Shown here: positions 1-64,000 of the stretch, in pieces
How positions within the stretch are numbered: position 1 is the first letter of the stretch
Layout of the letters: every line of letters starts with the position of its first letter
Origin: Providencia alcalifaciens
Lineage (GTDB): Bacteria; Pseudomonadota; Gammaproteobacteria; Enterobacterales; Enterobacteriaceae
Assembly: GCF_020271745.1 (NCBI RefSeq)
Contig: NZ_CP084296.1
Location: forward strand, 3,038,001-3,102,000
Length of the DNA stretch: 64,000 bases
Direction: 5' to 3'
Made by a program: the position numbers and the translations under genes
Notes under the pieces: generated by a model
Database searches by the model: none
The model's input: only the letters and a program-made list of their open reading frames with translations
What the model was told of the DNA's origin: nothing

Positions 1-39
1 GTTATATTGCACTCCATCTTTTTTATGGGGTAAGGGCGA

Positions 40-1473
40 TTAGATTAAGCCCATATTGATAAGAATTTCCCACCAACCTAAACCAATAGTCATGTGAACT
101 AATAAGCTGAGGAACGCGATAATCCCACCAATGATCCACCAAGAACGAATATCGTTATAGCCTGCACCGAAGACGATTGGCGCAGCCGCGCCTCCGTAAT
201 GGGTTAAGCTGCCGCCGTAAGCGTTAGAGAACAGCAGACCCAGCGCTAACAGCATCGGCGGTGCGCCTGCAACCATACCAACGGTGGCAAAAACAGGAAC
301 CATCGCCGCTACATAGGCACCACCAGAGGCGAACAGGTAACGAATCGCGACACTGATAAACATGATGACAAAGAACGCTAACATCGCTTGGTCACCGAAG
401 GAGAGGTGTTCGCTCATCACATCGGCTAACCATTTGAAGAAGCCTGCTTTGGTGAGCACGCCGGACATCCCGATAATACCACCGTACCAAATCAGGGTGT
501 TCCAGCCACCTTTGTTCTTCAACACATCATCCCAAGTCACGACACCGAGGATCAGCGTTAATGCCATCACGGCAATGGCGACGCTTGAGGCGCTCACACC
601 GATTTTATCTGCAAATATCCAGCCGGATAACGCCAGCACAAAGATAATGCTGAGCAGTTTTTCACGCATGGTCATTGGACCTAAATCCGCTAAACCTTTC
701 GCTGCAATTTCTTTGTTATTCACCTTTTTCAATTCAGGTGGATACAGTTTGTAGATAATCAGCGGAGTGAGGATCAACATGATCAAGCCGGGAACCGCAG
801 CGGCTAATGCCCAGCCCCCCCAACTTAAATGGATGCCCATAATGTCGGTCATCATCGCTAATGCCAGCGCATTTGGTGCCATCGCCGTTAAAAACATATA
901 GCTGGTGGTTTTGGTCACCATATACACGTTCACTAGCAAATAGTGACCTGCTTTACGGGGGCTTTTTTCAGGATCAGAACCTAATGCAACTGCCACACTG
1001 TTGATGATAGGGAAGACAATCCCGCCAGCACGCGCGGTATTAGAAGGCGTTGCTGGGGCGATAATCAAGTCAAGGATAGCGGTGACATAGCCGAGCCCGA
1101 GCGTTGTTCCACCTAGTTTCCCAATCAGAATATAAGAGAGACGTTTACCCAAACCAGTGATGACGAACGCAGCACTCAAGGTGAACGCGGCGAATACCAG
1201 CCATGTTGTTCCTGAAGAGTAGCCACTGAGCACTTCGCCAGCTTTCACATCTTTGGTTCCTGTGACACCGATAATGACCGCACTAGCAGCGATGGTTGCT
1301 AACAAGATCACTGGCTCGGAGTAAGGTTTTAATACTAGCCCCACAATAGCGGCAAGGTACAAACCAAATAACAGCCATGCAATACTCGGTAGCCCGGTGG
1401 GCGTCGGTATTAAGGCTATGATTATCGGAATGGCTATTAAAATTAATAGCTTCCATATTTTATCTTTTTGCAT
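40..1473 (-). CDS. citT: Citrate/succinate-type antiporter CitT
   Basis: A 477-residue inner-membrane transporter of the DASS (CitT/TtdT) family. It is expected to exchange external citrate for the succinate made during citrate fermentation. The protein is almost entirely hydrophobic with about a dozen membrane segments and has the family-typical APATPSNTARAGG stretch near residue 140. The start is preceded by an AAGGA ribosome site. It is the last gene of the citrate operon in this window, 271 bases after citG. The link to citrate rather than a related dicarboxylate rests on the cit neighbours. Confidence 0.9.
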   Translation of the reverse strand: MQKDKIWKLLILIAIPIIIALIPTPTGLPSIAWLLFGLYLAAIVGLVLKPYSEPVILLATIAASAVIIGVTGTKDVKAGEVLSGYSSGTTWLVFAAFTLSAAFVITGLGKRLSYILIGKLGGTTLGLGYVTAILDLIIAPATPSNTARAGGIVFPIINSVAVALGSDPEKSPRKAGHYLLVNVYMVTKTTSYMFLTAMAPNALALAMMTDIMGIHLSWGGWALAAAVPGLIMLILTPLIIYKLYPPELKKVNNKEIAAKGLADLGPMTMREKLLSIIFVLALSGWIFADKIGVSASSVAIAVMALTLILGVVTWDDVLKNKGGWNTLIWYGGIIGMSGVLTKAGFFKWLADVMSEHLSFGDQAMLAFFVIMFISVAIRYLFASGGAYVAAMVPVFATVGMVAGAPPMLLALGLLFSNAYGGSLTHYGGAAAPIVFGAGYNDIRSWWIIGGIIAFLSLLVHMTIGLGWWEILINMGLI

Positions 1474-1744
1474 AGGCTAATCCTTCAAGAATATAAAACT
1501 TTAAATTTTTTAAATCACATAAAACGAATATCTAAAATGTGTGGAAACCTATTTCTGGATATAGCGGTATCTTGAATAGTGTTATTTTTTTAATAAAACT
1601 ATTGGTTAACGCTTATTAACAGAAATATTATTAATGATTGAAAAGCAAAGTCGGTTTTTATTTAAAAAATTATTTTCTCTGGTTTTAATTAATCAATTTT
1701 GTGATTTTTATTCCTTTGTTAATTAACATTTAAGTTATTTTTAT

Positions 1745-2653
1745 TTATGAAGCTAAATAAGCATTCGTAGGTAATCGCGCAAAAAACCACGTGAGAATTA
1801 ATAAATCTGCGCTGCCTCCGGGGCTTAAATTCTTTTCAATACACTGCAAGTCAAATTGTTGAACTTTGCTTAAATCCTGTTCGTCTTGAATCCCTTGCTG
1901 TAATAGGCTGTTTGCTTGCTGTTTTACCCACTGAAGCCCCGTTATGCCACCGCGATTGGCGATGTTGGTATCGTCATTGAGGCTCATCAGCAAAATTAGC
2001 GTATCGAGTAGGGCGATATCGGCCTGTTTACCATCAGCCAGCTGTTTCAAGTAGTGGGGCAGTGCATGGGCAATCACCAATTGATAACCGTGCTCCGCTT
2101 CCCCTCGGGCGCCAGTGAATCCATACTCTTGGAATAAACGTTGCCCTGCTGTTGGATGTTCTGCGGGCTGTTGCAATTCTGTGGTTAATCCTTGGCACAT
2201 ATCAGAAACAACTTGGCTGATTGCGTTGGGCGTAACTCGTTGCTGTAGCCCTAATAAACGCCCCACCGCAGTGAGCACTAAACCTAATGAAAAAACTGAA
2301 CCTTTGTGGGTATTCACCCCTTGAGTCGCGCGAAACATTGCTTTTTCACAAGCGATACCGATACCACGAATTTGACTAAGTAACTGATTAATAGGTAATT
2401 GATAATATTGATAACCCGCTTGCAAAAAGTGTGGAAAGAATTTTGCAATCGCATTGGCACTTAAATGAAAATCGGTCAGCGCCATATCTTTATGGGCACC
2501 AGTGTTACATTTATCCACTAAACCCGGTTTAGGGGTTAAATTCACTTCAGCAAGCATCGCTTGCCAAGCCAGTTGGCTGTAGTGATTCACCACATCATCA
2601 TTTAACGTGTTTTGTTGAACGATAGCTTGCTGATCAATTCGTTGCTGAAACAT
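1745..2653 (-). CDS. citG: Triphosphoribosyl-dephospho-CoA synthase CitG
   Basis: A 302-residue enzyme that makes 2'-(5''-triphosphoribosyl)-3'-dephospho-CoA, the precursor of the citrate lyase prosthetic group, from ATP and dephospho-CoA. Visible family signatures include the N-terminal [10 protein letters not shown] stretch, [10 protein letters not shown], and the C-terminal [16 protein letters not shown]. The start has a GAGGAG ribosome site and lies inside the end of citX (20-base overlap), which implies translational coupling. CitG and CitX are separate here, unlike the CitXG fusion of some relatives. Confidence 0.93.
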
Positions 2654-3179
2654 ACGCTAACTCCTCGATACGACGCAAAATTTCTTCAAGGGAATGGCTG
2701 CGTTGGCGCGCGCACACCTTGGCTTCATTGTCACAAATCAAGCAGCGCCTGGTCGGTAAATTGAATTGGCTGCGAGAATATAAAACGCCATTTGCATCAA
2801 AAACATCAAAGTCCCAAAGTCGACCAACGGGGGATAATTCTTCTGCTTCCATTAAGGCTTTTTTGACCTCAAGGGCATCGGCATTGACGGCAACTAAACA
2901 CTCCGGTCCGGTAACGAAAGGGAATGATTGTTGTGATAAAAGTACCCACTGCCTGCATGAAGCAACTTGCTTAAGCGCATTTAAGCCTTGATTAAAAATG
3001 TCTCTGACCAGTTGATTGTCTTTAACCGGTCCCGGAAAAACGACAGTAAATGAAATCAAGGTTACCTGATGGAGACCAATCCACTCTTGCTGACGAGCCT
3101 GACGGGCATCACGGCTCGCCAGCAAGTCAGGTAAGGAAATATCAAGTTGCTCTTGGGTATCAGGCAGTGGGTAAAACAT
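2634..3179 (-). CDS. citX: Apo-citrate lyase phosphoribosyl-dephospho-CoA transferase CitX
   Basis: A 181-residue transferase that attaches the phosphoribosyl-dephospho-CoA group to the acyl carrier subunit CitD. The pattern GPVKDN near residue 50, [10 protein letters not shown] near residue 120 and the cysteine pair in RRCLICD near residue 145 are typical of CitX. An AAGGAG ribosome site precedes the start, four bases after the citF stop. It overlaps citG downstream. CitX works directly after CitG in cofactor maturation, matching the gene order. Confidence 0.93.
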
Positions 3180-3182
3180 GTT

Positions 3183-4709
3183 CTACTCCTTCACTTGATG
3201 GACAACATCAATCACGGAACCGTCACGGTAACGCACCACAGCCACCACTTTATCGGTAAATTCGATAGGGTTTGGTGTGCCTGTTAATAATTGGGCGCGT
3301 TCACGTAACCATTGAATAGAAACGGTTTTGATGCCTTGGTTTTCCAGCTGTTGCTTTAGCTCAGGGCGTGCTGGATTAACGGCAATACCATGATCGGTCA
3401 CTAAAATATCGACGCTAGAACCCGGTGTAACGCAAGTCAGCACATCGTCCACCAACGTTGGGATACGGCCGCGCACTAACGGCGCGACGATGATAGACAG
3501 TTTCGCCGCCACTGCTGTATCACTGTGCCCACCGGATGCACCACGAATAACCCCATCGGAGCCGGTTAACACATTGACATTAAAGCGAGTATCAATCTCT
3601 AAAGCACTGAGTACCACCACATCGAGCATGTCCACTGAGGCGCCTTTGGAATCAAAGCAAGCATATTGGTTGGCACTGATTTCAATGTGATTTGGGTTAC
3701 GCGCGAGAGACTCGGCAGCAGCGCGGTCAAAGCTTTGCACATCGAGTAATTTTTTAATTAAGCCTTTTTCGTGGAGATCAACGATGGTAGAGGTGATCCC
3801 ACCTAATGCGAAGCCTGCATGGATATTATGACGGCGCATTTTATCTTCGAGGAAGCGAGTGACTGCCAGTGAAGCTCCGCCAGTACCGGTTTGCAGTGAA
3901 AATCCTTCTTTGAAGAATCCTGATTTTTCAATCACATCCGCGGCGGTACGCGCGATCAATAACTCACGTGGGTTGGAGGTCATGCGAGTGGCATCGGCAC
4001 CAATTTTGTCGGCATCCCCCACACGTTTGACTTTGACAATATAGTCCACTTCATCTTGCTTAATGCTGGATGGGTTATGTGGGTAAGGCAGAAATTCTTC
4101 GGTCAACATGACCACTTTTTTGGCATTTTCCGCGTCGATTTTGGCATAACCCAGTGAGCCACAGCTCGCATTACCTGTGTATCCGTTCGCATTACCGTAT
4201 TCGTCGCAAGACGGAACACCGATAAAGGCCACGTCAATTTTTAATTCACCGCTATGGACAAGGTTGGCTCGTCCGCCATGGGAGTGAACTTGCACAGGTT
4301 CCGCTAATTCACCACGAGAAATGGCTTCGGCTAATGGTCCACGTAACCCAGAGGTGTAAATCTTGGTGACGACCCCATGGCGTATATGTTCAACCAGTGG
4401 CGAGTGGCACGCGCTGAGTGAGCTGGATGCCAAGGTGAGGTTGCGAAAGCCCATTTCGGCAATCACTTGCATCACCATGTTGATGGTTAAGTCACCGCCA
4501 CGAAAAGCGTGGTGGAAAGAGATGGTCATGCCATCTTTTAATCCTGAACGGCGAATAGCCACTTGCAGGTCATCACACAGTTTGCGGTTGCGTGGTTTTT
4601 GAACTTGCTGTTGAACTTTGCCGATATCTTTGAATTCACGCAGTAATTCATCGTCTTTAGGTGCTAAGTAGGCTGATACGCGAGCCTGACGCAATGTATT
4701 GGTTGTCAT
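3183..4709 (-). CDS. citF: Citrate lyase alpha subunit CitF (citrate:acetyl-ACP transferase)
   Basis: The alpha subunit of citrate lyase swaps the acetyl group on CitD for citrate, giving citryl-ACP. The protein is about 508 residues, normal for the family, with the conserved FHHAFRGGD, HSHGGRANLVHSGE and CVTPGSSVDILVTDHG stretches. I chose the ATG at 4709, with a GAGGC ribosome site about 10 bases upstream. An in-frame ATG at 4724 would overlap the citE stop. It lies between citE and citX with almost no spacing. Confidence 0.93.
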   Translation of the reverse strand: MTTNTLRQARVSAYLAPKDDELLREFKDIGKVQQQVQKPRNRKLCDDLQVAIRRSGLKDGMTISFHHAFRGGDLTINMVMQVIAEMGFRNLTLASSSLSACHSPLVEHIRHGVVTKIYTSGLRGPLAEAISRGELAEPVQVHSHGGRANLVHSGELKIDVAFIGVPSCDEYGNANGYTGNASCGSLGYAKIDAENAKKVVMLTEEFLPYPHNPSSIKQDEVDYIVKVKRVGDADKIGADATRMTSNPRELLIARTAADVIEKSGFFKEGFSLQTGTGGASLAVTRFLEDKMRRHNIHAGFALGGITSTIVDLHEKGLIKKLLDVQSFDRAAAESLARNPNHIEISANQYACFDSKGASVDMLDVVVLSALEIDTRFNVNVLTGSDGVIRGASGGHSDTAVAAKLSIIVAPLVRGRIPTLVDDVLTCVTPGSSVDILVTDHGIAVNPARPELKQQLENQGIKTVSIQWLRERAQLLTGTPNPIEFTDKVVAVVRYRDGSVIDVVHQVKE

Positions 4710-4720
4710 AATGTTCTGCC

Positions 4721-5617
4721 TCACTCTTCCCGAATGCCTGATAATGCCGCGCGCGATAACACCAAGCGGGCTCTTTCGATTACAGGGCTGTCTACCATTT
4801 TGCCGTTGAGGGACACGACACCTTTTCCTTCTCGCTCTGCGGCATCAGCGGCATCCACGACGCGCTGCGCATGGTCGACTTCTTTTTGGGTTGGGGCATA
4901 TAAGTTATGCAGTAACTCAATTTGTCTTGGGTTAATTAATGATTTGCCATCAAAACCAAGCTGCTTAATGAGTGCGGCTTCTTTGAGGAAGCCTTCTTCA
5001 TTGTTGGCGTCAGAATAGACGGTATCAAAGGCTTGAATACCGGCAGAACGTGCAGCTTGTAAAATGGCGCACCGAGCATAGAGGAGTTCAATGCCGTCTG
5101 GAGACCGCTCGGTGCGCAAATTGCGGACATAGTCCTCGGCACCTAATGCGATGCCTATTAATCTTGGTGAAGCGTGAGCAATATTCACCACTTGGGTGAT
5201 CCCCATCGGGGATTCGATAGCCGCGAGTAACCCAGTGCTGCCTTCTTCGCGCCCACAGCTTTTTTCAATGCGTAGAATTTCGCTTTCAATATCAATAATA
5301 TCTTGTGCGGTATCGGTTTTCGGTAAGCGGACAATATCAGCACCACCGCGAACGACGGCTTCGAGGTCAGCAACCCCATAAGCAGAATCGAGGGCGTTAA
5401 CGCGCACGATGGTTTCAATATCTTGATATAACGGGTGTTGCAGTGCGTGGTATACCAAGCGACGTGCTGTGTCTTTTTCTCGAATGGTGACGGAGTCTTC
5501 GAGGTCAAACATCAGGGCATCGGCTTTATAAATAAAGGAGTTACTGAGCATCGCGGCGTTGGAACCCGGGACGAACAGCATACTTCTGCGAGTGCGGTTT
5601 TTTCTTTCCGGTGTCAT
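4721..5617 (-). CDS. citE: Citrate lyase beta subunit CitE (citryl-ACP lyase)
   Basis: A 298-residue TIM-barrel lyase that cleaves citryl-ACP to oxaloacetate and acetyl-ACP. The N-terminal [11 protein letters not shown] and [10 protein letters not shown] motifs (magnesium and substrate site), the middle [10 protein letters not shown] and IALGAEDYV, and [12 protein letters not shown] toward the C terminus are classic CitE. Its start codon overlaps the citD stop by one base (TAATG), with a GGGAGAA ribosome site inside citD. Confidence 0.95.
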
Positions 5618-5913
5618 TATTTATTCTCCCATGGCAGAGCATCGAGATCACAGGCACGAGCCAGTAAGGCCTCAAGGCGAGCACGTAATACGCACTCCAA
5701 TGCACCTTTGTCATCCACCACAATTTCAGCGCCTTGAATATCGTATTTTTCAATCATTTCAAGCACGATGGCATTGATGGCATCACCAAATTGTTTTTCA
5801 ACACTGCTGGTGATCTGCAATGAGACCTCGAGAGTGTCTTCAAGAGGTTCGATTCGTACCATGACATCACTGGATTCGAGTGTGCCGGCAACCGCTGCGT
5901 GTAGTATCTTCAT
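5617..5913 (-). CDS. citD: Citrate lyase acyl carrier protein CitD
   Basis: The 98-residue gamma subunit carries the phosphoribosyl-dephospho-CoA arm that holds the acetyl or citryl group. The modification serine is in [11 protein letters not shown] (Ser14 by family alignment), and length and sequence match known CitD. It sits 18 bases after citC and overlaps citE by one base. The charged [15 protein letters not shown] helix is also conserved. Confidence 0.95.
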
Positions 5914-5931
5914 ATTTCACCTATAACTAAT

Positions 5932-6984
5932 TCAAGCTTGTAGTGCGGGGGTAGGCGACGGTGTCTGGGCTGCTAGCATCTCTTGTAAATAGTGATACGT
6001 GGCAGGGGGCACAATCGGCTTGATCGCCGCAAGATCTTTTTTTGCGAGCAGTTTTCGAACTTGCGAGGCGGAAACCGCCGTGCCGTCGATCACTGTCCGC
6101 GGGAATTCGACCAGTTCAATGGGGGGGAATGGCATTTCGTCGGTTTCCAGCCAGTAGCGCATGTCTTGGTTATATTGGTTAGTGACTTGGCAAAATGGCT
6201 CTGAGCCGACGAAACGATGGGTAATTCCCAGCGCCGGAGCAATATATTGGCGAAAAATCTTAATATCGATTTCTGTATAACAGTTGTTGGCTACAGTAAT
6301 ATCTTTAATAAAATAACAAGGGAATGTAGCCCGTGAAATAATGTATTCTGAACCTTTATGAATAGTGAGGTTATTAATTCCCTTTGTGCCTTCTTCAATT
6401 AATTTCAGGCGAACTTTATATGGAAAACGGGAAGTATCTTCTTTGACAACAAATAAATGTAGCCAATCACAGTTCTTTGAAGCTTGTTCAATTAAGTAGC
6501 GATGCCCCAATGTGAATGGATTGGCATTCATCACGATAGCACCAATTTTTTTCCCAGCTTTATACTGAGATTTTAAACTTTTAATATAGCGATTTAAATA
6601 ACAGCAGCTATTTTCCATTAAAACCATTACATTGGGCACAGTAGCAATAGTATGAAATCCGCATTGATGAAACAGATCTTCATTTTGGTATTTGGTATAA
6701 ATAAATAGGTGCGTGGTATTATTTTCATAAGCGAGGTTCACCAATTCAGTCGCTAATTTTAAGGCCAAACCTTCACCACGAACTTCATCGCTAATAGCAA
6801 CGCATTTAATGACATTCTTAGCGAGACCACCACAAGCAATTAATTTTTCGTTACGTGTGATCGTAATAAAGATGTCAACGCTAGCATCAATGTCTAAGTC
6901 ATTTTCTTTCAAAAATTGAGTGATATCATTGAGTTTTCTGTTCTCATGACGTTTTACTTGGTTAAACGTTATGCTGTCGAACAT
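5932..6984 (-). CDS. citC: Citrate lyase ligase CitC
   Basis: CitC acetylates the thiol of the citrate lyase prosthetic group using acetate and ATP, which activates the lyase. Residues 1-130 form a GNAT-like domain (VRGEGLALKLATELVNLAYE). From about residue 145 there is a nucleotidylyltransferase domain with the IVMNANPFTLGHRYLIEQA motif. About 350 residues, normal for the family. I prefer the ATG at 6984 (AGGA ribosome site); an in-frame ATG at 6999 is an alternative. First gene of the operon, divergent from citA. Confidence 0.93.
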   Translation of the reverse strand: MFDSITFNQVKRHENRKLNDITQFLKENDLDIDASVDIFITITRNEKLIACGGLAKNVIKCVAISDEVRGEGLALKLATELVNLAYENNTTHLFIYTKYQNEDLFHQCGFHTIATVPNVMVLMENSCCYLNRYIKSLKSQYKAGKKIGAIVMNANPFTLGHRYLIEQASKNCDWLHLFVVKEDTSRFPYKVRLKLIEEGTKGINNLTIHKGSEYIISRATFPCYFIKDITVANNCYTEIDIKIFRQYIAPALGITHRFVGSEPFCQVTNQYNQDMRYWLETDEMPFPPIELVEFPRTVIDGTAVSASQVRKLLAKKDLAAIKPIVPPATYHYLQEMLAAQTPSPTPALQA

Positions 6985-6999
6985 AATGGTATCCTGCAT

Positions 7000-7356
7000 C
7001 TCATTTAGAGATGTATTAAAAATGTTGCTAATGTTAAAGTTAATTAAATAAATATTTTTGGCTTACCGTTAATTACCTAAGTTCTCAATTTTTATTTAAT
7101 TACCCTTTTCAATATTTATATTAAATACCCTGCATATAATATATTTGACCTATTTCATGTTTCTAAAATGAGTTTGTATTTGTTTAATGGTTTTAATGTT
7201 TTTAATTAAGAGTTATGAACTTTACTCAGTGGTTTTAATGTGTTTAATTAATAATATGTGCATTACTAAGCGGACTACGTTATCTTTTATCTTCATTATT
7301 GGTATTTTAGTGTGTAACAATAATTTCACTTTTTTAGCGAGTTATAGAGAGACGAA
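7000..7356. promoter_or_regulatory. Divergent citC/citA control region
   Basis: A 357-base, very AT-rich region between the divergent citC and citA genes. In related bacteria the response regulator CitB binds AT-rich sites here and activates the cit genes under anaerobic conditions with citrate. A 21-base sequence (7189-7209, core GGTTTTAATG then TTTAATTAA) is repeated at 7231-7251 with one mismatch. The 42-base centre-to-centre spacing is four helical turns, as expected for tandem activator sites. No promoter hexamers were assigned with confidence. Confidence 0.6.
7189..7251. repeat. Tandem 21-bp repeat, candidate CitB sites
   Basis: Two copies, 7189-7209 and 7231-7251, differing at one base and 42 bases apart. 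They lie within the citC/citA promoter region. The same-face spacing and the AT-rich core suggest a dimeric activator, CitB being the natural candidate. This is inferred from position, not shown. Confidence 0.55.
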
Positions 7357-8994
7357 ATGAAAACAGAGTTTTCACAGATCCCATTTAAAAAAGGGAATAT
7401 TTTTTCATTCTCTGGAAGAGTCTTTCTTCTATTGTTACTGGCTTCAGTATTATTGACGTTTGGTTTAGGAAAATATTTTACGGATACCACCGAAAACCGC
7501 ATGATGGCGAACATTCGCGTGCTCGCCATGAGCCAAGCCAAAATGATCGCTTCATTGGATGGCATCGTCAGTACTGTAAAAGATAAAGATATTCCTAAGT
7601 TAAAAGTTATTGCCGATAAGCTCAATCAAGATTCCAGTTATGACTATGTCGTTATTGGCGATGAACATTCTGTTCGTTTATATCATCCGAATAGCGAAAA
7701 GATTGGCTACCCAATGCAATGGAATAAACCGGGGGCGCTAGAAAATGGTGAAAGCTATTTTATTAAAGGCGAGGGCTCCATGGGGAATGCGGTACGTGCA
7801 AAAACGCCTATCTTTGATGAAAACGGCAAAGTCATTGGGGTTGTTTCTATCGGTTATTTCACCACCAAAATAGATACCTCGTTAGCTGAGGTATTTGTGC
7901 AAACGTCAGCAACATTTTTAGGGGTGTTGGTGATTTTGCTATTTCTATCTTGGGCATTTGCCCGCTTAATTCAACGGCAAATGCTTGGCATGGAACCTGA
8001 AGAAATAACCCAATTGGTTTTGGTGCAAAAAGGGATTTTTGATGCGGTGTTTGAAGGAATTATTGCCGTCGACCGTTATGGGAAAATTATCAATATCAAC
8101 CATAACGCCAGAAAAATGTTAGCGCTGAGTGAGTCAGCAAAACAGTTAATCGGTAAACCAATTTCTGATTACGTTTCTCCCGTAGGTTTTTTTACGAAAG
8201 AAATCACGAAAAACCATCATGATATAGTTTGCGAATTCAATGGGTTGAATGTGATAGCCAGCCGAGTTGCTATTATGGATGGTGAGTTGCTTGCGGGAGC
8301 GGTGATCAGCTTCCGTAGCCAAAATGATATTGAATCCTTAAATGCGCAGCTTTCTCAGGTTCGCCAATATGTGGATAATTTGCGCACATTGCGCCATGAA
8401 CATTTAAATTGGATCTCTACGTTAAGCGGCTTGTTGCAAATGAAAGAGTATGACCAAGCCTTAGCGTTAATTAAGGGTGAGTCGGAATCTCGGCAACAAT
8501 TAATAGATTCATTGCGTGAACAATTTGCAGATAAACAAGTGGCAGGGTTGTTATTTGGTAAATATCACCGTGCGAGAGAATTGGGATTGCAGCTTATTTT
8601 TGTGCCGGGTTGCCAACTCCGTGAATTACCTTGCTCATTAAATAGCACGGAATTATGTGCTGTATTAGGAAATTTATTAGATAATGCCTTCGAGGCCAGT
8701 TTAAAGAACGAAGCGGGTAATAAGCAGGTAGAATTGTATATCTCAGATGAAAATAATGAGATTGTGATTGAAGTTGCTGATCAAGGATGTGGTTTTCCTC
8801 TTGAGCTGCAAGATAAATGGTTTGAACGCGGAACAACAACAAAAACGGATGCTGTCGATGGGCATGGCATAGGGCTATTTTTGGTGGCCTCCTATGTTAA
8901 TCGATGTAATGGGGCGGTGATCATTGAAGATAATCAACCGTATGGTACTGTATTCTCTATTTTTATACCGAAAGTGTTGAATAGGCATTCTTAG
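7357..8994 (+). CDS. citA: Sensor histidine kinase CitA (3' end replaced by the element)
   Basis: A 545-residue citrate sensor kinase. Segments in order: membrane helix about 16-36, periplasmic PAS-type citrate domain about 40-178 (FDENGKVIGVVSIGYF), second helix about 180-200, cytoplasmic PAS about 215-325, dimerisation helix with the phospho-His in LRHEHLNWIS (near 347), and an ATPase domain with NLLDNAFEA, DQGCGFP and GHGIGLFLV. Its last residues (after FIPKV) and stop codon are supplied by the inserted element. The rebuilt uninserted gene would end FIPKVKTQNG and overlap citB. The catalytic part is intact, so the protein is probably functional. Confidence 0.92.
   Translation: MKTEFSQIPFKKGNIFSFSGRVFLLLLLASVLLTFGLGKYFTDTTENRMMANIRVLAMSQAKMIASLDGIVSTVKDKDIPKLKVIADKLNQDSSYDYVVIGDEHSVRLYHPNSEKIGYPMQWNKPGALENGESYFIKGEGSMGNAVRAKTPIFDENGKVIGVVSIGYFTTKIDTSLAEVFVQTSATFLGVLVILLFLSWAFARLIQRQMLGMEPEEITQLVLVQKGIFDAVFEGIIAVDRYGKIININHNARKMLALSESAKQLIGKPISDYVSPVGFFTKEITKNHHDIVCEFNGLNVIASRVAIMDGELLAGAVISFRSQNDIESLNAQLSQVRQYVDNLRTLRHEHLNWISTLSGLLQMKEYDQALALIKGESESRQQLIDSLREQFADKQVAGLLFGKYHRARELGLQLIFVPGCQLRELPCSLNSTELCAVLGNLLDNAFEASLKNEAGNKQVELYISDENNEIVIEVADQGCGFPLELQDKWFERGTTTKTDAVDGHGIGLFLVASYVNRCNGAVIIEDNQPYGTVFSIFIPKVLNRHS
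8962..8976 (+). repeat. attL core repeat
   Basis: TTTATACCGAAAGTG within the last codons of citA, identical to 28443-28457. The bases differ immediately outside on both sides (T before here, A before the right copy), so the identity block is exactly 15 bases. It encodes the end of FIPKV in citA. Confidence 0.85.
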
Positions 8995-9086
8995 CATATC
9001 AGAGTATATCAACTAACAATCTAACTCATTGATAATGATTAATAATGCAATTCACGGGCAATCAGAAGTAGTCACGTAATAGCCGT

Positions 9087-9114
9087 TTTTGCTTGTACCT
9101 GAGCTTGTACCTAA
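9087..9114 (+). repeat. Left 28-bp arm repeat, probable integrase arm site
   Basis: A 28-base sequence identical to 28358-28385 in the same orientation. It contains GCTTGTACCT twice, separated by GA. It sits about 110 bases inside the left core. Paired short direct repeats inside each end are the usual layout of arm-type sites bound by the N-terminal domain of P4-family integrases; that role is inferred. Confidence 0.7.
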
Positions 9115-9200
9115 AAACGACTAAAAAACATACAGTGTTTTAAGTTGTAGAAATTAATAGCTTTTTATAAAAGTTATCGATTGATTGGAAATTGCACAAA

Positions 9201-10460
9201 ATGCCAAACTTAAACGATAGACAAATTAAGGCTTGGATAAATTCTAATGAACGATTCGAAGGTAAAGCTGACGGAAACGGACTTTATCTTAGATATTCAA
9301 AGAATGATAAAAATCCAAGCTGGAGATTTAGATATAGTTTCAATAAAAAAGCCCGAATAGTCTCTATAGGGACATACCCCAATATCACCCTAATGAAAGC
9401 GCGTGAAATTGCTAGAGAGTTATCAGCAAAGGTTATTTTAGGTGTTGATGTTGCTGGAGATATAAAGCGACAAAAAGCCGAGGCGTTAGAGAGAATACAG
9501 CGCGAAGATAAAGCGGTTAAAGTGTTTGGGCTGATTGATGAGTTTTACGAGCGACAAATAAAGCCAAAAAGAAAAAAACATGAGGAATCTAAAAAGCTGA
9601 TAGATAAAAATATCACGGCTGTTATTGGTTCAATGAAAATTGAGGATGTGAAGCCAAAAGATGTTGATCTATTAATAAAGTCCATCGTGGATAGAGGCTC
9701 ACCATTTACCGCTGATGAATCGCTACGTTGGTTAAAGCGTATTTTTGATTATGCAGTTCGTAGACAGATGATAGATAGCAATCCAGCCTCGGCCTTTGGT
9801 ATTTCTGATGCTGGCGGAATGGAAAGTAAACGCGAACGATGGTTAACCCGTGATGAGCTGACATTATTCCTTTCAACGCTGAATAGTTCGACATTGCCAG
9901 AATCTAACAAAATAGCATTTAAAATAATTCTAGCTGTTGGCTTGCGTAAGATGGAATTATGCGAGGCTAAATGGTGCGAGATTGATTTAGATAATGCGGT
10001 ATGGCACTTCCCATCAGAGAGAAGCAAAACTGGTGACGCTATAGATATCCCTTTGAGTAAGCCTGTTATAGAGTGGTTTAATCAATTAAAGGTAATGGCT
10101 TGCGGTAGTAAATATGTATTACCTGCCAGAAGAACAGGCACAGGAAAAAATAAAACGATAAATAAGACAACGTTAAATAAGAACCTTGAAAGTATTCTTT
10201 CATCGTTGCCTGAGTCGTTTATTCAGTTCAGCATCCATGACCTACGAAGGACAATGCGAACTCATCTATCAGCATTAGGTGTTGAGCCACAGATAGCTGA
10301 AAGGTGCTTAAATCACAGGGTAAAAGGTATTGAAGGGGTGTATAACCGCCATGATTACTTTGATGAACGAAAAGCCGCATTATCACAATGGGCTGATTTG
10401 CTTACAGCATTAGAAAGCGGTTCTGACTATAATGTTGTACCAATGAGTAAGAAAGCATAA
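9201..10460 (+). CDS. int: P4-type tyrosine integrase
   Basis: A 419-residue site-specific recombinase. The N-terminal DUF4102-type arm-binding domain is visible (MPNLNDRQIKAW, then GLYLRYSK and VSIGTYPNITLMKAREIA). The C-terminal catalytic domain keeps the first Arg in GLRKMELCEAKW (near residue 249), the His-x-x-Arg of IHDLRRTMRTHL (near 346) and the nucleophilic Tyr of GVYNRHDY (near 380). An in-frame TTG at 9192 is possible, but the ATG at 9201 matches family N termini. Its place about 225 bases inside the left repeat, reading inward, fits the element's own integrase. Confidence 0.95.
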   Translation: MPNLNDRQIKAWINSNERFEGKADGNGLYLRYSKNDKNPSWRFRYSFNKKARIVSIGTYPNITLMKAREIARELSAKVILGVDVAGDIKRQKAEALERIQREDKAVKVFGLIDEFYERQIKPKRKKHEESKKLIDKNITAVIGSMKIEDVKPKDVDLLIKSIVDRGSPFTADESLRWLKRIFDYAVRRQMIDSNPASAFGISDAGGMESKRERWLTRDELTLFLSTLNSSTLPESNKIAFKIILAVGLRKMELCEAKWCEIDLDNAVWHFPSERSKTGDAIDIPLSKPVIEWFNQLKVMACGSKYVLPARRTGTGKNKTINKTTLNKNLESILSSLPESFIQFSIHDLRRTMRTHLSALGVEPQIAERCLNHRVKGIEGVYNRHDYFDERKAALSQWADLLTALESGSDYNVVPMSKKA

Positions 10461-10553
10461 CAAGTTTAAACCGTATCTAGCTCGACGGGGCGAAAAGTGG
10501 GAAACCTTACCTATCTGATACGGTATTCTTTAAGGCACGTTAAAGGTGACGTG

Positions 10554-11537
10554 ATGAGCAAAGTTAAGACAACAAAAATTTGGTCTGACAAAAAAATTCC
10601 ATCAATTAATTGGTGCCGTATAGATAGGGCTGCGCATCTTTTAAATTGTGAGGTTGACGATATATTGCAGTGGGCAGCCTATAGACAGATTGAATTGTAC
10701 TTATATCTAGATGATATTGATTGCTATGTAAGCACGTCGAATGCTAACAAATCACACTTATTAAAGTTTATAGATGATAGTATGTTTGCGAGTTTAACGA
10801 CTTCATCATTTCAAGGGAATTATGAGTGGGTAAATAATGATGAAAATAATTATCTAAATAAAAAATCAGGAGGAGAGTACAACGATTATCAGCAGGCCAA
10901 AGAAGGTGATTCAAATGTTAGATATGAGCTGATGTATATAGAAAATAACATTAAAGTTGAGGCGTTTGGCGTGGCGTCTGGTTTATGGGCTATCAATCCA
11001 AGGATTATTGAGTCATTTTTTCTTCTAAAGAGAAACGTATATGTCTATTCAGCAGATTTCTATTGTCTGGTTGGTGACGGGGTTGAGATAGAGTTAAAAG
11101 TAGATGGAAGTCATAGCTACAATATTGCTTTAGAATTACAAAATAAAGAAAACATATTTATAAATCAGTCTGGAATGGAACGTATATACGACGCGATTGG
11201 AAGTAATATAAAAGTAAAAAAAATAGAGAAAATTTCTAGTAATACGCGCGATATTGAAAAATCCCACTATAAGATAATAAAAGCAGTAGAAGATAGAAAG
11301 CTAATAAAAAAAGCTATTAATAAATTATTGGCAATCTACCCTTCAACCCCAGAAGATAAAGATATGTGTTACAGAACAAAAAACGGGAAGCTGATAAAAG
11401 CAAAAATTGCAGATATTCTTAACAATCATGAATCGACACTATTTGATAGTGGAGAATTGCCATTGAAAGATCGCGATACTTTACTTGAAGCTATTGGGGA
11501 GTATCTAAAGGAATTAGGGTGGAATAGCGATGAATAA
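10554..11537 (+). CDS. Unknown 327-residue protein in the integrase-alpA cargo slot
   Basis: I do not recognise this protein. I start it at the ATG at 10554, preceded by AAAGGTGA; a longer in-frame start at 10497 is less likely. The N terminus (residues about 15-50) has helix-turn-helix-like spacing (WCRIDRAAHLLNCEVDDILQWA). The middle is rich in Asn, Asp and Tyr, and the C terminus is Lys-rich and helical (ILNNHESTLFDSGELPLKDRDTL). It is more AT-rich than the following operon. The slot between integrase and alpA is often occupied by cargo such as anti-phage genes in P4-like elements, but nothing here proves that role. Confidence 0.75.
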   Translation: MSKVKTTKIWSDKKIPSINWCRIDRAAHLLNCEVDDILQWAAYRQIELYLYLDDIDCYVSTSNANKSHLLKFIDDSMFASLTTSSFQGNYEWVNNDENNYLNKKSGGEYNDYQQAKEGDSNVRYELMYIENNIKVEAFGVASGLWAINPRIIESFFLLKRNVYVYSADFYCLVGDGVEIELKVDGSHSYNIALELQNKENIFINQSGMERIYDAIGSNIKVKKIEKISSNTRDIEKSHYKIIKAVEDRKLIKKAINKLLAIYPSTPEDKDMCYRTKNGKLIKAKIADILNNHESTLFDSGELPLKDRDTLLEAIGEYLKELGWNSDE

Positions 11538-11613
11538 GTTACCTGACTGAACGTTTAATCTACCTGAATGAAGTATTACTCCTGTTTTTTTATCCAGTCA
11601 ATTTAGATTTAAT

Positions 11614-11642
11614 GTGTATGACATTCACAAGGAGTCATACAC
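11614..11642 (+). promoter_or_regulatory. Hairpin enclosing the ribosome site of alpA
   Basis: A perfect 9-base inverted repeat, GTGTATGAC (11614-11622) and GTCATACAC (11634-11642), lies directly before the ATG at 11643. The AAGGAG ribosome site (11629-11634) is in the loop and touches the 3' arm. It may be an operator for a dimeric regulator, or an mRNA hairpin that limits translation of the AlpA-like gene. Confidence 0.6.
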
Positions 11643-11888
11643 ATGGAAAAGAAATCACCTAAGCGCAAGCCTCGCGCTAAAATCAGTACACCATACCCTA
11701 TGGACGGTTACGCCCGTCTACGTCATACAGCCGACTTTCTAGGCATTTCTGATGCTACCCGTTATCGCTGGGAGCGTGACGGTAAATTACCTAAGTCATT
11801 TGAGATTGAGAAAGGCTTTTTTGTCTATGATGCGAAAGAGATTCGCGCATGGGTTGAAGCTAAGAAATCACAAAGCGGGGTAGCATAA
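11643..11888 (+). CDS. AlpA-family excisionase/regulator
   Basis: An 81-residue basic DNA-binding protein. After a Lys/Arg-rich start comes a MerR/AlpA-type winged helix-turn-helix (YARLRHTADFLGISDATRYRWERDGKLP, then a short wing and a DAKEIRAWVEAKK helix). In P4 and enterobacterial satellites such proteins (AlpA, Vis) act as excisionases and activators of the late or replication genes. Its stop overlaps the next ATG by one base, so it heads a small operon with the following winged-helix and Rha genes. The 11614-11642 hairpin probably controls it. Confidence 0.85.
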   Translation: MEKKSPKRKPRAKISTPYPMDGYARLRHTADFLGISDATRYRWERDGKLPKSFEIEKGFFVYDAKEIRAWVEAKKSQSGVA

Positions 11889-12283
11889 TGGAAAAGAAAA
11901 ACCACCCGCTACAGGTGGCTTCTCAGGATAACGCGACAGCATCTATTCTATCAAAGAACCCACCGAAAAAACACCGTGCCCGTTTATATATGTTAGGTAC
12001 AGGCATTAATGGATTTACAGAGAATGAAATATTAATTCATTGCCGCTTATCGTCAGCAAGAAATTACGCCTCGGAGTTAGAGCGCAAGTTGGATATTACG
12101 CTGGATCGCATTGATGAGCCTAATCCTGATGGTATCGGGTCACACTACCGTTACCGCTTTAAGACGGCTCAGGACGCGCAGAAGGTTATCAATTTAATTA
12201 ATGAACGCGCTGAACAGGGTAATTACCAAACACTGGATAAAGCACACGTAAATAATATTTTAAGCCTCTACCCGACAAAATAA
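11888..12283 (+). CDS. Unknown small protein with winged-helix-like region
   Basis: A 131-residue protein of unknown function. Residues about 30-100 (YMLGTGINGFTENEILIHC to GIGSHYRYRF) look like a winged helix: helices with a turn, then a two-strand wing. The start overlaps the alpA stop (TAATG). Similar proteins often follow AlpA-like genes in satellites, which suggests a regulatory role; this is inferred from context only. Confidence 0.7.
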   Translation: MEKKNHPLQVASQDNATASILSKNPPKKHRARLYMLGTGINGFTENEILIHCRLSSARNYASELERKLDITLDRIDEPNPDGIGSHYRYRFKTAQDAQKVINLINERAEQGNYQTLDKAHVNNILSLYPTK

Positions 12284-12295
12284 CGGAATAAGAAA

Positions 12296-12982
12296 ATGAA
12301 ACTAAAAAATAACAGCTTAAATGCTGGTGGATTCGCTCACCCTAAATTCAGCGACGAGCCTATTTTAATTCAACACAGAACTGAGCCGAGAATAGATAGC
12401 CGCCTGTTTGCTAAACGCATCGGAATTAAACATAAGAACCTTTTTGAATTAGTAAAAAAGAATGCAAAGAATTTACGTCAATTTGGCACGCTTCCGTTTC
12501 AAACGGAGACGTGCTCACATTCAACGGGTGCGAGTATTAATAAATACGCTCTACTCAATGAAAACCAATTTGATTTTATGTGCCGTATTGTTCGTGGTCG
12601 TAATCATGAACAGATGACGCAATTCAAGCTAGATGTAACCAAAGCATTCAGTAAGAAACGCGCCGCTGAACCTATCCGCCGCGAATATCTGCCTCATTAC
12701 CATGAGTCACGCGACGCACTCAGAGACTTAGGCGCAGAGAAATATCATTACATCAACCTAGCCCGTACAGAGAACCGATTAACAGGCTTACTCACTGGCG
12801 AACGTGCCAGCGCAGACGAGCAACAATTAGGTTTATTAGTCTGTATGCAAAAAATCGAACAGGCAGCATTTCAGGACGCGATTGATTCGGGGTTATCAGC
12901 TACTCAGGCATTGCGAGAGGTTAGCAAACGCATTGAGCAGTTCGCTAGTTTAATGAGTCCTACTGTGCGGATTGGTGGCTAA
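12296..12982 (+). CDS. Phage regulatory protein, Rha family
   Basis: A 228-residue Rha-type phage regulator. The N-terminal DNA-binding part is seen in IDSRLFAKRIGIKHKNLFELVKKN and YALLNENQFDFMCRIVRGR, with conserved phenylalanines and the QFKLDVTKAF helix. The C-terminal half is a helical extension. Rha proteins interfere with helper or host phage development when no IHF-dependent control is available, and are common antirepressor-like genes. It lies 13 bases after the preceding gene, in the alpA operon. Confidence 0.8.
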   Translation: MKLKNNSLNAGGFAHPKFSDEPILIQHRTEPRIDSRLFAKRIGIKHKNLFELVKKNAKNLRQFGTLPFQTETCSHSTGASINKYALLNENQFDFMCRIVRGRNHEQMTQFKLDVTKAFSKKRAAEPIRREYLPHYHESRDALRDLGAEKYHYINLARTENRLTGLLTGERASADEQQLGLLVCMQKIEQAAFQDAIDSGLSATQALREVSKRIEQFASLMSPTVRIGG

Positions 12983-12983
12983 T

Positions 12984-14192
12984 ATGATGAATGCGACTAA
13001 AGCAATGTTTGATACCCCAAATCGGGGGAATCAAAGTTCAAATATTAATCAATTATCCCCAGAGTTGGGGAATATTGCCTACCAAGAGAATGATTCTCTA
13101 CTGGCAGGTAATAACGTATGTTCAACTTACACTAATCAGCCGATTACCGTAGCTTTAAACTGCGGTATTACTGGCAACCAATCAGACAAACTTTCGTCTG
13201 GTTACTCGGTCAATATTTTGGCTCAGCAACTGGCTAAAACTTTAGCCGATGTATCAGCGAAAATTTACGCCAATCAATCACCCAAATTTACGGGAAATCA
13301 ATCTGGGGAATATTTCTCAGGTCAATCAGCAAAACATTTTGCCAATCAATCAACCCTAACCACCGCAGGAGGATGGGATAGCGGCGAGAACCTAAAACGT
13401 GGAGAATTTACACCATTAGCTAAAGGTGATTTTTCTCGCCTTTCTAAAGTCGGGAAATCCCGCTATTTGAATTCGTTCATCTCAAAAAATGGGAAAATTG
13501 AGTTATTAGACACCATAAAAAAAGAAAGAATTGAGTTTTTGGAGTCCATAAAAAAGGGCAGCCAATCGGCTACCCTTGGAAACGTCGATATAAAATACCG
13601 AGCAAGTGAGAATATTAATATTAGCTTACTTCTCTGGTATGGCAAATATCAGTTTTTAGGCTCAATGCCTCGTGCTTGTAGTTCTTTTCTGATGATGCGT
13701 TTAATCCAAGCTGATATTGACTCATCTCCATCAGCTTCCATTGCTTTCCTCATAGATAGCTCTAATTGCGGCTCAACCCTGAAAGCTATTTGTTTATTGC
13801 CTCTAGGTAATTTTGTGTTTGACATGTGTAATACTCAGAGTGTATGTTGTTTGTGTCAGACAGTGTATAACACTTTTGGCAGTAATGTAAAACAACGAAG
13901 CCCCGAAGTGCGGTCAACACTATCGAGGCTTCTAATCACCAACGATAGTCTATTTATCGAGGTAACTATGAGTAAGTTTAACACACCCGTCACAGGGCGG
14001 ACTAGTCTCACCCCTAACCAATCGTACAGATGGTTATTCCTCGCGTTAAACCGTAGCGATTACACCGCTAAACCTTGCCGTATTGCTGTTACAGCACCGA
14101 ATGAAAACAGTGCAAGACTGATGCTTGTACGTGATTACATGCTGATATTCGCTGGTCGCTTACCTGCTATTGGAGGTAAACATCATGCGTAA
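12984..14192 (+). CDS. Long open frame with NQS octapeptide repeats, in frame with the Icd-like gene
   Basis: The frame stays open from 12984 through the Icd-like gene (402 residues). Residues about 90-135 contain consecutive 8-residue units beginning NQS or GQS (NQSPKFTG, NQSGEYFS, GQSAKHFA, NQSTLTTA), and looser NQS copies lie further upstream. The middle third (from about 13580) overlaps a minus-strand gene and its terminator, so a full-length product is doubtful. The first 200 codons may be a leader reading frame over a structured regulatory RNA. No known family recognised. Confidence 0.35.
   Translation: MMNATKAMFDTPNRGNQSSNINQLSPELGNIAYQENDSLLAGNNVCSTYTNQPITVALNCGITGNQSDKLSSGYSVNILAQQLAKTLADVSAKIYANQSPKFTGNQSGEYFSGQSAKHFANQSTLTTAGGWDSGENLKRGEFTPLAKGDFSRLSKVGKSRYLNSFISKNGKIELLDTIKKERIEFLESIKKGSQSATLGNVDIKYRASENINISLLLWYGKYQFLGSMPRACSSFLMMRLIQADIDSSPSASIAFLIDSSNCGSTLKAICLLPLGNFVFDMCNTQSVCCLCQTVYNTFGSNVKQRSPEVRSTLSRLLITNDSLFIEVTMSKFNTPVTGRTSLTPNQSYRWLFLALNRSDYTAKPCRIAVTAPNENSARLMLVRDYMLIFAGRLPAIGGKHHA
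13015..13365 (+). repeat. Array of small stem-loops separated by AATCA motifs
   Basis: A run of short perfect or near-perfect inverted repeats, for example CCCC-AAAT-CGGGG, AGAGAATGATTCTCT, CAGAC..GTCTG, GCTAAAACTTTAGC, GCGAAAATTTACGC and GCAAAACATTTTGC. Most are separated by AATCA or AATCAATC. From about 13250 the units have a period of 24 bases. The array lies between rha and the Icd-like operon, where P4 and P1 relatives encode their immunity RNAs. Confidence 0.55.
13551..13575 (-). terminator. Terminator of the small minus-strand RHH gene
   Basis: Read on the minus strand: GGGTAGCC, loop GATT, GGCTGCCC, then TTTTTT. It lies about 75 bases past the stop of the minus-strand gene 13649-13825. 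Part of it (13541-13559) is repeated at 24613-24631. Confidence 0.7.
13649..13825 (-). CDS. Small Arc/ribbon-helix-helix-like repressor, 58 residues
   Basis: A 58-residue minus-strand gene running against the rest of the operon. The sequence begins MSNTKLPRGNKQIAFRVEPQ, giving a basic strand followed by two helices (LELSMRKAMEADGDESISAWIKRIIRKELQ is the helical stretch, here by segments LELSMRKAM and SISAWIKRIIRKEL). This fits the ribbon-helix-helix fold of short phage repressors. It has its own terminator (13551-13575) and faces the Icd-like operon across a region with a perfect dyad (13862-13874). It is a good candidate for the repressor of the rightward operon. Confidence 0.75.
   Translation of the reverse strand: MSNTKLPRGNKQIAFRVEPQLELSMRKAMEADGDESISAWIKRIIRKELQARGIEPKN
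13862..13874. promoter_or_regulatory. Dyad AGTGTATAACACT, candidate operator
   Basis: A perfect 13-base inverted repeat between the divergent small repressor gene (start 13825, leftward) and the Icd-like gene (start 13968, rightward). A ribbon-helix-helix dimer or the AlpA-like protein could bind here. The TATAAC within it could double as a -10 box. Confidence 0.45.
13897..13932 (+). ncRNA. C4/CI-like structured RNA or leader hairpin before the Icd-like gene
   Basis: The outer stem GAAGCC (13897-13902) pairs with GGCTTC (13927-13932), and the inner stem AGTG (13907-13910) pairs with CACT (13918-13921). It ends 35 bases before the Icd-like start. In phages P1 and P4 a short structured RNA (C4 or CI) just upstream of icd/kil-type genes confers immunity by pairing with the leader. 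Position and shape match that arrangement; the assignment is inferred. Confidence 0.45.
13968..14192 (+). CDS. Icd-like host cell division inhibitor
   Basis: A 74-residue protein starting at the ATG at 13968 behind a strong GAGGTAAC ribosome site. The core YRWLFLALNRSDYTAKPCRI followed by APNENSARLMLVRDYMLIFAGRLP matches the widespread Icd-like/ash-like family of P4 and P1 relatives. Members of the family interfere with cell division when over-expressed. It heads a run of overlapping genes that ends with the primase, as kil does in P4. Confidence 0.8.
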   Translation: MSKFNTPVTGRTSLTPNQSYRWLFLALNRSDYTAKPCRIAVTAPNENSARLMLVRDYMLIFAGRLPAIGGKHHA

Positions 14193-14358
14193 CCCTCAAC
14201 CTAATGATTTCTACACCCACAAAAACAATGGTGAAACTGTCAAAGTTTTATCGGTTCAATTCAACCGTGTGACCTTTCAGCGAGACGGCTTTGATAGTCC
14301 TGTCATTGTTCCATTAAGCCAGTTCAGCAACGAATACACCTATGCAGGGAGGGCTTAA
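14185..14358 (+). CDS. DUF4222-type small phage protein
   Basis: A 57-residue protein starting MRNPQPNDFY, with the ATG at 14185 behind GGAGG and overlapping the Icd-like stop by 8 bases. The pattern NDFYTHKNNGETVKVLSV, FQRDGFDSPVIVPLSQF fits the DUF4222 family of small lambdoid-phage proteins. Its function is unknown. Confidence 0.7.
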   Translation: MRNPQPNDFYTHKNNGETVKVLSVQFNRVTFQRDGFDSPVIVPLSQFSNEYTYAGRA

Positions 14359-14360
14359 TT

Positions 14361-14624
14361 ATGAGTCGTTTATATCCTGATAACTATCAGCGTATTCAAG
14401 CTGAAATCGCGGACATGTTAGGCAATAACACCCCTTTACACTCAGAAGAACGTAGCCGTGACCGTTTGCTTAGGGTTCGAAAAGGTATGGCTCATATTCT
14501 TTGTGAGGTATTCCCTCAGATTGATGATCCAAAAAAACAAGAACTCTATTACTGGTTGGAAGCTATTAACCGTATTAGTGACGCGGAAGCCGTAGACGCT
14601 AAATCGGAGGGGAAGCATGAGTAA
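14361..14624 (+). CDS. Small unknown operon protein, 87 residues
   Basis: Not recognised. Charged, helical protein (GMAHILCEVFPQIDDPKKQELYYWLEAINRI). It starts two bases after the DUF4222-type gene stop, and the next gene begins inside its end. The tight coupling makes it a real member of the replication operon. Confidence 0.7.
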   Translation: MSRLYPDNYQRIQAEIADMLGNNTPLHSEERSRDRLLRVRKGMAHILCEVFPQIDDPKKQELYYWLEAINRISDAEAVDAKSEGKHE

Positions 14625-14796
14625 GCCGACTCCATTAGACAGAGCCGCATACAAGGCACAGCAAAACAATTCATTGCTTGCCGTTATCTTGGAGCAAGTG
14701 AGTAGCGATTGTTCGCGTGAGTTAATCGACCTCGTTTCTATTGCGTATGACTTCAACGCGGAAATATGCGAATCGCTCGAGGAGGCGACCAAATGA
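14617..14796 (+). CDS. Small unknown operon protein, 59 residues
   Basis: Begins MSKPTPLDRAAYKAQQNNSL at the ATG at 14617, with a GGAGGGG ribosome site. It overlaps the previous gene by 8 bases, and its stop overlaps the next start as ATGA. Mostly helical, acidic C terminus. No family recognised. Confidence 0.7.
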   Translation: MSKPTPLDRAAYKAQQNNSLLAVILEQVSSDCSRELIDLVSIAYDFNAEICESLEEATK

Positions 14797-15002
14797 AAAC
14801 AATCAAATTAAAAGTTGGTCACTTATCTACCTTGGAAGAAGTCGAGCATATCAACGAGGGGCTCCAAGCGTTGTTAATCCCACTGTTAACGGCTGTAGAG
14901 AATGAGGCTGATACAGATACACATTTTCTACTAAGAGCAGTTAATCGCCTTGTACATGCTCAAGGGAAAGAAATTACTCGGTTAGCGGAGGTGATGAAAT
15001 GA
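14793..15002 (+). CDS. Small unknown operon protein, 69 residues
   Basis: Starts MKTIKLKVGHLSTLEEVEHI at the ATG at 14793, which overlaps the preceding stop (ATGA) behind GAGGAGG. Helical and acidic. Its last codons overlap the ORF6N-domain gene start by four bases. Confidence 0.7.
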   Translation: MKTIKLKVGHLSTLEEVEHINEGLQALLIPLLTAVENEADTDTHFLLRAVNRLVHAQGKEITRLAEVMK

Positions 15003-15583
15003 GACAAGTCACTATCAATGCCACCAGCCTAAGCCCATTCATGTATCAAGGTAAGCGAGTAGTTACCTTTGCCATGATTGACGAGGTACATCAACGCCCG
15101 AAAGGTACAGCAAAGCGCACATTCAACACGCATAAAAAGCACTTCATTGATGGGGTAGATTACTTTTTGCTCACTAAGTACGTAATACGTACCGAGTTAC
15201 CCGAACTAGAGATAGGCGGCAAGGCAAAAGAGTTAATGCTTATCACTGAGTCAGGTTATTTGATGGTTGCCAAGCCATTTACCGATGATTTGTCGTGGCA
15301 GGTTCAACGCTCAATGGTTAACAGCTACTTTCGTTTGTCTGAGTTTCCCGAAATTAAACATATTCAAATCCCCACGCTGGCGGAGCTTGAAGCCATGCCA
15401 ATTGGTGAGGCTCAGAACTTGATTAGCAGTTTAGAAGCTGATTCTTATCAAGGTCACGGTAGGCGCGGTAGTTATGCCATGAACCTACGTCGCAAGGAGA
15501 AGAAAGCACTAAAACCAATGGTAATGGCTATTGAACAAGCCTCACAGCTACACATTCAGGATATGGGGGATTATCGCTCATGA
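14999..15583 (+). CDS. ORF6N-domain phage antirepressor-like protein
   Basis: A 194-residue protein. Residues about 12-95 match the ORF6N/KilA-N-type DNA-binding domain (YQGKRVVTFAMIDEVHQRP, FNTHKKHFIDGVDYFLLTK, LMLITESGYLMVAKPF). The C-terminal part is helical and Lys-rich. Such proteins are phage antirepressors or regulators. It overlaps neighbours on both sides by four bases. Together with Rha it gives the element two antirepressor-type proteins. Confidence 0.8.
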   Translation: MRQVTINATSLSPFMYQGKRVVTFAMIDEVHQRPKGTAKRTFNTHKKHFIDGVDYFLLTKYVIRTELPELEIGGKAKELMLITESGYLMVAKPFTDDLSWQVQRSMVNSYFRLSEFPEIKHIQIPTLAELEAMPIGEAQNLISSLEADSYQGHGRRGSYAMNLRRKEKKALKPMVMAIEQASQLHIQDMGDYRS

Positions 15584-15753
15584 GAACGTTTCAAATCGCA
15601 GGGTATGGCACAACACCGAAAGGGTTAACGCTAGGTATTAGCAAGCGTGTGATATCTGCCACCCAGAAAGATGCTCAATCGCAAGTGATGCGAGAAGCGC
15701 AACGTGACGGTTTGACCGATATCCGAATTAACTATGTGCGTGAGGTGAAGTAA
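15580..15753 (+). CDS. Small unknown operon protein, 57 residues
   Basis: Starts MRTFQIAGYGTTPKGLTLGI at 15580, overlapping the preceding stop by four bases, and ends in a TAATG overlap with the next gene. A short alpha/beta protein with an exposed basic helix (KDAQSQVMREAQRDG). Unknown function. Confidence 0.65.
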   Translation: MRTFQIAGYGTTPKGLTLGISKRVISATQKDAQSQVMREAQRDGLTDIRINYVREVK

Positions 15754-15938
15754 TGGCTAACAAAGAGATGGTTTTATCACTGGAAGTACCACGCATGAAA
15801 GTAAACCGAGTGTTGACACTGTTAAGCGTTTGGCAAGAGGCGAATCAGGACGAGGAAACCGCCCACATGATAGATGTTGTTTTCTCTATGGTGAGTGATG
15901 CTGTTAAGGCTATTGATTCTGCTATGGAGGGCAAATAA
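15753..15938 (+). CDS. Small unknown operon protein, 61 residues
   Basis: Starts MANKEMVLSLEVPRMKVNRV in a TAATG overlap and ends with another one-base overlap with the next gene. Amphipathic helices with an acidic linker (EANQDEETAHMIDVV). No family recognised. Confidence 0.65.
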   Translation: MANKEMVLSLEVPRMKVNRVLTLLSVWQEANQDEETAHMIDVVFSMVSDAVKAIDSAMEGK

Positions 15939-16159
15939 TGAAACTCAATTATTTTGACAGTGGCGCAGTCGCCAAAATCACCGTAACCAGCAATCTATTT
16001 CAATATAAAAAATATCGTCGCGTTGTGGATACGGTGCTACTCAAAACCCATGTAACAGCCAGCACAAAGCGCGGTTTAGTGATTAAAACAGTGATTACAG
16101 GTAAGTCCTCGCATGTGTTGCGAGCTTACAAGGTAGCAGTAGCGGAGGCGAACCGATGA
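15938..16159 (+). CDS. Small unknown operon protein, 73 residues
   Basis: Strongly basic protein (FQYKKYRRVVDTVLLKTH, STKRGLVIKTVITGK) with predicted beta strands, possibly nucleic-acid binding. The coupling at both ends (one base upstream, four downstream) supports it as a gene. Function unknown. Confidence 0.65.
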   Translation: MKLNYFDSGAVAKITVTSNLFQYKKYRRVVDTVLLKTHVTASTKRGLVIKTVITGKSSHVLRAYKVAVAEANR

Positions 16160-16752
16160 ATATCACCAATATCAACGCATTCGAGCACAGCGAACACGGT
16201 GTAATTCTCATTACTGACGCAGCGAATCAAGAGGCTATCAGCTACAGCGAAGCATTGGACGCACTGAATAATGGCATCTTTGATGGCAATTTGATTTTGG
16301 GTTTTGAGTTAGTTCTCGCTATTAGTAAGGGAGAGGTTAACGGCTTCTTTAAATCTACGATTGAGCAAACGGTCATTCTTTGGCGTTGGATTGTCGCAGC
16401 CTCGTTTGTTATGGAACAAGCCGATCACAACGGGTTTCATTATGCTGACGATGGGAAAGGCGGAGTGGTTACCGCCGCAGTGTATCGCAATGAGCACGCC
16501 GCTTTAACTATTTATGCCTCCAGTGAGCGCATGTTATTAGCAAATCATGTTGAGAGTATCGCTTATGAGCATTATGAGCCTAAGTATGCTCCTGCAATGG
16601 CTTTACGCATGTATCGTGATTTTATCAATCTTGAGCCAAAACAAGGCTGTCGGCTATCAGATAGAGGTCGAGAGGGGCTATCGATGCTTCACGATGATCT
16701 CATTCGAATAATAGAAGATGGTGACTTTAAAGACACCGTTACCGTTCACTAG
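16156..16752 (+). CDS. Unknown 198-residue operon protein
   Basis: Not recognised. Acidic alpha/beta protein with two Trp in ILWRWIVAASFVMEQADHNG and a helical C terminus. It overlaps the previous stop by four bases. The larger size within a run of tiny genes suggests an enzyme or accessory replication role, but no catalytic motif is visible. Confidence 0.7.
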   Translation: MNITNINAFEHSEHGVILITDAANQEAISYSEALDALNNGIFDGNLILGFELVLAISKGEVNGFFKSTIEQTVILWRWIVAASFVMEQADHNGFHYADDGKGGVVTAAVYRNEHAALTIYASSERMLLANHVESIAYEHYEPKYAPAMALRMYRDFINLEPKQGCRLSDRGREGLSMLHDDLIRIIEDGDFKDTVTVH

Positions 16753-16764
16753 GGAGCCAATGAC

Positions 16765-17109
16765 ATGATAATCACAACCTTTAAAGTTAATTCACTGGCA
16801 AACCGTTACGCAGAGGCTATCTATCAGGATATTAAAGCCAGTAATGGTGGCGATTACTTCACAATGAACGTGGGTAATAAAGTGATTGAGGTCGCTATTA
16901 GCGACGGTGCTAAAAGTGTTCGCTTGCTGGTAGACAGTTACTTATTGAACGCCTTGAAACAAGAAAAAAAAGCATGGAAAAAAGCCACCGTACAAGTCTT
17001 AAAAGTTTGCGTGATAAATGGCGTTATTACAGGCTACGGGCGCGAAATATGGAAAAGCATGATTAATGACATGGGTAATACCTTAGCCGAACAAGGAGAG
17101 TTTCAATGA
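16765..17109 (+). CDS. Unknown 114-residue operon protein
   Basis: Begins MIITTFKVNSLANRYAEAIY after a GGGAGCC ribosome site and overlaps the primase start by four bases (ATGA). The two central strands and the Lys-rich KQEKKAWKKATVQVLK helix suggest nucleic-acid contact. No family recognised. Confidence 0.7.
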   Translation: MIITTFKVNSLANRYAEAIYQDIKASNGGDYFTMNVGNKVIEVAISDGAKSVRLLVDSYLLNALKQEKKAWKKATVQVLKVCVINGVITGYGREIWKSMINDMGNTLAEQGEFQ

Positions 17110-19847
17110 AGCCGATAGATGTTATCCGTGATGTGAAGCTGAAAGCCAACGGGCAATGGCAAAACATATTATCTAACCTTGGAGTGGAAGTGCCCCTAAA
17201 CACGCACACGGCTTGCCCCCATTGTGGTGGTAAAGACCGTTTTAGATTTGACGATAAAGACGGCAACGGCACGTTTATTTGTAGTCAGTGCGGCTCGGGT
17301 GATGGGTTGGACTTAGTTCAGCGTGTTCTTGGTGGCAGCGTGACTGAGGCAGCGTATGAAGTGGCTGGCATGATTGGAATTGATACCCGTTCAGATAATC
17401 CACCAGCCTACCGTAGCCATGAGGTGAAAGCGCAACAGGACGCATTGAAAGCACAGCAAGCTCAGAACCAAGCTAACGAGCAGATAGAGAAGCATAAACG
17501 CTTTACAGCGCGATACAGCCGCACTGTTGCCAATGCTAAACAGGGCGAATCTGAGTACCTAAAAGCGAAAGGCTTTGATAGTAACACCGTGACCCTATTA
17601 ACCGATGGTTCGTTGATTATCCCATTGATGGACGCTGACGGCACAATTACAGCCGCGCAAACCATTAAACCCACTGGCGAGAAAAGGCTATTACTCGATA
17701 GTGCGAAGAATGGTAGCTATTACCCTATCAATGAGCCTGTCAACGTTTCTACGGTGATTATTGCCGAGGGATTGGCAACCGCCATGACGTGCCAGTTAAT
17801 CCAACCAGAAGCGCACACAGTCGCGGCAATTGATGCGGGTAACTTAACTCATGTGGCTAAGGTGATGCGGACGAAGTACCCAGAGAGCCAAATTATCATT
17901 GCTGGAGATAATGACAGTAAAAATGAGGTCAATACGGGGAAGGTGAAAGCAGAAGCCGCAGCGAGAGAAGTTAGCGGCTATGTTTCAATTCCACCTTGTC
18001 AGGGAGATTGGAACGATTACCTGCAATCCAGAGAGAGGGAAGCCGCCGCCTCTGCTTTCAGCGAGGGAATGTATCAGCCACAGGACAATATGGCAATGAA
18101 AGAGGACAACGTGATCCACATTGACGCGAAAAAGAAAGTTAGACCCCACGATGATTTAGCCCCATTTTTTGATAAGCGTCACGGTGGCTTGTATTACATC
18201 GAACGCAAGCAAAATAACACGACAGGCGAGATTGACGAAAAAGAAACATGGTTTTCGGATGAAATGGCGACGGTAGGCATTGGCTCTGACGGTAAAGACA
18301 GTTATTTGGTTATCCAGATGAAGCAAGAGGGCAGCAACCGCATAATTTATGAAGCCATTCCAAGGCGTGAACTAGGCTCACCTCAAGGGTGGGGAAGATT
18401 GCGCTCCCGTGGCGTTAATATCACAACAAAGCGCGGTCAATTGGATTTACTGGCTAACTATCTTCAGCGAAAAGGAAAGCGTGACGAATGGACGATCACC
18501 CATACCGCTGGTTGGCATGATGGGGCATACGTGATGCCAGATGGTCATATTATTGGTACACCTAGCCGCCCCGTTGCCTTTTGTGGTGGAACGTCTGCCG
18601 TTGCGGGTTATGTCGTCAGGGGAACAGATGAAAGCTGGCGGAAGAATGTCGGTAATTTAATGAAAGGCAACCAATCTATGATTTTAGGTGGGTTAGTCGC
18701 GTTAGCTGCCCCGCTGAACTCGTTATCAGGTGGTAGCTCATTTGGCATTCACTTATTCGCTCAGTCCTCAGCAGGGAAAACCACCACGGTAGAAGCCGCC
18801 TCAAGTATCTACGGTGTACCCGATGAACTGAAATTAACATGGGATGCGACAAAGTACGGGCTAACGATTGAAGCCGCTTCACGAAATGACGGGTTTATGC
18901 CGATTGATGAAATTGGACAGGGTAACGATGTGCGGCATGTCGCAGGAAGTGCCTACAGCTTATTCAATGGTACGGGGCGCATTCAAGGTAATAAAGACGG
19001 TGGAAATAAAGCCGTTTTACGTTGGGCGATTGTTGCGTTATCAACGGGTGAGGAAGATTTTGAAACTTATCTCATTCGTAATGGTGTCACCCCAAAAGCG
19101 GGGCAATTAGTGCGGTTGGTTAGTGTGCCATTTACCGATACTGTCGAGTTTCACAGCCTTGATGATGGTGATTTACATTCACGAGCCATCAAGCGCGCAT
19201 CAACGCAGCATTGCGGGGCTGTCGGTAGAGCATGGATTGAGTATTTAGCCAACAATCAGGATATCGCCAACCAGAAAGTAACCTTTAAAGAAAACGAATG
19301 GTTATCGAGTTTACCCGAAGAAGCATCGCCACAGGTTAAACGAGTCGCTACCCGTTTTGCCATGTTGGACGCTACCGCAGAGTTAGCAACATCAATCACA
19401 GGTTGGGATATTGCCGAATGTAGCCGTTTTATTCGTAATAGCTTCAATGAGTGGCTGGAGAACTATGGCACAGGGAACCGCGAAAAATACCAAGTCGTCA
19501 AACGGGCAAGGGATTTTATTCAACGCTATGGATTGAATCGCTTTCAACCGTACACCTATGGCAAGCGTAACGGGGATCTAGACCGAACTTACGCAGGCAG
19601 GATAACAAACCTTGCGGGCTATTTGGTTTCTGGACGCAGAGAGGACGGCAAGGACGAATATCACATTATCCCGTCAGTATTCGAAGATGAAATACTCTCA
19701 GGCATTCAAAAGAAACTGGGGGCAGAGGCACTCGACGAGGCAGGTATTTTAGTCAGACCCGAATCAGGGCGTGTAGACGGTAAAACCATCAGCATTAACG
19801 GGAGTCAGCAGCGATTTGTTGTCTTAATTGATAGCGAAGAAGAGTAG
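17106..19847 (+). CDS. P4-alpha-like primase/helicase (zinc finger, Toprim, DUF927)
   Basis: A 913-residue replication protein. Residues about 36-65 hold a primase zinc ribbon (CPHCGGKDRFRF and CSQCGSGDGLD). A Toprim domain is at about 210-290 (VIIAEGLATAMTCQ and IIIAGDND). A DUF927 helicase domain follows, with Walker A AQSSAGKTTT near 557 and Walker B GFMPIDEIGQ near 600. It should prime and unwind the element's DNA from the iteron origin directly downstream, as P4 alpha does. Last gene of the tightly overlapping operon that starts at the Icd-like gene. Confidence 0.93.
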   Translation: MKPIDVIRDVKLKANGQWQNILSNLGVEVPLNTHTACPHCGGKDRFRFDDKDGNGTFICSQCGSGDGLDLVQRVLGGSVTEAAYEVAGMIGIDTRSDNPPAYRSHEVKAQQDALKAQQAQNQANEQIEKHKRFTARYSRTVANAKQGESEYLKAKGFDSNTVTLLTDGSLIIPLMDADGTITAAQTIKPTGEKRLLLDSAKNGSYYPINEPVNVSTVIIAEGLATAMTCQLIQPEAHTVAAIDAGNLTHVAKVMRTKYPESQIIIAGDNDSKNEVNTGKVKAEAAAREVSGYVSIPPCQGDWNDYLQSREREAAASAFSEGMYQPQDNMAMKEDNVIHIDAKKKVRPHDDLAPFFDKRHGGLYYIERKQNNTTGEIDEKETWFSDEMATVGIGSDGKDSYLVIQMKQEGSNRIIYEAIPRRELGSPQGWGRLRSRGVNITTKRGQLDLLANYLQRKGKRDEWTITHTAGWHDGAYVMPDGHIIGTPSRPVAFCGGTSAVAGYVVRGTDESWRKNVGNLMKGNQSMILGGLVALAAPLNSLSGGSSFGIHLFAQSSAGKTTTVEAASSIYGVPDELKLTWDATKYGLTIEAASRNDGFMPIDEIGQGNDVRHVAGSAYSLFNGTGRIQGNKDGGNKAVLRWAIVALSTGEEDFETYLIRNGVTPKAGQLVRLVSVPFTDTVEFHSLDDGDLHSRAIKRASTQHCGAVGRAWIEYLANNQDIANQKVTFKENEWLSSLPEEASPQVKRVATRFAMLDATAELATSITGWDIAECSRFIRNSFNEWLENYGTGNREKYQVVKRARDFIQRYGLNRFQPYTYGKRNGDLDRTYAGRITNLAGYLVSGRREDGKDEYHIIPSVFEDEILSGIQKKLGAEALDEAGILVRPESGRVDGKTISINGSQQRFVVLIDSEEE

Positions 19848-19885
19848 CCAGCCAGAACAGAACTCCTGTGATGAATCAAAAGCGT

Positions 19886-20129
19886 TGGGATAAGTGGGAT
19901 AACGGGATAAGAACTAAAAAAGATAACAGTATTATTAAGTTAGGTTACTTCTATTTATCCCATGTTATCCCAAGTTATCCCAAATGAAATGATAATTAAT
20001 TGTTATAAATGTTAATTAAAAATCAAAATTATCCCAAAAATAAAAAGTCTGGGATAAGAAAATAGGGTGTTTGGGATAAGTTAACTTTATGATATTAAAT
20101 AGAAATAATCAACTTATCCCGTTATCCCA
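19886..20129. repeat. Replication origin with 11 TGGGATAA iterons
   Basis: Iterons TGGGATAA or the complement TTATCCCA, two with one end base changed. Direct: 19886, 19895, 19903. Complement: 19955, 19965, 19975, 20029. Direct: 20050, 20072. Complement: 20114, 20122. The 19955-19982 triplet is spaced exactly 10 bases (one helical turn). A very AT-rich stretch (19984-20028) lies in the middle and could be the unwinding region. It directly follows the primase gene. No ORF of note lies in this 319-base gap. Confidence 0.8.
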
Positions 20130-20166
20130 AAGAAAAATCATTTTTCGCCTATAGAGAGATATTTAA

Positions 20167-20481
20167 ATGAGTAACAAATTGACCATTAAAAGCCTGACAC
20201 CTGCTATCTCTGGTTGGTGGGTTAAAATCACCGATAATGACGCAGATAAAACTGAATGGTACTCGCCTGTAGCAGCATGGGCGTTATGTGATGTGCGCTA
20301 TGAAAAAGAGTCGAAAGTATATACTCAAATCTTGCCTGTATTGACAGGGGAGTCTGGTATGGAGCCATTACACCCAGATGAGGCTTATAGTGAAATGCTT
20401 TATTTGCCTGATGATAGATTTATTCATATGGGTGAGCCTTGCGTTTACTCATGGGCAATTGTTAAGGAGGGCGGGGTATAA
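20167..20481 (+). CDS. Unknown 104-residue protein downstream of the origin
   Basis: Acidic protein with many Trp and Tyr (ISGWWVKITDNDADKTEWYS, WALCDVRYEKES) and probably a beta-rich fold. It is the first gene after the origin and overlaps the ProQ-like start by one base (TAATG). Not recognised. Confidence 0.7.
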   Translation: MSNKLTIKSLTPAISGWWVKITDNDADKTEWYSPVAAWALCDVRYEKESKVYTQILPVLTGESGMEPLHPDEAYSEMLYLPDDRFIHMGEPCVYSWAIVKEGGV

Positions 20482-20918
20482 TGAGCACTCAAACACTGAC
20501 ACTAAAACGCAAAAATCCACCAGCGACGAACACACCCAAAAGCATACAAGGTAAAACGCCACAGGAAGCCTCACAGCAACCGAAGAAGAAAAATAAGGCA
20601 GATGTTCACGCGAAGAAGAAACAGCACCGCATAGACCGTATAGCGAAGCACTGGACGCTATTCAGTGAACCAGAAGCCAAGCCGCTAATGATTGGCATCA
20701 AGGAAGCTATGATTGCTGAGGTTAAAGATAAAGGGCTAGATATCCCAGAGAGCCACATTAAACAGGGATTACGGTCATACATCAGCCGCAAGGCGTATTT
20801 GAAAGCTCTTACTCTGGGCGGCAATCGGTTTGATATGCACGGGCAACCTAACGGAGAAATCACACCAGAACAGCAAGCCATAGCAGAACAAACGCTGGCG
20901 GAATGGAACGGGAATTAA
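20481..20918 (+). CDS. ProQ/FinO-domain RNA chaperone
   Basis: A 145-residue protein. Residues 1-48 are basic and flexible (QQPKKKNKADVHAKKKQHRI). From about 55 to 140 is a ProQ/FinO domain: HWTLFSEPEAKPLMIGIKEA, then GLRSYISRKAYLKALTLGG, RFDMHGQPNGEITPEQQAIA. ProQ/FinO proteins bind structured RNAs and promote sense-antisense pairing, for example in plasmid copy control. It is coupled to the gene before it and followed by a strong terminator. On this element it could act on the structured leader RNA near 13897. Confidence 0.88.
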   Translation: MSTQTLTLKRKNPPATNTPKSIQGKTPQEASQQPKKKNKADVHAKKKQHRIDRIAKHWTLFSEPEAKPLMIGIKEAMIAEVKDKGLDIPESHIKQGLRSYISRKAYLKALTLGGNRFDMHGQPNGEITPEQQAIAEQTLAEWNGN

Positions 20919-20958
20919 TACCCCAATTCAAAATCAATCATCACATACAAGACGAAAG

Positions 20959-20981
20959 CCGACTCAAATAGTCGGTTTTTT
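20959..20981 (+). terminator. Terminator after the ProQ-like gene
   Basis: Stem CCGACT (20959-20964), AGTCGG (20970-20975), then six T. A classical Rho-independent terminator 40 bases past the ProQ stop. It closes the origin-proximal operon before the tape-measure module. Confidence 0.85.
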
Positions 20982-21119
20982 GTTGTCTTATTTCCATGGT
21001 ATCGAGCGTTAGTAGAAGATATTTCTATTTATGCGTCTAATCATAGCAATAATTTGTTGTTTATTTTTTAATCTGAATTAAAATTATAGTGTATATAAAA
21101 ACAGGGTGGATAAATAACC

Positions 21120-21293
21120 ATGAGCAAACAAAAAAGAACGTTCAAAGCCGTATCAATTGATAGCGAGATTTTGGAACGCATAGAGAAGTTTCGCCAACAA
21201 CGCGCGGAAAAGGACTATTTAATTAATGAAGCTCCGATGACGCAACTAATTAGAGGGCTACTCAATGAGGCTTTACGCCGTGAGGGGGTATAA
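21120..21293 (+). CDS. Ribbon-helix-helix-like protein, 57 residues, coupled to tape measure
   Basis: MSKQKRTFKAVSIDSEILER begins a short basic protein. The first strand (FKAVSIDSEI), helix (LERIEKFRQQR) and last helix (PMTQLIRGLLNEALRR) fit an Arc/MetJ-like repressor fold. Its stop is immediately followed by the tape-measure ATG (TAAATG), so the two are translated as a pair. It may be an autoregulator that limits expression of the structural module. Confidence 0.65.
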   Translation: MSKQKRTFKAVSIDSEILERIEKFRQQRAEKDYLINEAPMTQLIRGLLNEALRREGV

Positions 21294-23672
21294 ATGGCAA
21301 CGTTAATAGATACATTGCTAGTATCGCTAAAGCTGGATTCGGCAAGTTTTGCCGCCGATGCGAAGAAAGCGACGAATGAGAATGATCGGTTATCGAAATC
21401 TATCGATTCATTAAATGACGTACTCGGCGACGTTAACGAAACGCTCAAGGGTACAAAAGAGCAGCAGAAAAAAGCGAAAGAGCAAACAGACGAGTTCGCC
21501 AAGTCAGTCAATAACGGAATTAAAGCCCTCGCCACACTATTTAGCACAATCTTAGTTTCATCAGGGTTGCAAAAACTCATTGACGATACCGCCAAAGCTA
21601 ACGATCAGCTTAATTTTCTAAGTAAAAACCTCGGCGTAAATGCGACTACCGTTAAACGCTGGCAAGGTGCGGCAGAAATGGCAGGAGGCAGCGCAGAGGG
21701 CATGGCTGCCAGTATGGGCGGATTAAGCAAATCATTGTGGGATTTGGTGACGGTGGGTGATACCTCTATCCTGCCCTATTTTAACGCGCTGAACGTGGGG
21801 GTGATGAAAAATAGCGGAGAGTTGAGAAACCTCGATGATATCTTGCTGGATGTTGCCGATAGCCTGTCTCAGATGACCAGACCTCAAGCCTATAACTTCG
21901 CTAAGAATATGGGCTTTGACGAAGGCACGATAAATATGTTACTGCAGGGGCGGAAAGAGGTAGAGGAATATCTAGCCTTACAAAAAGACATCGTGGTTTC
22001 GTCTGAACAAGAGCTAGAGATTAGCCGGCAACTGAATAAGCAAAATGCGCTAGTAGGTCAGCAATGGGAGGGGTTAAAGACGCTACTGGCTAATTATGTT
22101 ATCCCTTATGCGCTGAAATTCTCTGAGCTAGTGTCTGGCTTCCTGAATTACCTGAATAAGAACCGAGATACCGCCGTCATGGTGTTTAAAGCTATGGGGG
22201 CGGTGATAGGCTTGACGCTGATCCCGTTAGCCCTGAAAGCTGGAGCCGCATTTATGGGGATGTTTGCCCCGTTATTCGGTGGCGTTGGCTTGGTTCTCTT
22301 ACTCGCGGCAGCAATAGCCGCCTTATATGATGACTATAAAACGTGGAAAGAGGGCGGAAAGTCCTTATTTGATTGGGAAGAGTGGGATGGCTCAATCACG
22401 TTTATTCTTAAAAAGCTGGACGAGTTGGAAACATGGTTTAAAGACACCACTATCGGCAAATGGTTTACTGACCAAAACGGCGATATTGAGGGTTGGAAAT
22501 TAGCGTTAACAGGATTTGCTACTTGGTTCGGCGTAAAATGGGTTGCAAAAATATTAGGGGGGTTCGCTAGTTTATCTCTAGGTGCTACTCAATGGGCTTT
22601 GAGTCTTACTCGGGCGTTTGCGTCAATCACAGCATCAGCAACGAAGTTTTTAGCCAAAAACCCGTGGCTACTCATGCTTTATTCAGAGCAAACAGCTACC
22701 ACAGAACAAGAAGATAATGCCACTCGAAATTCTAATAGGGATAATTTCTACCGCAATCATGCGATGACTAACTTGAATAAGTCAGGTAAGCCATACACTG
22801 AAATTGACGTTACTAATGAAATACTAAGAATGACGATCTCAGGTGAAATGCCAGAGCCAACAGAGGACGACTTAAACCAAAATACGACAATTGGCAGAAA
22901 GCAACAGTTATTAAAAAACGGTGTAATTGGTGGGAAAGAAGATACAGCGAATAGCAATGATGACAGTGTTTCATCAAAGCATGGAGAAAGAGGGTTAAGG
23001 TATAATAGTCCGCTAAATTTGGCTTATGCAAAACAGAATGGAGCATCAAATGACGGGGAAGGATGGGCTAAGTTTGATCGCCCTTATGATGGAATAAGAG
23101 CCAGTTCTAGACAGCTAATGATGTACTACAATGGAACATCAGCAGCCGCGGAGTATAAAAAGTTACAGACTGTCTGGGATATTATCCATAAATGGGCTCC
23201 AAAAGGTCATGGCAAGAATGACCCAGCGTCATATTCAAAGATCGTAGCAGGTAGGATGGGGGTTAATGTTGATTCTGTTTTAGATTTGAATAATCCGGCA
23301 GTCATGTTCTCATTGATTAAAGAAATGTCTAAAGTAGAGAATAATAATAAATATCCGTATTCTGAAGCCTTATCTATGGCAGCCATTCAAGGTACTGGCG
23401 ACCCTATGCAGAATGCTATTAGTAATATTCAATCATTTAACAAACAGATATCAACACCTTTTGCAGCAGGTGTGAATGGTTTGACTAAGGGATTTTTAGA
23501 CCAATCGAACGCGCTTAAATCACAAGCCCAAAGAATTACGAATAACAAAACAGATGTTAATGTGGGAGGTATAACCGTCCACACTACCGCTACTACATTA
23601 TCAGGAGTAAATGAGGCGGCAGCCGAGGAATCGACAAGACGAGTTTATCAACTCGTTCCGTCACTTAGCTAA
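21294..23672 (+). CDS. Phage tail tape-measure protein with C-terminal muralytic-like domain
   Basis: 792 residues. N terminus MATLIDTLLVSLKLDSASFA, then a coiled coil (about 25-75), the QLNFLSKNLGVNATTVKRWQGAAE region typical of tail tape measures, and hydrophobic helices around 300-345 (VIGLTLIPLALKAGAAF, GVGLVLLLAAAIAALYDD). Residues about 565-700 resemble the muralytic domain found on virion proteins (GLRYNSPLNL, PYDGIRASSRQLMMYYN, VWDIIHKWAPKGHGKNDP). Tape measures set tail length and leave the tail on DNA entry. No other tail gene lies in the element, so it must act with a helper's tail proteins or be a relic; the intact frame favours use. GGGGG ribosome site. Confidence 0.85.
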   Translation: MATLIDTLLVSLKLDSASFAADAKKATNENDRLSKSIDSLNDVLGDVNETLKGTKEQQKKAKEQTDEFAKSVNNGIKALATLFSTILVSSGLQKLIDDTAKANDQLNFLSKNLGVNATTVKRWQGAAEMAGGSAEGMAASMGGLSKSLWDLVTVGDTSILPYFNALNVGVMKNSGELRNLDDILLDVADSLSQMTRPQAYNFAKNMGFDEGTINMLLQGRKEVEEYLALQKDIVVSSEQELEISRQLNKQNALVGQQWEGLKTLLANYVIPYALKFSELVSGFLNYLNKNRDTAVMVFKAMGAVIGLTLIPLALKAGAAFMGMFAPLFGGVGLVLLLAAAIAALYDDYKTWKEGGKSLFDWEEWDGSITFILKKLDELETWFKDTTIGKWFTDQNGDIEGWKLALTGFATWFGVKWVAKILGGFASLSLGATQWALSLTRAFASITASATKFLAKNPWLLMLYSEQTATTEQEDNATRNSNRDNFYRNHAMTNLNKSGKPYTEIDVTNEILRMTISGEMPEPTEDDLNQNTTIGRKQQLLKNGVIGGKEDTANSNDDSVSSKHGERGLRYNSPLNLAYAKQNGASNDGEGWAKFDRPYDGIRASSRQLMMYYNGTSAAAEYKKLQTVWDIIHKWAPKGHGKNDPASYSKIVAGRMGVNVDSVLDLNNPAVMFSLIKEMSKVENNNKYPYSEALSMAAIQGTGDPMQNAISNIQSFNKQISTPFAAGVNGLTKGFLDQSNALKSQAQRITNNKTDVNVGGITVHTTATTLSGVNEAAAEESTRRVYQLVPSLS

Positions 23673-23734
23673 GAGTTTCTGTAATTAACTCAAATCAGAC
23701 CGTGTAATCACCTAAACAAAATATAGAGGTTGGT

Positions 23735-24187
23735 ATGTTAAAAAAGATAATTGCTATGCTGGTTTTCTTGCCTTTTTTGGCACTTGCAGGAAACTCCACA
23801 TCCACACAGGCTAATACGGAAGATAAAATAGTCATTAATGATGGTGTATTTGATTGTGACTTCTTTCCTATAGATAAAAGCACTGGTCTAGCTAATACAG
23901 ATAGAATTGATAAGGAAGGTAGCGCAATAATTCATGTGAAGAACATAGATGGAGGCAAATTGCTTGTCACCGCAACTTTGTCTGACACTGTTTTAATATC
24001 TATACCTCAACTACAGTTTTATCAAGGTAATGGTAAATCCGCTTCATATGGATATAGTTCCGATGATGAGAAATACCAAATAATATCAACACCTCAAACT
24101 GGATTGATATTGGTAATTAACGCCAAAAGTAACAACATCGAAGCCAGTACTTTAATTAGGAATTGCTCCGCTAAAAATACCAAGTAG
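23735..24187 (+). CDS. Small secreted protein of unknown function
   Basis: A 150-residue protein with a clear Sec signal (MLKKIIAMLVFLPFLALAG, probable cut after ALA at about 17-18). The mature part is mainly beta, with two cysteines (one near residue 40, one near the C terminus) that could form a disulfide in the periplasm. It sits between the tape measure and small terminase genes, 60 bases after the first, with a GAGGTTGGT ribosome site. An envelope role such as blocking entry of other phages is possible but not shown. Confidence 0.7.
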   Translation: MLKKIIAMLVFLPFLALAGNSTSTQANTEDKIVINDGVFDCDFFPIDKSTGLANTDRIDKEGSAIIHVKNIDGGKLLVTATLSDTVLISIPQLQFYQGNGKSASYGYSSDDEKYQIISTPQTGLILVINAKSNNIEASTLIRNCSAKNTK

Positions 24188-24192
24188 CTAAC

Positions 24193-24208
24193 AAGCCCTT
24201 CGGGGCTT
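24193..24208 (+). other. UUCG-type hairpin after the secreted protein gene
   Basis: AAGCCC, TTCG, GGGCTT just past the stop codon. Very stable tetraloop hairpin but no T run follows, so it may protect the mRNA 3' end rather than terminate. Confidence 0.5.
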
Positions 24209-24283
24209 AACAATATCGTTAAAACTACCAGTGGAAATAAAAAGCAATAATTAGATTATGTAATAGTGCTAACAAGGTGAAAC

Positions 24284-24475
24284 ATGCAGCAAAGCATTAA
24301 GAAAAAACGCAATCGCTACTTTAACGGTACGCCGACAACGCGCCTAATCGTAACGTGTGAGCAATCCGTTATTGACGCAGTAGACGAGCATATATTGATA
24401 AACTATATCAGGGCTGGCAATCGTGCAGAGTTCGTGAGACAGGCGATAATTGAGAAGTTACAGCGTGAACTTTGA
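24284..24475 (+). CDS. Ribbon-helix-helix-like protein, 63 residues
   Basis: Basic N terminus (MQQSIKKKRNRYFNGTPTTR) followed by strand RLIVTCEQ and helices AVDEHILINYI and NRAEFVRQAIIEKLQREL, a good fit to ribbon-helix-helix DNA-binding proteins. It lies directly before the repeat cluster at 24489-24543 and the small terminase gene, so it may regulate that segment. Confidence 0.65.
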   Translation: MQQSIKKKRNRYFNGTPTTRLIVTCEQSVIDAVDEHILINYIRAGNRAEFVRQAIIEKLQREL

Positions 24476-24616
24476 TGATTAATGGAGAAGTACGCGCACG
24501 CGCGAGAAAATCCAGACTTTCGAGACCAGTACGCGCGCGCGAGGGAATGATGATTTTCGGGCACGTTAGCGGTTATTTATTCGTATCGTAAAAAGTAACT
24601 TTGATGATTAATGGAG
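24468..24616 (+). repeat. Repeat cluster before terS, candidate packaging site
   Basis: A 20-base direct repeat (24468-24487 and 24597-24616) encloses a GC-rich pair, AGTACGCGC..GCGCGAG, at 24489-24506 and 24528-24543. Between these is a block (24507-24535) that recurs at 26749-26777 with two mismatches in 29 bases. GC-rich repeats next to a small terminase gene are a typical setting for a cos or pac site. The TerS start is 55 bases further on. Confidence 0.5.
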
Positions 24617-24671
24617 TCCATAAAAAAGGGCTGAATTAGCGACAAATATAGACATTAAATGAGGGGGCTAG

Positions 24672-25064
24672 ATGCTAACAACTAAACAAGAAAATTTCTG
24701 CCTTGCCTATATTGAGACGGGCAACGCAAGCGAAGCCTATAGAACGGCATACGACACGGCAAAAATGAAGCCTGAATCAATCAACAGGAAAGCTAAAGAG
24801 CTATTGGACAACGGCAAGATTACGGCAAGGGTGAACGAGCTACAGCAAGATATTAGAACAAAGCACGATATTACCGTTATGATGTTATTGGACGAGCTGG
24901 AAGCGGCTAGATTGAAAGCCCTGAATGCTGACACGCCTCAAGCATCGGCAGCAGTAGCGGCAACGATGGGGAAAGCCAGATTGACAGGGCTGGATAAGGT
25001 TCTGGTTGATTTAAGTGCTAATGTGAAAGTAGAGACGCGCTCAATCAAGGATATTTTTGATTAA
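24672..25064 (+). CDS. Small terminase subunit (TerS)
   Basis: A 130-residue protein of the Terminase_2-type small subunit family. The N-terminal helix-turn-helix region LTTKQENFCLAYIETGNASE, AYRTAYDTAKMKPESINRKA and ELLDNGKITARVNELQQD is diagnostic, followed by a helical oligomerisation part. It recognises the packaging site and partners with a large subunit. The element has no large terminase, so TerS should redirect a helper's motor, as in other satellites. GAGGGGG ribosome site. No linked portal or capsid gene. Confidence 0.85.
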   Translation: MLTTKQENFCLAYIETGNASEAYRTAYDTAKMKPESINRKAKELLDNGKITARVNELQQDIRTKHDITVMMLLDELEAARLKALNADTPQASAAVAATMGKARLTGLDKVLVDLSANVKVETRSIKDIFD

Positions 25065-25363
25065 CTCCTAAGAAATCCTAAGATTATTACTGGTTGGATG
25101 TTAACAATTGTAAACGTTCAGATGCTAACATTTGCTAACGTATTTCAGTTAATACCGACTCGAAGCCTCATACATAAATCTTAACAAATCTTAAGGTTTC
25201 TTAAGGGTAAATGCTGCCATGTTGATAACATTACAGATAATAAGGATTGGTAAGGTGGTTGCATGGCTTAAGGTGTGGTGAGGTTATTATTGACAGAGTG
25301 AAAAATAGTCATACGATACCTTTCACTCCTTTATAATTAGCACTACATTCGGGAATTAGACGA
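25065..25363. other. Non-coding stretch after terS with inverted repeats
   Basis: A sequence at 25067-25085 (CCTAAGAAATCC start) has an imperfect inverted copy at 25187-25206. There are several GTTAAC and GCTAAC words between them. Near 25289 TTGACA with TACGAT 16 bases on could be a promoter reading right. GAGTGAAA and TTTCACTC form an inverted repeat at 25297-25329. No gene seen. Confidence 0.4.
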
Positions 25364-25732
25364 TTATTTGCTTAAAATTGTAATGCCAATTAATGCGATG
25401 AATAAAAACAGACCGAGAAAAAACCATCGGGCTGTTTTTTTTGTAATTGAAGTAATAATCTTAACTACTTCATCACAAAAATAAAAAACAAACCAATCCA
25501 TATCAAGTTCAAGATCGGGATGAATCCTCTCAGCCTCAACAAATTTAACTCTGGCAACGGCTTTCATAACATCTCTGCTTGAATTCAAATCTAATTGGTC
25601 ACTTAAAAAAGCATCCCAAGCAGCTTCTCTAGCAATCCTGCTGTTTAGATCGCTAATACCTTCAATTGCTACTTGTCGTATTCTTTGAGCTTTTAATACT
25701 CGCTCAAAACCATATTTATTAATATTAATCAT
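25364..25732 (-). CDS. Unknown protein with C-terminal membrane anchor
   Basis: 122 residues on the minus strand, so it reads against the terminase gene. Residues 1-95 are soluble and helical (KAQRIRQVAIEGISDLNSRI, AREAAWDAFLSDQLDL). Residues about 102-120 form one membrane helix (WFFLGLFLFIALIGITI). No family recognised. A cytoplasmic sensor or effector tethered to the membrane is compatible with an exclusion or defence role, but this is a guess from architecture. Separate from the RHH gene 25815-26231 upstream by 82 bases, same strand. Confidence 0.6.
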   Translation of the reverse strand: MININKYGFERVLKAQRIRQVAIEGISDLNSRIAREAAWDAFLSDQLDLNSSRDVMKAVARVKFVEAERIHPDLELDMDWFVFYFCDEVVKIITSITKKTARWFFLGLFLFIALIGITILSK

Positions 25733-25814
25733 TATTCACCTTAAATGAGTTCTCATAATCCCTTTATGTTAAACGGGCGAGTTGGTTTACTAAAACCGCC
25801 CGTTGATACCTTAT

Positions 25815-26231
25815 TTAATTTAGCTTCCCAGCAATATCCTTGTGACGCTTCCACGCTGAATAAATATCCTTATCCCATGCTTTACCGCCTTTCGTTTGAT
25901 AGCCAGCCTCGTTAATCCGTTCAGCGATAATGCGCCCGTTATCTATCCCCTCTGATAGCACCAAATTAACCACAGAAACGACAGCAGACTCATTATAGGT
26001 ATAAGGTGGGATATCTGCCTTACCAGCAATCAAAGATGCTACAGACGATTCTAGGCGTTCCACCAGCGACAGCATACGAGCGTCTGGATTACTGTCTGGG
26101 CGGTTTAACTTCTCTTTGATAGCCGAGACTATCCACGCTGTTTTATCAGTGGCAGAGTTCGATACAGCATCATTAAACAGTGCTTGGAGTTCAGCAGGTA
26201 GACGAAAGGCAATAAGATTAGATTTGCTCAT
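25815..26231 (-). CDS. Ribbon-helix-helix regulator with C-terminal recombinase-like helix domain
   Basis: 138 residues. Residues 1-45 look like a ribbon-helix-helix domain (LIAFRLPAELQALFNDAVSN, KTAWIVSAIKEKL). Residues about 80-135 resemble the small helical domain with RIIAERINEAGYQTKGGKAWD, seen in recombinase-type DNA-binding proteins. It is probably transcribed from the 26232-26300 region, where the dyad GTATAACGCTGTTATAC is a natural autoregulatory site. Likely repressor of the minus-strand pair. Confidence 0.65.
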   Translation of the reverse strand: MSKSNLIAFRLPAELQALFNDAVSNSATDKTAWIVSAIKEKLNRPDSNPDARMLSLVERLESSVASLIAGKADIPPYTYNESAVVSVVNLVLSEGIDNGRIIAERINEAGYQTKGGKAWDKDIYSAWKRHKDIAGKLN

Positions 26232-26275
26232 GATAATAGTCCGTTATTAACTCAATGAGTGCTTATTATATCAGC

Positions 26276-26292
26276 GTATAACGCTGTTATAC
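26276..26292. promoter_or_regulatory. Perfect dyad GTATAACGCTGTTATAC
   Basis: A 17-base perfect inverted repeat (7+3+7) 45 bases upstream of the minus-strand regulator gene. It is the most likely operator for that gene. A GTATAAC half-site recurs at 26336-26342. Confidence 0.55.
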
Positions 26293-26426
26293 AGATAAGA
26301 AAATATAAAATTGCTGGTGGATTTGATGAGTAATTGTATAACTTAATATAACAAAGTCAGGGTAACTTACTGTAAAACAAGCAAAGCGTATTATTGCGCC
26401 TTGTAACTAACTGAACACATGGCAAA

Positions 26427-26517
26427 GCTCAAATTTGAGCACAGTCTAATTTTACCAATAGAATCAATCGGCTCATTTTTGAGCTTGTATCAACCGTTGT
26501 GATTATCGCAACAGTTG
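26427..26517. promoter_or_regulatory. Cluster of palindromes, candidate operators
   Basis: GCTCAAATTTGAGC (26427-26440) is a perfect 14-base palindrome, and GCTCATTTTTGAGC (26471-26484) is a near copy 44 bases further on. CAACCGTTG (26491-26499) and CAACAGTTG (26509-26517) are two 9-base palindromes 18 bases apart. They sit in the 620-base gap between the leftward and rightward genes. No coding frame of interest was seen in the gap. Confidence 0.5.
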
Positions 26518-26748
26518 AAATGCTACCTATGCACCAAAACCACAAATTAGTGCCTTTAGCCAAAGCAGCTAAATATTAGCTACTACAGCTAACAACAATA
26601 ATTATTAATTACGGTGTTATTACAGTGATACCAAAAAGAATCACGGTGGTTTATTTGACTATTCGAACCTCACAAAACCAGACATCGTTTTTTATTTTAG
26701 GTACGCAGTAGGTACTTAATTGATGCTAACTATTGGTTATAATTAAAT

Positions 26749-26777
26749 AAAATCCAGACTTTCGTGAACAGTACGCG
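26749..26777 (+). repeat. Second copy of the pre-terS repeat block
   Basis: 29 bases matching 24507-24535 with two mismatches (begins AAAATCCAGACTTTCG, ends CAGTACGCG). About 100 bases before the next rightward gene. Duplicated binding site or packaging-related copy. Confidence 0.5.
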
Positions 26778-26851
26778 AAAAGGTACGCAGCAAAATGATA
26801 TTATTCGCATCGATGTCGATTGTTCCAATTCAGCACAATCAAGGTATAGCC

Positions 26852-27040
26852 ATGTTACAGCGTGAAACAACAGAAGCCGTCATGATGGAGTTAGCCCACC
26901 AGCAAGGGCAAGCACTAAACGGACGCGATAGGTTAGCTATTAGAACTGGTGTAGCCCAGACAATACAGGCTAAAGAGCGGCACAGGCGCAGAATGACCGC
27001 ACCTACCTACCAATGGACTAAGCCAGCATCAAAACGCTGA
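26852..27040 (+). CDS. Small basic protein, 62 residues
   Basis: I start this at the ATG at 26852 (MLQRETTEAVMMELAHQQGQ) with an AAGG ribosome site; an in-frame ATG at 26795 would add 19 residues. The C terminus is very basic (AKERHRRRMTAPTYQWTKPA). It could bind nucleic acid. No family recognised. Confidence 0.55.
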   Translation: MLQRETTEAVMMELAHQQGQALNGRDRLAIRTGVAQTIQAKERHRRRMTAPTYQWTKPASKR

Positions 27041-27691
27041 TGCGATGGTAATCGCAATGGTTAAATGTTAAGCGAAGCACTAAAAAGTGCGACGGTATAC
27101 AGGTATACAAGGAGACATGAGGCTCTGAAATTGGAGGCTCGTCACTGGCTGGCAATGTTTTAACAATGTTCATGAAATAAAAGTAACCACAGGACTAATT
27201 TGTCCTCTGGGAATTAATCCCACAATGCAAATAAGCACTCTGAATAAAAATCAATAAGTTACCGCAAAATTTAAAAATTGATGTTACCCTCACGAATGGG
27301 GGAAAGATAGGTAGCGACAACAACGACTATGGCAAGATTACGGCAAGGTATTAGCCATAAGGTTTATATAAGGTTTCAGGCGGTCAATTTGACCGTTAGT
27401 AATAAAAACAATGTATTGCCACCTCTTAACAATGGTCACTGAAACGATAACCAATGCCGCTATTCTGGTTTTGTGACAGAATTAAACATTATCAATCAGT
27501 TATATTTTGATTCCGTCGATTTGCCGGAATTAAGCATAATCAATAGCCTATAGATACATACGGGATTATCCCGTATCATCATGGATAAATTAACGTTTAG
27601 ATCTCATTAGAAATTGGAACTATTATCTTATTTTCCTGAATCTCACCAGCATTTTATTTTAATCAGTAGCTTATATTACGATGGTATTAAG
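27041..27691. other. Non-coding stretch before the SSB-like gene
   Basis: 650 bases without a convincing gene. The direct pair GGTATACAGGTATACA lies around 27094-27110. A perfect 19-base palindrome ATACGGGATTATCCCGTAT is at 27558-27576. No terminator recognised. Confidence 0.4.
27558..27576. promoter_or_regulatory. Palindrome containing origin iteron words
   Basis: ATACGGGATTATCCCGTAT is palindromic around the central base and contains TTATCCCG, the same word as an iteron in the origin (20114-20121). It may be a second binding site of the primase/initiator, like the crr site of P4, or an operator for the SSB-like gene 116 bases downstream. Confidence 0.45.
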
Positions 27692-27979
27692 ATGAATAAA
27701 CCAGATATGAGAAAAGCAAAATCAATTAGGATCACCACATCAGGAACGGTAATAAAAGCCCCTGAGCGAGTTAAAACAGCCACAGGTAAAGTTATGGCTA
27801 CGATGACTATTCAGGCTGAGAGTGACAAGCGTAGCCCGTACCCATTAAAGATAGTGGCATTCGATATTAACGCGCTGGAGCTAATGACCTGCCAGAAAGG
27901 AAACAAAGTCACGGCTACAGGTCGCTATGAATGGTTTAATGGTTATCAGCTAACGGGGGCGCAGATAGTTACCTGTTAG
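27692..27979 (+). CDS. OB-fold, single-stranded-DNA-binding-like protein
   Basis: A 95-residue protein from the ATG at 27692 (MNKPDMRKAKSIRITTSGTV); in-frame starts further up to 27614 are possible. The pattern GTVIKAPERVKTATGKVMAT, PLKIVAFDINALELM, QKGNKVTATGRYEWFNGYQL fits the five-strand OB fold of SSB or PriB-like proteins. It would protect single strands made by the element's helicase. It sits near the right end and is the last clear gene of the element. Confidence 0.6.
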   Translation: MNKPDMRKAKSIRITTSGTVIKAPERVKTATGKVMATMTIQAESDKRSPYPLKIVAFDINALELMTCQKGNKVTATGRYEWFNGYQLTGAQIVTC

Positions 27980-28357
27980 TAAATGTTAGTATCAATAAGC
28001 CGATTTGAAATCAGGAAATCCAAAGAGGACATTTCACCTCTTTAAGCTAACCCACAATTAGTTGCCTACCTTTAACTAACCCGAAAATATCGGGGCAGTT
28101 CGAATAAGTCCACCAGCCTACCTATTCTATTTTGTATAACTCATATTGATGTGTGCAAATAATCACTGCCGTCATTTGAAATCGCATTAGTGATAATCAC
28201 TCATTCCGTTTGAAACGGAGGCAGTGAAAAACAAGGGCAGGGTTATTTCTGGTCGGTGTTTCATTATCTGCAATATTAATGACTTTTATTTCAAATATAG
28301 CAATATACGGCATGACATGTTCTCTTTAGAATGACCTTTAATGATTTATAGCCCGTG

Positions 28358-28385
28358 TTTTGCTTGTACCTGAGCTTGTACCTAA
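28358..28385 (+). repeat. Right 28-bp arm repeat, probable integrase arm site
   Basis: Identical to 9087-9114, same orientation, with GCTTGTACCT twice separated by GA. It is 57 bases from the right core repeat. Confidence 0.7.
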
Positions 28386-28431
28386 TTTATGCCTTGGATT
28401 ATTATGTTTAATAAAATCAAAGGGATTGGTT

Positions 28432-28437
28432 TATAAT
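28432..28437 (+). promoter_or_regulatory. TATAAT box ahead of citB, supplied by the element
   Basis: A consensus -10 box 31 bases before the citB start and just inside the element. No good -35 hexamer was found at 16-18 bases. If active, it would replace the citA-proximal promoter lost to citB through the insertion. Confidence 0.35.
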
Positions 28438-28442
28438 CGACA

Positions 28443-28457
28443 TTTATACCGAAAGTG
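28443..28457 (+). repeat. attR core repeat
   Basis: TTTATACCGAAAGTG, the right copy of the 15-base core. The following bases (AAGACGCAAAATGGCTAA) are the original citA 3' end, with the citB ATG inside it. Confidence 0.85.
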
Positions 28458-28467
28458 AAGACGCAAA

Positions 28468-29148
28468 ATGGCTAAGATAAAAATCCTCATTGTCGAAGAT
28501 GAACTGCTCCTTGCGGAGATGCACGCGGAGTACATTAAAGCTTATCCTGCTTGTGATAAAGTCTGGCTTGCGGGCAATCTTGCAGAAGCAAGAAAAATGA
28601 TTGAGTACATGAAGCCTGACTTGATTTTGTTGGATAACTATTTACCTGATGGCAAAGGGATTGATTTAGTTCATGAACTGCTTCAGGAACGCAATGGTGC
28701 GGATATTGTGTTCACCACCGCCGCCAGTGATATGGAAACCGTCTCTGAGGCGATTCGCCTCGGCGTATTTGATTATCTGGTTAAACCGATAGCGTATGAG
28801 CGTTTAGGGCAAACGTTAGATCGCTATATTCAGCGTAAAGCGGTTTTGCAGGGGGCCAATAAAACCAATCAAAGCCAGATTGATGACATGTTTAATACCT
28901 ATGCTCGCGGTGAGAGTAAGGAAGAGCTACCGACGGGGATTGATGCTATTACGCTTGATAAAGTGCTCGCGTTATTTGCAGTACCCGATGCGGAATATAC
29001 GGCAGAGACAATTGCAGAAACCATAAAATTAAGTCGCACCACCGCCCGCCGTTATTTAGAGTATTGTTTAGCCCAACGTAAGATTGAAGCGGAAATTGAA
29101 TACGGCAAAGTCGGGCGCCCCCAGCGGATATATCGAGGAAGTCATTAG
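28468..29148 (+). CDS. citB: Response regulator CitB, separated from citA
   Basis: A 226-residue regulator of citrate fermentation. The receiver domain keeps the acidic pair (VEDE), the phosphorylation Asp56 (LILLDNYLPDG), and the Thr and Lys switch residues (VFTTAAS, LVKPI). The C-terminal helix-turn-helix is AETIAETIKLSRTTARRYLEYC, as in CitB/DcuR. The ancestral start overlapped citA. The insertion has moved it 19.5 kb from its kinase gene, so it now needs a promoter in or near the element's right end. Weak ribosome site (GAAG). Confidence 0.93.
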   Translation: MAKIKILIVEDELLLAEMHAEYIKAYPACDKVWLAGNLAEARKMIEYMKPDLILLDNYLPDGKGIDLVHELLQERNGADIVFTTAASDMETVSEAIRLGVFDYLVKPIAYERLGQTLDRYIQRKAVLQGANKTNQSQIDDMFNTYARGESKEELPTGIDAITLDKVLALFAVPDAEYTAETIAETIKLSRTTARRYLEYCLAQRKIEAEIEYGKVGRPQRIYRGSH

Positions 29149-29212
29149 TTGCTGTAGGTAGACGATTGAAGTCTGTATGAATGTGTTTGCGCCAATGTCC
29201 AAAAAGGTTGTT

Positions 29213-30364
29213 ATGAATGTACTGATCCTTGGCGCCCGTGCGCCAGCCTGCCTAGAATGGGCGCGAGCGTTTAATGAGGCAGGATGGACTGTCAGCGTTG
29301 GTGATTCGCTCAGTCAGCCGCTGAGCCGCTTTAGTTGCTCTGTGCAACATTATGTCCGCTTGCCTGAACCTCGACAGAACCCGACTGCTTGGGTTGAAGC
29401 CCTTGCGACGGCGATCGAAAATCAACATATCGACCTGCTGCTACCAACGTGCGAAGAAGTGTTTTATTTGGCTCATGGCCTTGAACGCTTGCAACCGTTG
29501 TGTCGGGTGTTAACCAGTGACTTTTCGCTGTTGCACCGCCTGCACCATAAGGGGCATTTTGCAGCCATGACGGAAGGCTGGTCTTTAGCTGCCCCTGAAA
29601 CTCATCTACTGACAGACAGCCAAGCATTGCTCACATTCGCGGAGGATGCTGCAAGCTGGGTGTTCAAACCCGCGTATTCACGCTTTGCCTCACAAACCTT
29701 AATCCGTCCGTCAGCCCAACAGCTTAATAACGTGCAGCCTACTCAAGCCGAGCCTTGGGTTGCGCAGCGATTTATCGAAGGGCGGGAGTTTTGCAGTTTT
29801 AGTGTTTTAATTGACGGTGAGTTGCGCGCCCACAGCTGTTATCACCCGTGCTACCGAGTCGGTCGTGGTTCGGGGATCTATTTTCAACCGAGTGCACCAG
29901 AACCGGTACGCCAATTTCTTGAGCATTTTGGTCGCGAGACTGGCTATAACGGGCAAGTAGGCTTCGATTTTATTCAAGACAAAAACGGTCGGTTTCATGT
30001 GCTGGAGTGCAACCCAAGGGGGACCAGCGGTGTGCATCTATTTGATAATCAGCGACAATTATTAGTGAATAGCTTGAGCCATCCACTTGAGCAGATCCTT
30101 GAACCAACATTAGAGCCTCGAATGATCGCATTGGCGATGCTGCTCTTTGCCGCACCACGACGCGCCCTGAGCCCGACATTCTGGCGTGATTATGCCGCCG
30201 CCCACGATGTTATCGTACAAAAAAGTGATTGGTGGCCGTTGATAGCACAAGTCGGAAGCCTTACGGAAATCGTTGCTCGGGCGGTATCTCGACGCTGTGG
30301 ATTATTAACGGCGTCTACGGCAGATATCGAATGGAACGGTCAGCCGCTAGACGAGCGTACATGA
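29213..30364 (+). CDS. ATP-grasp ligase-like enzyme
   Basis: A 383-residue ATP-grasp protein. I start at the ATG at 29213 (MNVLILGARAPACLEWARAF); in-frame starts at 29177 and 29195 exist. The N-terminal Rossmann-like lobe (GARAPACLEWARAF) is followed by the grasp lobe: ASWVFKPAYSRFASQTLIRP, EPWVAQRFIEGREFCSF, then the metal site in GFDFIQD and HVLECNPRGTSGVH. Such enzymes ligate a carboxylate to an amine or thiol with ATP. Its stop overlaps the next start as ATGA. GC content looks higher than in flanking genes. Confidence 0.8.
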   Translation: MNVLILGARAPACLEWARAFNEAGWTVSVGDSLSQPLSRFSCSVQHYVRLPEPRQNPTAWVEALATAIENQHIDLLLPTCEEVFYLAHGLERLQPLCRVLTSDFSLLHRLHHKGHFAAMTEGWSLAAPETHLLTDSQALLTFAEDAASWVFKPAYSRFASQTLIRPSAQQLNNVQPTQAEPWVAQRFIEGREFCSFSVLIDGELRAHSCYHPCYRVGRGSGIYFQPSAPEPVRQFLEHFGRETGYNGQVGFDFIQDKNGRFHVLECNPRGTSGVHLFDNQRQLLVNSLSHPLEQILEPTLEPRMIALAMLLFAAPRRALSPTFWRDYAAAHDVIVQKSDWWPLIAQVGSLTEIVARAVSRRCGLLTASTADIEWNGQPLDERT

Positions 30365-31503
30365 TGAAATTATTGTGCGAAGATCAAATTGTTAGTGAGA
30401 GCGCCAGCCCGAATGACAGTTTGGCTCGGCACTATGTGCGAGCCTGTGCCAGTGAGTGCTTGATAGGTAATGTCAGCACGAAAATGGCGCTGCTCGATAC
30501 GGGGACACAGCAATTTCCGGTCAGTATCACAGACGGTAACGAACCCGATGACAACTGCTATGTGGTATCCCCCCAAACAGCCTATAGCGGTTATGCCCGC
30601 GAAGAAATCAAACGCCTCGGACGACCTTATCTGACTTGGCCGTTAAAGTTGCTGACTCAAGCTGTCGAACGCTTGCTAAATGTGGGTAAGGTCAACAAAT
30701 TGGTGCAGGTCAACAACTGGCTGCTATCGACCAATCTGTATCCTGATGATTGGGACGTCACTGAATTACCGGCGATCACGGCACTGCTGAGACAAAACTT
30801 TCCTGAGCATGGGATTGGTTTTCGTTCACTTAATGATTTCAGTAACCATGCATTGCGCCAAAGCCTGCAAAAACACGGTTATTTGAGTATTCCTAGCCGG
30901 CAAGTCTATTTGTTTGATGGTCGGGCAGGGAAGGAAGCGCCGTTTCTCCAGCACCATAATACTCGGATGGATGCCACTTTATTACGGCGAAGCCCGTATA
31001 CCGTTGTATCCGGTAGCGAATTGAATGATAGCGATTTCAAGAGAATAGAGCACCTTTATAACCTGCTTTATTTGGATAAATATTGCACGTTGAACCCCCA
31101 TTATAGTGCGCAATGGATGCAGCAGGGGCAACGTGAAGGCTGGTTAGAGTTCCGAGCTTTGCGCAACGCAGAAGGGCGTATTGACGGCGCGTTGGGCTGG
31201 TTCTCATCTTCCTCCGTGATCAGCACCCCAATAGTGGGCTATGACACTGCATTGCCTCAACGGCTTGGATTGTATCGACAATTGACCCGTCTGTGCCTAC
31301 AAGAAGCGGCTGAACGCCGTCAGATATTGAATTTTAGCTCTGGCGCTGCCGAGTTTAAGCGCTTGCGGGGTGGCCAGCCGCAGATAGAATACAGCCTAGT
31401 CTACGTCGCCCATTTATCTTGGGGGCGACGCCTAGTATGGAAGGTGCTGAGTTTTCTGTTACATGGTATCGGTGTGCCGATGATGAGGAAGCTAAAACTG
31501 TGA
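30361..31503 (+). CDS. GNAT-like acyl/aminoacyl transferase of unknown substrate
   Basis: 380 residues, starting MMKLLCEDQIVSESASPNDS in an ATGA overlap with the ATP-grasp gene. The later half (about 230-360) suggests an N-acyltransferase fold (LYNLLYLDKYCTLNPHYSAQ, GALGWFSSSSVISTPIVGYD, LGLYRQLTRLCLQEAAERRQ, LNFSSGAAEFKRLRGGQPQI), comparable to FemAB/GNAT-type proteins. No catalytic residue could be assigned. It overlaps the oxygenase gene by four bases. Probably acts on the product of the ATP-grasp step. Confidence 0.65.
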   Translation: MMKLLCEDQIVSESASPNDSLARHYVRACASECLIGNVSTKMALLDTGTQQFPVSITDGNEPDDNCYVVSPQTAYSGYAREEIKRLGRPYLTWPLKLLTQAVERLLNVGKVNKLVQVNNWLLSTNLYPDDWDVTELPAITALLRQNFPEHGIGFRSLNDFSNHALRQSLQKHGYLSIPSRQVYLFDGRAGKEAPFLQHHNTRMDATLLRRSPYTVVSGSELNDSDFKRIEHLYNLLYLDKYCTLNPHYSAQWMQQGQREGWLEFRALRNAEGRIDGALGWFSSSSVISTPIVGYDTALPQRLGLYRQLTRLCLQEAAERRQILNFSSGAAEFKRLRGGQPQIEYSLVYVAHLSWGRRLVWKVLSFLLHGIGVPMMRKLKL

Positions 31504-32504
31504 AGCTGTTTGCACATCAATGGTGGCCTGTGGCTATCAGCGACAAATTGCGAAACCAACCTGTGGCGTGTCAGTTACATGACACTCCACTCGTGCTGTT
31601 TCGCGACAGTGACGGGCGTGCTGCTGCACTGCCCGATCGTTGTCCGCACCGTTTTGCGCCATTGAGTGCGGGTAAAGTGTGTGATGGGCAGATTGAGTGT
31701 CCTTATCATGGCTGGCGGTTTTCTGCCGACGGGCGGTGTACTCGAGTGCCCGGTACCAACCTTGTGGCGGGAAGTAAGCCGCTGCTTGAGAGTTTCCCTT
31801 GTTGCGAAGCCCACGGGCTAGTCTGGGTTAGCCTGAGTACGGAATGGCCGCTGATCCCGCCAGTTGCGCCCTCTGATAGTTTGCAGAGAGTCGATACGTT
31901 TTGGATCACCGATGAAGTGCAGTGTTCCCTGCAAGACGCCGCAGAGAATTTTCTTGATGGTTTTCACACGCATTTTGTTCATTCTGGCTGGATACGTCAC
32001 GACAGGGAACGGCAACAAATCAGCGCTCGAGTTCGCCCACTGGCAGATGGTGTCGAAGCCGTGTATAGCGAAGAGGGCAAACAGTCAGGGATTATTTCGC
32101 GACTGTTTGAGCGTGAGCGCGGAATTAGTATGGGGCGCTTTCGTCTGCCGTGTCTGGCAGAAATTGAGTATCGCGATCGTCGTGACGAGCTCAATTTGCT
32201 GGTCAGTGCTTGGCTAGTACCTTGTGGAAGTGGTCAGTTACGCCTGTTTGCACGAATTGCCACTCGGCGCGGCAAGCTTCCGGCAGTCATTAAACGTTAT
32301 GTATTGAGCAAGTTATTCCGCGTGATCCTCCGTCAAGACCGCCAAATATTGGAGAAAGTCAGTGCCAATAAACTGCGTTTTCAAGGAACCTTACCGACAC
32401 CGCTCGATGGTGAGCAGGATCTACTAGGTCCTAGTATTCGCCAATTACTTGAAGAGGATGAGCCGCTGATGTTTGAGGAGCGGGAGTTCTGTTTTCGGCT
32501 TTAA
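31500..32504 (+). CDS. Rieske non-heme iron oxygenase
   Basis: 334 residues from GTG 31500 (GTGA overlap, AGGAAG ribosome site); a longer in-frame ATG start at 31437 is possible. The Rieske cluster ligands are Cys48, His50, Cys67 and His70 (DRCPHRFAPL, IECPYHGWRF). The mononuclear iron site is in AENFLDGFHTHFVHSG. It hydroxylates or demethylates an organic substrate using electrons from a reductase, which is not encoded nearby. Third gene of the coupled trio. Confidence 0.85.
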   Translation: MKLFAHQWWPVAISDKLRNQPVACQLHDTPLVLFRDSDGRAAALPDRCPHRFAPLSAGKVCDGQIECPYHGWRFSADGRCTRVPGTNLVAGSKPLLESFPCCEAHGLVWVSLSTEWPLIPPVAPSDSLQRVDTFWITDEVQCSLQDAAENFLDGFHTHFVHSGWIRHDRERQQISARVRPLADGVEAVYSEEGKQSGIISRLFERERGISMGRFRLPCLAEIEYRDRRDELNLLVSAWLVPCGSGQLRLFARIATRRGKLPAVIKRYVLSKLFRVILRQDRQILEKVSANKLRFQGTLPTPLDGEQDLLGPSIRQLLEEDEPLMFEEREFCFRL

Positions 32505-32546
32505 GTCGCTGTGAGGAATATTGCATATGCTTTCCAGACATATTTG

Positions 32547-32569
32547 GAGCCTATAAAAAGGCTCTTTTT
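32547..32569 (+). terminator. Terminator after the oxygenase operon
   Basis: GAGCC (32547-32551), GGCTC (32560-32564), then five T. It lies 43 bases past the stop of the trio's last gene. Confidence 0.7.
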
Positions 32570-32657
32570 ATAGGTTCAGTACCATCAACCCTATCTCATC
32601 TGTTTTCTCAAGTATAAGCCTTCAATTGCATTACGTAACACTAAGGTCATTAATGAG

Positions 32658-32675
32658 TGTTGACGAGAGTCAACA
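32658..32675. promoter_or_regulatory. Dyad TGTTGACGAGAGTCAACA
   Basis: Perfect 7-base arms with a GAGA centre, about 130 bases before the HTH gene at 32806. Candidate operator for that protein or a promoter element (contains TTGAC). Confidence 0.4.
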
Positions 32676-32805
32676 AACTGCATATTGTTAGAGCACGCAA
32701 AGCAAATCCGTAGAATGGTTGACCGCTGTACCCCGAAGAAATCTAAGGATTGATTCGGTATTTTAGGCCAAGGTGGGCAACCGCCTTTTTGATGAGGAGA
32801 GCGGA

Positions 32806-33357
32806 ATGGAACTCTACAATTTCACACTGACGCTATCAGGCGTTCAAATGGAGACAGAGGGGCTTGCGGATGCTCTGTATACCAACGGCTGTGATGATGC
32901 GCTAATTTGCTACTACGGTAGCTCAGTGTATATAGAATTTGACCGAGAGGCAGAAAGTTTAGACTTGGCAATCAAATCAGCGATTAATGACATTGAAACG
33001 GCAGGTATTGGGGCTGTCGTTGAGTCGGTGGACTCAGCTCTAGTTGGTTTGAGTGATATTGCCCAACTTTCCGGTTTAACTCGCCAAGCCATTGCTTTAC
33101 TAAAAGACGGCTCACGAGGTAAAGGCAATTTCCCTTGTCCTATCCAACGTATTAGTGGCCAATCACCACTTTGGGATTGGTCAGAAGTTGCTAAATGGTT
33201 GAATGATAGCGGTCGCCTCGACAGTAAAGGCATTCAGGCTCGAGAACAGTTGGTGCGTAATGCACATATATTGAGCAAGTGGAATCTTGCGTTAAGAATG
33301 CGATCATTTGGAAACATTAAAGAAGTAGAATCAATCGCATATTCACTTATTTCATAA
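32806..33357 (+). CDS. Helix-turn-helix protein of unknown role
   Basis: 183 residues from the ATG at 32806 with GAGGAGAG ribosome site. Residues about 1-70 form an alpha/beta domain (YNFTLTLSGVQMETEGLADA, DALICYYGSSVYIEFD). Residues about 80-130 hold a helix-turn-helix (VGLSDIAQLSGLTRQAIALL). A conserved small DNA-binding family of unknown function. It ends shortly before the peroxidase gene. Confidence 0.7.
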   Translation: MELYNFTLTLSGVQMETEGLADALYTNGCDDALICYYGSSVYIEFDREAESLDLAIKSAINDIETAGIGAVVESVDSALVGLSDIAQLSGLTRQAIALLKDGSRGKGNFPCPIQRISGQSPLWDWSEVAKWLNDSGRLDSKGIQAREQLVRNAHILSKWNLALRMRSFGNIKEVESIAYSLIS

Positions 33358-33381
33358 TATTTGATCTTTGAGGGCTTTACG

Positions 33382-33864
33382 ATGACCACCTTTTATCAAC
33401 TAACCGCAACAAGCCTTAGCGGTCAGTCTATTTTTATGGCGGACTACGCGGGTAAAGTGGTTCTCGTCGTGAATACCGCCAGCCATTGTGGTTTTACACC
33501 GCAATATGAAGGTCTTGAAGCACTCTACAAAAAATATGCAGAGCAGGGTTTGGTGGTGCTGGGTTTCCCTTGCAATCAATTTGGGAAGCAGGAACCCGGC
33601 GGCGCAGAGGAAATCGGGCAAACTTGCTACATTAACTACGGTGTGAGCTTTCCGATGTTCGAGAAAATAGACGTCAATGGAAGCGCCGCACACCCAGTAT
33701 TTCGTTATCTAAAAAGCGAGTTACCTGGGCTGCTGGGTGGTCGAATTATGTGGAACTTCACTAAATTCCTGATTGGACGGGATGGTAAGCCGCTCAAGCG
33801 CTTTGCACCGTTCACGACCCCCGAAAAAATGGAAGCGGCGATTGTTGCCGCACTTGGCATTTGA
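33382..33864 (+). CDS. Glutathione peroxidase-like thiol peroxidase
   Basis: 160 residues. The catalytic Cys36 lies in NTASHCGFTPQYEGLE, the Gln70 in FPCNQFGKQEPG, and the Trp-Asn of the tetrad in MWNFTKFLIG. This is a cysteine (not selenocysteine) enzyme of the BtuE type that reduces hydroperoxides with thioredoxin or glutathione. ATG at 33382 with GAGGGC upstream. The gene before it ends 24 bases earlier, so they may share a transcript. Confidence 0.88.
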   Translation: MTTFYQLTATSLSGQSIFMADYAGKVVLVVNTASHCGFTPQYEGLEALYKKYAEQGLVVLGFPCNQFGKQEPGGAEEIGQTCYINYGVSFPMFEKIDVNGSAAHPVFRYLKSELPGLLGGRIMWNFTKFLIGRDGKPLKRFAPFTTPEKMEAAIVAALGI

Positions 33865-33906
33865 GTGCTCGTTAATTTGAGCCTATTTCATGCAAATTAT
33901 CTGAGG

Positions 33907-34968
33907 CTATTTCCCTTTCCCCGAATTCTGCAACTCATTTTCCATAATCATCACTTTCTTCTGGGCGCGTTCGTCGCCTTGCTTGGCGGCGAGTCGATAC
34001 CAATATAAGGCTTTCGTGTCATCTTGCGGTACGCCCATTCCATATTGATAACACGCTCCGCTGGCATACTGTGCATCACGGCTGCGTTGATTGGCGGCCT
34101 TGATAAACCATTGGCAGGCTTTAGCTTGGTTGGCGGTGATGCCATCACCTCGTGCGTAAATTAACGCTAAATTAAACTGGGCGGAAACTTCCCCTTGCTG
34201 AGCGGCGAGGGTTAGCCACTTAATAGCCGAAGCAGTATCGCGCTTGGTACCTTGCCCTGCTAAGTAGAGCATGCCTAGGCTATTTTGTGCGGGGGAAAAT
34301 CCTAACTCCGCAGAACGTGTAAAATATTGAAAAGCTGCGGGGTAATTTATTTTGTCATACATCCCCGTTGCCGCTTGATAACCTAATAAATAGAGCGCTT
34401 GTGGGTGATTTTTTTCAGCCAATGCGAGGTAGATTTGATTGGCTTTTTGAGGGGCTTTATCTCCGACCACACCTTTTTCATACCAATAAGCTAAAGTTAG
34501 CTGCGCTGCGGGTAACTGTTGCGCCGCGGCTTTTTCTAGCCAACTTAATGCTTGTTGTGGATTTTTCTCTAACAGGTTTGGGATGCCTTCTAGGGTATAT
34601 TCGGCCATATTCATTTGGCCAATAGGGTCGCCAGCATTGGCTGCCGCTTCCATCCAATGCAACATCTCTTTGGGATTTTTACCGATGCCAGCCCCTTGCT
34701 GGTACATCAGGGCGAGGTTGATTTGTGCCTTGGTAAAATGTTGGCTGGCGGAAAGCTTATACCAATATGCGGCTTTATCTAGCTGACCGTGAGATTGATA
34801 AAACATCGCTAAATTAAACTGAGCTTCGGCTTGCCCACTATCGGCTAATTGCGTGAGCGTTTTTTCATCCACAATCGAAGAGGGTGCAGCAGGAGCGACA
34901 GTTTTAGCATAGCTCACGTTAATAAAAAGCAAGCAAAAGATAATTAAGGGGAGGGTAAACTGTTTCAC
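33907..34968 (-). CDS. Sel1-repeat (TPR-like) exported protein
   Basis: 353 residues with signal peptide MKQFTLPLIIFCLLFINVSY. About seven Sel1 repeats of roughly 36 residues follow (for example AQFNLAMFYQSHGQLDKAAY, AQNSLGMLYLAGQGTKRDTA, ALIYARGDGITANQAKACQW). Such periplasmic repeat proteins mediate protein contacts; the partner is unknown. Not clearly in an operon. Confidence 0.85.
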   Translation of the reverse strand: MKQFTLPLIIFCLLFINVSYAKTVAPAAPSSIVDEKTLTQLADSGQAEAQFNLAMFYQSHGQLDKAAYWYKLSASQHFTKAQINLALMYQQGAGIGKNPKEMLHWMEAAANAGDPIGQMNMAEYTLEGIPNLLEKNPQQALSWLEKAAAQQLPAAQLTLAYWYEKGVVGDKAPQKANQIYLALAEKNHPQALYLLGYQAATGMYDKINYPAAFQYFTRSAELGFSPAQNSLGMLYLAGQGTKRDTASAIKWLTLAAQQGEVSAQFNLALIYARGDGITANQAKACQWFIKAANQRSRDAQYASGACYQYGMGVPQDDTKALYWYRLAAKQGDERAQKKVMIMENELQNSGKGK

Positions 34969-35305
34969 TGAGCTTCCTTGGGATGAATTTTAGCCATTTA
35001 TTCCTAATGGGTAGGTTAACGGGTTGCTGTTAGCGGCACAATTGCCATTCTTGCTATTTTGAAAATTATTTTTACGTATTAAAAGACGATAAATCATGAT
35101 GTTATAAAAAAGAATAAAAATAATTAAAAAAAAGATGAACCTTTTGAGGTTATCAAGGGTCTTAATTACATATATATCACTGTTTGCTTGTGTAAACATT
35201 CATATATTTACCCTCAACATTCATTTCTTTACATGAAGTAATGCAATAATGCATCTATGTAGTGTAGTTTGAATTAGTAGTACGATCCTTAATAGAATGC
35301 ATTAT

Positions 35306-35334
35306 GCCCAGTTTTAGTCGCTGGGCTTTTTTTT
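35306..35334 (+). terminator. Orphan Rho-independent terminator
   Basis: GCCCAG (35306-35311), CTGGGC (35321-35326), then eight T. No plus-strand gene ends nearby, so it may be the 3' end of a small RNA starting in the AT-rich DNA just upstream. Confidence 0.6.
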
Positions 35335-35926
35335 GCATAAAATATGACTCTTCCTGCAAATACCGCTTTATTTTTATCTCACACCGCTATTTCGTTCGAT
35401 AAATAAACACACAATAGTGACATTAATAAATAATCACCTATCTAAATTCATTTCTATTCAGTTTTTATTATCACCAAGACGAAATATTAGCAGGATACCG
35501 CACGGTATATTTGTGGTGTTTATAGGGTGTTACTCAGCGAGTAAAATGATTAAAGATAGAACAATATGCTTAACATATAGTGAACAAGTGGTTATTTAAT
35601 GGGCGATAATAATTTCATGATTTTGTAAAAAATTGAAGTTAATCACGATATGCATCTATAAGCATGGTAATTAATGCTGGCTAAATTATTAGTTTTGGTG
35701 CATAAATAGCATATATTGCTTAACTGATTATTTTGTTTGGCTTGGCATATATTCGCTGTAATGCTGAATAAATAATCAAATATGCTTTAACTCATTGAAT
35801 TTTATGTTCGTGATTCATAAACAATATTTACACACAGTTTTGTTTGTTTTGAGGTCAGGGATTGATACTCCTCCTACCAAAAGTGAATCTTCTAAAGCTT
35901 GAATTCTTGAGACCATAACAATGCGA

Positions 35927-35955
35927 GGGTGCAGACAGCGCCCCGTGGTTTTTTT
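35927..35955 (+). promoter_or_regulatory. Leader hairpin with T run before dtpA
   Basis: GGGTGC (35927-35932) can pair with GCGCCC (35938-35943), with one G-U pair. CGTGG and seven T follow, 32 bases before the start codon. It could be an attenuator in the dtpA leader. Confidence 0.4.
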
Positions 35956-35986
35956 GCATACGTACAGGTTGTATTAGAGGTAACTT

Positions 35987-37456
35987 GTGTCCACAACAAA
36001 TAACAAAGAGGAAGTCAGTCTTAACGCGTTTAAGCAACCTCGTTCATTCTATCTCATCTTTTCTATCGAACTCTGGGAACGTTTTGGTTACTACGGTCTT
36101 CAGGGGATCCTCCCAATTTATCTCAGCCAAGTGCTTGGCATGTCGGAAGCGGAATCTATTACGCTGTTCGCGGCCTTCTCTGCGCTGGTTTATGGCTTCG
36201 TTGCCATCGGTGGTTGGTTAGGGGATAAAGTTCTAGGAACTAAGCGCGCGATTGTCCTTGGAACGGTAGTATTAATTGTCGGTTATTCCTTCGTTGCCTT
36301 CTCTGGGCATGATGTGTCGATGGTTTACCTCGGCCTTGCTACCATCGCGGTAGGTAACGGTCTGTTTAAAGCGAACCCATCATCATTGTTATCCACCTGT
36401 TATGACAAAAATGACCCACGTTTGGACGGTGCATTCACCATGTACTATATGTCCGTTAACATTGGTTCATTCTTTTCAATGTTGGCAACGCCATGGTTAG
36501 CAAAACATTACGGCTGGGATGTCGCATTCTCCCTCAGCGTAGTGGGCCTGATCATCACCTTAATTAACTTTTATATGTGCAAAAAATGGGTTGCTGACCA
36601 CGGTTCAAAACCGGACTTTGCGCCTGTTGTTATCTCCAAATTACTGATGACTATCGTCGGTGTGGTTGCTCTGATTGCGATTTCAAACTGGCTACTGTAC
36701 AACTTAGGCATTGCGCGTGCGGCACTGGCGGTGATTTCTCTGGGTATTTTAGTTATCTTTATCAAAGAGATGATGGCGCTTAAAGGTATTGCTCGCCGCC
36801 GTATGGCAGTCGCGTTGATCCTGATGCTCGAAGCTGTTGTTTTCTTCGTACTTTATAGCCAAATGCCAACCTCACTGAACTTCTTCGCACTGCATAACGT
36901 GGAGCATGAAATTTTCGGTTTTGCGATTGAGCCCGCTCAGTATCAAGCATTAAACCCATTATGGATCATGATTGGTAGCCCAATTTTGGCGGCAATCTAT
37001 AACAAAATGGGCGATAACTTACCGATGCCACATAAATTCGCTATCGGAATGTTACTGTGCTCTGCGGCGTTCTTAGTGCTGCCATTAGGGGCAAAATTCG
37101 CGAACGAAGCGGGTATCGTTTCTGTTCAATGGTTAGTTATCTGCTACGGTTTCCAAAGTATCGGTGAGCTGATGATTTCTGGTCTGGGTCTGGCGATGGT
37201 GGCACAGTTAGTTCCACAACGTCTGATGGGCTTTATCATGGGCGCATGGTTCTTAACTAACTCTGCTGCGGCATTTATCGCGGGTTATGTTGCTTCTATG
37301 GCGGCTGCACCTCAAGGCGAAATCACCAGCAAAGTTGAATCTCTGGCTGTTTACAGCGATGTCTTTATGAAGATTGGTCTGGTGACGGGGGCTATTGCCA
37401 TTGTGATGGTATTCACGGCGCCGTTATTAAACCGTATGACGCAAGAACAACATTAA
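35987..37456 (+). CDS. dtpA: Di/tripeptide:proton symporter DtpA (POT family)
   Basis: 489 residues, multi-spanning POT/PTR transporter for di- and tripeptides. The ExxER-type motif is visible in [20 protein letters not shown], with [12 protein letters not shown] preceding, and [11 protein letters not shown] and [10 protein letters not shown] follow. Closest by sequence style to enterobacterial DtpA/TppB. GTG start (35987) with an AGAGG ribosome site; the N terminus [18 protein letters not shown] matches the family. Followed by a good terminator. Confidence 0.92.
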
Positions 37457-37484
37457 TTTGTTCTGTTAGTCATAAAATTGAAAA

Positions 37485-37510
37485 GGGCGATAGAAATATC
37501 GCCCTTTTTT
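37485..37510 (+). terminator. Terminator after dtpA
   Basis: GGGCGATA (37485-37492), TATCGCCC (37497-37504), then six T. It also lies 42 bases beyond the end of the convergent glpX gene. Confidence 0.9.
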
Positions 37511-37551
37511 AATGCATGATTATTTAAAGCATTCGTGATTCAATGTATTTG

Positions 37552-38535
37552 CTATTTAAAATACCGATTGCTAATTAGCTTCATGGAACGGTTATTGCCG
37601 TTGACTAAAATGGTGCTCGCGCTGCGGCTATGCAGATCATTCGAGATACCATTCATCAGCACCGTTGGGGTGATAGCGGTGGCAGAGAAAATGACATCAG
37701 ACGTATTCACCATCATATCCAACGTTAAAATCTCCCCAATTTCGATACCCATCTGCTGGCAACGAATGGCTTCTTGCGCCGCTAACAGTTTATTTTGTTC
37801 GGTGTCTTCTTTGGCTTTATTGCGCGGTACAAGGCGTGCTTGCATGTCTCCACCTAATGCGCGTGCAATGGCTGCACTAATAATGCCTTCTGGTGCACCG
37901 CCGATGCCATACATCATATCAATAGGGTGCTCAGGTAAGATTGTTAGCAGTGATGCAAGAACATCTCCATCAGGAATAGTGATAACATTGGCACCAAAGT
38001 TACGGATAGTTTTAATAATGTGCTGGTGGCGAGGTTTATCGAGAATGGCAATGTTGAGCATGGAAATTGGTTTATCCAATGCTGCAGAGAGAAACTCAAG
38101 ATTCTTCTCTAATGGATTTTTTAGGTGAACGGCATCTTTTGCGGCTGTACCGACGACCATTTTTTCCATATACATATCGGGGGCTTGCAGTAATGTTCCT
38201 GTTGGTGCTGCCGCCAAAACTGCAATGGCATTGTGCTCATTACATGCCACCATGCGGGTCCCATCAATAGGGTCGACCGCAATATCTAAATGATGTTCGC
38301 TAGATTGTTTGCCGACTTGCTCGCCAATATACAGCATTGGTGCTTCGTCAATTTCCCCTTCACCAATTACGATTTTCCCATGAAAATCAATTTCATTGAG
38401 TCGATTTCGCATGGCTTCAACCGCAGCGTTATCCGCTGCATTTTTATCTTGTTTCCCGACCCATTCAAACGCGGCAATGGCAGCAACTTCCGTCACTGAC
38501 GCGATAGCAGACGCGAGTTCATCGCTAATTTTCAT
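37552..38535 (-). CDS. glpX: Class II fructose-1,6-bisphosphatase (GlpX/YggF type)
   Basis: 327 residues. Hydrolyses fructose 1,6-bisphosphate in gluconeogenesis. Lithium-sensitive phosphatase motifs are present: VIGEGEIDEAPMLYIGE, VDPIDGTRM, PDGDVLASLL and MYGIGGAPEGIISAA. Between E. coli GlpX (336) and YggF (321) in length; I cannot decide which of the two it is closer to in ancestry. Stands alone, convergent with dtpA. Confidence 0.85.
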   Translation of the reverse strand: MKISDELASAIASVTEVAAIAAFEWVGKQDKNAADNAAVEAMRNRLNEIDFHGKIVIGEGEIDEAPMLYIGEQVGKQSSEHHLDIAVDPIDGTRMVACNEHNAIAVLAAAPTGTLLQAPDMYMEKMVVGTAAKDAVHLKNPLEKNLEFLSAALDKPISMLNIAILDKPRHQHIIKTIRNFGANVITIPDGDVLASLLTILPEHPIDMMYGIGGAPEGIISAAIARALGGDMQARLVPRNKAKEDTEQNKLLAAQEAIRCQQMGIEIGEILTLDMMVNTSDVIFSATAITPTVLMNGISNDLHSRSASTILVNGNNRSMKLISNRYFK

Positions 38536-38692
38536 TTTGGTGTTATTCCTAGGACTAAAAAATTATCGCGCCTATGATACGTTTTTTGTGATCAACTTGG
38601 TAATTTTTTGGCGAATAAAGCGGCGTTTAATTGAGGTTGGAGAGAGTAATTAAGCAGATGGAAAGGGCGGAGTGAGCTCCGCCAACATAAAG

Positions 38693-39616
38693 TTACAGCA
38701 TTTCGACGATGGTGATCCCACCAATAATTGAAATCAATGCCGCAATAGTACTGAGTAATACGGTTCCCGCGGAGGTTTCAGTATAGGCTTTATTACTGAT
38801 AGCTAACGCTGGTACAGCCGTTGCCGTCGGTAACACACCGATAATAAATGCCGCTTTTAATAAATCACTTTGTAACCCTAATGCGAGGCCGGTTCCAAGA
38901 ATAAGTGCCGCCTGTACAAAGTTTTTCACAAAAACGTTAAAGACAATTTCTTTATTGATTGTGAGTTTAATACCTGAAAGTAATAAACCAAGGAAGAAGA
39001 GGGCCACACCACCTGCAGTTTTTCCGAGTTCATTGACTGAGTTTTGTAGAATTTCAGGTAATTTCACGCCACAAATTGCCAGAATTGCCCCTAAAACAGG
39101 CAGGAAAACTAATGGCTGAATGACGGCTTTACCGATAGATTTCAGAATACCATTACCATTCGCTGATCCGCTGATCATCAATAAGGTAAATGGAATGATG
39201 ATGACGGTATAAATTAAGTTACCGAGTACCATGGCAATTAAACCGGATGAACCGACGGTTGCCAGTAAAACTGGTGGTCCACAGTACGCCATATCCGGGA
39301 ATGAAACAGACAATGCTTGCATCGCAGCATCGGTTTTATTGTGACGGAAAAATACTTTACCGACCACAAAACCAATGACATAGGATGCAATTAACCCAAC
39401 TGCTAGCGCTATCAAATAATCAACATTCAGTAAAACTGAAGGTGGGGCTTGAACGGCTGCAAGGAATAATGCAAATGGTAAGGCGATTTTGACAACAAAG
39501 TCAGCAAATGCTTGCGAATATTCTCGTTTCACGAAACCATATTTACCCGATAACCACCCTACGGCAAGACCGAGTACGATGGGACTTAGGGCTTCAAGTA
39601 TTATGTGTAATAGCAT
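38693..39616 (-). CDS. AEC-family transporter (auxin efflux carrier type)
   Basis: 307 residues with about ten membrane helices. The two-halved AEC layout is visible, with LGLAVGWLSGKYGFVKREYS at the start and VALFFLGLLLSGIKLTINKE mid-protein. Bacterial AEC proteins (MdcF, malate or amino-acid exporters) move small carboxylates. Substrate unknown. Monocistronic. Confidence 0.8.
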   Translation of the reverse strand: MLLHIILEALSPIVLGLAVGWLSGKYGFVKREYSQAFADFVVKIALPFALFLAAVQAPPSVLLNVDYLIALAVGLIASYVIGFVVGKVFFRHNKTDAAMQALSVSFPDMAYCGPPVLLATVGSSGLIAMVLGNLIYTVIIIPFTLLMISGSANGNGILKSIGKAVIQPLVFLPVLGAILAICGVKLPEILQNSVNELGKTAGGVALFFLGLLLSGIKLTINKEIVFNVFVKNFVQAALILGTGLALGLQSDLLKAAFIIGVLPTATAVPALAISNKAYTETSAGTVLLSTIAALISIIGGITIVEML

Positions 39617-40114
39617 AGGAATTCCTTTGCGTTATTTAGGACAATACATATTTTTAAATATATCAATAAAAGACAGTCACTATTTGTTAAATAACGTATT
39701 GGTGAATTTGTCTATAAATTAATAACATAATCATAAGAAAAAACACCTATTATCTGCATATTTTCTATAATAAATAGAAAGTATCAAAAATGGATTATTG
39801 AAATTAATAAGTTATTAATAAAGTCATAGAGGATTTAGAGGTGAGAAAAATAAATATTTAAAAATTTATTTTTCTCACCTAAAAATGTACTATCATTTTA
39901 TGATGCTTAAATAATAAGATGATAGAATAAATCATACTGTGAATACTCTTAAAATGAGTTATTTTGTAACAGTTTGTTACTCTCTGTTGGCAATTTAGTT
40001 ATTCGTCTCTAAACTAGGACGGTTATTGAATAATATCGATTGATACTGTGTATTCTAAGATCCTGTTAACTAATCTTGGGTTACTGGCATTGGATTAAAG
40101 AAGGAAACCTATTT
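39617..40114. other. Non-coding gap with a 17-bp perfect inverted repeat
   Basis: 498 AT-rich bases between divergent genes. The main feature is the inverted repeat 39839-39880: 17-base arms AGGTGAGAAAAATAAAT and its complement, 8-base loop. TTGATACTGTGTATTCTAAG (from 40039) may contain promoter words for the downstream gene. No gene seen. Confidence 0.5.
39839..39880. repeat. 17-bp perfect inverted repeat
   Basis: Arms 39839-39855 and 39864-39880, loop ATTTAAAA. It is GC-bearing only at the base (AGGTGAG/CTCACCT). It could be a bidirectional terminator of weak type, a protein site or a miniature insertion relic. Confidence 0.6.
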
Positions 40115-42883
40115 GTGGATACATGGATACTCCTAGGGCTCATTTTTATTGCGTTTGTGATAGTTGCCCCTGTGCTAGCTATCATTGCGATTAATCGCAC
40201 TGGTCGAATGCAATACCAAATTAACCAGTTGAACCAAAAGGTTGCCTCTCTAGAAGCCGAAATAGCCCGTGATAACGGCCTTCAGCCTGTTCACGCTATT
40301 GATATGGATGAAGAAAATCCAATATCCCATCAAGGTGACATCCAACATAATAAGTATCAAGTGGATGCACTTAAAATTGCAATCCAAGATCCTAAGCCTC
40401 AAACACCTCAAATTATGTCGCAGCCGGTGGCTGTGTCCAGTGACAAACAAGTTAATGCAGTTAACCCGATAGCAGTTAATCCAAATCGTTTTGATAAGCC
40501 GAAACCAAGCCAGCCTGCATCATCTCAGAATAAAGCTGAAGATAAATCCATTTTTGCCCATTTCTTTACGTGGTTAATAACAGGTAATCCGCTGGCTAAG
40601 ATAGGAATTTTATTATTATTTTTAGGCGTTGCCTATTTACTGAATTATAGCGTACAGAATGAAATTATTTCACCTGAGTTAAGGCTCGTCTTCAGTGCTG
40701 CGGGTTGTTTAGTTTTATTAGGTATAGGTTGGTGGCTTCGCACGAAAAAAGCATTATTTGGCCTGATATTACAAGGCGGTGCAATCGGCTGCTTATACAT
40801 TACAGTTTTTGCTGCTTTCAAGTTATACACCATGATCCCTTATGGGTTTGCATTTGTGGCGATGCTAATCATCTGCTGTGCGAGTATTGGGTTGGCGTTA
40901 TTACAGCGTACGATTAGCTTAGCGATTTTAGCGTCTTTAGGTGGTTATTTAGCGCCAATATTACTGTCCACTGGAGGCGGTAGCCACATTGTTTTATTCT
41001 CCTATTACTTAATGTTGTCGATAGGTATTTTAGTCATCAGTTTCTGGCAAGCATGGCGCCCGTTAAATTTAGTCGGCATGTTTATGACCTATGGTGTGGC
41101 AATATTATGGGGAATGGACAATTATCATTATGATTATTATCTATCATGCCAGCTATTTATTATTGCTAACTTGGTTGTATTCAATGCATTAACTCAGTTA
41201 TTTGCCTTGCGTTTTGAGCATAATAAACAGCTCGTTGTCGATAATACCCTATTATTTTTCCCACCATTAATGAGCATTGCTTTGCAATTTGCTATTTCGG
41301 ATGGCATCGGATTATTGCCAGCATTTATTTCTCTGCTTATCGGCTTACTGTATCTCATTGCCAGTTTACAGCTTCATAAACGCTTTAATACCGCAGGCAA
41401 GAATATGGCTCTAGGTAACATCATTATTGGCGCTAGCTTCGTAACATTGGCGGTGCCGCTCGCCTTGTCATTTGAATGGACGACGATTGTTTGGTCATTA
41501 CAAGGCTTAGCCATGCTGTGGTTTGCCCTCAATCAAGGGCATAAAAAATTAGCGTTGCTCTCGTCACTGCTCATTGCTGTGAGTGCTTTAATGATATTAA
41601 GTGACTATCCTTATCATTATTGGAGTAACAATGTTATTTACATGCTACCAAGCCTGATAGCTGCTTGCTTCTTTGCGGGCGGGTTATTTCATGTGCGCCA
41701 GAAAGACGCGAGCTATTTTATTGCGCTCAGTTATGCATTTTTGATCCTAGGGTTAGTTGTCTGGTTCATCTGGGTGCCAGAATTTACTGACATGCTTTCA
41801 TGGAACAGTGAAACGGAAAGCTTAATTATTTTAGCGATAGTGCTTATCTCTGCGTGGTGTTGGCGTATTGGTGGTCAAAAAATCAATTGGATACCATTAG
41901 TTTTATGCCAGTTCTCATTATGGGCAGTGGCTTATTACTATTTAACATTAGATTTTATTTATGCAGAAAATCCGATGGGGCGTGGAGAAGGTTCGTTGAT
42001 TTGGCCTGTGATCTTGGGCAGTTCAGTTCTGTATGTGATGCACGCTTATAGTATCCAAAACTTGTATATTCGACGTGGAATGTACGTTGCCAATCTATGG
42101 TTAATTATTGGATTTGGTGCGACACAAGTTAACTGGTTTGTTGCTAATCTACCGTGGGGAATGCACGAACTGGGTTACTTCATTTACATTATGTCGATAA
42201 CCTTAGTGGTATTAATCCTCTACTTGCTGCAACATAACAAATTTGTACCAATGCGCCGTAAAGGCTTGCTGTATTGGTATAGTTTATTGCCACTTATGGC
42301 AGTATTGGTGGCACTTTCATATTGGTCTAACTTTGAAGATGGAAAACTCACGTTTTGGAGTTACGTCCCATTAGTTAACCCGCTAGATGAAGCGGGACTG
42401 TTTAGCATTGCAGCGCTGTTATTGATGCGCAAAGGTTTTATCGCGAAGATAAGAAAAATAACGCCTATTGAAATTGGGGTGATGAAAGGTCTGATGGTGG
42501 TGATCATTGGATTAGCTATCTTCTGGTATAACGGCATCATTCTTCGTGCGACGGCTGATTTTGCGAATATTCCTTGGAATGAGAATATCTTATTTGATTC
42601 GCGTCTCGTGCAAACGGTTCTTTCCATTAGCTGGGCAATAGCTGCACTATTCTGCATGGTGATTGCTGCTGTGAAGAAAAGTCGAACATGGTGGTTTGGT
42701 GGTGCAGCGATTTTTGCTTGTGTGATTGCAAAACTATTTCTTATTGATGTGTATGGGCAGGATGGCATTTCCCGTGCGGTCTCCTTTATTGCCGTAGCGG
42801 TGTTGATCTTGGTTGTGGGGTATTTCTCCCCATTACCACCAAAGCATAAAATGGACATTGAGGTACAGGATAAATCGTTATGA
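40115..42883 (+). CDS. DUF2339 multi-spanning membrane protein
   Basis: 922 residues from the GTG at 40115 with AAGGAAA ribosome site; the frame is open from a TTG at 40076. N-terminal helix, then a coiled coil (about 35-55, QINQLNQKVASLEAEIARD), a disordered stretch, and more than 20 membrane helices. The family is of unknown role and regularly pairs with a DUF3999 gene, as here (ATGA overlap). The pair may act in the envelope. Confidence 0.8.
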   Translation: MDTWILLGLIFIAFVIVAPVLAIIAINRTGRMQYQINQLNQKVASLEAEIARDNGLQPVHAIDMDEENPISHQGDIQHNKYQVDALKIAIQDPKPQTPQIMSQPVAVSSDKQVNAVNPIAVNPNRFDKPKPSQPASSQNKAEDKSIFAHFFTWLITGNPLAKIGILLLFLGVAYLLNYSVQNEIISPELRLVFSAAGCLVLLGIGWWLRTKKALFGLILQGGAIGCLYITVFAAFKLYTMIPYGFAFVAMLIICCASIGLALLQRTISLAILASLGGYLAPILLSTGGGSHIVLFSYYLMLSIGILVISFWQAWRPLNLVGMFMTYGVAILWGMDNYHYDYYLSCQLFIIANLVVFNALTQLFALRFEHNKQLVVDNTLLFFPPLMSIALQFAISDGIGLLPAFISLLIGLLYLIASLQLHKRFNTAGKNMALGNIIIGASFVTLAVPLALSFEWTTIVWSLQGLAMLWFALNQGHKKLALLSSLLIAVSALMILSDYPYHYWSNNVIYMLPSLIAACFFAGGLFHVRQKDASYFIALSYAFLILGLVVWFIWVPEFTDMLSWNSETESLIILAIVLISAWCWRIGGQKINWIPLVLCQFSLWAVAYYYLTLDFIYAENPMGRGEGSLIWPVILGSSVLYVMHAYSIQNLYIRRGMYVANLWLIIGFGATQVNWFVANLPWGMHELGYFIYIMSITLVVLILYLLQHNKFVPMRRKGLLYWYSLLPLMAVLVALSYWSNFEDGKLTFWSYVPLVNPLDEAGLFSIAALLLMRKGFIAKIRKITPIEIGVMKGLMVVIIGLAIFWYNGIILRATADFANIPWNENILFDSRLVQTVLSISWAIAALFCMVIAAVKKSRTWWFGGAAIFACVIAKLFLIDVYGQDGISRAVSFIAVAVLILVVGYFSPLPPKHKMDIEVQDKSL

Positions 42884-44409
42884 ACTGCATGAAAATAGCC
42901 GTGAAAAACATAACAATATTATGTGCATGGGGCGCTTTCTTTTCCTCAATATGCTTATTATCATTTGGAAGCTATGCTAGCGACTCTAAAACCAATGGCT
43001 CTAGAGCTACTGATTCTACGCAAGTAAGCCCTTATGATTTTTATCAAGGAAAAGAGCTTACTACACCGGATAGGAGCAGCCCGTTCTACTGGCTAGAGTT
43101 ACCTGCGGCTGCCTATATGGGATCTGCGTATCCAGATACTCTGCAAGATATTCGTGTTTTCAATGGAACAGGGAATGAAATTCCGACGGCGCTATTTTTC
43201 GATACCAATAAATCTGTTGCGACGACCAATGTTAAATTTAATTTTCAACGCTTAGTTACTCGTGCAGATAATGTGAATCCTAACGATGATGCTCAATTTG
43301 ATAGCCAATATATACTGGTAGAAGCAGAGCCAGGAAAAACAACCCGTATTGAATTGCCGAATTTACAACGAAAAGATAAAACCAATTATCAAGCCTATTT
43401 ATTGACGCGTGATCAACTCAAAGAGAACGGTGTTTTATCGACTTTAAATTTAGGTTGGGATCAGAACAATCAGGACTGGCAAGCCAAAGTTTTTGTTTAT
43501 TTTAGTACCGATAAGAAAAACTGGGTAAATATTGCGTCGAATCAGCCTGTCATGAGCCTGAAATTAGACTCAGGAGTTGTGGCGAGTAATACCATTGAGT
43601 TATTAAGAGGGGAAAGTACTGGGTTTGTTGCACCATACCTAATGTTAGTAACGGTGAGCACGCCAGAGCATGAAATTCCACTTCTTCAATCTGTGACAGG
43701 ATTGCAGTATGTTATGAACTCTTTCCACCGTCAGGAATCTTTTCTCTTTGAAGTGACGAACGATGGTATCACTCGAGAACAAGTGATTTATCGCTTGCCA
43801 ACTCCGCAGCCATTAAATGAAATCAGTATTAAGTTACAACAATCAAATCGCGTGATACCGCTTAAAATAGAATATATTGCCAATAGTGATGATGAATGGA
43901 AATTGTTGGCGAATGTGATGGTTTTCAACCAAATCAATGATGGTGATAAAGCCAGCAATCCGAATTTAATGATCCACGATAAGCAAATTAAAGGACTCAG
44001 AATAACTGCATTAAAAGGCAGTTGGGATGAGCTGCCACCTACGATTTATGGGTTACGTGATGCTGTGAATCTGATTGTGAATATACAAGGTGCTTCGCCT
44101 TACTTGCTAGTGTGGGGAAATAAACAAGCCACTTTAGATAATGTTAACTACACTCAACTTATTGGTAAAAATGAAAGCGTTGAGAACGTGATGGATGATT
44201 TCCCTGAAATCACAACAACGGGTAAAGTATTGAATTTAGGTGGTGTGGAGAAAAAAATCCAAGATAAGCCCGTGGAAAAAGGGTTACATTGGATGATCAT
44301 TGCATTATGGGTATTACTTGTTGTCGGTATTTTCGCGCTGCTTTATTTCTGCTGGTATCTTTTCAAAGAGATTGGGTCATCAAATAAATCTAACCCAGAT
44401 GATTTTTAA
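42880..44409 (+). CDS. DUF3999 envelope protein
   Basis: 509 residues, with a signal/anchor (ITILCAWGAFFSSICLLSFG) at the start. A large beta-rich periplasmic part follows (SPFYWLELPAAAYMGSAYPD, DIRVFNGTGNEIPTALFF). One membrane helix near the C terminus (WMIIALWVLLVVGIFALLYF) precedes a short cytosolic tail. Coupled to the DUF2339 gene by ATGA. Function unknown; the partnership is conserved in other proteobacteria. Confidence 0.8.
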   Translation: MNCMKIAVKNITILCAWGAFFSSICLLSFGSYASDSKTNGSRATDSTQVSPYDFYQGKELTTPDRSSPFYWLELPAAAYMGSAYPDTLQDIRVFNGTGNEIPTALFFDTNKSVATTNVKFNFQRLVTRADNVNPNDDAQFDSQYILVEAEPGKTTRIELPNLQRKDKTNYQAYLLTRDQLKENGVLSTLNLGWDQNNQDWQAKVFVYFSTDKKNWVNIASNQPVMSLKLDSGVVASNTIELLRGESTGFVAPYLMLVTVSTPEHEIPLLQSVTGLQYVMNSFHRQESFLFEVTNDGITREQVIYRLPTPQPLNEISIKLQQSNRVIPLKIEYIANSDDEWKLLANVMVFNQINDGDKASNPNLMIHDKQIKGLRITALKGSWDELPPTIYGLRDAVNLIVNIQGASPYLLVWGNKQATLDNVNYTQLIGKNESVENVMDDFPEITTTGKVLNLGGVEKKIQDKPVEKGLHWMIIALWVLLVVGIFALLYFCWYLFKEIGSSNKSNPDDF

Positions 44410-44412
44410 CTG

Positions 44413-44437
44413 AAAAAGGAACCTGAGGTTCCTTTTT
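44413..44437 (+). terminator. Terminator after the DUF2339/DUF3999 pair
   Basis: AAAAAGGAACC (44413-44423), TGA loop, GGTTCCTTTTT. Eleven-base arms with a T run, directly past the stop codon. Confidence 0.85.
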
Positions 44438-44470
44438 TTGAATCTAACCGCATCAAGAGAGGACAGGATC

Positions 44471-44884
44471 ATGCCGAAAGGACAATGCTTATGTGGGGCA
44501 GTTAAATTGACTATCAATCAGCCTATCGATACCGTTCATGTTTGCCATTGTGGGATGTGCCTAAAATGGAATGGTGGTCCCGGAATGACCATCGGCTATG
44601 AGGGTGAACCTAAAATTGAAGGCAGCGAGTTTATTACTCGTTTCGCTTCATCGGAATGGGCTGAAAGGGCTTTCTGTAAGCAGTGTGGCACCCATCTATT
44701 TTATCACTTGCATACACCATCAACGTATTACATTTCAGCTCAGCTATTTGATGAAAGCAAGAATGCTAAAATGGGAACGCAGATTTATATTGATTGTAAG
44801 CCGAATTATTATAATTTTGCTGAGAAAACACCAATGCTAACTGAGCAAGATATATTAAATATCTATGTGAATAATTCAAAATAG
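44471..44884 (+). CDS. GFA-family zinc protein (glutathione-dependent formaldehyde-activating type)
   Basis: 137 residues from the ATG at 44471 with GAGGA ribosome site. Zinc ligands are visible in GQCLCGAVKLTI, CHCGMCLKWNG and FCKQCGTHLFYH. Family members bind zinc and in some cases catalyse a glutathione-formaldehyde step. The specific role is not established. Confidence 0.8.
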   Translation: MPKGQCLCGAVKLTINQPIDTVHVCHCGMCLKWNGGPGMTIGYEGEPKIEGSEFITRFASSEWAERAFCKQCGTHLFYHLHTPSTYYISAQLFDESKNAKMGTQIYIDCKPNYYNFAEKTPMLTEQDILNIYVNNSK

Positions 44885-44997
44885 CAATCCGATATCAGGT
44901 ATTATTACCTGCTATTTATCTTAAGGTAATCTAAACATTCATTTATAATGTCAACGTCAAAAATTTCAATTATAATTAAGCCATTCTGTTTTTTTAC

Positions 44998-45017
44998 ATA
45001 ACGCTGAAAGGTTATGC
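44998..45017. promoter_or_regulatory. Inverted repeat upstream of psiE
   Basis: CATAAC and GTTATG around an 8-base centre, 72 bases before psiE. It may be an operator in the psiE promoter. A PhoB box was looked for and not found with confidence. Confidence 0.3.
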
Positions 45018-45088
45018 TTAGTCTAAGGTAAATAAAAAAGATAATTTATCTATTTTAAACGTAGGAAGAGTAACCTGAGGGATGATTA

Positions 45089-45505
45089 ATGAATAATATG
45101 AAAGGAATGCGTCACGCTAGTAATATAGCTTGGGTATTACAATGGGTTCTTAACGCAGGTTTAATTGTGCTTGCTGCGGTGTTAGTTTTCTTTTTAGCAA
45201 AAGAAACATTTACCATGGCATCGTTAATGTTTGGAGGAAACCAAGAAGCTAAAGCGTATGAGCTTTTAGAAGGAATCGTCATTTACTTTCTGTACTTTGA
45301 GTTTATCGCTTTGATTATAAAGTATTTTATGTCAGGTTATCATTTCCCATTACGTTATTTTATCTACATTGGTATCACGGCAATTATCCGCCTGATCATT
45401 GTTGACCATAGTGATCCGATGACAACGTTGTTACACGCTGGCGCTATCTTAGTTTTAGTTATTGCGCTTTATATTGCTAATACTGAAAAACTAAAACGAG
45501 AATAA
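45089..45505 (+). CDS. psiE: Phosphate-starvation-inducible protein PsiE
   Basis: 138 residues, four membrane helices ([20 protein letters not shown] and others) with the family core [20 protein letters not shown] and [20 protein letters not shown]. Matches enterobacterial PsiE. Its role is not well defined, beyond induction by phosphate starvation in E. coli. Preceded by a weak GAGGGAT ribosome site. Single gene. Confidence 0.92.
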
Positions 45506-45800
45506 TAATCGTTAGATTAATTTATCAATCACACTAAAGGGAATAATAATCATTTCTTTTAGTGTGAGCTTAAATAAATAAAAAAATGACTTAAACAATA
45601 TAAAGCGAGAGTAAATATAAGCTAAAATAAAATTTTAGAGAGTTGGTTTTAGAATAAAACTAATAATATAAGCATTGTTAACTAGAGTGATTGTCTGTTT
45701 TTTATTCTGTTAAAATAAAGTAAGAAAGTGTTTTACTTTTCTAAATGGGTTATTTACTGTGATAAAGTTTCTATTTTAATAACATAAGTAACTTGCAACT

Positions 45801-47354
45801 ATGACAACTAAAACACTACCTCAGAAAAAGGGTTTTTTAAATCGTGTTGAGCGCATCGGTAACGTTATGCCTGATGTGACAATGTTATTTGTTTACGCCC
45901 TAGTAATATGTTGGTTTTTATCCTATCTACTCTCATTTGTAGATTTCAGTTATCACCATCCTATTTCTAAAGAAAAAATTTCCGTTATTAATATGTTTCA
46001 GTATGAAGAAATCATATTATTTGTGACATCAGCGGTTAAAAATTTTATTAATTTCCCTCCTCTCGGCATAACAATTGTTGCCACCTTAGGTATTGGGATT
46101 GCAGAAAGTAGCGGCTTTATTAATACTGCACTGAAAAAAATGCTTTCTTTCATTTCACCTAAAATGTTGACTCCAACAGTTGTTTTCGTCGGGATCGTAT
46201 CTCACGTTGCTTCTGATTCAGCCTACGTTATTTTGATGCCAGTCGCGGCAATGATGTTCTATGCCAGTGGCCGCCATCCTTTAGCGGGTATTGCAGCGGC
46301 ATTCGCCGGCTTGGCGGGGGGATTCACGGCAAGTTATACACCATCGATTATTGACCCGATTATGCAGAGCTTCACACAAGATGCCGCGCAAATGTTAGCG
46401 CCGGGCTACAGTGTGAACGTGCTGTGTAACTATTTCTTTAGCTTGGGCGGAACCTTCGGCGTTATTTTCACTTGCTGGTTTATCACCGAAAAAATCGTTG
46501 AGCCGTGGTTAAATAAAAACGCACCAATCAATAAATCTGACGTTGATACCGATGCAGAGCAAGATTTAGGTAAAATCACCCTACAAGAGCATCGCGCATT
46601 TCGTGTGGCTGGATTAATGGTAATTGCATTAGGCGTGGGATTATTTGCGCTGTTATGGCCTGAAAGTTCACCGCTACGTGGCCCAGACGGCAGCTTAACT
46701 AGCCCGAAAGCACCAATCATGCAGATTGTTGTGCCACTATTGTTCATCTTCTTTGCACTTCCGGGCATTGTGTACGGGTATATGACCAAATCTTTCACCT
46801 CGACCAAAGATGTGGTTAAGGCGATGGAAAATATTACCAAGTCACTGATCCCATTTATTGTGTTTGCTTTCTTTGCGGCGCAATTTCTGTATTCTTTCCA
46901 ACACTCTAACTTAGGTACATTATTAGCGTTATCGGGTGCGGAATTACTGCGAACTTTAGATATGCCATCGGGAATGACGGTATTTGGGGTGATTTTATTA
47001 ACTGCCGTGTTAAATATCATGATCACGTCAGCGACCTCGAAATGGGCTATTATGGCGCCTGTTTTAGTGCCAATGTTAATGGCTGTCGGAATTTCGCCAG
47101 AATTAACCCAAGCGGCATTCCGAGTGAGTGATTCTGCGATGAACGTGAGTACGCCAATGTTCCCGTTCTATCCGCTGATTTTAATGTATTGCCAGAAATA
47201 TTATAAAAATGCAGGTATCGGAACCTTATGTTCCATGATGATCCCATTCACCATAGGTTTATTAATTACCTTAACAGCAACACTATATCTGTTCTGGGCA
47301 TTCGATATTCCAATCGGTTTTGACAGCGGTTATACATGGCAGCCTGCGCAATAA
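45801..47354 (+). CDS. AbgT-family transporter
   Basis: 517 residues, about a dozen membrane helices. Members of the AbgT family transport p-aminobenzoyl-glutamate or export sulfonamides. Signature stretches: VATLGIGIAESSGFINTALK, VFVGIVSHVASDSAYVILMP and ASYTPSIIDPIMQSF. It lies 16 bases before a peptidase T gene, which suggests import and cleavage of a glutamyl or peptide substrate. In E. coli abgT is linked to abgAB peptidase genes. Confidence 0.88.
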   Translation: MTTKTLPQKKGFLNRVERIGNVMPDVTMLFVYALVICWFLSYLLSFVDFSYHHPISKEKISVINMFQYEEIILFVTSAVKNFINFPPLGITIVATLGIGIAESSGFINTALKKMLSFISPKMLTPTVVFVGIVSHVASDSAYVILMPVAAMMFYASGRHPLAGIAAAFAGLAGGFTASYTPSIIDPIMQSFTQDAAQMLAPGYSVNVLCNYFFSLGGTFGVIFTCWFITEKIVEPWLNKNAPINKSDVDTDAEQDLGKITLQEHRAFRVAGLMVIALGVGLFALLWPESSPLRGPDGSLTSPKAPIMQIVVPLLFIFFALPGIVYGYMTKSFTSTKDVVKAMENITKSLIPFIVFAFFAAQFLYSFQHSNLGTLLALSGAELLRTLDMPSGMTVFGVILLTAVLNIMITSATSKWAIMAPVLVPMLMAVGISPELTQAAFRVSDSAMNVSTPMFPFYPLILMYCQKYYKNAGIGTLCSMMIPFTIGLLITLTATLYLFWAFDIPIGFDSGYTWQPAQ

Positions 47355-47370
47355 GTAAAAGGTATGTAAA

Positions 47371-48603
47371 ATGAAAGAATTAGGTAAAAAGTTAGAAGCG
47401 CGTTTTTATCGCTATGTGGCAATTGAAAGCCAAAGTGATGCGGCAAGCTCTGTTGTACCAAGCACCGAAGGTCAGCGTGAGTTGGCAAATCTTCTGGCGA
47501 AAGAATTAGAAAGTTATGGTTTGAAAGATGTGTATGTTGATGAACATGCCATTTTATATGGGATGCGCCCAGGTAATAAGCCTAATGCACCTAAAATTGG
47601 TTTTGTGGCTCATTTAGATACTGTGGATGTAGGTTTATCTCCGGTGATTAAGCCGCAAACTTTGAAGTATGAAGGTGCTGATTTATGCCTGAATGCACAG
47701 GAAGATGTGTGGTTTAAAACCGCTGAACACCCAGAAGCGGCAGCTTATGTGGGCGATGAAATTATTTTCAGTGACGGAACCAGTGTTCTGGGTGCCGATG
47801 ATAAAGCGGCCATTACAGTTGTCATGGAGTTGATGGATAAACTGCAAAATACAGATTTTGACTGTGGCGATATCTATGTAGCATTTGTGCCAGATGAGGA
47901 AATTGGTCTTCGTGGCTCCAAAATCATGGATCTTTCTCGCTTCAAAGTGGATTTTGCTTACACCATTGATTGCTGCGCGCTCGGTGAAGTGGTTTTTGAA
48001 ACCTTTAATGCGGCTTCTATTGAAGTGGAAATTAAGGGGATCACAGCTCACCCAATGTCAGCGAAAAACGTATTGTTAAACCCAATTCGTGTGGCCCATG
48101 ATTTTATTGGTTGTTTCGACCGTTTTGATACGCCGGAACACACTGAACACCGTGAAGGCTACTTTTATATTACAGATTTAGCTGCAAACCCGAATGAAGC
48201 AAAAATCAAGATGGCGATCCGTGATTTTGACCGCCCAAGTTTTGAAGCCCGTAAGCGTTTCATTGCTGAAAGTATTGAACTGATTCGCACTCGTCATCCA
48301 CGCGCAAAAGTGGAATTCAAAATTGATGATGTGTATAGCAATATCAGTGATTCAATCGGCGAAGATCGTACTGCGGTAGATATTATTCTCGAAGCGTTAA
48401 AAATTCATAATATCGAGCCAAATATCATTCCAATGCGTGGGGGCACTGACGGGTCAGCGCTGTCTGCTCGCGGAATTGTGACACCAAACTATTTTACGGG
48501 TGCGCATAACTTCCATTCTCGCTTTGAATTTTTACCAATAACTTCATTCGAGAAGAGTTATTTAGTGTCTGAAACTATTTGCCGCCTTGTTGGGCAAAAG
48601 TAG
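47371..48603 (+). CDS. pepT: Peptidase T (tripeptide aminopeptidase)
   Basis: 410 residues, M20B zinc tripeptidase. Metal ligands: GFVAHLDTVD (His, Asp), SVLGADDKAAI (bridging Asp), FVPDEEIGLRG (Glu-Glu), TIDCC and the last His in GAHNFHSRFEF. Removes N-terminal residues from tripeptides. The AbgT transporter gene precedes it with a 16-base gap and shared direction. Followed by a terminator. Confidence 0.9.
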   Translation: MKELGKKLEARFYRYVAIESQSDAASSVVPSTEGQRELANLLAKELESYGLKDVYVDEHAILYGMRPGNKPNAPKIGFVAHLDTVDVGLSPVIKPQTLKYEGADLCLNAQEDVWFKTAEHPEAAAYVGDEIIFSDGTSVLGADDKAAITVVMELMDKLQNTDFDCGDIYVAFVPDEEIGLRGSKIMDLSRFKVDFAYTIDCCALGEVVFETFNAASIEVEIKGITAHPMSAKNVLLNPIRVAHDFIGCFDRFDTPEHTEHREGYFYITDLAANPNEAKIKMAIRDFDRPSFEARKRFIAESIELIRTRHPRAKVEFKIDDVYSNISDSIGEDRTAVDIILEALKIHNIEPNIIPMRGGTDGSALSARGIVTPNYFTGAHNFHSRFEFLPITSFEKSYLVSETICRLVGQK

Positions 48604-48655
48604 TTTATACACTGATTTAGCCTTAGTGCGTTAAAAGTAAGTGCATTAAAACAGA

Positions 48656-48687
48656 TAGCTGCTAATTATTTAGCGGCTATTTTTTTT
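48656..48687 (+). terminator. Terminator after pepT
   Basis: TAGCTGCTAA (48656-48665), loop TTAT, TTAGCGGCTA (48670-48679) with one mismatch, then eight T. Confidence 0.8.
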
Positions 48688-48834
48688 GAAATTAACTTAT
48701 TCAAGTTTTAAATATTACTTAATTAATTATCATTAGGATAATAGTTTTAAATCTTGATTTAAAAAGAAGATATGACTTATTGATTTTTTCATTTATTATC
48801 CTCCCATTATGGCAGCAAGTAATAGGAGAGGTAT

Positions 48835-49521
48835 TTGATTAATATAATAATTATTGATGATAGTAATATTTCGATTCGAGGTATTGAAGCAATACTGACT
48901 CGAAATACTCGCTATAAAGTTGTCGCAACGTTTCCTTCTTTAGATCCCGTGATCACATGGAACCGACAAAATAAAGCAAATATTATTTTGATTAATCGGG
49001 AACATTGCCATTTTGATTCATTGAAAACCTTCACGACAATCCGCCGTACTCAACCCGATGTTGGGCTAATTATCTTCAATGTTCGTCATAATGATATGTT
49101 TGTTGTGAAGGCGTTGGATATTGGTATTTTCGGCATACTGAGCGCCAGTATTGCAGAAGAAGAGCTTATTGAAGCTCTGCAAATCGTGAATGCGCGTCAA
49201 CGAATTATCTCTCCTGATATTGCTCAACAGTTGGCTTTACAAAGATTAAACCAACGTGAACAGCTAGATATATATGAACTGCTTTCTGCAAGAGAGCTCG
49301 AAATTATGCTCATGATCACAAGAGGGCTTCCGGTTAAGCATATTGCGGATGCATTATCTTTAAGCCCTAAAACGGTAAATACTTATCGATATCGAATGTT
49401 TGGTAAACTTAATATCTGTAGTGATGTAGAATTAACACATATAGCAATCGGTTATGGTTTAATTACCGCAAAACAGGGTTCATCAGGGTGGAACAACAGT
49501 TTGATCCAAAAGTTTTCTTAA
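48835..49521 (+). CDS. uvrY: UvrY/GacA-type response regulator with degenerate receiver
   Basis: 228 residues, TTG start (48835) behind AGGAGAGG. The C-terminal LuxR-type DNA-binding domain is intact and UvrY-like ([40 protein letters not shown]). The receiver keeps the Asp pair (IIDDS) but lacks the other key residues: the phospho-Asp54 is Asn (IILINREH), the switch Thr82 is Asn and Lys104 is Ala. In E. coli UvrY, activated by BarA, switches on CsrB/C RNAs. This copy probably cannot be phosphorylated. Overlaps uvrC by 34 bases, as expected at the uvrY-uvrC locus. Confidence 0.85.
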
Positions 49522-51320
49522 AAACAGTCACAAACCAACCCGGCGTTTATCGTATGTATGACGCTGGGGGAACTGTGATTTATGTTGGGAAAGCGAAAGA
49601 TCTGAAAAAAAGGCTATCGAGCTATTTCCGTGAGAATGTTGGTAGCCGTAAAACAGAGCAACTCGTCAAGCATATCGCCTCTATCGATGTGACGGTAACC
49701 CATACTGAAACTGAGGCGCTACTGCTGGAACATAATTATATAAAGTTGTATCAGCCTCGTTATAACGTCTTGCTACGAGATGATAAATCTTATCCCTATA
49801 TTTTTCTGAGTAGCGAAAAACACCCCAGAATTTCAAGTCACCGTGGCGCGAAACACGGAAAAGGGGAGTATTTCGGTCCATTCCCAAGTTCTTATGCGGT
49901 GCGTGAAACCTTAGCGGTGATGCAAAAGCTGTTTCCCATTCGCCAGTGTGAAGATAGCGTTTATAAAAATCGTTCAAGACCTTGTTTACAATATCAAATT
50001 GGTCGCTGTTTAGGGCCGTGCGTGAAAGGTTTAGTGACGGATGAAGAGTATGACCAGCAAGTCAACTATGTCCGTCTTTTCTTAACGGGTAAGGATAAGC
50101 AAGTCTTAACTGGGTTGGTCGAGCGCATGGAAAAAGCTAGCCAAGAGCTACGTTTTGAAGATGCGGCGCGTTTTCGTGACCAAATTCAAGCCGTGCGTGC
50201 GGTAACAGAAGAGCAATATGTCTCCGGCGGTGATGATGACCTCGACGTTATCGGGGTTGCATTCGATTCGGGTTTGGCTTGTGTTCATGTTCTATTTATT
50301 CGCCAAGGAAAGGTTTTGGGAAGTCGAAGCTACTATCCAAAAATTCCGGCGGGGACTCTATTAGAAGAAGTGGTTCAAACCTTCTTAGGGCAGTTTTATT
50401 TACAAGGCAGTGAAAACCGTACATTGCCAGGGGAAATATTAATTGATTTTCCATTAACGGAAAAAGAGTTATTGGCGGAATCGTTGTCTGGGATAGCGGG
50501 TCGTAAAATTAATATCCAAAGCCAGCCTCGAGGTACTCGAGCGCGTTATTTAAAACTGGCTCGAACCAATGCCTCTATCGCACTCTCCACCAAACTGGCG
50601 CAGCAGTCGACGATTCAACAACGCATGGCGGCGCTGTCAAAAGTGGTGAATATAGAGAATATTTCTCGCATGGAGTGTTTCGATATTTCCCACACGATGG
50701 GGGAGCAAACTGTGGCTTCCTGCGTGGTATTTGATAAAACGGGTCCCGTGAAGTCAGAATATCGTCGATACAATATTACGGGGATCACGCCAGGGGATGA
50801 CTATGCGGCGATGCACCAAGTGCTGACTCGCCGTTATGGTAAACATCTGGATGAGAGCAAAGTTCCCGATATTATCTTTATTGATGGTGGCAAAGGGCAA
50901 CTAGGCCAAGCGCGGGATGTATTTAATTCCCTTGAAGTGGATTGGGATAAAAACCATCCTTTATTAATTGGGGTTGCTAAAGGTAGCGATCGTAAAGCAG
51001 GGTTGGAAACGCTATTTTTAAAACCTGAAGGTGAAGGCTTTGCACTTCCCCCGGATTCGCCAGCATTGCATGTGATCCAGCATATTCGTGATGAGTCGCA
51101 TAACCATGCGATTACAGGGCATCGCCAGCGCCGCGCGAAAGTGAAAAATACCAGTGCACTTGAATCTATCGAAGGGGTAGGGCCAAAACGTCGCCAAATG
51201 TTATTGAAATACATGGGGGGATTGCAACCTTTGCGTAATGCGAGCATAGAAGAGATCGCAAAAGTGCCCTCGATCTCATACGCACTGGCAGAAAAGATTT
51301 ATAATGCATTGAAACAGTAG
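49488..51320 (+). CDS. uvrC: Excinuclease ABC subunit C
   Basis: 610 residues, GTG start. GIY-YIG nuclease domain at the N terminus ([20 protein letters not shown]), cysteine motif ([18 protein letters not shown]), UVR domain about 195-235, RNase H-like endonuclease ([27 protein letters not shown]), HhH DNA-binding at the end ([20 protein letters not shown]). Makes both incisions in nucleotide excision repair with UvrA and UvrB. Start lies inside uvrY. Confidence 0.97.
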
Positions 51321-51376
51321 GTATCTTAGGGCAACATACTAAGGTATCCGTCTTGGACAAAGAGTTAGTGAGCGCG

Positions 51377-51925
51377 ATGAAATTAAATATACCGACGTGG
51401 TTGACCTTATTTCGTGTCATCCTGATACCGTTTTTTGTATTAGCGTTTTATCTTCCCGTCAGTTGGGGACCTTTTGCTTGTGCGCTGATTTTTGTGATCG
51501 CCGCCGTGACGGATTGGTTCGACGGATTTTTAGCGCGTCTATGGAAGCAAACGACCAAGTTCGGTGCTTTCCTCGATCCTGTTGCAGACAAGGTTATGGT
51601 TGCGACAGCTTTAGTCTTAGTGACTGAAAGTTATGATGTTTGGTATGTAACTTTACCCGCAGCAACCATGATTGCCCGTGAAATCATTATCTCGTCACTC
51701 AGAGAGTGGATGGCAGAAATAGGTAAACGTAGCAGTGTGGCGGTATCTTGGATTGGTAAATTCAAAACTACCGCGCAAATGATGTCGCTGGTGGGCTTAT
51801 TATGGCGTCCAAATCCGCTGATCGAACATCTGTCTATTGCACTTTTATATGTGGCTGCAATTCTGACTTTCTGGTCAATGTTTCAATATTTAAAGGCTGC
51901 GTGGGGCGATTTGAGCGAAGCGTGA
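51377..51925 (+). CDS. pgsA: CDP-diacylglycerol-glycerol-3-phosphate 3-phosphatidyltransferase
   Basis: 182 residues from the ATG at 51377 ([20 protein letters not shown]). The CDP-alcohol phosphotransferase motif is seen in [20 protein letters not shown] followed by VAD. First committed step to phosphatidylglycerol and cardiolipin. Follows uvrC, as in E. coli, and precedes the tRNA cluster. A longer in-frame start at 51353 is possible. Confidence 0.95.
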
Positions 51926-52089
51926 TCGAAATGATTGAAAAAACAGCGAACGATCCAATTATTTCAATAATTGTATTGACTCGATAGGTGAAATCAGTAG
52001 AATGCAACGCATCGAACGGCAACGTGGTTTACGAAAATAAATAAGTAAATCAGCCAGTTTGAGAGCAGAAACTGAAAAGTGAAGCTTAA

Positions 52090-52165
<76 letters not shown>

Positions 52166-52190
52166 AATCTTGAAAAAGACTAGGGTGTAA

Positions 52191-52264
52191 GGCGCGTTAG
52201 CAAAGCGGTTATGCACCGGATTGCAAATCCGTGTAGCTCGGTTCGACTCCGGGACGCGCCTCCA
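52191..52264 (+). tRNA. tRNA-Cys (GCA)
   Basis: 74 bases. Acceptor GGCGCGT pairs with ACGCGCC, anticodon loop ATTGCAAAT, T loop GTTCGACTC, encoded CCA. Position matches cysT of E. coli. Confidence 0.95.
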
Positions 52265-52270
52265 ATTCTA

Positions 52271-52357
52271 GCCCAGGTGGTGAAATCGGTAGACACAAGG
52301 GATTTAAAATCCCTCGGCTGTAAGGCTGTGCGGGTTCAAGTCCCGCCCTGGGCACCA
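52271..52357 (+). tRNA. tRNA-Leu (TAA), first copy
   Basis: 87 bases with long variable arm. Acceptor GCCCAGG pairs with CCTGGGC, anticodon loop GATTTAAAATC with TAA, T loop GTTCAAGTC, encoded CCA. Position of leuZ in E. coli. Confidence 0.95.
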
Positions 52358-52462
52358 TATTCAGTGAGTGGACAAATAAGTCCATTTTACTTTAAAGATT
52401 TAAACTAGTTAATTAATAAAAGTTAGTAACTAGACGAGCAGTAAAGCAGTATTAAAAATTTG

Positions 52463-52549
52463 GCCCAGGTGGTGAAATCGGTAGACACAAGGGATTTAAA
52501 ATCCCTCGGCTGTAAGGCTGTGCGGGTTCAAGTCCCGCCCTGGGCACCA
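52463..52549 (+). tRNA. tRNA-Leu (TAA), second identical copy
   Basis: Identical 87-base copy of 52271-52357, 106 bases downstream. Followed at once by a terminator, so it is the end of the tRNA operon. It is a local duplication of leuZ; E. coli has one copy here. Confidence 0.95.
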
Positions 52550-52594
52550 TACAAAACTTCACTGAGTTTAATCAGTAAGTTAGAAAAAGAAAAA

Positions 52595-52617
52595 GCCACC
52601 CAATGGGTGGCTTTTTT
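52595..52617 (+). terminator. Terminator of the tRNA operon
   Basis: GCCACCC (52595-52601), AAT loop, GGGTGGC (52605-52611), then six T. Confidence 0.9.
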
Positions 52618-52791
52618 GCGTTTGAATATAACAATAATTATCTATTTTCAATGGGGTTTATGTATCCACCTTTTTTGTCATTTTTCTCCCATTTTTCTCA
52701 AGATTCTGAAGGACTAAGTAAAAATAAGTAAGTCAGACCTCTCCCACCTTGAACTGTGCCAATATCAGCGTTTTAGAAAAAGGAGAGGGTG

Positions 52792-52950
52792 ATGTCTAAT
52801 ATGAAAACTGAAATTGTGGTTGTCCGCTTAACGAAGCATGAGCGTGCGATGTTAGATGCGATAAAAACCACGCCATTACTTGCGGATTGGTTGAAAGCGC
52901 TTGCTTTTTCTCAAGTAGAACAGCACGAAAAGAGTCAAAATCCTAAATAA
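52792..52950 (+). CDS. Small conserved-style protein, 52 residues
   Basis: Begins MSNMKTEIVVVRLTKHERAM with a strong AGGAGAGGG ribosome site at the right spacing. Strand then two helices (ERAMLDAIKTTPLLADWLKAL), with resemblance to small DNA-binding proteins. Function unknown. Single gene between the tRNA operon and fabV. Confidence 0.65.
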   Translation: MSNMKTEIVVVRLTKHERAMLDAIKTTPLLADWLKALAFSQVEQHEKSQNPK

Positions 52951-53048
52951 ACTGGTCTGTTCACTATGTTTCTTACCTATACATCTTAAGTATATGGTGA
53001 ATATCAGGTATATTAGTGTTCGATTGTAAGCTACCAAGAAAAATTACT

Positions 53049-54248
53049 ATGATTATCAAACCTAAAATTCGTGGTTTTATCTGCACTACAGCTCATCCAG
53101 CAGGCTGCGAAGCCCATGTTCGTGAGCAAATTGCCTATGTGAAATCTCGTGGTGAACTGAAAAATGGACCGAAAAAGGTTCTGGTAATTGGTGCATCCAC
53201 TGGTTATGGTCTAGCTTCACGCATCAATGCAGCTTTTGGCAGCGGTGCAGCGACCATCGGTGTTTTCTTTGAAAAACCGGGCAGTGAGAGCAAAACAGGT
53301 TCCGCAGGCTGGTACAACGCCGCTGGTTTTGACAAAGCAGCCAAAGAAGCGGGTCTGTATGCGAAAAGCATCAACGGTGATGCATTCTCCAATGAGTGCC
53401 GTCAAACCGTAATCGACTTGATTAAACAAGATTTAGGTCAAATCGATTTAGTGGTTTATTCACTGGCTTCTCCAGTGCGTAAAATGCCTGAAACGGGTGA
53501 GGTTGTACGTTCAGCATTGAAACCAATTGGCGAACCGTATAAATCTGTTGCGCTGGATACCAACAAAGATGTGCTGATCGAAGCCGTTGTGGAACCTGCC
53601 AACGAGCAAGAAATCGAAGACACCGTGAAAGTGATGGGCGGTCAAGATTGGGAATTGTGGATGAATGCATTAGCGGACGCTGGCGTTCTGGCTGACAATG
53701 CACAATCCGTTGCTTACTCCTATATCGGTACTGATTTAACGTGGCCAATCTACTGGCACGGTACATTAGGTAAAGCGAAAGAAGATTTAGATCGCGCAGC
53801 CCATGCCATCAACGAAAAAATGGCGCAGAAAGGCGGTTCGGCACACGTTGCTGTACTGAAATCTGTGGTCACTCAAGCATCTTCAGCAATTCCTGTTATG
53901 CCTCTTTATATCTCAATCGTGTTCAAAATCATGAAAGAGCAAGGCATCCATGAAGGCTGTATCGAGCAAATTCAACGTCTGTTCGCAACGAAATTATTCA
54001 GCGGTGAAACACCAGAAACTGACGAGAAAAACCGTCTACGTCTGGATGACTGGGAACTGCGTGATGATGTGCAAGAAACCTGTCGTCAAATCTGGAAACA
54101 GCTTAACGACGACAACATCAATGCACTGACTGATTATCAAGGCTACAAAGCTGAATTCTTACGTTTATTCGGCTTTGGCTTAGATGGCGTTGATTACGAA
54201 GCAGACTTAAGCGGCGAAGCTAATTTTGAAGTGAAAGAATTAGTTTAA
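53049..54248 (+). CDS. fabV: Trans-2-enoyl-CoA/ACP reductase FabV
   Basis: 399 residues from the ATG at 53049 ([20 protein letters not shown]), the family length. NADH-binding [20 protein letters not shown] near residue 48-67 and the catalytic Tyr-x8-Lys in [12 protein letters not shown] region (Tyr of [10 protein letters not shown], Lys eight residues later). Reduces the enoyl double bond in fatty-acid synthesis and is typically insensitive to triclosan. Whether a FabI copy exists elsewhere cannot be told. Terminator follows. Confidence 0.93.
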
Positions 54249-54270
54249 TAGATAACTATCTATTTCGCTG

Positions 54271-54308
54271 AAAACCCCGAGCACTGGTAAACCGGTTCTC
54301 GGGGTTTT
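54271..54308 (+). terminator. Terminator after fabV
   Basis: AAAACCCCGAG (54271-54281) and CTCGGGGTTTT (54298-54308), 11-base arms ending in T. Confidence 0.8.
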
Positions 54309-54380
54309 ATTTTTTATGCTCTAGGATAATAATGAGTAAATTGACGTTTTATAATGGATCTCAAAAAGGGAGTAACTGGG

Positions 54381-55583
54381 ATGTTGATTGTAGAAATGTT
54401 AAGTACTGGTGATGAAGTACTGCATGGGCAAATTATTGATACCAATGCGGCTTGGCTGGCGGATTGCTTGTTTCAGCAAGGATTACCACTGCATGGTCGT
54501 ACAACGGTCGGTGACTCTCTTGATAGCTTAGTGGAAACATTTATCGAGCGTAGTCATCATGCAGATGTGGTTATTGTTAATGGTGGATTAGGTCCCACGA
54601 GTGATGATCTCAGTGCCTTAGCGGCTGCAACGGCTACGGGGGTGCCACTGATTGAGCATCCTGAATGGATTGCGGTAATGGAAAGTTATTTCACTGCACG
54701 AGGGCGTGAAATGCCGGCTACCAATCGCAAACAGGCTATGTTACCCGCTAATGCAGAGCTTATCGATAATCCTGTCGGAACCGCTTGTGGTTTTGCTCTG
54801 CATCTTAATGATTGTTGGTTCTTTTTTACGCCAGGCGTCCCTTCTGAGTTTAAAGTCATGGTCAAGGAACAGATCATTCCTCGTTTACGTCAAAATCTTA
54901 CGTTACCAGAACCACCAGTTTGTTTACGTCTAACCAGTTTTGGTCGCAGTGAAAGTAGTCTTGCAAGGCAGTTTGACCCACTTGAGTTACCAAAAGAGTG
55001 CGTGCTGGGTTATCGCTCTTCAATGCCAATCATTGAGTTAAAATTGACAGGACCTGCGAGTCAACGTGATGCGATGGCGAAAGTTTGGCAAGTCGTGAAA
55101 GCGGGTGTCGGTGATAATAAAGTATTCGAAGGAACCGACGGTATTGGCGCGTTAGTGCGGGAATCACTTGAACAACGACAGTTTTCGGTTGTGACACACG
55201 AACGGTTCAGCGCGGGTTTACTCTATTGGACATTGAATGCAGCGAAAGCGCCTATCAGCCAAGGGAATATTGAGAAATTGGCAACGCATTCAGATTTGGC
55301 CGCGTTAGTCCAAACTGCAAAAAATAGTCGATCGCTAAATCAGTGTGAGATTGGTTTAGTCATTGGCGAATATTATGATGGAACCTTATCTTTAGCATTA
55401 TCCACCCCAACTGGCAGTTATGCTCAGTGCGTAAATTATTTACCTCGCAATCACTCGGAACTCGAAAAACAGCAGGTTAGCGTGATGTTGATGTTGGATA
55501 TGTTATCCCGTTGGTTAGAGGGGCGGCCAATCATTGGAGATTATGAATGGTTAGAGCAAATTCAAGTGATGGAAGTTAGCTAA
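54381..55583 (+). CDS. yfaY: CinA-family nicotinamide-nucleotide-amidase-related protein YfaY
   Basis: 400 residues from the ATG at 54381 (MLIVEMLSTGDEVLHGQIID). The N-terminal MoaB-like competence domain is clear (STGDEVLHGQIIDTNAAWLA, VIVNGGLGPTSDD). The C-terminal deamidase-like domain is present but less conserved. Family proteins hydrolyse NMN or have lost that activity, as in YfaY. An alternative start at 54354 is poorer. Confidence 0.85.
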   Translation: MLIVEMLSTGDEVLHGQIIDTNAAWLADCLFQQGLPLHGRTTVGDSLDSLVETFIERSHHADVVIVNGGLGPTSDDLSALAAATATGVPLIEHPEWIAVMESYFTARGREMPATNRKQAMLPANAELIDNPVGTACGFALHLNDCWFFFTPGVPSEFKVMVKEQIIPRLRQNLTLPEPPVCLRLTSFGRSESSLARQFDPLELPKECVLGYRSSMPIIELKLTGPASQRDAMAKVWQVVKAGVGDNKVFEGTDGIGALVRESLEQRQFSVVTHERFSAGLLYWTLNAAKAPISQGNIEKLATHSDLAALVQTAKNSRSLNQCEIGLVIGEYYDGTLSLALSTPTGSYAQCVNYLPRNHSELEKQQVSVMLMLDMLSRWLEGRPIIGDYEWLEQIQVMEVS

Positions 55584-55615
55584 AGTAATTAGCGTGCCGC
55601 TAGGATTATTTGCAA

Positions 55616-55644
55616 AACCACCCTCAATGAAAATGGGGGTGGTT
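55616..55644. terminator. Hairpin between convergent yfaY and the minus-strand gene
   Basis: AACCACCC and GGGTGGTT arms around a loop. It is placed between two convergent genes and can work for both. Confidence 0.6.
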
Positions 55645-55652
55645 AGTATCTG

Positions 55653-56072
55653 TTATTCAGTTGGTGAGATAGTTTCAATCATAAAATTAAGCCCAGAAAT
55701 CCCTTTTTCACAGGCTTTATCTTGAAAAACGGAAGGGGCTTTTTCAATTTTACGTTTTAAGGCAGTAATTTGATTGGCATAAATATCTGCGCCTGCAATG
55801 TCTGGGTTATCTTTCAAATATTCGATAAACACATCCACATTCTGATAAAAATAGTCGCAAGGTTTATCTGTGACATCAATCTTAGATAGATCTTTTAAAG
55901 AGTCAGGTAAAATATTATCTTTGGCCAACTCAATATATTCACCGTCTTTTACTTGTTGAATTGCGTTATCCACCTTCGCTTTTAAATTAAATAGCATCAC
56001 AGCGACGATGATCAACGCAGCGAGTAAGACAATATTTGCCACTAAGCTAATACTCAGTAAATATTTTTTCAT
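55653..56072 (-). CDS. Unknown membrane-anchored protein, 139 residues
   Basis: ATG at 56072 behind GAGGGAG. One N-terminal membrane helix (YLLSISLVANIVLLAALIIV and following), then a helical periplasmic part with two cysteines (PCDYFYQNVD, DKACEKG) that could form a disulfide. No family recognised. Confidence 0.7.
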   Translation of the reverse strand: MKKYLLSISLVANIVLLAALIIVAVMLFNLKAKVDNAIQQVKDGEYIELAKDNILPDSLKDLSKIDVTDKPCDYFYQNVDVFIEYLKDNPDIAGADIYANQITALKRKIEKAPSVFQDKACEKGISGLNFMIETISPTE

Positions 56073-56372
56073 TTGCTCCCTCAAATTAGCCTCAATAACC
56101 GATAAATAACATAAGAAATTTAAATTTTCTGCTTAATAATCTAGCAGCAATGATTCTAGCTGTAACTAAGACAATCCTTGAAGCTTAACAAATCATCACT
56201 TATTTATTTTATGCCGTTTTGTGCCTTTCAATAATGGAGTACTTTAATGGTATGAGTTGATACGCTATGATCATACCAATTTATATGTATAGCCAATTTA
56301 TGTTAAGTAAGATTTTTAGCGCGTTATTTAATGAAAAATCGAATACCTGAACGGCGGTTTAAAGGAAACTCA

Positions 56373-57143
56373 ATGGACAATATCACGATTAAAAATGTTG
56401 AAGAGATAGAATTAATGCGAGAATCTGGCCGATTGCTTGCTCGCGTTTTTAAAATGTTGGATGAGTTTATCGTTCCAGGAATATCCACAATGGAAATTAA
56501 CGACAAAGTCGAAAATTATATTGTGAATGAACTTCAAGCGCGCCCTGCCAGTAAAGGCCAATATGGTTATCAATATGTTCTAAATACATCAATTAACGAA
56601 GTCGTGTGCCATGGTGTGCCAAAGGTCGATGAAATCTTAAAGCCAAAAGACATTATCAACGTGGATATAACCCTTGAGAAAAATGGCTTTATTGCTGATT
56701 CAAGTAAAATGTATGTGATGCCAGAAGCGCCTCCGCTTGCCAGAAAATTAGTGAAAGACACCTACAATGCAATGTGGGAAGGGATCAAGCAAGTAAAACC
56801 GGGTGCGACATTAGGTGATATTGGATCTGCTATCCAACATCATGCGGAATCAAACGGTTATAGCGTCGTTCGTGAATATTGCGGGCACGGCATTGGCCGA
56901 AAAATGCATGAAGACCCGCAAGTATTACATTATGGAACCCGTGGGCGCGGTGTAGTTCTAAAAGAAGGTATGACATTCACCATTGAGCCGATGATCAACC
57001 AAGGTGGCATGAAAATAAAAACCAAAAAGGATGGTTGGACTGTTGTGACACGAGATAAAAAGCTTTCCGCGCAGTCAGAACACACCGTTTTGGTCACTAA
57101 AGATGGTTATGAAGTACTGACTCTGCGTGACGAAGAGCGCTAA
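56373..57143 (+). CDS. map: Type I methionine aminopeptidase (second copy type)
   Basis: 256 residues from the ATG at 56373 (AAAGGAAA ribosome site). The five metal ligands are visible: Asp in NVDITLEKNGFIAD (both Asp), His in EYCGHGIGRKMHED, Glu in FTIEPMINQGG and Glu in SAQSEHTVLV. Removes the initiator methionine. It is not next to rpsB, where the housekeeping map gene normally lies, so it is probably a paralogue. Stand-alone gene. Confidence 0.9.
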   Translation: MDNITIKNVEEIELMRESGRLLARVFKMLDEFIVPGISTMEINDKVENYIVNELQARPASKGQYGYQYVLNTSINEVVCHGVPKVDEILKPKDIINVDITLEKNGFIADSSKMYVMPEAPPLARKLVKDTYNAMWEGIKQVKPGATLGDIGSAIQHHAESNGYSVVREYCGHGIGRKMHEDPQVLHYGTRGRGVVLKEGMTFTIEPMINQGGMKIKTKKDGWTVVTRDKKLSAQSEHTVLVTKDGYEVLTLRDEER

Positions 57144-57428
57144 TCGGACTTAGCTATAATTCGATTTAGTTCTAATACTGTCTACTTCTGATACTGAAAA
57201 TCGCCATATTCACTATAAATGGAATATGGCGATATTTTCAATTAAGTTAAATTTAATGCTTAAGTTCTGAAATTATTCATTTATTGATGTTATTTTAACT
57301 TAGTTTATCGTTATTGGATAAGCGACCTGAAGCTTATTACTAAAATACCCACCCCAAAGGTAATTTACATAGATATTACGCATTTGATTGTGTTATATAT
57401 CGGCAAATAAACTTTTCAGGTGCCTCGC

Positions 57429-58235
57429 ATGTTTAACTTCTCTGAATTAATTAACGATACGCCCATTGATTCTATTCTTTTATTTATTGTTACCTTCGTT
57501 TTATTAATTATTTCTGCTTATATTGGAAAATATATTTTTAAACGCCGTAGTGCTCATGAAGAGCTAGCGGATGATGAGGCAAAAATTATTTTAGGCGCGA
57601 TTTTATCGTTATTGGGTCTGTTGATTGGCTTTGTATTATCGATTTCTATCAATGGCTATAACAACCGCCAACAAACAGAAGAAAACGAAGCAATTGCGAT
57701 TGGTAATGCCTATCAGCGAGCACAATTACTTAGTGGGGATGAGCGGGCGGAAGCCTCATTGCTTATTCAACAATATCTTGAAGCGCGTATCGAGTTTTTT
57801 AAATCTGGGGTCAGTGATGAAAACAGCCAATGGCGGATGACATCGCTGACTAAACAAGGGCAACTTTGGGAAATTGGCGTGAAACAGGCTCAAGAATCGC
57901 CGAATCCTGTGGTCTCTTCAGTTTTATCGGCATTTGGTGATTTATATGTTTCCCAACAAAAAACTATGGCTAGCTGGCGACACCAAATCCCAAATGCAGC
58001 TTGGTTCTTACTGATATTTTTCGCTGTCTGCTCGAATGTTTTAATAGGCTATAACATTCGAGGAACAAAAGGTAAAAACTGGCTCATTGTTATTTTGCCA
58101 TCTTTGACAACATTGGCACTGTTTATGATTGCAGAAATTGATATCCCAGGAGAAGGGGTGATCCACGTTACGCCAGACGATTTACTTTTATTGCAGGACT
58201 TCTTATTTAAGGATGGTGCTTGGCTGGGAAAGTAA
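57429..58235 (+). CDS. DUF4239/bestrophin-like membrane protein
   Basis: 268 residues from the ATG at 57429 (MFNFSELINDTPIDSILLFI); GTG at 57420 is an alternative. Two N-terminal and two C-terminal membrane helices flank a helical cytosolic part (NEAIAIGNAYQRAQLLSGDE). DUF4239-like; function unknown. Confidence 0.65.
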   Translation: MFNFSELINDTPIDSILLFIVTFVLLIISAYIGKYIFKRRSAHEELADDEAKIILGAILSLLGLLIGFVLSISINGYNNRQQTEENEAIAIGNAYQRAQLLSGDERAEASLLIQQYLEARIEFFKSGVSDENSQWRMTSLTKQGQLWEIGVKQAQESPNPVVSSVLSAFGDLYVSQQKTMASWRHQIPNAAWFLLIFFAVCSNVLIGYNIRGTKGKNWLIVILPSLTTLALFMIAEIDIPGEGVIHVTPDDLLLLQDFLFKDGAWLGK

Positions 58236-58260
58236 GCTAGGCAGTGCAGGAATGAAGGAA

Positions 58261-58288
58261 AACCCTCTGAGTATAAACTCAGAGGGTT
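58261..58288. terminator. Bidirectional terminator between the DUF4239-like gene and the PTS operon
   Basis: AACCCTCTGAGT (58261-58272), ATAA loop, ACTCAGAGGGTT (58277-58288): perfect 12-base arms between convergent genes. Confidence 0.8.
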
Positions 58289-58294
58289 GAAGGA

Positions 58295-59551
58295 TTATCG
58301 AACGATAATACCTAATAAAATTCCGATAGCGCCGAAGTCAGCATCACTAAAGGTAGTATTGGCAATGCCGATGTCGCCGAGGACTGGCAGCAAGAACACA
58401 GGTAAGAAGGTAATTAACAGACCTTGAGCAAAGGCACCAAGAATCGCACCACGGCGTCCACCTGTTGCATTACCGAATACCCCAGCCGCTGCACCCACGA
58501 AGAAGTGTGGTACAACACCCGGAATAATTACCGTCATGTTCAGTGCATACAGAACAAACATGCCTAATACACCCGCTGCAAAGCTGCTTAAGAAGCCAAC
58601 TAACACCGCATTCGGCGCGTAAGGGAAGACCACTGGGCAGTCTAATGCAGGTTTTGCATTTGGCACCAATTTGTCGGAGATCCCTTTAAATGCAGGAACG
58701 ATTTCGGCGATAACCATGCGCACACCTTGCAGAATGATGTAAACACCCGCTGCGAAAGTAATGGACTGCATCAACGAGAACATGAACCAGTTTTTACCAC
58801 CGCTCACTTCACGAACAAAATCACTACCTGCAAACAAACAAGTAATGATAAAGATAATGAACATAGTAAACGAAATAGCCACTGGCGTATCACGCAGGAA
58901 CAGTAAGCTTTTTGGTACATTCATATCTTCAGTAGAATGTTCTTTATTACCAAATTTGCTACCGATAAAACCCGCTAACACATAAGAAATAGTGGAGAAG
59001 TGACCAATTGCGACATCATCTGAACCGGTGACTTTCTTCATGTATGGGTGTGCAATCGCAGGGAAGAACACCATACAGAAACCCACAATCAGTGAACCAA
59101 CAGCCACGAGCATGGTTCCTTCCATACCTGCGGTCGCTAAGATAACCGCAATCATCATAGACATGAATAAAGTATGGTGACCTGTTAGGAAGATAAATTT
59201 CCATGGGGTCAGGCGAGCAATCAAGATATTGATTAACATCGCAAAGAACATGATCATTGCCATTTCACGACCGAAGCTTTTTTGTGCAATAGACACAATT
59301 GCTTCGTTGTTCGGCACGACACCATTGATACCAAATGCGTGTTGGAAAATCGCTGAAAAATCACCTAAAGAGCTGACAACTAGCCCTGCACCAGCACCTA
59401 AAATTACAAAACCCATGATGGTTTTGATAGTGCCTTTAATGCATTCCGTGACAGGTTTCTTTTGAGCAATCAGACCGATAAGTGCGATCAGACCGACGAG
59501 TACCGCCGGTTCAGAAAGCACATCTTGCATCAGAAAACGAAAGAATTCCAT
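58295..59551 (-). CDS. PTS ascorbate-type EIIC permease
   Basis: 418 residues with about ten membrane helices, of the UlaA/SgcC (ascorbate-type, PTS-L-Asc) superfamily. Conserved stretches: FVILGAGAGLVVSSLGDFSA, FFVGAAAGVFGNATGGRRGA. It transports and phosphorylates a sugar with its EIIB and EIIA partners just upstream. The substrate is unknown; the FGGY kinase nearby suggests a pentose or pentitol. Confidence 0.85.
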   Translation of the reverse strand: MEFFRFLMQDVLSEPAVLVGLIALIGLIAQKKPVTECIKGTIKTIMGFVILGAGAGLVVSSLGDFSAIFQHAFGINGVVPNNEAIVSIAQKSFGREMAMIMFFAMLINILIARLTPWKFIFLTGHHTLFMSMMIAVILATAGMEGTMLVAVGSLIVGFCMVFFPAIAHPYMKKVTGSDDVAIGHFSTISYVLAGFIGSKFGNKEHSTEDMNVPKSLLFLRDTPVAISFTMFIIFIITCLFAGSDFVREVSGGKNWFMFSLMQSITFAAGVYIILQGVRMVIAEIVPAFKGISDKLVPNAKPALDCPVVFPYAPNAVLVGFLSSFAAGVLGMFVLYALNMTVIIPGVVPHFFVGAAAGVFGNATGGRRGAILGAFAQGLLITFLPVFLLPVLGDIGIANTTFSDADFGAIGILLGIIVR

Positions 59552-59562
59552 GAAGCCTCCGG

Positions 59563-59850
59563 TTACATCGCGCCGAGTTTCTGTAAAGTCACGCTCAGAC
59601 GTTCTTTCATCGCGACTTTATCAATCATATTTTCCAGAGCAACAATTTCGCCGCCAACTTGTTGAGCAACTAATTGTTCAGCGATATCGGTGGTACCGAC
59701 AAAAATATCACTCACAGTGCCTTTGGCTGAACCTAAGTCAACGTGGTCAACATCTGCCGCAACTTGCAAGTCTTTTAAAATTGTCTTGATGCTCATTTCC
59801 ATCATCAGACTTGTACCTAAACCATTTCCACAAACAACAGTGATTTTCAT
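59563..59850 (-). CDS. PTS EIIB component, ascorbate/lactose type
   Basis: 95 residues. The phosphorylated cysteine is Cys7 in the N-terminal loop (MKITVVCGNGLGTSLMM), the normal place for UlaB-like EIIB. It passes phosphate from EIIA to the sugar. It lies 11 bases before the EIIC gene and 20 after the EIIA gene. Confidence 0.88.
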   Translation of the reverse strand: MKITVVCGNGLGTSLMMEMSIKTILKDLQVAADVDHVDLGSAKGTVSDIFVGTTDIAEQLVAQQVGGEIVALENMIDKVAMKERLSVTLQKLGAM

Positions 59851-59870
59851 AATATTTACCTATGACTCAA

Positions 59871-60317
59871 TTATTCATATTTAGCGATGATGTTAAGGAT
59901 GTCATCTACGTTTTCTGATTGCATGATGCTATCAATATCTTCTTGGTTATCAAAAAGTTCAGCCAGTTTTGCAATCGCACCGATATGGCTGTTGCTGTCT
60001 GTTGCTGCAAGAACAATCAATAACTTAATTGGATCGTTACCTTCGGAACCAAACTCAACCCCTTGTTTGATGACCGTTAAACCGAGAGATAACTGGTTAA
60101 CTCCGTCTTCAGGGCGGGCATGTGGCATTGCAATGCCAGGTCCCAATACATAGTAAGGGCCGATTTTTTCGTGGGATTGAATGATGGCATCAATATAGCG
60201 AGGTTCGATGAACTTATTATTAATTAAGGGATTACAGGCGATTTTTATCGCATCACGCCAGTCATTGGCGCTGTCAACCACCTGAACCACATTCGGGGTT
60301 AATAACGTAGTTAGCAT
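59871..60317 (-). CDS. PTS EIIA component, ascorbate/mannitol type
   Basis: 148 residues. The phosphorylated histidine is His66 in YVLGPGIAMPHARPEDGVNQ. First gene of the three-gene PTS operon, divergent from the LacI-type regulator, whose operator pair lies in between. Confidence 0.88.
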   Translation of the reverse strand: MLTTLLTPNVVQVVDSANDWRDAIKIACNPLINNKFIEPRYIDAIIQSHEKIGPYYVLGPGIAMPHARPEDGVNQLSLGLTVIKQGVEFGSEGNDPIKLLIVLAATDSNSHIGAIAKLAELFDNQEDIDSIMQSENVDDILNIIAKYE

Positions 60318-60388
60318 TGGTTTGGCTCCTGGTAAAAAAGAAATTTTATTAGATGTTTTAGTAATGGAATGAATAGTAGTGATCTATG

Positions 60389-60434
60389 GTAGCGCTATCT
60401 AGCTGAATTATTCATTTTCGTGATAGCGCTATCA
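60389..60434. promoter_or_regulatory. Pair of LacI-type operators
   Basis: TGATAGCGCTATCA (60421-60434) is a perfect 14-base palindrome. GTAGCGCTATC (60389-60399) is a near copy, its centre 34 bases away. LacI-family sites have a central CG like these. They lie in the promoter region shared by the PTS operon and the regulator gene. Confidence 0.7.
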
Positions 60435-60553
60435 TTTTGGCTAAATATCGTTAATAAAATCATTTTTAGTGCATTTGGCAGTTAATTAACAAATCGGAGC
60501 TGTGATAAGTTATCGTCGTTGAATAATAAGTTTAGACTAAACAAAGTAATTTC

Positions 60554-61588
60554 ATGCAGAAAACCCGAAAAAGAAAGAATACAGGTAGAGTCACATTACA
60601 AGACGTCGCGAAATATGCAGGGGTCGGTTCAATGACGGTATCGCGCGCCTTGCGGACACCGGAGTTAGTCTCGGATAAATTGAGAGAAAAAATCAATGAA
60701 GCGGTTGAGGAGCTCGGTTACATTCCCAATTCCGCAGCAGGCATTTTAGCGTCAGGTCAAAGTCGAACAATTGCAGTATTGATCCCATCATTACGAGACA
60801 ATGCAAGCTCAGTTTTTCTGCAAGCGTTACAAGAAGTCTTGAATAAAAATAATTATCAAGTGGTAATTGGTAGTCACGATTATCAGCATAAAAAAGAGTC
60901 TGAGGTGCTACTCACGCTATTGCAAAGTAGCCCCGCAGCATTGGTGATTTTTGGTGCAATGAATTCTGAAAGTGCTTTGATTACTCTGAATAATTTGCCG
61001 ATACCCGTCATTAATGCGACGGGGGATCCCGCTCATCGTTTTACACTCAATATAAAAAACAATTTAGGGGAAGCGGTCAGTTTCCTCACACACTATTTGC
61101 TGCAAAAAGGTCATCAGCGTATTGGTTATATTGGTGCGCAAATGGACAGTAAAATGCAAGGCCAACAACTGAGTGGTTGGAATAACACGCTGCTAAAGCA
61201 TAACTTGAGTGCTGAGCAAAGTATTACTACACCTTATGTGGCCACAATGGACTTTGGTCGGCAGGCGATTAGTGAAATGTTAACACGCCAACCAGAATTA
61301 GAAGCCGTGATTTGTAGCCATGAAATGATAGCCTTAGGGGTTATGTTTGAATGTCAGCGGAGGCTAATCAAAATTCCGAAGATGTTGGCTGTGGTGTGTG
61401 TTGAAGGGTCGGAAAATTGCGATCATATTCATCCATCGCTAACATCCGTACGCATTGATTACAGTAAAATGGCGCGGGAGACCGCGAAAAAACTCTTAAA
61501 ATGGTTAGGGGATACGGAAGAAAGCTTTGCTGGTATTCAGGATGAAATTGTCTTTCCTTATAAATTTGAGGCAAGGCAAAGTGGCTAG
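60554..61588 (+). CDS. LacI-family transcriptional regulator of the PTS/kinase locus
   Basis: 344 residues. N-terminal helix-turn-helix (VTLQDVAKYAGVGSMTVSRA) with hinge RVPNSAAGILASGQSRTI-type stretch (GYIPNSAAGILASGQS), then periplasmic-binding-protein-like effector domain (IAVLIPSLRDNASSVFLQAL). It probably represses the PTS operon and perhaps the kinase gene through the palindromes at 60389-60434. The inducer is unknown. Confidence 0.88.
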   Translation: MQKTRKRKNTGRVTLQDVAKYAGVGSMTVSRALRTPELVSDKLREKINEAVEELGYIPNSAAGILASGQSRTIAVLIPSLRDNASSVFLQALQEVLNKNNYQVVIGSHDYQHKKESEVLLTLLQSSPAALVIFGAMNSESALITLNNLPIPVINATGDPAHRFTLNIKNNLGEAVSFLTHYLLQKGHQRIGYIGAQMDSKMQGQQLSGWNNTLLKHNLSAEQSITTPYVATMDFGRQAISEMLTRQPELEAVICSHEMIALGVMFECQRRLIKIPKMLAVVCVEGSENCDHIHPSLTSVRIDYSKMARETAKKLLKWLGDTEESFAGIQDEIVFPYKFEARQSG

Positions 61589-61909
61589 AACTCACTGTAT
61601 TTGTTGCACTTCACTGTGTAGCGAGTCACAGAATTACGTAAAGTCTAAAAGTTATTTTTAATCTCGAAATAAAAATGTCATAGAGACCACTGTTTATTTA
61701 TCTTTGTGTGCTAATTTCCTTATTATATCTATCGTGCATGTTCGGATTTTATGTAGAGATAGTGACTTTGTTTAACTTGAATATAGTGATTAAAATGGTC
61801 AAAAGCCAGTGACCATTTGACTGTTATTGCAGAACTTGAGCTGCAAGAACAGTAAGTTAATCGAATAGTCGACAGGCCTCTATTTGAGGTCTGTTTTTGT
61901 TTGAATCAC
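61589..61909. other. Gap holding a candidate small RNA
   Basis: 321 bases between lacI and the minus-strand small gene. The last third carries promoter words, a hairpin and a terminator. No coding frame of interest. Confidence 0.4.
61803..61899 (+). ncRNA. Candidate small RNA
   Basis: Promoter-like TTGTTT (61768-61773), 17-base spacer, TAAAAT (61791-61796). About 25 bases on is a hairpin (61821-61852, CTGTT with AACAG and TTGCAG with CTGCAA). It ends in a terminator: ACAGGCCTC (61872-61880), TATTT, GAGGTCTGT (61886-61894, one G-U), five T. About 97 bases, no open frame. No known family recognised. Confidence 0.45.
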
Positions 61910-62197
61910 TTACTTTTGTAGTAATTTTTGACGCTGAATATAGCGGACTTGAGCGATTCCTAAGTACTCTTCAATGGCGGCGTAAATGCGTGAGCTTAAT
62001 GCGTGAAAATCCGCTTCACTTTCTAAGGCAGGTTTAGTTGATGCAATGAATTCATGCATAAATTCTTTAATTGTTGAGAATTTATTGGCGACGTTTTCAT
62101 AGTAAAATTGATAAACATAGGACTCTTGAGAATGGCTGAGTTCGGTATTATTTTTGATGTTGTTGGTTGCCAGCAACAGTAGTTGTGTATTTGTCAT
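61910..62197 (-). CDS. Small unknown protein, 95 residues
   Basis: Helical, mixed-charge protein (QESYVYQFYYENVANKFSTI, DFHALSSRIYAAIEEYLGIA). No family recognised. The gene stands alone, reading against lacI. Confidence 0.6.
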   Translation of the reverse strand: MTNTQLLLLATNNIKNNTELSHSQESYVYQFYYENVANKFSTIKEFMHEFIASTKPALESEADFHALSSRIYAAIEEYLGIAQVRYIQRQKLLQK

Positions 62198-62660
62198 GAT
62201 GGGTCCTATTTTTGTTTTTTAAAATAGTACACAAGTTGCTATAAATCTTTTATCAAAATTAGTCGGATAATTTTAGTTTTTGGTTTTTAAATTAAACCTA
62301 AAATCGTATTTTCCATTATATCATTACGTTAGCAATTTATTTCTTGGAAAGAATGTTGTTGGGTGAAAGTCATAATTTAACCCTTATAAAGGTTAATGGA
62401 ATTGTATCATATTAAAAAATATGAATATAAATATCTTATTAGATGATCTCTCTAGTAAACCTGAGGTTTCCCTTGCTTTCTACGTGTAAAAGGCATGTTT
62501 GCAAGACTCTCTATTACGCATTAGCCTGTTTATTTCATATGTAGCTAATGATCATTTATATTTTTTTATTTTAATTATTATAATTAACTCTAAGGTTTGT
62601 TATTAATTATTTATTTGCGTTTTATTTTAATATTATTTAATTTTTTATTAAAGATAATAA
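62198..62660. other. AT-rich non-coding gap
   Basis: Very AT-rich. Small hairpin AAACC..GGTTT at 62458-62470. Nothing else recognised; probably the leader of the small gene and the trailer of the kinase gene. Confidence 0.4.
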
Positions 62661-62687
62661 AAAGGGATAAATAAAACTTATCCCTTT
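62661..62687 (-). terminator. Terminator of the FGGY kinase gene
   Basis: AAAGGGATAA (62661-62670) and TTATCCCTTT (62678-62687). On the minus strand the second arm is followed by a T-rich stretch. Confidence 0.65.
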
Positions 62688-62709
62688 GTTTGATAATTTA
62701 AATGAGCAA

Positions 62710-64000
62710 TTAACCTTTTAGTTCTCTAGCGCATTGTTGTAAATGCTGGAAAGAAGTAAATCGAGTTTGATGATGTAATTTAAACTGCTCATTAGGTTGA
62801 TACGTTAAATCAATATTCGCGAATTGTGCCATCGCTTGTGCCACATTCTCACAAACTCCTCCCGCGACAGCTCCTAAGATTGCAGAGCCCAATAATACAG
62901 GTTCATCCGCTTGAGTTGAAATCACAGGAACACCACAGGTGTCGGCTAGAAGTTGGCGAATAAGCGGGTGCTGGCCGGCGCCACCACTGATAGCGATATT
63001 TTGGATAACAGCGCCTGATTGTGCTTGAGCATCAATGATTTGTCGTAATCCATAGCCAATACTGCAAACGCCAGCGGTATAGAAGGCAAGTAAGTTATCA
63101 AAGCTGTTATCCATGGTTAAGCCTGCAATGATGGCTTTCGCGTGGGGATCAGCGAAGGGGGCTCTATTGCCTAAAAATTCAGGAACAATATGAATACCTT
63201 TAGCTAATTCAACTGCTTGAGATGGTGTGCCTGATTTTTCTAATACTTTATCCGCCAGCATAACGGGTAATGATTTGCCTTGCTCTTTCGCCATGACTTT
63301 GGCTTGTGCGGCCATCGGGTGTAACGAAAGTAGTTGGTCAATTGCCGCACCAGCAGCACTTTGTCCCCCTTCGTTGAGCCACATCCCCGGTACCATTGCA
63401 GAATAATAAGGACCCCAAACGCCAGGGATAAACACGGGTTCTTGGGTGGTGGTCATCGTGCAGGAAGACGTACCGAAAACATACGCCATATTTGCAGTAG
63501 CATCACCATTCACCCCAACTGTACCAATTCCACCAGCATGAGCATCAATCATCCCTGCGGCAACAGGCGTCCCAACTAACAGTCCCATTTGTTCAGCAGC
63601 TTGGGCGGTTAAGCCGCTTCCGTTTGGTGTGCCAGGCTCGACAATTTCCTGACCAATGCGAGCAAAATTTTCGTCTGCTAATTCAGCGAGACCAATTTGG
63701 CGAAAATAGTCAGCATCCCAGCGTTTTTCATGGGCTAAGTAAGTCCACTTGCAGGTTACTGTGCATGTAGAACGCGCTAAAGAACCCGTTGATTTCCACG
63801 TTAGGAAATCTGCCAAATCAAAAAATTGCCACGCATTATCATAAGTTTGGCGGCGATTTTCTTTCAGCCAAAGAATTTTTGGGGTTTCCATTTCAGGGGA
63901 AATTTTACCCCCAACATAATTCAATACTGGGTGTTTTAGGCTATTGATGCGCTCAGCTTGTTCTGTGGCGCGGTGATCCATCCAAACAATAATATTGCGT
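62710..64000 (-). CDS. FGGY-family carbohydrate kinase (D-ribulokinase-like), N terminus beyond window
   Basis: At least 430 residues; the frame runs off the right edge, so the N-terminal phosphate loop is missing here (RNIIVWMDHRA is inside). FGGY core: YVFGTSSCTMTTTQEPVFIP, GGQSAAGAAIDQLLSLHP, FLGNRAPFADPHAKAIIAGL and AISGGAGQHPLIRQLLADTC. Resembles the ribulokinase/pentulose kinase branch. Probably phosphorylates the sugar delivered by, or produced after, the PTS nearby. Confidence 0.85.
   Translation of the reverse strand, partial: RNIIVWMDHRATEQAERINSLKHPVLNYVGGKISPEMETPKILWLKENRRQTYDNAWQFFDLADFLTWKSTGSLARSTCTVTCKWTYLAHEKRWDADYFRQIGLAELADENFARIGQEIVEPGTPNGSGLTAQAAEQMGLLVGTPVAAGMIDAHAGGIGTVGVNGDATANMAYVFGTSSCTMTTTQEPVFIPGVWGPYYSAMVPGMWLNEGGQSAAGAAIDQLLSLHPMAAQAKVMAKEQGKSLPVMLADKVLEKSGTPSQAVELAKGIHIVPEFLGNRAPFADPHAKAIIAGLTMDNSFDNLLAFYTAGVCSIGYGLRQIIDAQAQSGAVIQNIAISGGAGQHPLIRQLLADTCGVPVISTQADEPVLLGSAILGAVAGGVCENVAQAMAQFANIDLTYQPNEQFKLHHQTRFTSFQHLQQCARELKG

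What the first reader, a model, noticed from the sequence alone, without database searches (positions are those of the whole stretch)
21294..25064. Phage satellite that carries its own tail tape measure together with TerS
Seen: a complete 792-residue tape-measure protein and a 130-residue small terminase subunit, but no large terminase, portal, capsid, tail tube or baseplate genes. Known: many satellites redirect a helper's packaging with their own TerS. Inference: this element also substitutes the helper's tape measure, so particles carrying it may have a tail of satellite-defined length (about 120 nm by the usual 0.15 nm per residue), possibly with a different DNA-entry enzyme through the C-terminal muralytic domain. 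This may be a tail-remodelling satellite class.
Basis: partly seen in the sequence, partly recalled or inferred. Interest (0 to 1): 0.9.

Follow-up and report, generated by a model that had tools for sequence, protein, structure and literature searches.

The report
Satellites carrying a swappable DNA-entry module
A small parasite of bacterial viruses carries its own copy of the tail-core protein that helps virus DNA into a cell, and relatives carry unrelated tail-core or DNA-injection proteins at the same spot, which suggests that such parasites exchange the part of the borrowed particle that breaks into cells.

Summary
Confirmed: window 9087-28385 is a 19.3-kb integrated element between perfect 28-bp repeats, holding a complete 792-aa tape-measure protein (TMP) and a 130-aa TerS; no other structural gene was recognised. 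Its backbone matches EcCIMP1, an experimentally mobilised E. coli PICI.

The tail-length idea is weak: satellite TMPs are 792, 797 and 800 aa, 14 related prophage TMPs 769-839.

Relatives fill the slot downstream of the primase with unrelated TMPs, P22-type ejection proteins, or a contractile-phage baseplate hub and spike; one (L295) has TMP, hub and spike together. Of 46 assessable viral-database elements found by a backbone gene, 38 had TMPs, 6 ejection proteins, 2 neither. Of 23 assessable genome elements: 5 TMP (1 remnant), 4 ejection, 4 hub/spike (1 decayed), 10 no recognised module. EcCIMP1 carries the ejection set, and its proven helper Kapi1 is P22-like.

Best reading: an exchangeable DNA-entry module, possibly evading entry-stage exclusion. 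Satellite TMPs are already known (Vibrio PLEs, Nature 2026); this slot-wide exchange was not found in my searches. Expression, virion incorporation and the window's helper are unshown.

The parts
9087..9114 (.). att-like repeat, left end (28 bp, perfect)
9192..10460 (+). tyrosine integrase (422 aa)
   Evidence: PF00589, PF13356, PF22022
11643..11888 (+). AlpA-type regulator
   Evidence: PF05930 over cut-off
11888..12283 (+). 131-aa backbone marker of the satellite family (orf131), function unknown
   Evidence: 55% identical in EcCIMP1; 28 of 392 family genomes
12296..12982 (+). Rha-family regulator
   Evidence: PF09669
12972..14192 (+). repressor-like protein (406 aa)
   Evidence: phrog_6928, 1743 and 6196, transcriptional repressor, C-terminal part only
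14999..15583 (+). ORF6N protein
   Evidence: PF10543
17106..19847 (+). TOPRIM/DUF927 primase-helicase (913 aa)
   Evidence: 45.5% over 916 alignment columns to EcCIMP1 primase
20481..20918 (+). ProQ/FinO-family RNA-binding protein
   Evidence: PF04352
21120..21293 (+). 57-aa ribbon-helix-helix-like ORF ending directly before the TMP start; similar ORFs sit just upstream of the cassette in several relatives
   Evidence: the RHH label is read from sequence by eye, Pfam gave no supporting match
21294..23672 (+). tape-measure protein (792 aa)
22950..23528 (+). endolysin-like C-terminal domain of the TMP (residues 553-745)
23735..24187 (+). 150-aa protein with a signal-peptide-like N-terminus, beside the TMP
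   Evidence: weak relatives (27%) downstream of prophage TMPs in L031 and L037
24284..24475 (+). 63-aa RHH-like protein next to TerS
   Evidence: RHH_1 below Pfam cut-off
24672..25064 (+). terminase small subunit (130 aa)
25815..26231 (-). 138-aa backbone marker downstream of the slot (m138)
27614..27979 (+). SSB-like protein
   Evidence: PF00436 below cut-off
28358..28385 (.). att-like repeat, right end
7357..8994 (+). flanking chromosomal sensor kinase, separated by the element from the response regulator
28468..29148 (+). flanking DpiA-like response regulator

Best explanation
The element is a PICI-type phage satellite. On helper infection or induction it would excise, replicate with its own primase, use its own TerS to direct the helper's large terminase to satellite DNA, and load its own TMP into helper tails in place of the helper's. 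The TMP is one form of an exchangeable DNA-entry module kept in one slot of this satellite family. The forms are a TMP, in some types with a tail assembly chaperone, for long-tailed helpers; gp14/7/20/16-type ejection proteins for P22-like helpers; and a baseplate hub plus spike for contractile helpers. What changes is the part of the particle that crosses the peptidoglycan and inner membrane, so that satellite particles may enter cells in which the helper's own entry proteins are excluded. SHOWN by sequence: the element, genes, slot, module types, purifying selection and mosaicism. SHOWN by others: EcCIMP1 moves with Kapi1, and PLE TMPs enter virions. INFERRED: incorporation, entry function, and the reason for swapping.
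For: 1) Same slot, different modules, in elements found by a backbone gene and not by TMP: 38 TMP, 6 ejection, 2 neither of 46 assessable of 50 UViGs (classed); 5 TMP (1 remnant), 4 ejection, 4 hub/spike (1 decayed), 10 none recognised of 23 assessable of 26 genome loci; 9 of 9 own-genus elements with a close primase carry a TMP. 2) Representatives by PHROGs/Pfam: TMP families phrog_2276, 1107, 1538, 24, 339, 2854, lytic tail protein 2013, and the unlabelled 7694 and 9388 followed by TMP families; ejection phrog_770, 917, 598 and PF16928 P22 injectosome; hub phrog_196/PF22759; spike PF18352/PF18946; chaperones PF08748 and PF10876 in two types. 3) With 43 structural proteins of two contractile prophages (without the L030 TMP) against 99 elements, slot hits were only to TMP, chaperone, hub with its neighbour, spike, and TerS; none to sheath, tube, portal, coat, TerL or fibre. 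L295 has chaperone, TMP, hub and spike together. 4) EcCIMP1 shares orf131, primase and other backbone genes with the window and carries the ejection set; its demonstrated helper Kapi1 is a Lederbergvirus with the same gene block. 5) None of 14 ejection-type satellites matched nine other Kapi1 packaging or virion proteins. 6) ORFs with export-signal-like starts: 47 of 357 near modules, 3 of 239 in the early region. 7) Entry proteins are known exclusion targets: SieA on gp16/gp20, HK97 gp15 and TMP as cited there, SNIPE and TMP.
Against: No expression, virion or transfer data for this element. 10 of 23 assessable genome elements and 5 of 10 E. coli regions viewed have no recognised module, so it is not required. 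One E. coli relative carries capsid and terminase genes there, so the slot accepts other virion genes. The cassette of the L144 type also holds a 122-aa protein matching 'tail completion or Neck1' (phrog_5), and the hub cassette of L342 a 205-aa protein matching a family labelled tail fiber (phrog_817) and a 101-aa 'virion structural protein'. UViGs are biased to TMP carriers because virus callers look for phage genes, and were not dereplicated. In only 23 of the 50 are primase and m138 both in one locus; in the others one end of the slot is set by distance. gp20 and gp16 are the divergent parts between EcCIMP1 and Kapi1, but P22-like phages vary the same way among themselves. EcCIMP1 transduction by Kapi1 is called low by its authors. 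In three of seven UViG records the second TMP match is of another family than the satellite's.
Confidence: 0.58

Rival explanations
1. The satellite TMP sets a satellite-specific tail length.
For: A TMP determines tail length in long-tailed phages (established), and PLE11 and ICP1 virion tail lengths differ significantly (figure legend).
Against: Satellite TMPs are 792, 797 and 800 aa against 769-839 aa in 14 prophage TMPs of the same clade; the slot holds ejection proteins of short-tailed phages in relatives.
Confidence: 0.1
2. The module is an interference device: excess TMP, hub or ejection protein poisons helper assembly and the proteins do not serve satellite particles.
For: Satellites often interfere with helpers, and tail assembly is a known target. 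Some elements carry gp20/gp16-type genes without a match to DUF2824 or gp7 (L320, L359, L362).
Against: PLE TMP deletions cut satellite transduction by 96 to about 99.9%. EcCIMP1 does not alter Kapi1 titres from induced lysogens. TMP with chaperone and full ejection sets look like working assembly units.
Confidence: 0.15
3. The module genes are captured prophage fragments that drift and decay without a role.
For: TMP N-termini interleave with prophage TMPs in a tree. Broken copies exist in G416, L336 and L356, and two of four E. coli ejection sets have a member annotated as incomplete. Many elements lack a module.
Against: dN/dS 0.15 and 0.07 between window and G402 TMPs; one slot reused by unrelated entry genes; chaperones in two types; no sheath, tube, portal or coat hits in the slots.
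Confidence: 0.12
4. The slot is a general virion-gene site and the excess of entry genes reflects which genes fit a small genome, not a common function.
For: Capsid, portal and terminase genes occupy the corresponding place in L363; neck-like and fibre-labelled proteins occur inside some cassettes.
Against: Apart from those, 99 elements gave slot hits only to TMP, chaperone, hub and neighbour, spike and TerS among 43 structural proteins.
Confidence: 0.2

Closest known systems
V. cholerae PLE satellites with their own TMP (Mathur, Boyd et al., Nature 2026, PMC12987554; passages read)
   Same: Satellite-encoded TMP (with TAC, and in PLE11 a baseplate hub protein) goes into chimeric tails and is needed for efficient transduction; the authors also map putative tmp genes in some cf-PICIs.
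   Different: Backbones were not aligned here (unrelated as I recall); the helper is a virulent myophage; the passages I read describe no exchange for ejection proteins and no slot shared by many TMP families.
EcCIMP1 PICI of E. coli MP1 with helper Kapi1 (Pick et al., ISME J 2025, PMC11773190; abstract and passages read)
   Same: Homologous backbone; slot filled with DUF2824, gp7-, gp20- and gp16-like genes and no other structural gene recognised.
   Different: Ejection module instead of TMP and no terminase identified by its authors, who propose a packaging role for these genes.
EcCICFT073 and other Gram-negative PICIs (Fillol-Salom 2018, PMC6092414; passages read)
   Same: int, alpA, primase, optional terS, use of helper packaging.
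   Different: No TMP or ejection gene in the passages read; EcCICFT073 uses cos sites and has no TerS.
Capsid-gene PICI of O157 type (L363; the name cf-PICI for it is mine)
   Same: Related DUF927 primase and the same position for virion genes.
   Different: Carries terminase, portal and capsid genes; the window element carries none of the capsid, portal or TerL.
Satellite AH14b of Pseudomonas ANT_H14 (PMC4936722; passages read)
   Same: A satellite with a tail-related gene: putative tail assembly protein I, 71-74% identical to its helper's.
   Different: No TMP is mentioned for AH14b in the passages read; different genus.
Contractile-tailed prophages of the L030 type (host partly inferred)
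   Same: TMP N-terminus 77-86% identical; TerS 71-77% identical in seven prophage loci L149-L155, three of whose records also carry this TMP type.
   Different: Full structural gene sets.

Membership tests
PICI (Gram-negative) | Integrase and defined att sites | tested here: met
   Integrase; perfect 28-bp repeats, only two in the genome; the same 28-mer (one copy with 1 mismatch) in G397 and G411 next to related integrase or SSB ends
PICI (Gram-negative) | AlpA regulator and primase-replication gene | tested here: met
   PF05930 and DUF927 primase
PICI (Gram-negative) | Homologous backbone to a proven PICI | tested here: met
   EcCIMP1: orf131 55%, orf114 44%, orf198 34%, primase 45.5% over 916 columns
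PICI (Gram-negative) | No full set of structural genes; TerS optional | tested here: met
PICI (Gram-negative) | Phage-dependent excision, replication and transfer | not testable with these tools
   needs experiment
cf-PICI | Own capsid, portal and TerL genes | tested here: not met
   no match to the L363 set
TMP-carrying satellite (PLE kind of function) | Satellite-encoded TMP | tested here: met
TMP-carrying satellite (PLE kind of function) | TMP incorporated into satellite virions and needed for transduction | not testable with these tools
   needs experiment
TMP-carrying satellite (PLE kind of function) | TMP homologous to the PLE TMP | not tested
   no PLE sequence was fetched
P4-like satellite | P4 psu/sid/delta capsid and activation genes | not tested
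   no such gene was named by the Pfam/PHROGs scans of the element, but no P4 record was compared

The most novel reading that the evidence does not exclude
A widespread Enterobacterales satellite family treats the DNA-entry apparatus as an exchangeable cartridge: tape measure plus chaperone, P22-type injectosome, or baseplate hub plus spike, chosen to fit the helper's tail type and changed to bypass exclusion at the inner membrane. Satellites would thus pirate heads and tails but bring their own way into the cell, with neighbouring exported proteins as cognate exclusion factors.
Probability: 0.45. Interest if true: 0.88.

Novelty: new variant of a known kind. Interest (0 to 1): 0.76.

Why it matters
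It would join three satellite observations under one function: TMPs in PLEs, puzzling 'packaging' genes in EcCIMP1, and hub/spike genes in other islands. It makes the question of why satellites replace tail-core parts testable in an existing laboratory pair, EcCIMP1 and Kapi1. It also suggests that prophage exclusion at the inner membrane shapes satellite evolution, and it gives a candidate cause, a lipoprotein-like gene beside the ejection genes, for the unexplained superinfection immunity reported for EcCIMP1.

Tried and rejected
Tail-length control was weighed against TMP lengths and against ejection-type relatives and set low. Own-genome helper: the only other Terminase_2 hit leads to a contractile-tailed prophage (structural genes at G000 about 3.728-3.747 Mb) with a 671-aa TMP of another family; no link could be shown. 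The own genome has no match to the ejection family phrog_770. Second TMPs in the seven UViG records searched with two TMP queries: another family than the satellite's in G773, G774 (with internal stops) and G778, the same family in G775 and G776, none found in G777 and G779, so no rule. A direction rule, virion-facing end conserved and envelope-facing end swapped, fits the window TMP and EcCIMP1/Kapi1 but not the L144 TMP type, whose C-terminal part is the better conserved, so it was dropped. dN/dS against prophage TMPs was mostly uninformative because dS is saturated. L303 found no close E. coli relative. L282 and L285 (Kapi1-type tailspike matches) and L327 were left out of counts because prophage genes adjoin m138, and L319 because the contig is short; L331, L347 and L353 are cut by contig ends. 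The weak TMP matches L003-L026 were not examined for context, except G402, G416, G405, G408 and G286. The exported-protein rule is crude, counts related elements more than once, and its 68 elements include partial ones and L282 and L285.
Full report
Observation. The TMP (21294-23672, 792 aa) and TerS (24672-25064, 130 aa) are real. They lie in an element bounded by a perfect 28-bp direct repeat at 9087-9114 and 28358-28385, the only places in the genome within 3 mismatches. The element separates a sensor kinase from a DpiA-like response regulator. Genes in order include integrase, AlpA, a 131-aa marker (orf131), Rha, a repressor-like protein, ORF6N, DUF927 primase, ProQ/FinO, TMP, an exported-looking 150-aa protein, TerS, a 138-aa marker on the other strand (m138) and an SSB-like protein. 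All 17 predicted genes of 100 aa or more were scanned with Pfam and/or PHROGs; seven smaller genes and antisense ORFs were not. No TerL, portal, capsid, sheath, tube or baseplate gene was recognised.

Host. The window is G000:C1:3038001-3102000 of a 4.2-Mb genome. Its name is not given. The nine named genome loci with TMP relatives are all Xenorhabdus. Providencia is my guess from memory of genome size and G+C.

TMP. It belongs to the phrog_2276/3824 family. Against 50,697 phage records, 332 match and none over 80% of its length in one place. Of the loci L027-L126 (prophage L041-L043 left out), those with a TMP match but no match to the prophage gene set were L027, G402 (L033), G416 (L035, truncated) and G408 (L038, a TMP fragment without satellite genes apart from an integrase match); the other TMP loci had six or more. 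The N-terminal 360 residues are 77-79% identical to prophages L028-L030 and L032, and 86% to L031 over residues 101-360; residues 553-745 are most like prophage L055 (63%) and satellite L027 (60%), apart from G402 and G416. Window and G402 TMPs are 92% and 89% identical in the two end parts but 35% in the middle, with dN/dS 0.149 and 0.068 in the end parts. In a tree of 91 N-terminal regions the three full-length satellite TMPs interleave with prophage TMPs, three changes being forced by well-supported branches. So satellites and prophages have exchanged this gene repeatedly. ORF lengths are 792, 797 and 800 aa in the satellites and 769-839 aa in the 14 prophages of the same clade. The C-terminal domain is homologous to Enc34 endolysin and resembles, weakly (E 2e-3), a podovirus internal virion protein D among predicted structures.

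TerS. Its best prophage relatives, L149-L155 (71-77%), lie with genes of the contractile prophage set, two of them with portal and few others; L159, L161 and L162 (72-74% over 112-116 residues) lie beside none of the marker genes. Three records (UViGs 2905391758, 2899755671, 2871176517) hold both this TerS and this TMP type; a fourth genome (2645728082) holds them on separate contigs. TerS is 100% identical in G402 and G416, and 93% in G407, where no TMP lies in the 20 kb taken. In G402 the RHH-TerS block is 99.4% identical at DNA level while the other blocks are 76-93%. TerS and TMP therefore move separately.

The slot. Relatives were sought by primase, orf131 or m138. Own genus, close primase: 9 of 9 elements carry a TMP: 2 window-like (window, G402), 6 phrog_1107-like (G415, G397a, G401, G399, G398, G405) and 1 phrog_339-like (G397b). 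UViGs found by m138: 50 loci, 4 set aside (L282, L285, L319, L327), leaving 38 TMP, 6 ejection, 2 with no module found (L314, L323). They were not dereplicated, and only 23 of 50 show primase and m138 in one locus. Genomes found by orf131 (28 of 392 genomes, 23 of 154 genera; 30 places, 4 already in hand, 26 fetched): 3 cut by contig ends, leaving 4 TMP, 1 TMP remnant, 4 ejection, 3 hub/spike, 1 decayed hub, 10 without a recognised module; L333, one of the ten, has TerS-like genes. Classes rest on PHROGs/Pfam for representatives and BLAST to these for the rest. Two TMP types had best matches to families without a label (7694, 9388), with TMP families next.

Which virion genes occur. With 43 structural proteins (the L030 prophage set without its TMP, and the own-genome prophage) against 99 elements, slot hits were to TMP and chaperone (L147), to chaperone, hub, its neighbour and spike in L295, which also has a TMP, to hub/spike and neighbour in L342, L346, L348 and L356, and to TerS in L333 and L342; none to sheath, tube, portal, coat, TerL or fibre. 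L295 joins the TMP and hub/spike forms. Outside this test, the L144 cassette has a neck/tail-completion-like protein and the L342 cassette a protein labelled tail fiber. One E. coli relative, L363, has capsid and terminase genes. Of 10 E. coli regions viewed, chosen by me carry ejection genes (two with an incomplete member), 1 capsid genes, 5 neither. At least 80% of the EcCIMP1 primase-to-ejection block is found in 65 of 5,426 E. coli genomes.

The proven pair. EcCIMP1 of E. coli MP1 is mobilised by Kapi1, at a low rate (abstract and passages of PMC11773190). It shares its backbone with the window element. Its slot holds DUF2824, a 225-aa phrog_598 DNA ejection protein, a 439-aa PF16928 P22-injectosome protein and a 906-aa SLT transglycosylase. 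Kapi1 has a homologous block in the same order: 83% over 151, 57% over 206, 26% over 322 and 24% over 531 aligned positions. The gp20-like protein is 23-28.7% identical to the 25 best of 100 matching phage records. None of 14 ejection-type satellites matched nine other Kapi1 packaging or virion proteins. The authors suggested a packaging role; I think DNA entry fits better. The SieA work (passages) indicates that gp16 and gp20 are the exclusion targets and must match each other, while gp7 could be replaced alone. L320, L359 and L362 carry gp20- and gp16-like genes without matches to gp7 or DUF2824. P22-like phages show the same variability, so this pattern alone does not prove a satellite-specific reason.

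Exported neighbours. With a crude signal rule, 47 of 357 ORFs near modules against 3 of 239 in the early region looked exported, and 38 of 68 elements had at least one. Related elements are counted more than once. They could be exclusion factors paired with the module; this is conjecture.

Literature. Satellite TMPs were shown for PLEs; the paper says no other satellites had been reported to encode one, and maps putative tmp genes in some cf-PICIs (passages). Six searches on satellites, PICI, tape measure, ejection protein, superinfection exclusion, injectosome, baseplate hub and tail genes listed 30 of 429, 30 of 86, 6 of 6, 20 of 31, 11 of 11 and 9 of 9 papers. None of the listed titles or abstract openings describes TMP, injectosome and hub/spike as alternatives in one satellite slot. 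The library is open-access PMC only, and I read listings and selected passages.

Verdict. Observation confirmed; satellite reading supported; tail-length reading weak. The wider pattern of interchangeable DNA-entry modules is the more interesting result and is directly testable with EcCIMP1 and Kapi1.

Noticed in passing
G411:C1:128009 (L395) and 1309193 (L393): The kinase-integrase end and the SSB-regulator end of a related element lie 1.18 Mb apart, each with the 28-mer att (one with 1 mismatch): a rearrangement through the satellite, or an assembly error.
   Followed up: partly
L035 (G416) 13127-15280: IS-like transposase genes (by eye) sit where primase, ProQ and the TMP N-terminus are missing; TerS remains 100% identical: a decayed copy.
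   Followed up: partly
L041/L042 (G000:C1 about 3.728-3.747 Mb): A contractile-tailed prophage with TerS, TerL-like, sheath-like, 671-aa TMP, hub and spike genes (mostly named by eye and BLAST) lies in the window's own genome, a possible helper. The L147 satellite carries a related TMP and chaperone, and the hub/spike satellites carry relatives of its hub and spike.
   Followed up: partly
L340 5228-8503 and L344 11915-16096: Single proteins of 1091 and about 1390 aa match both gp20-like (phrog_2534) and gp16-like (phrog_770) families, as if the injectosome were fused into one chain.
   Followed up: no
L295 about 2500-9700: One satellite carries chaperone, TMP, hub and spike relatives together, linking the TMP and hub/spike forms of the module.
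   Followed up: partly
L348 7369-7713, L342 11506-11856, L346 16285-16638: An exported protein of 114-117 aa (phrog_3443 for L348) lies between hub and spike genes; a similar-looking one lies beside the TMP in L027 and G416.
   Followed up: partly
window 12972-14192: The 406-aa repressor-like protein has repeated NQS-containing stretches (DNA repeats 13253-13283 and 13325-13355).
   Followed up: no
window 52090-52549: tRNA cluster Gly-Cys-Leu-Leu with two tRNA-Leu(taa) genes, the second about 0.1 kb after the first; possibly an integration scar.
   Followed up: no
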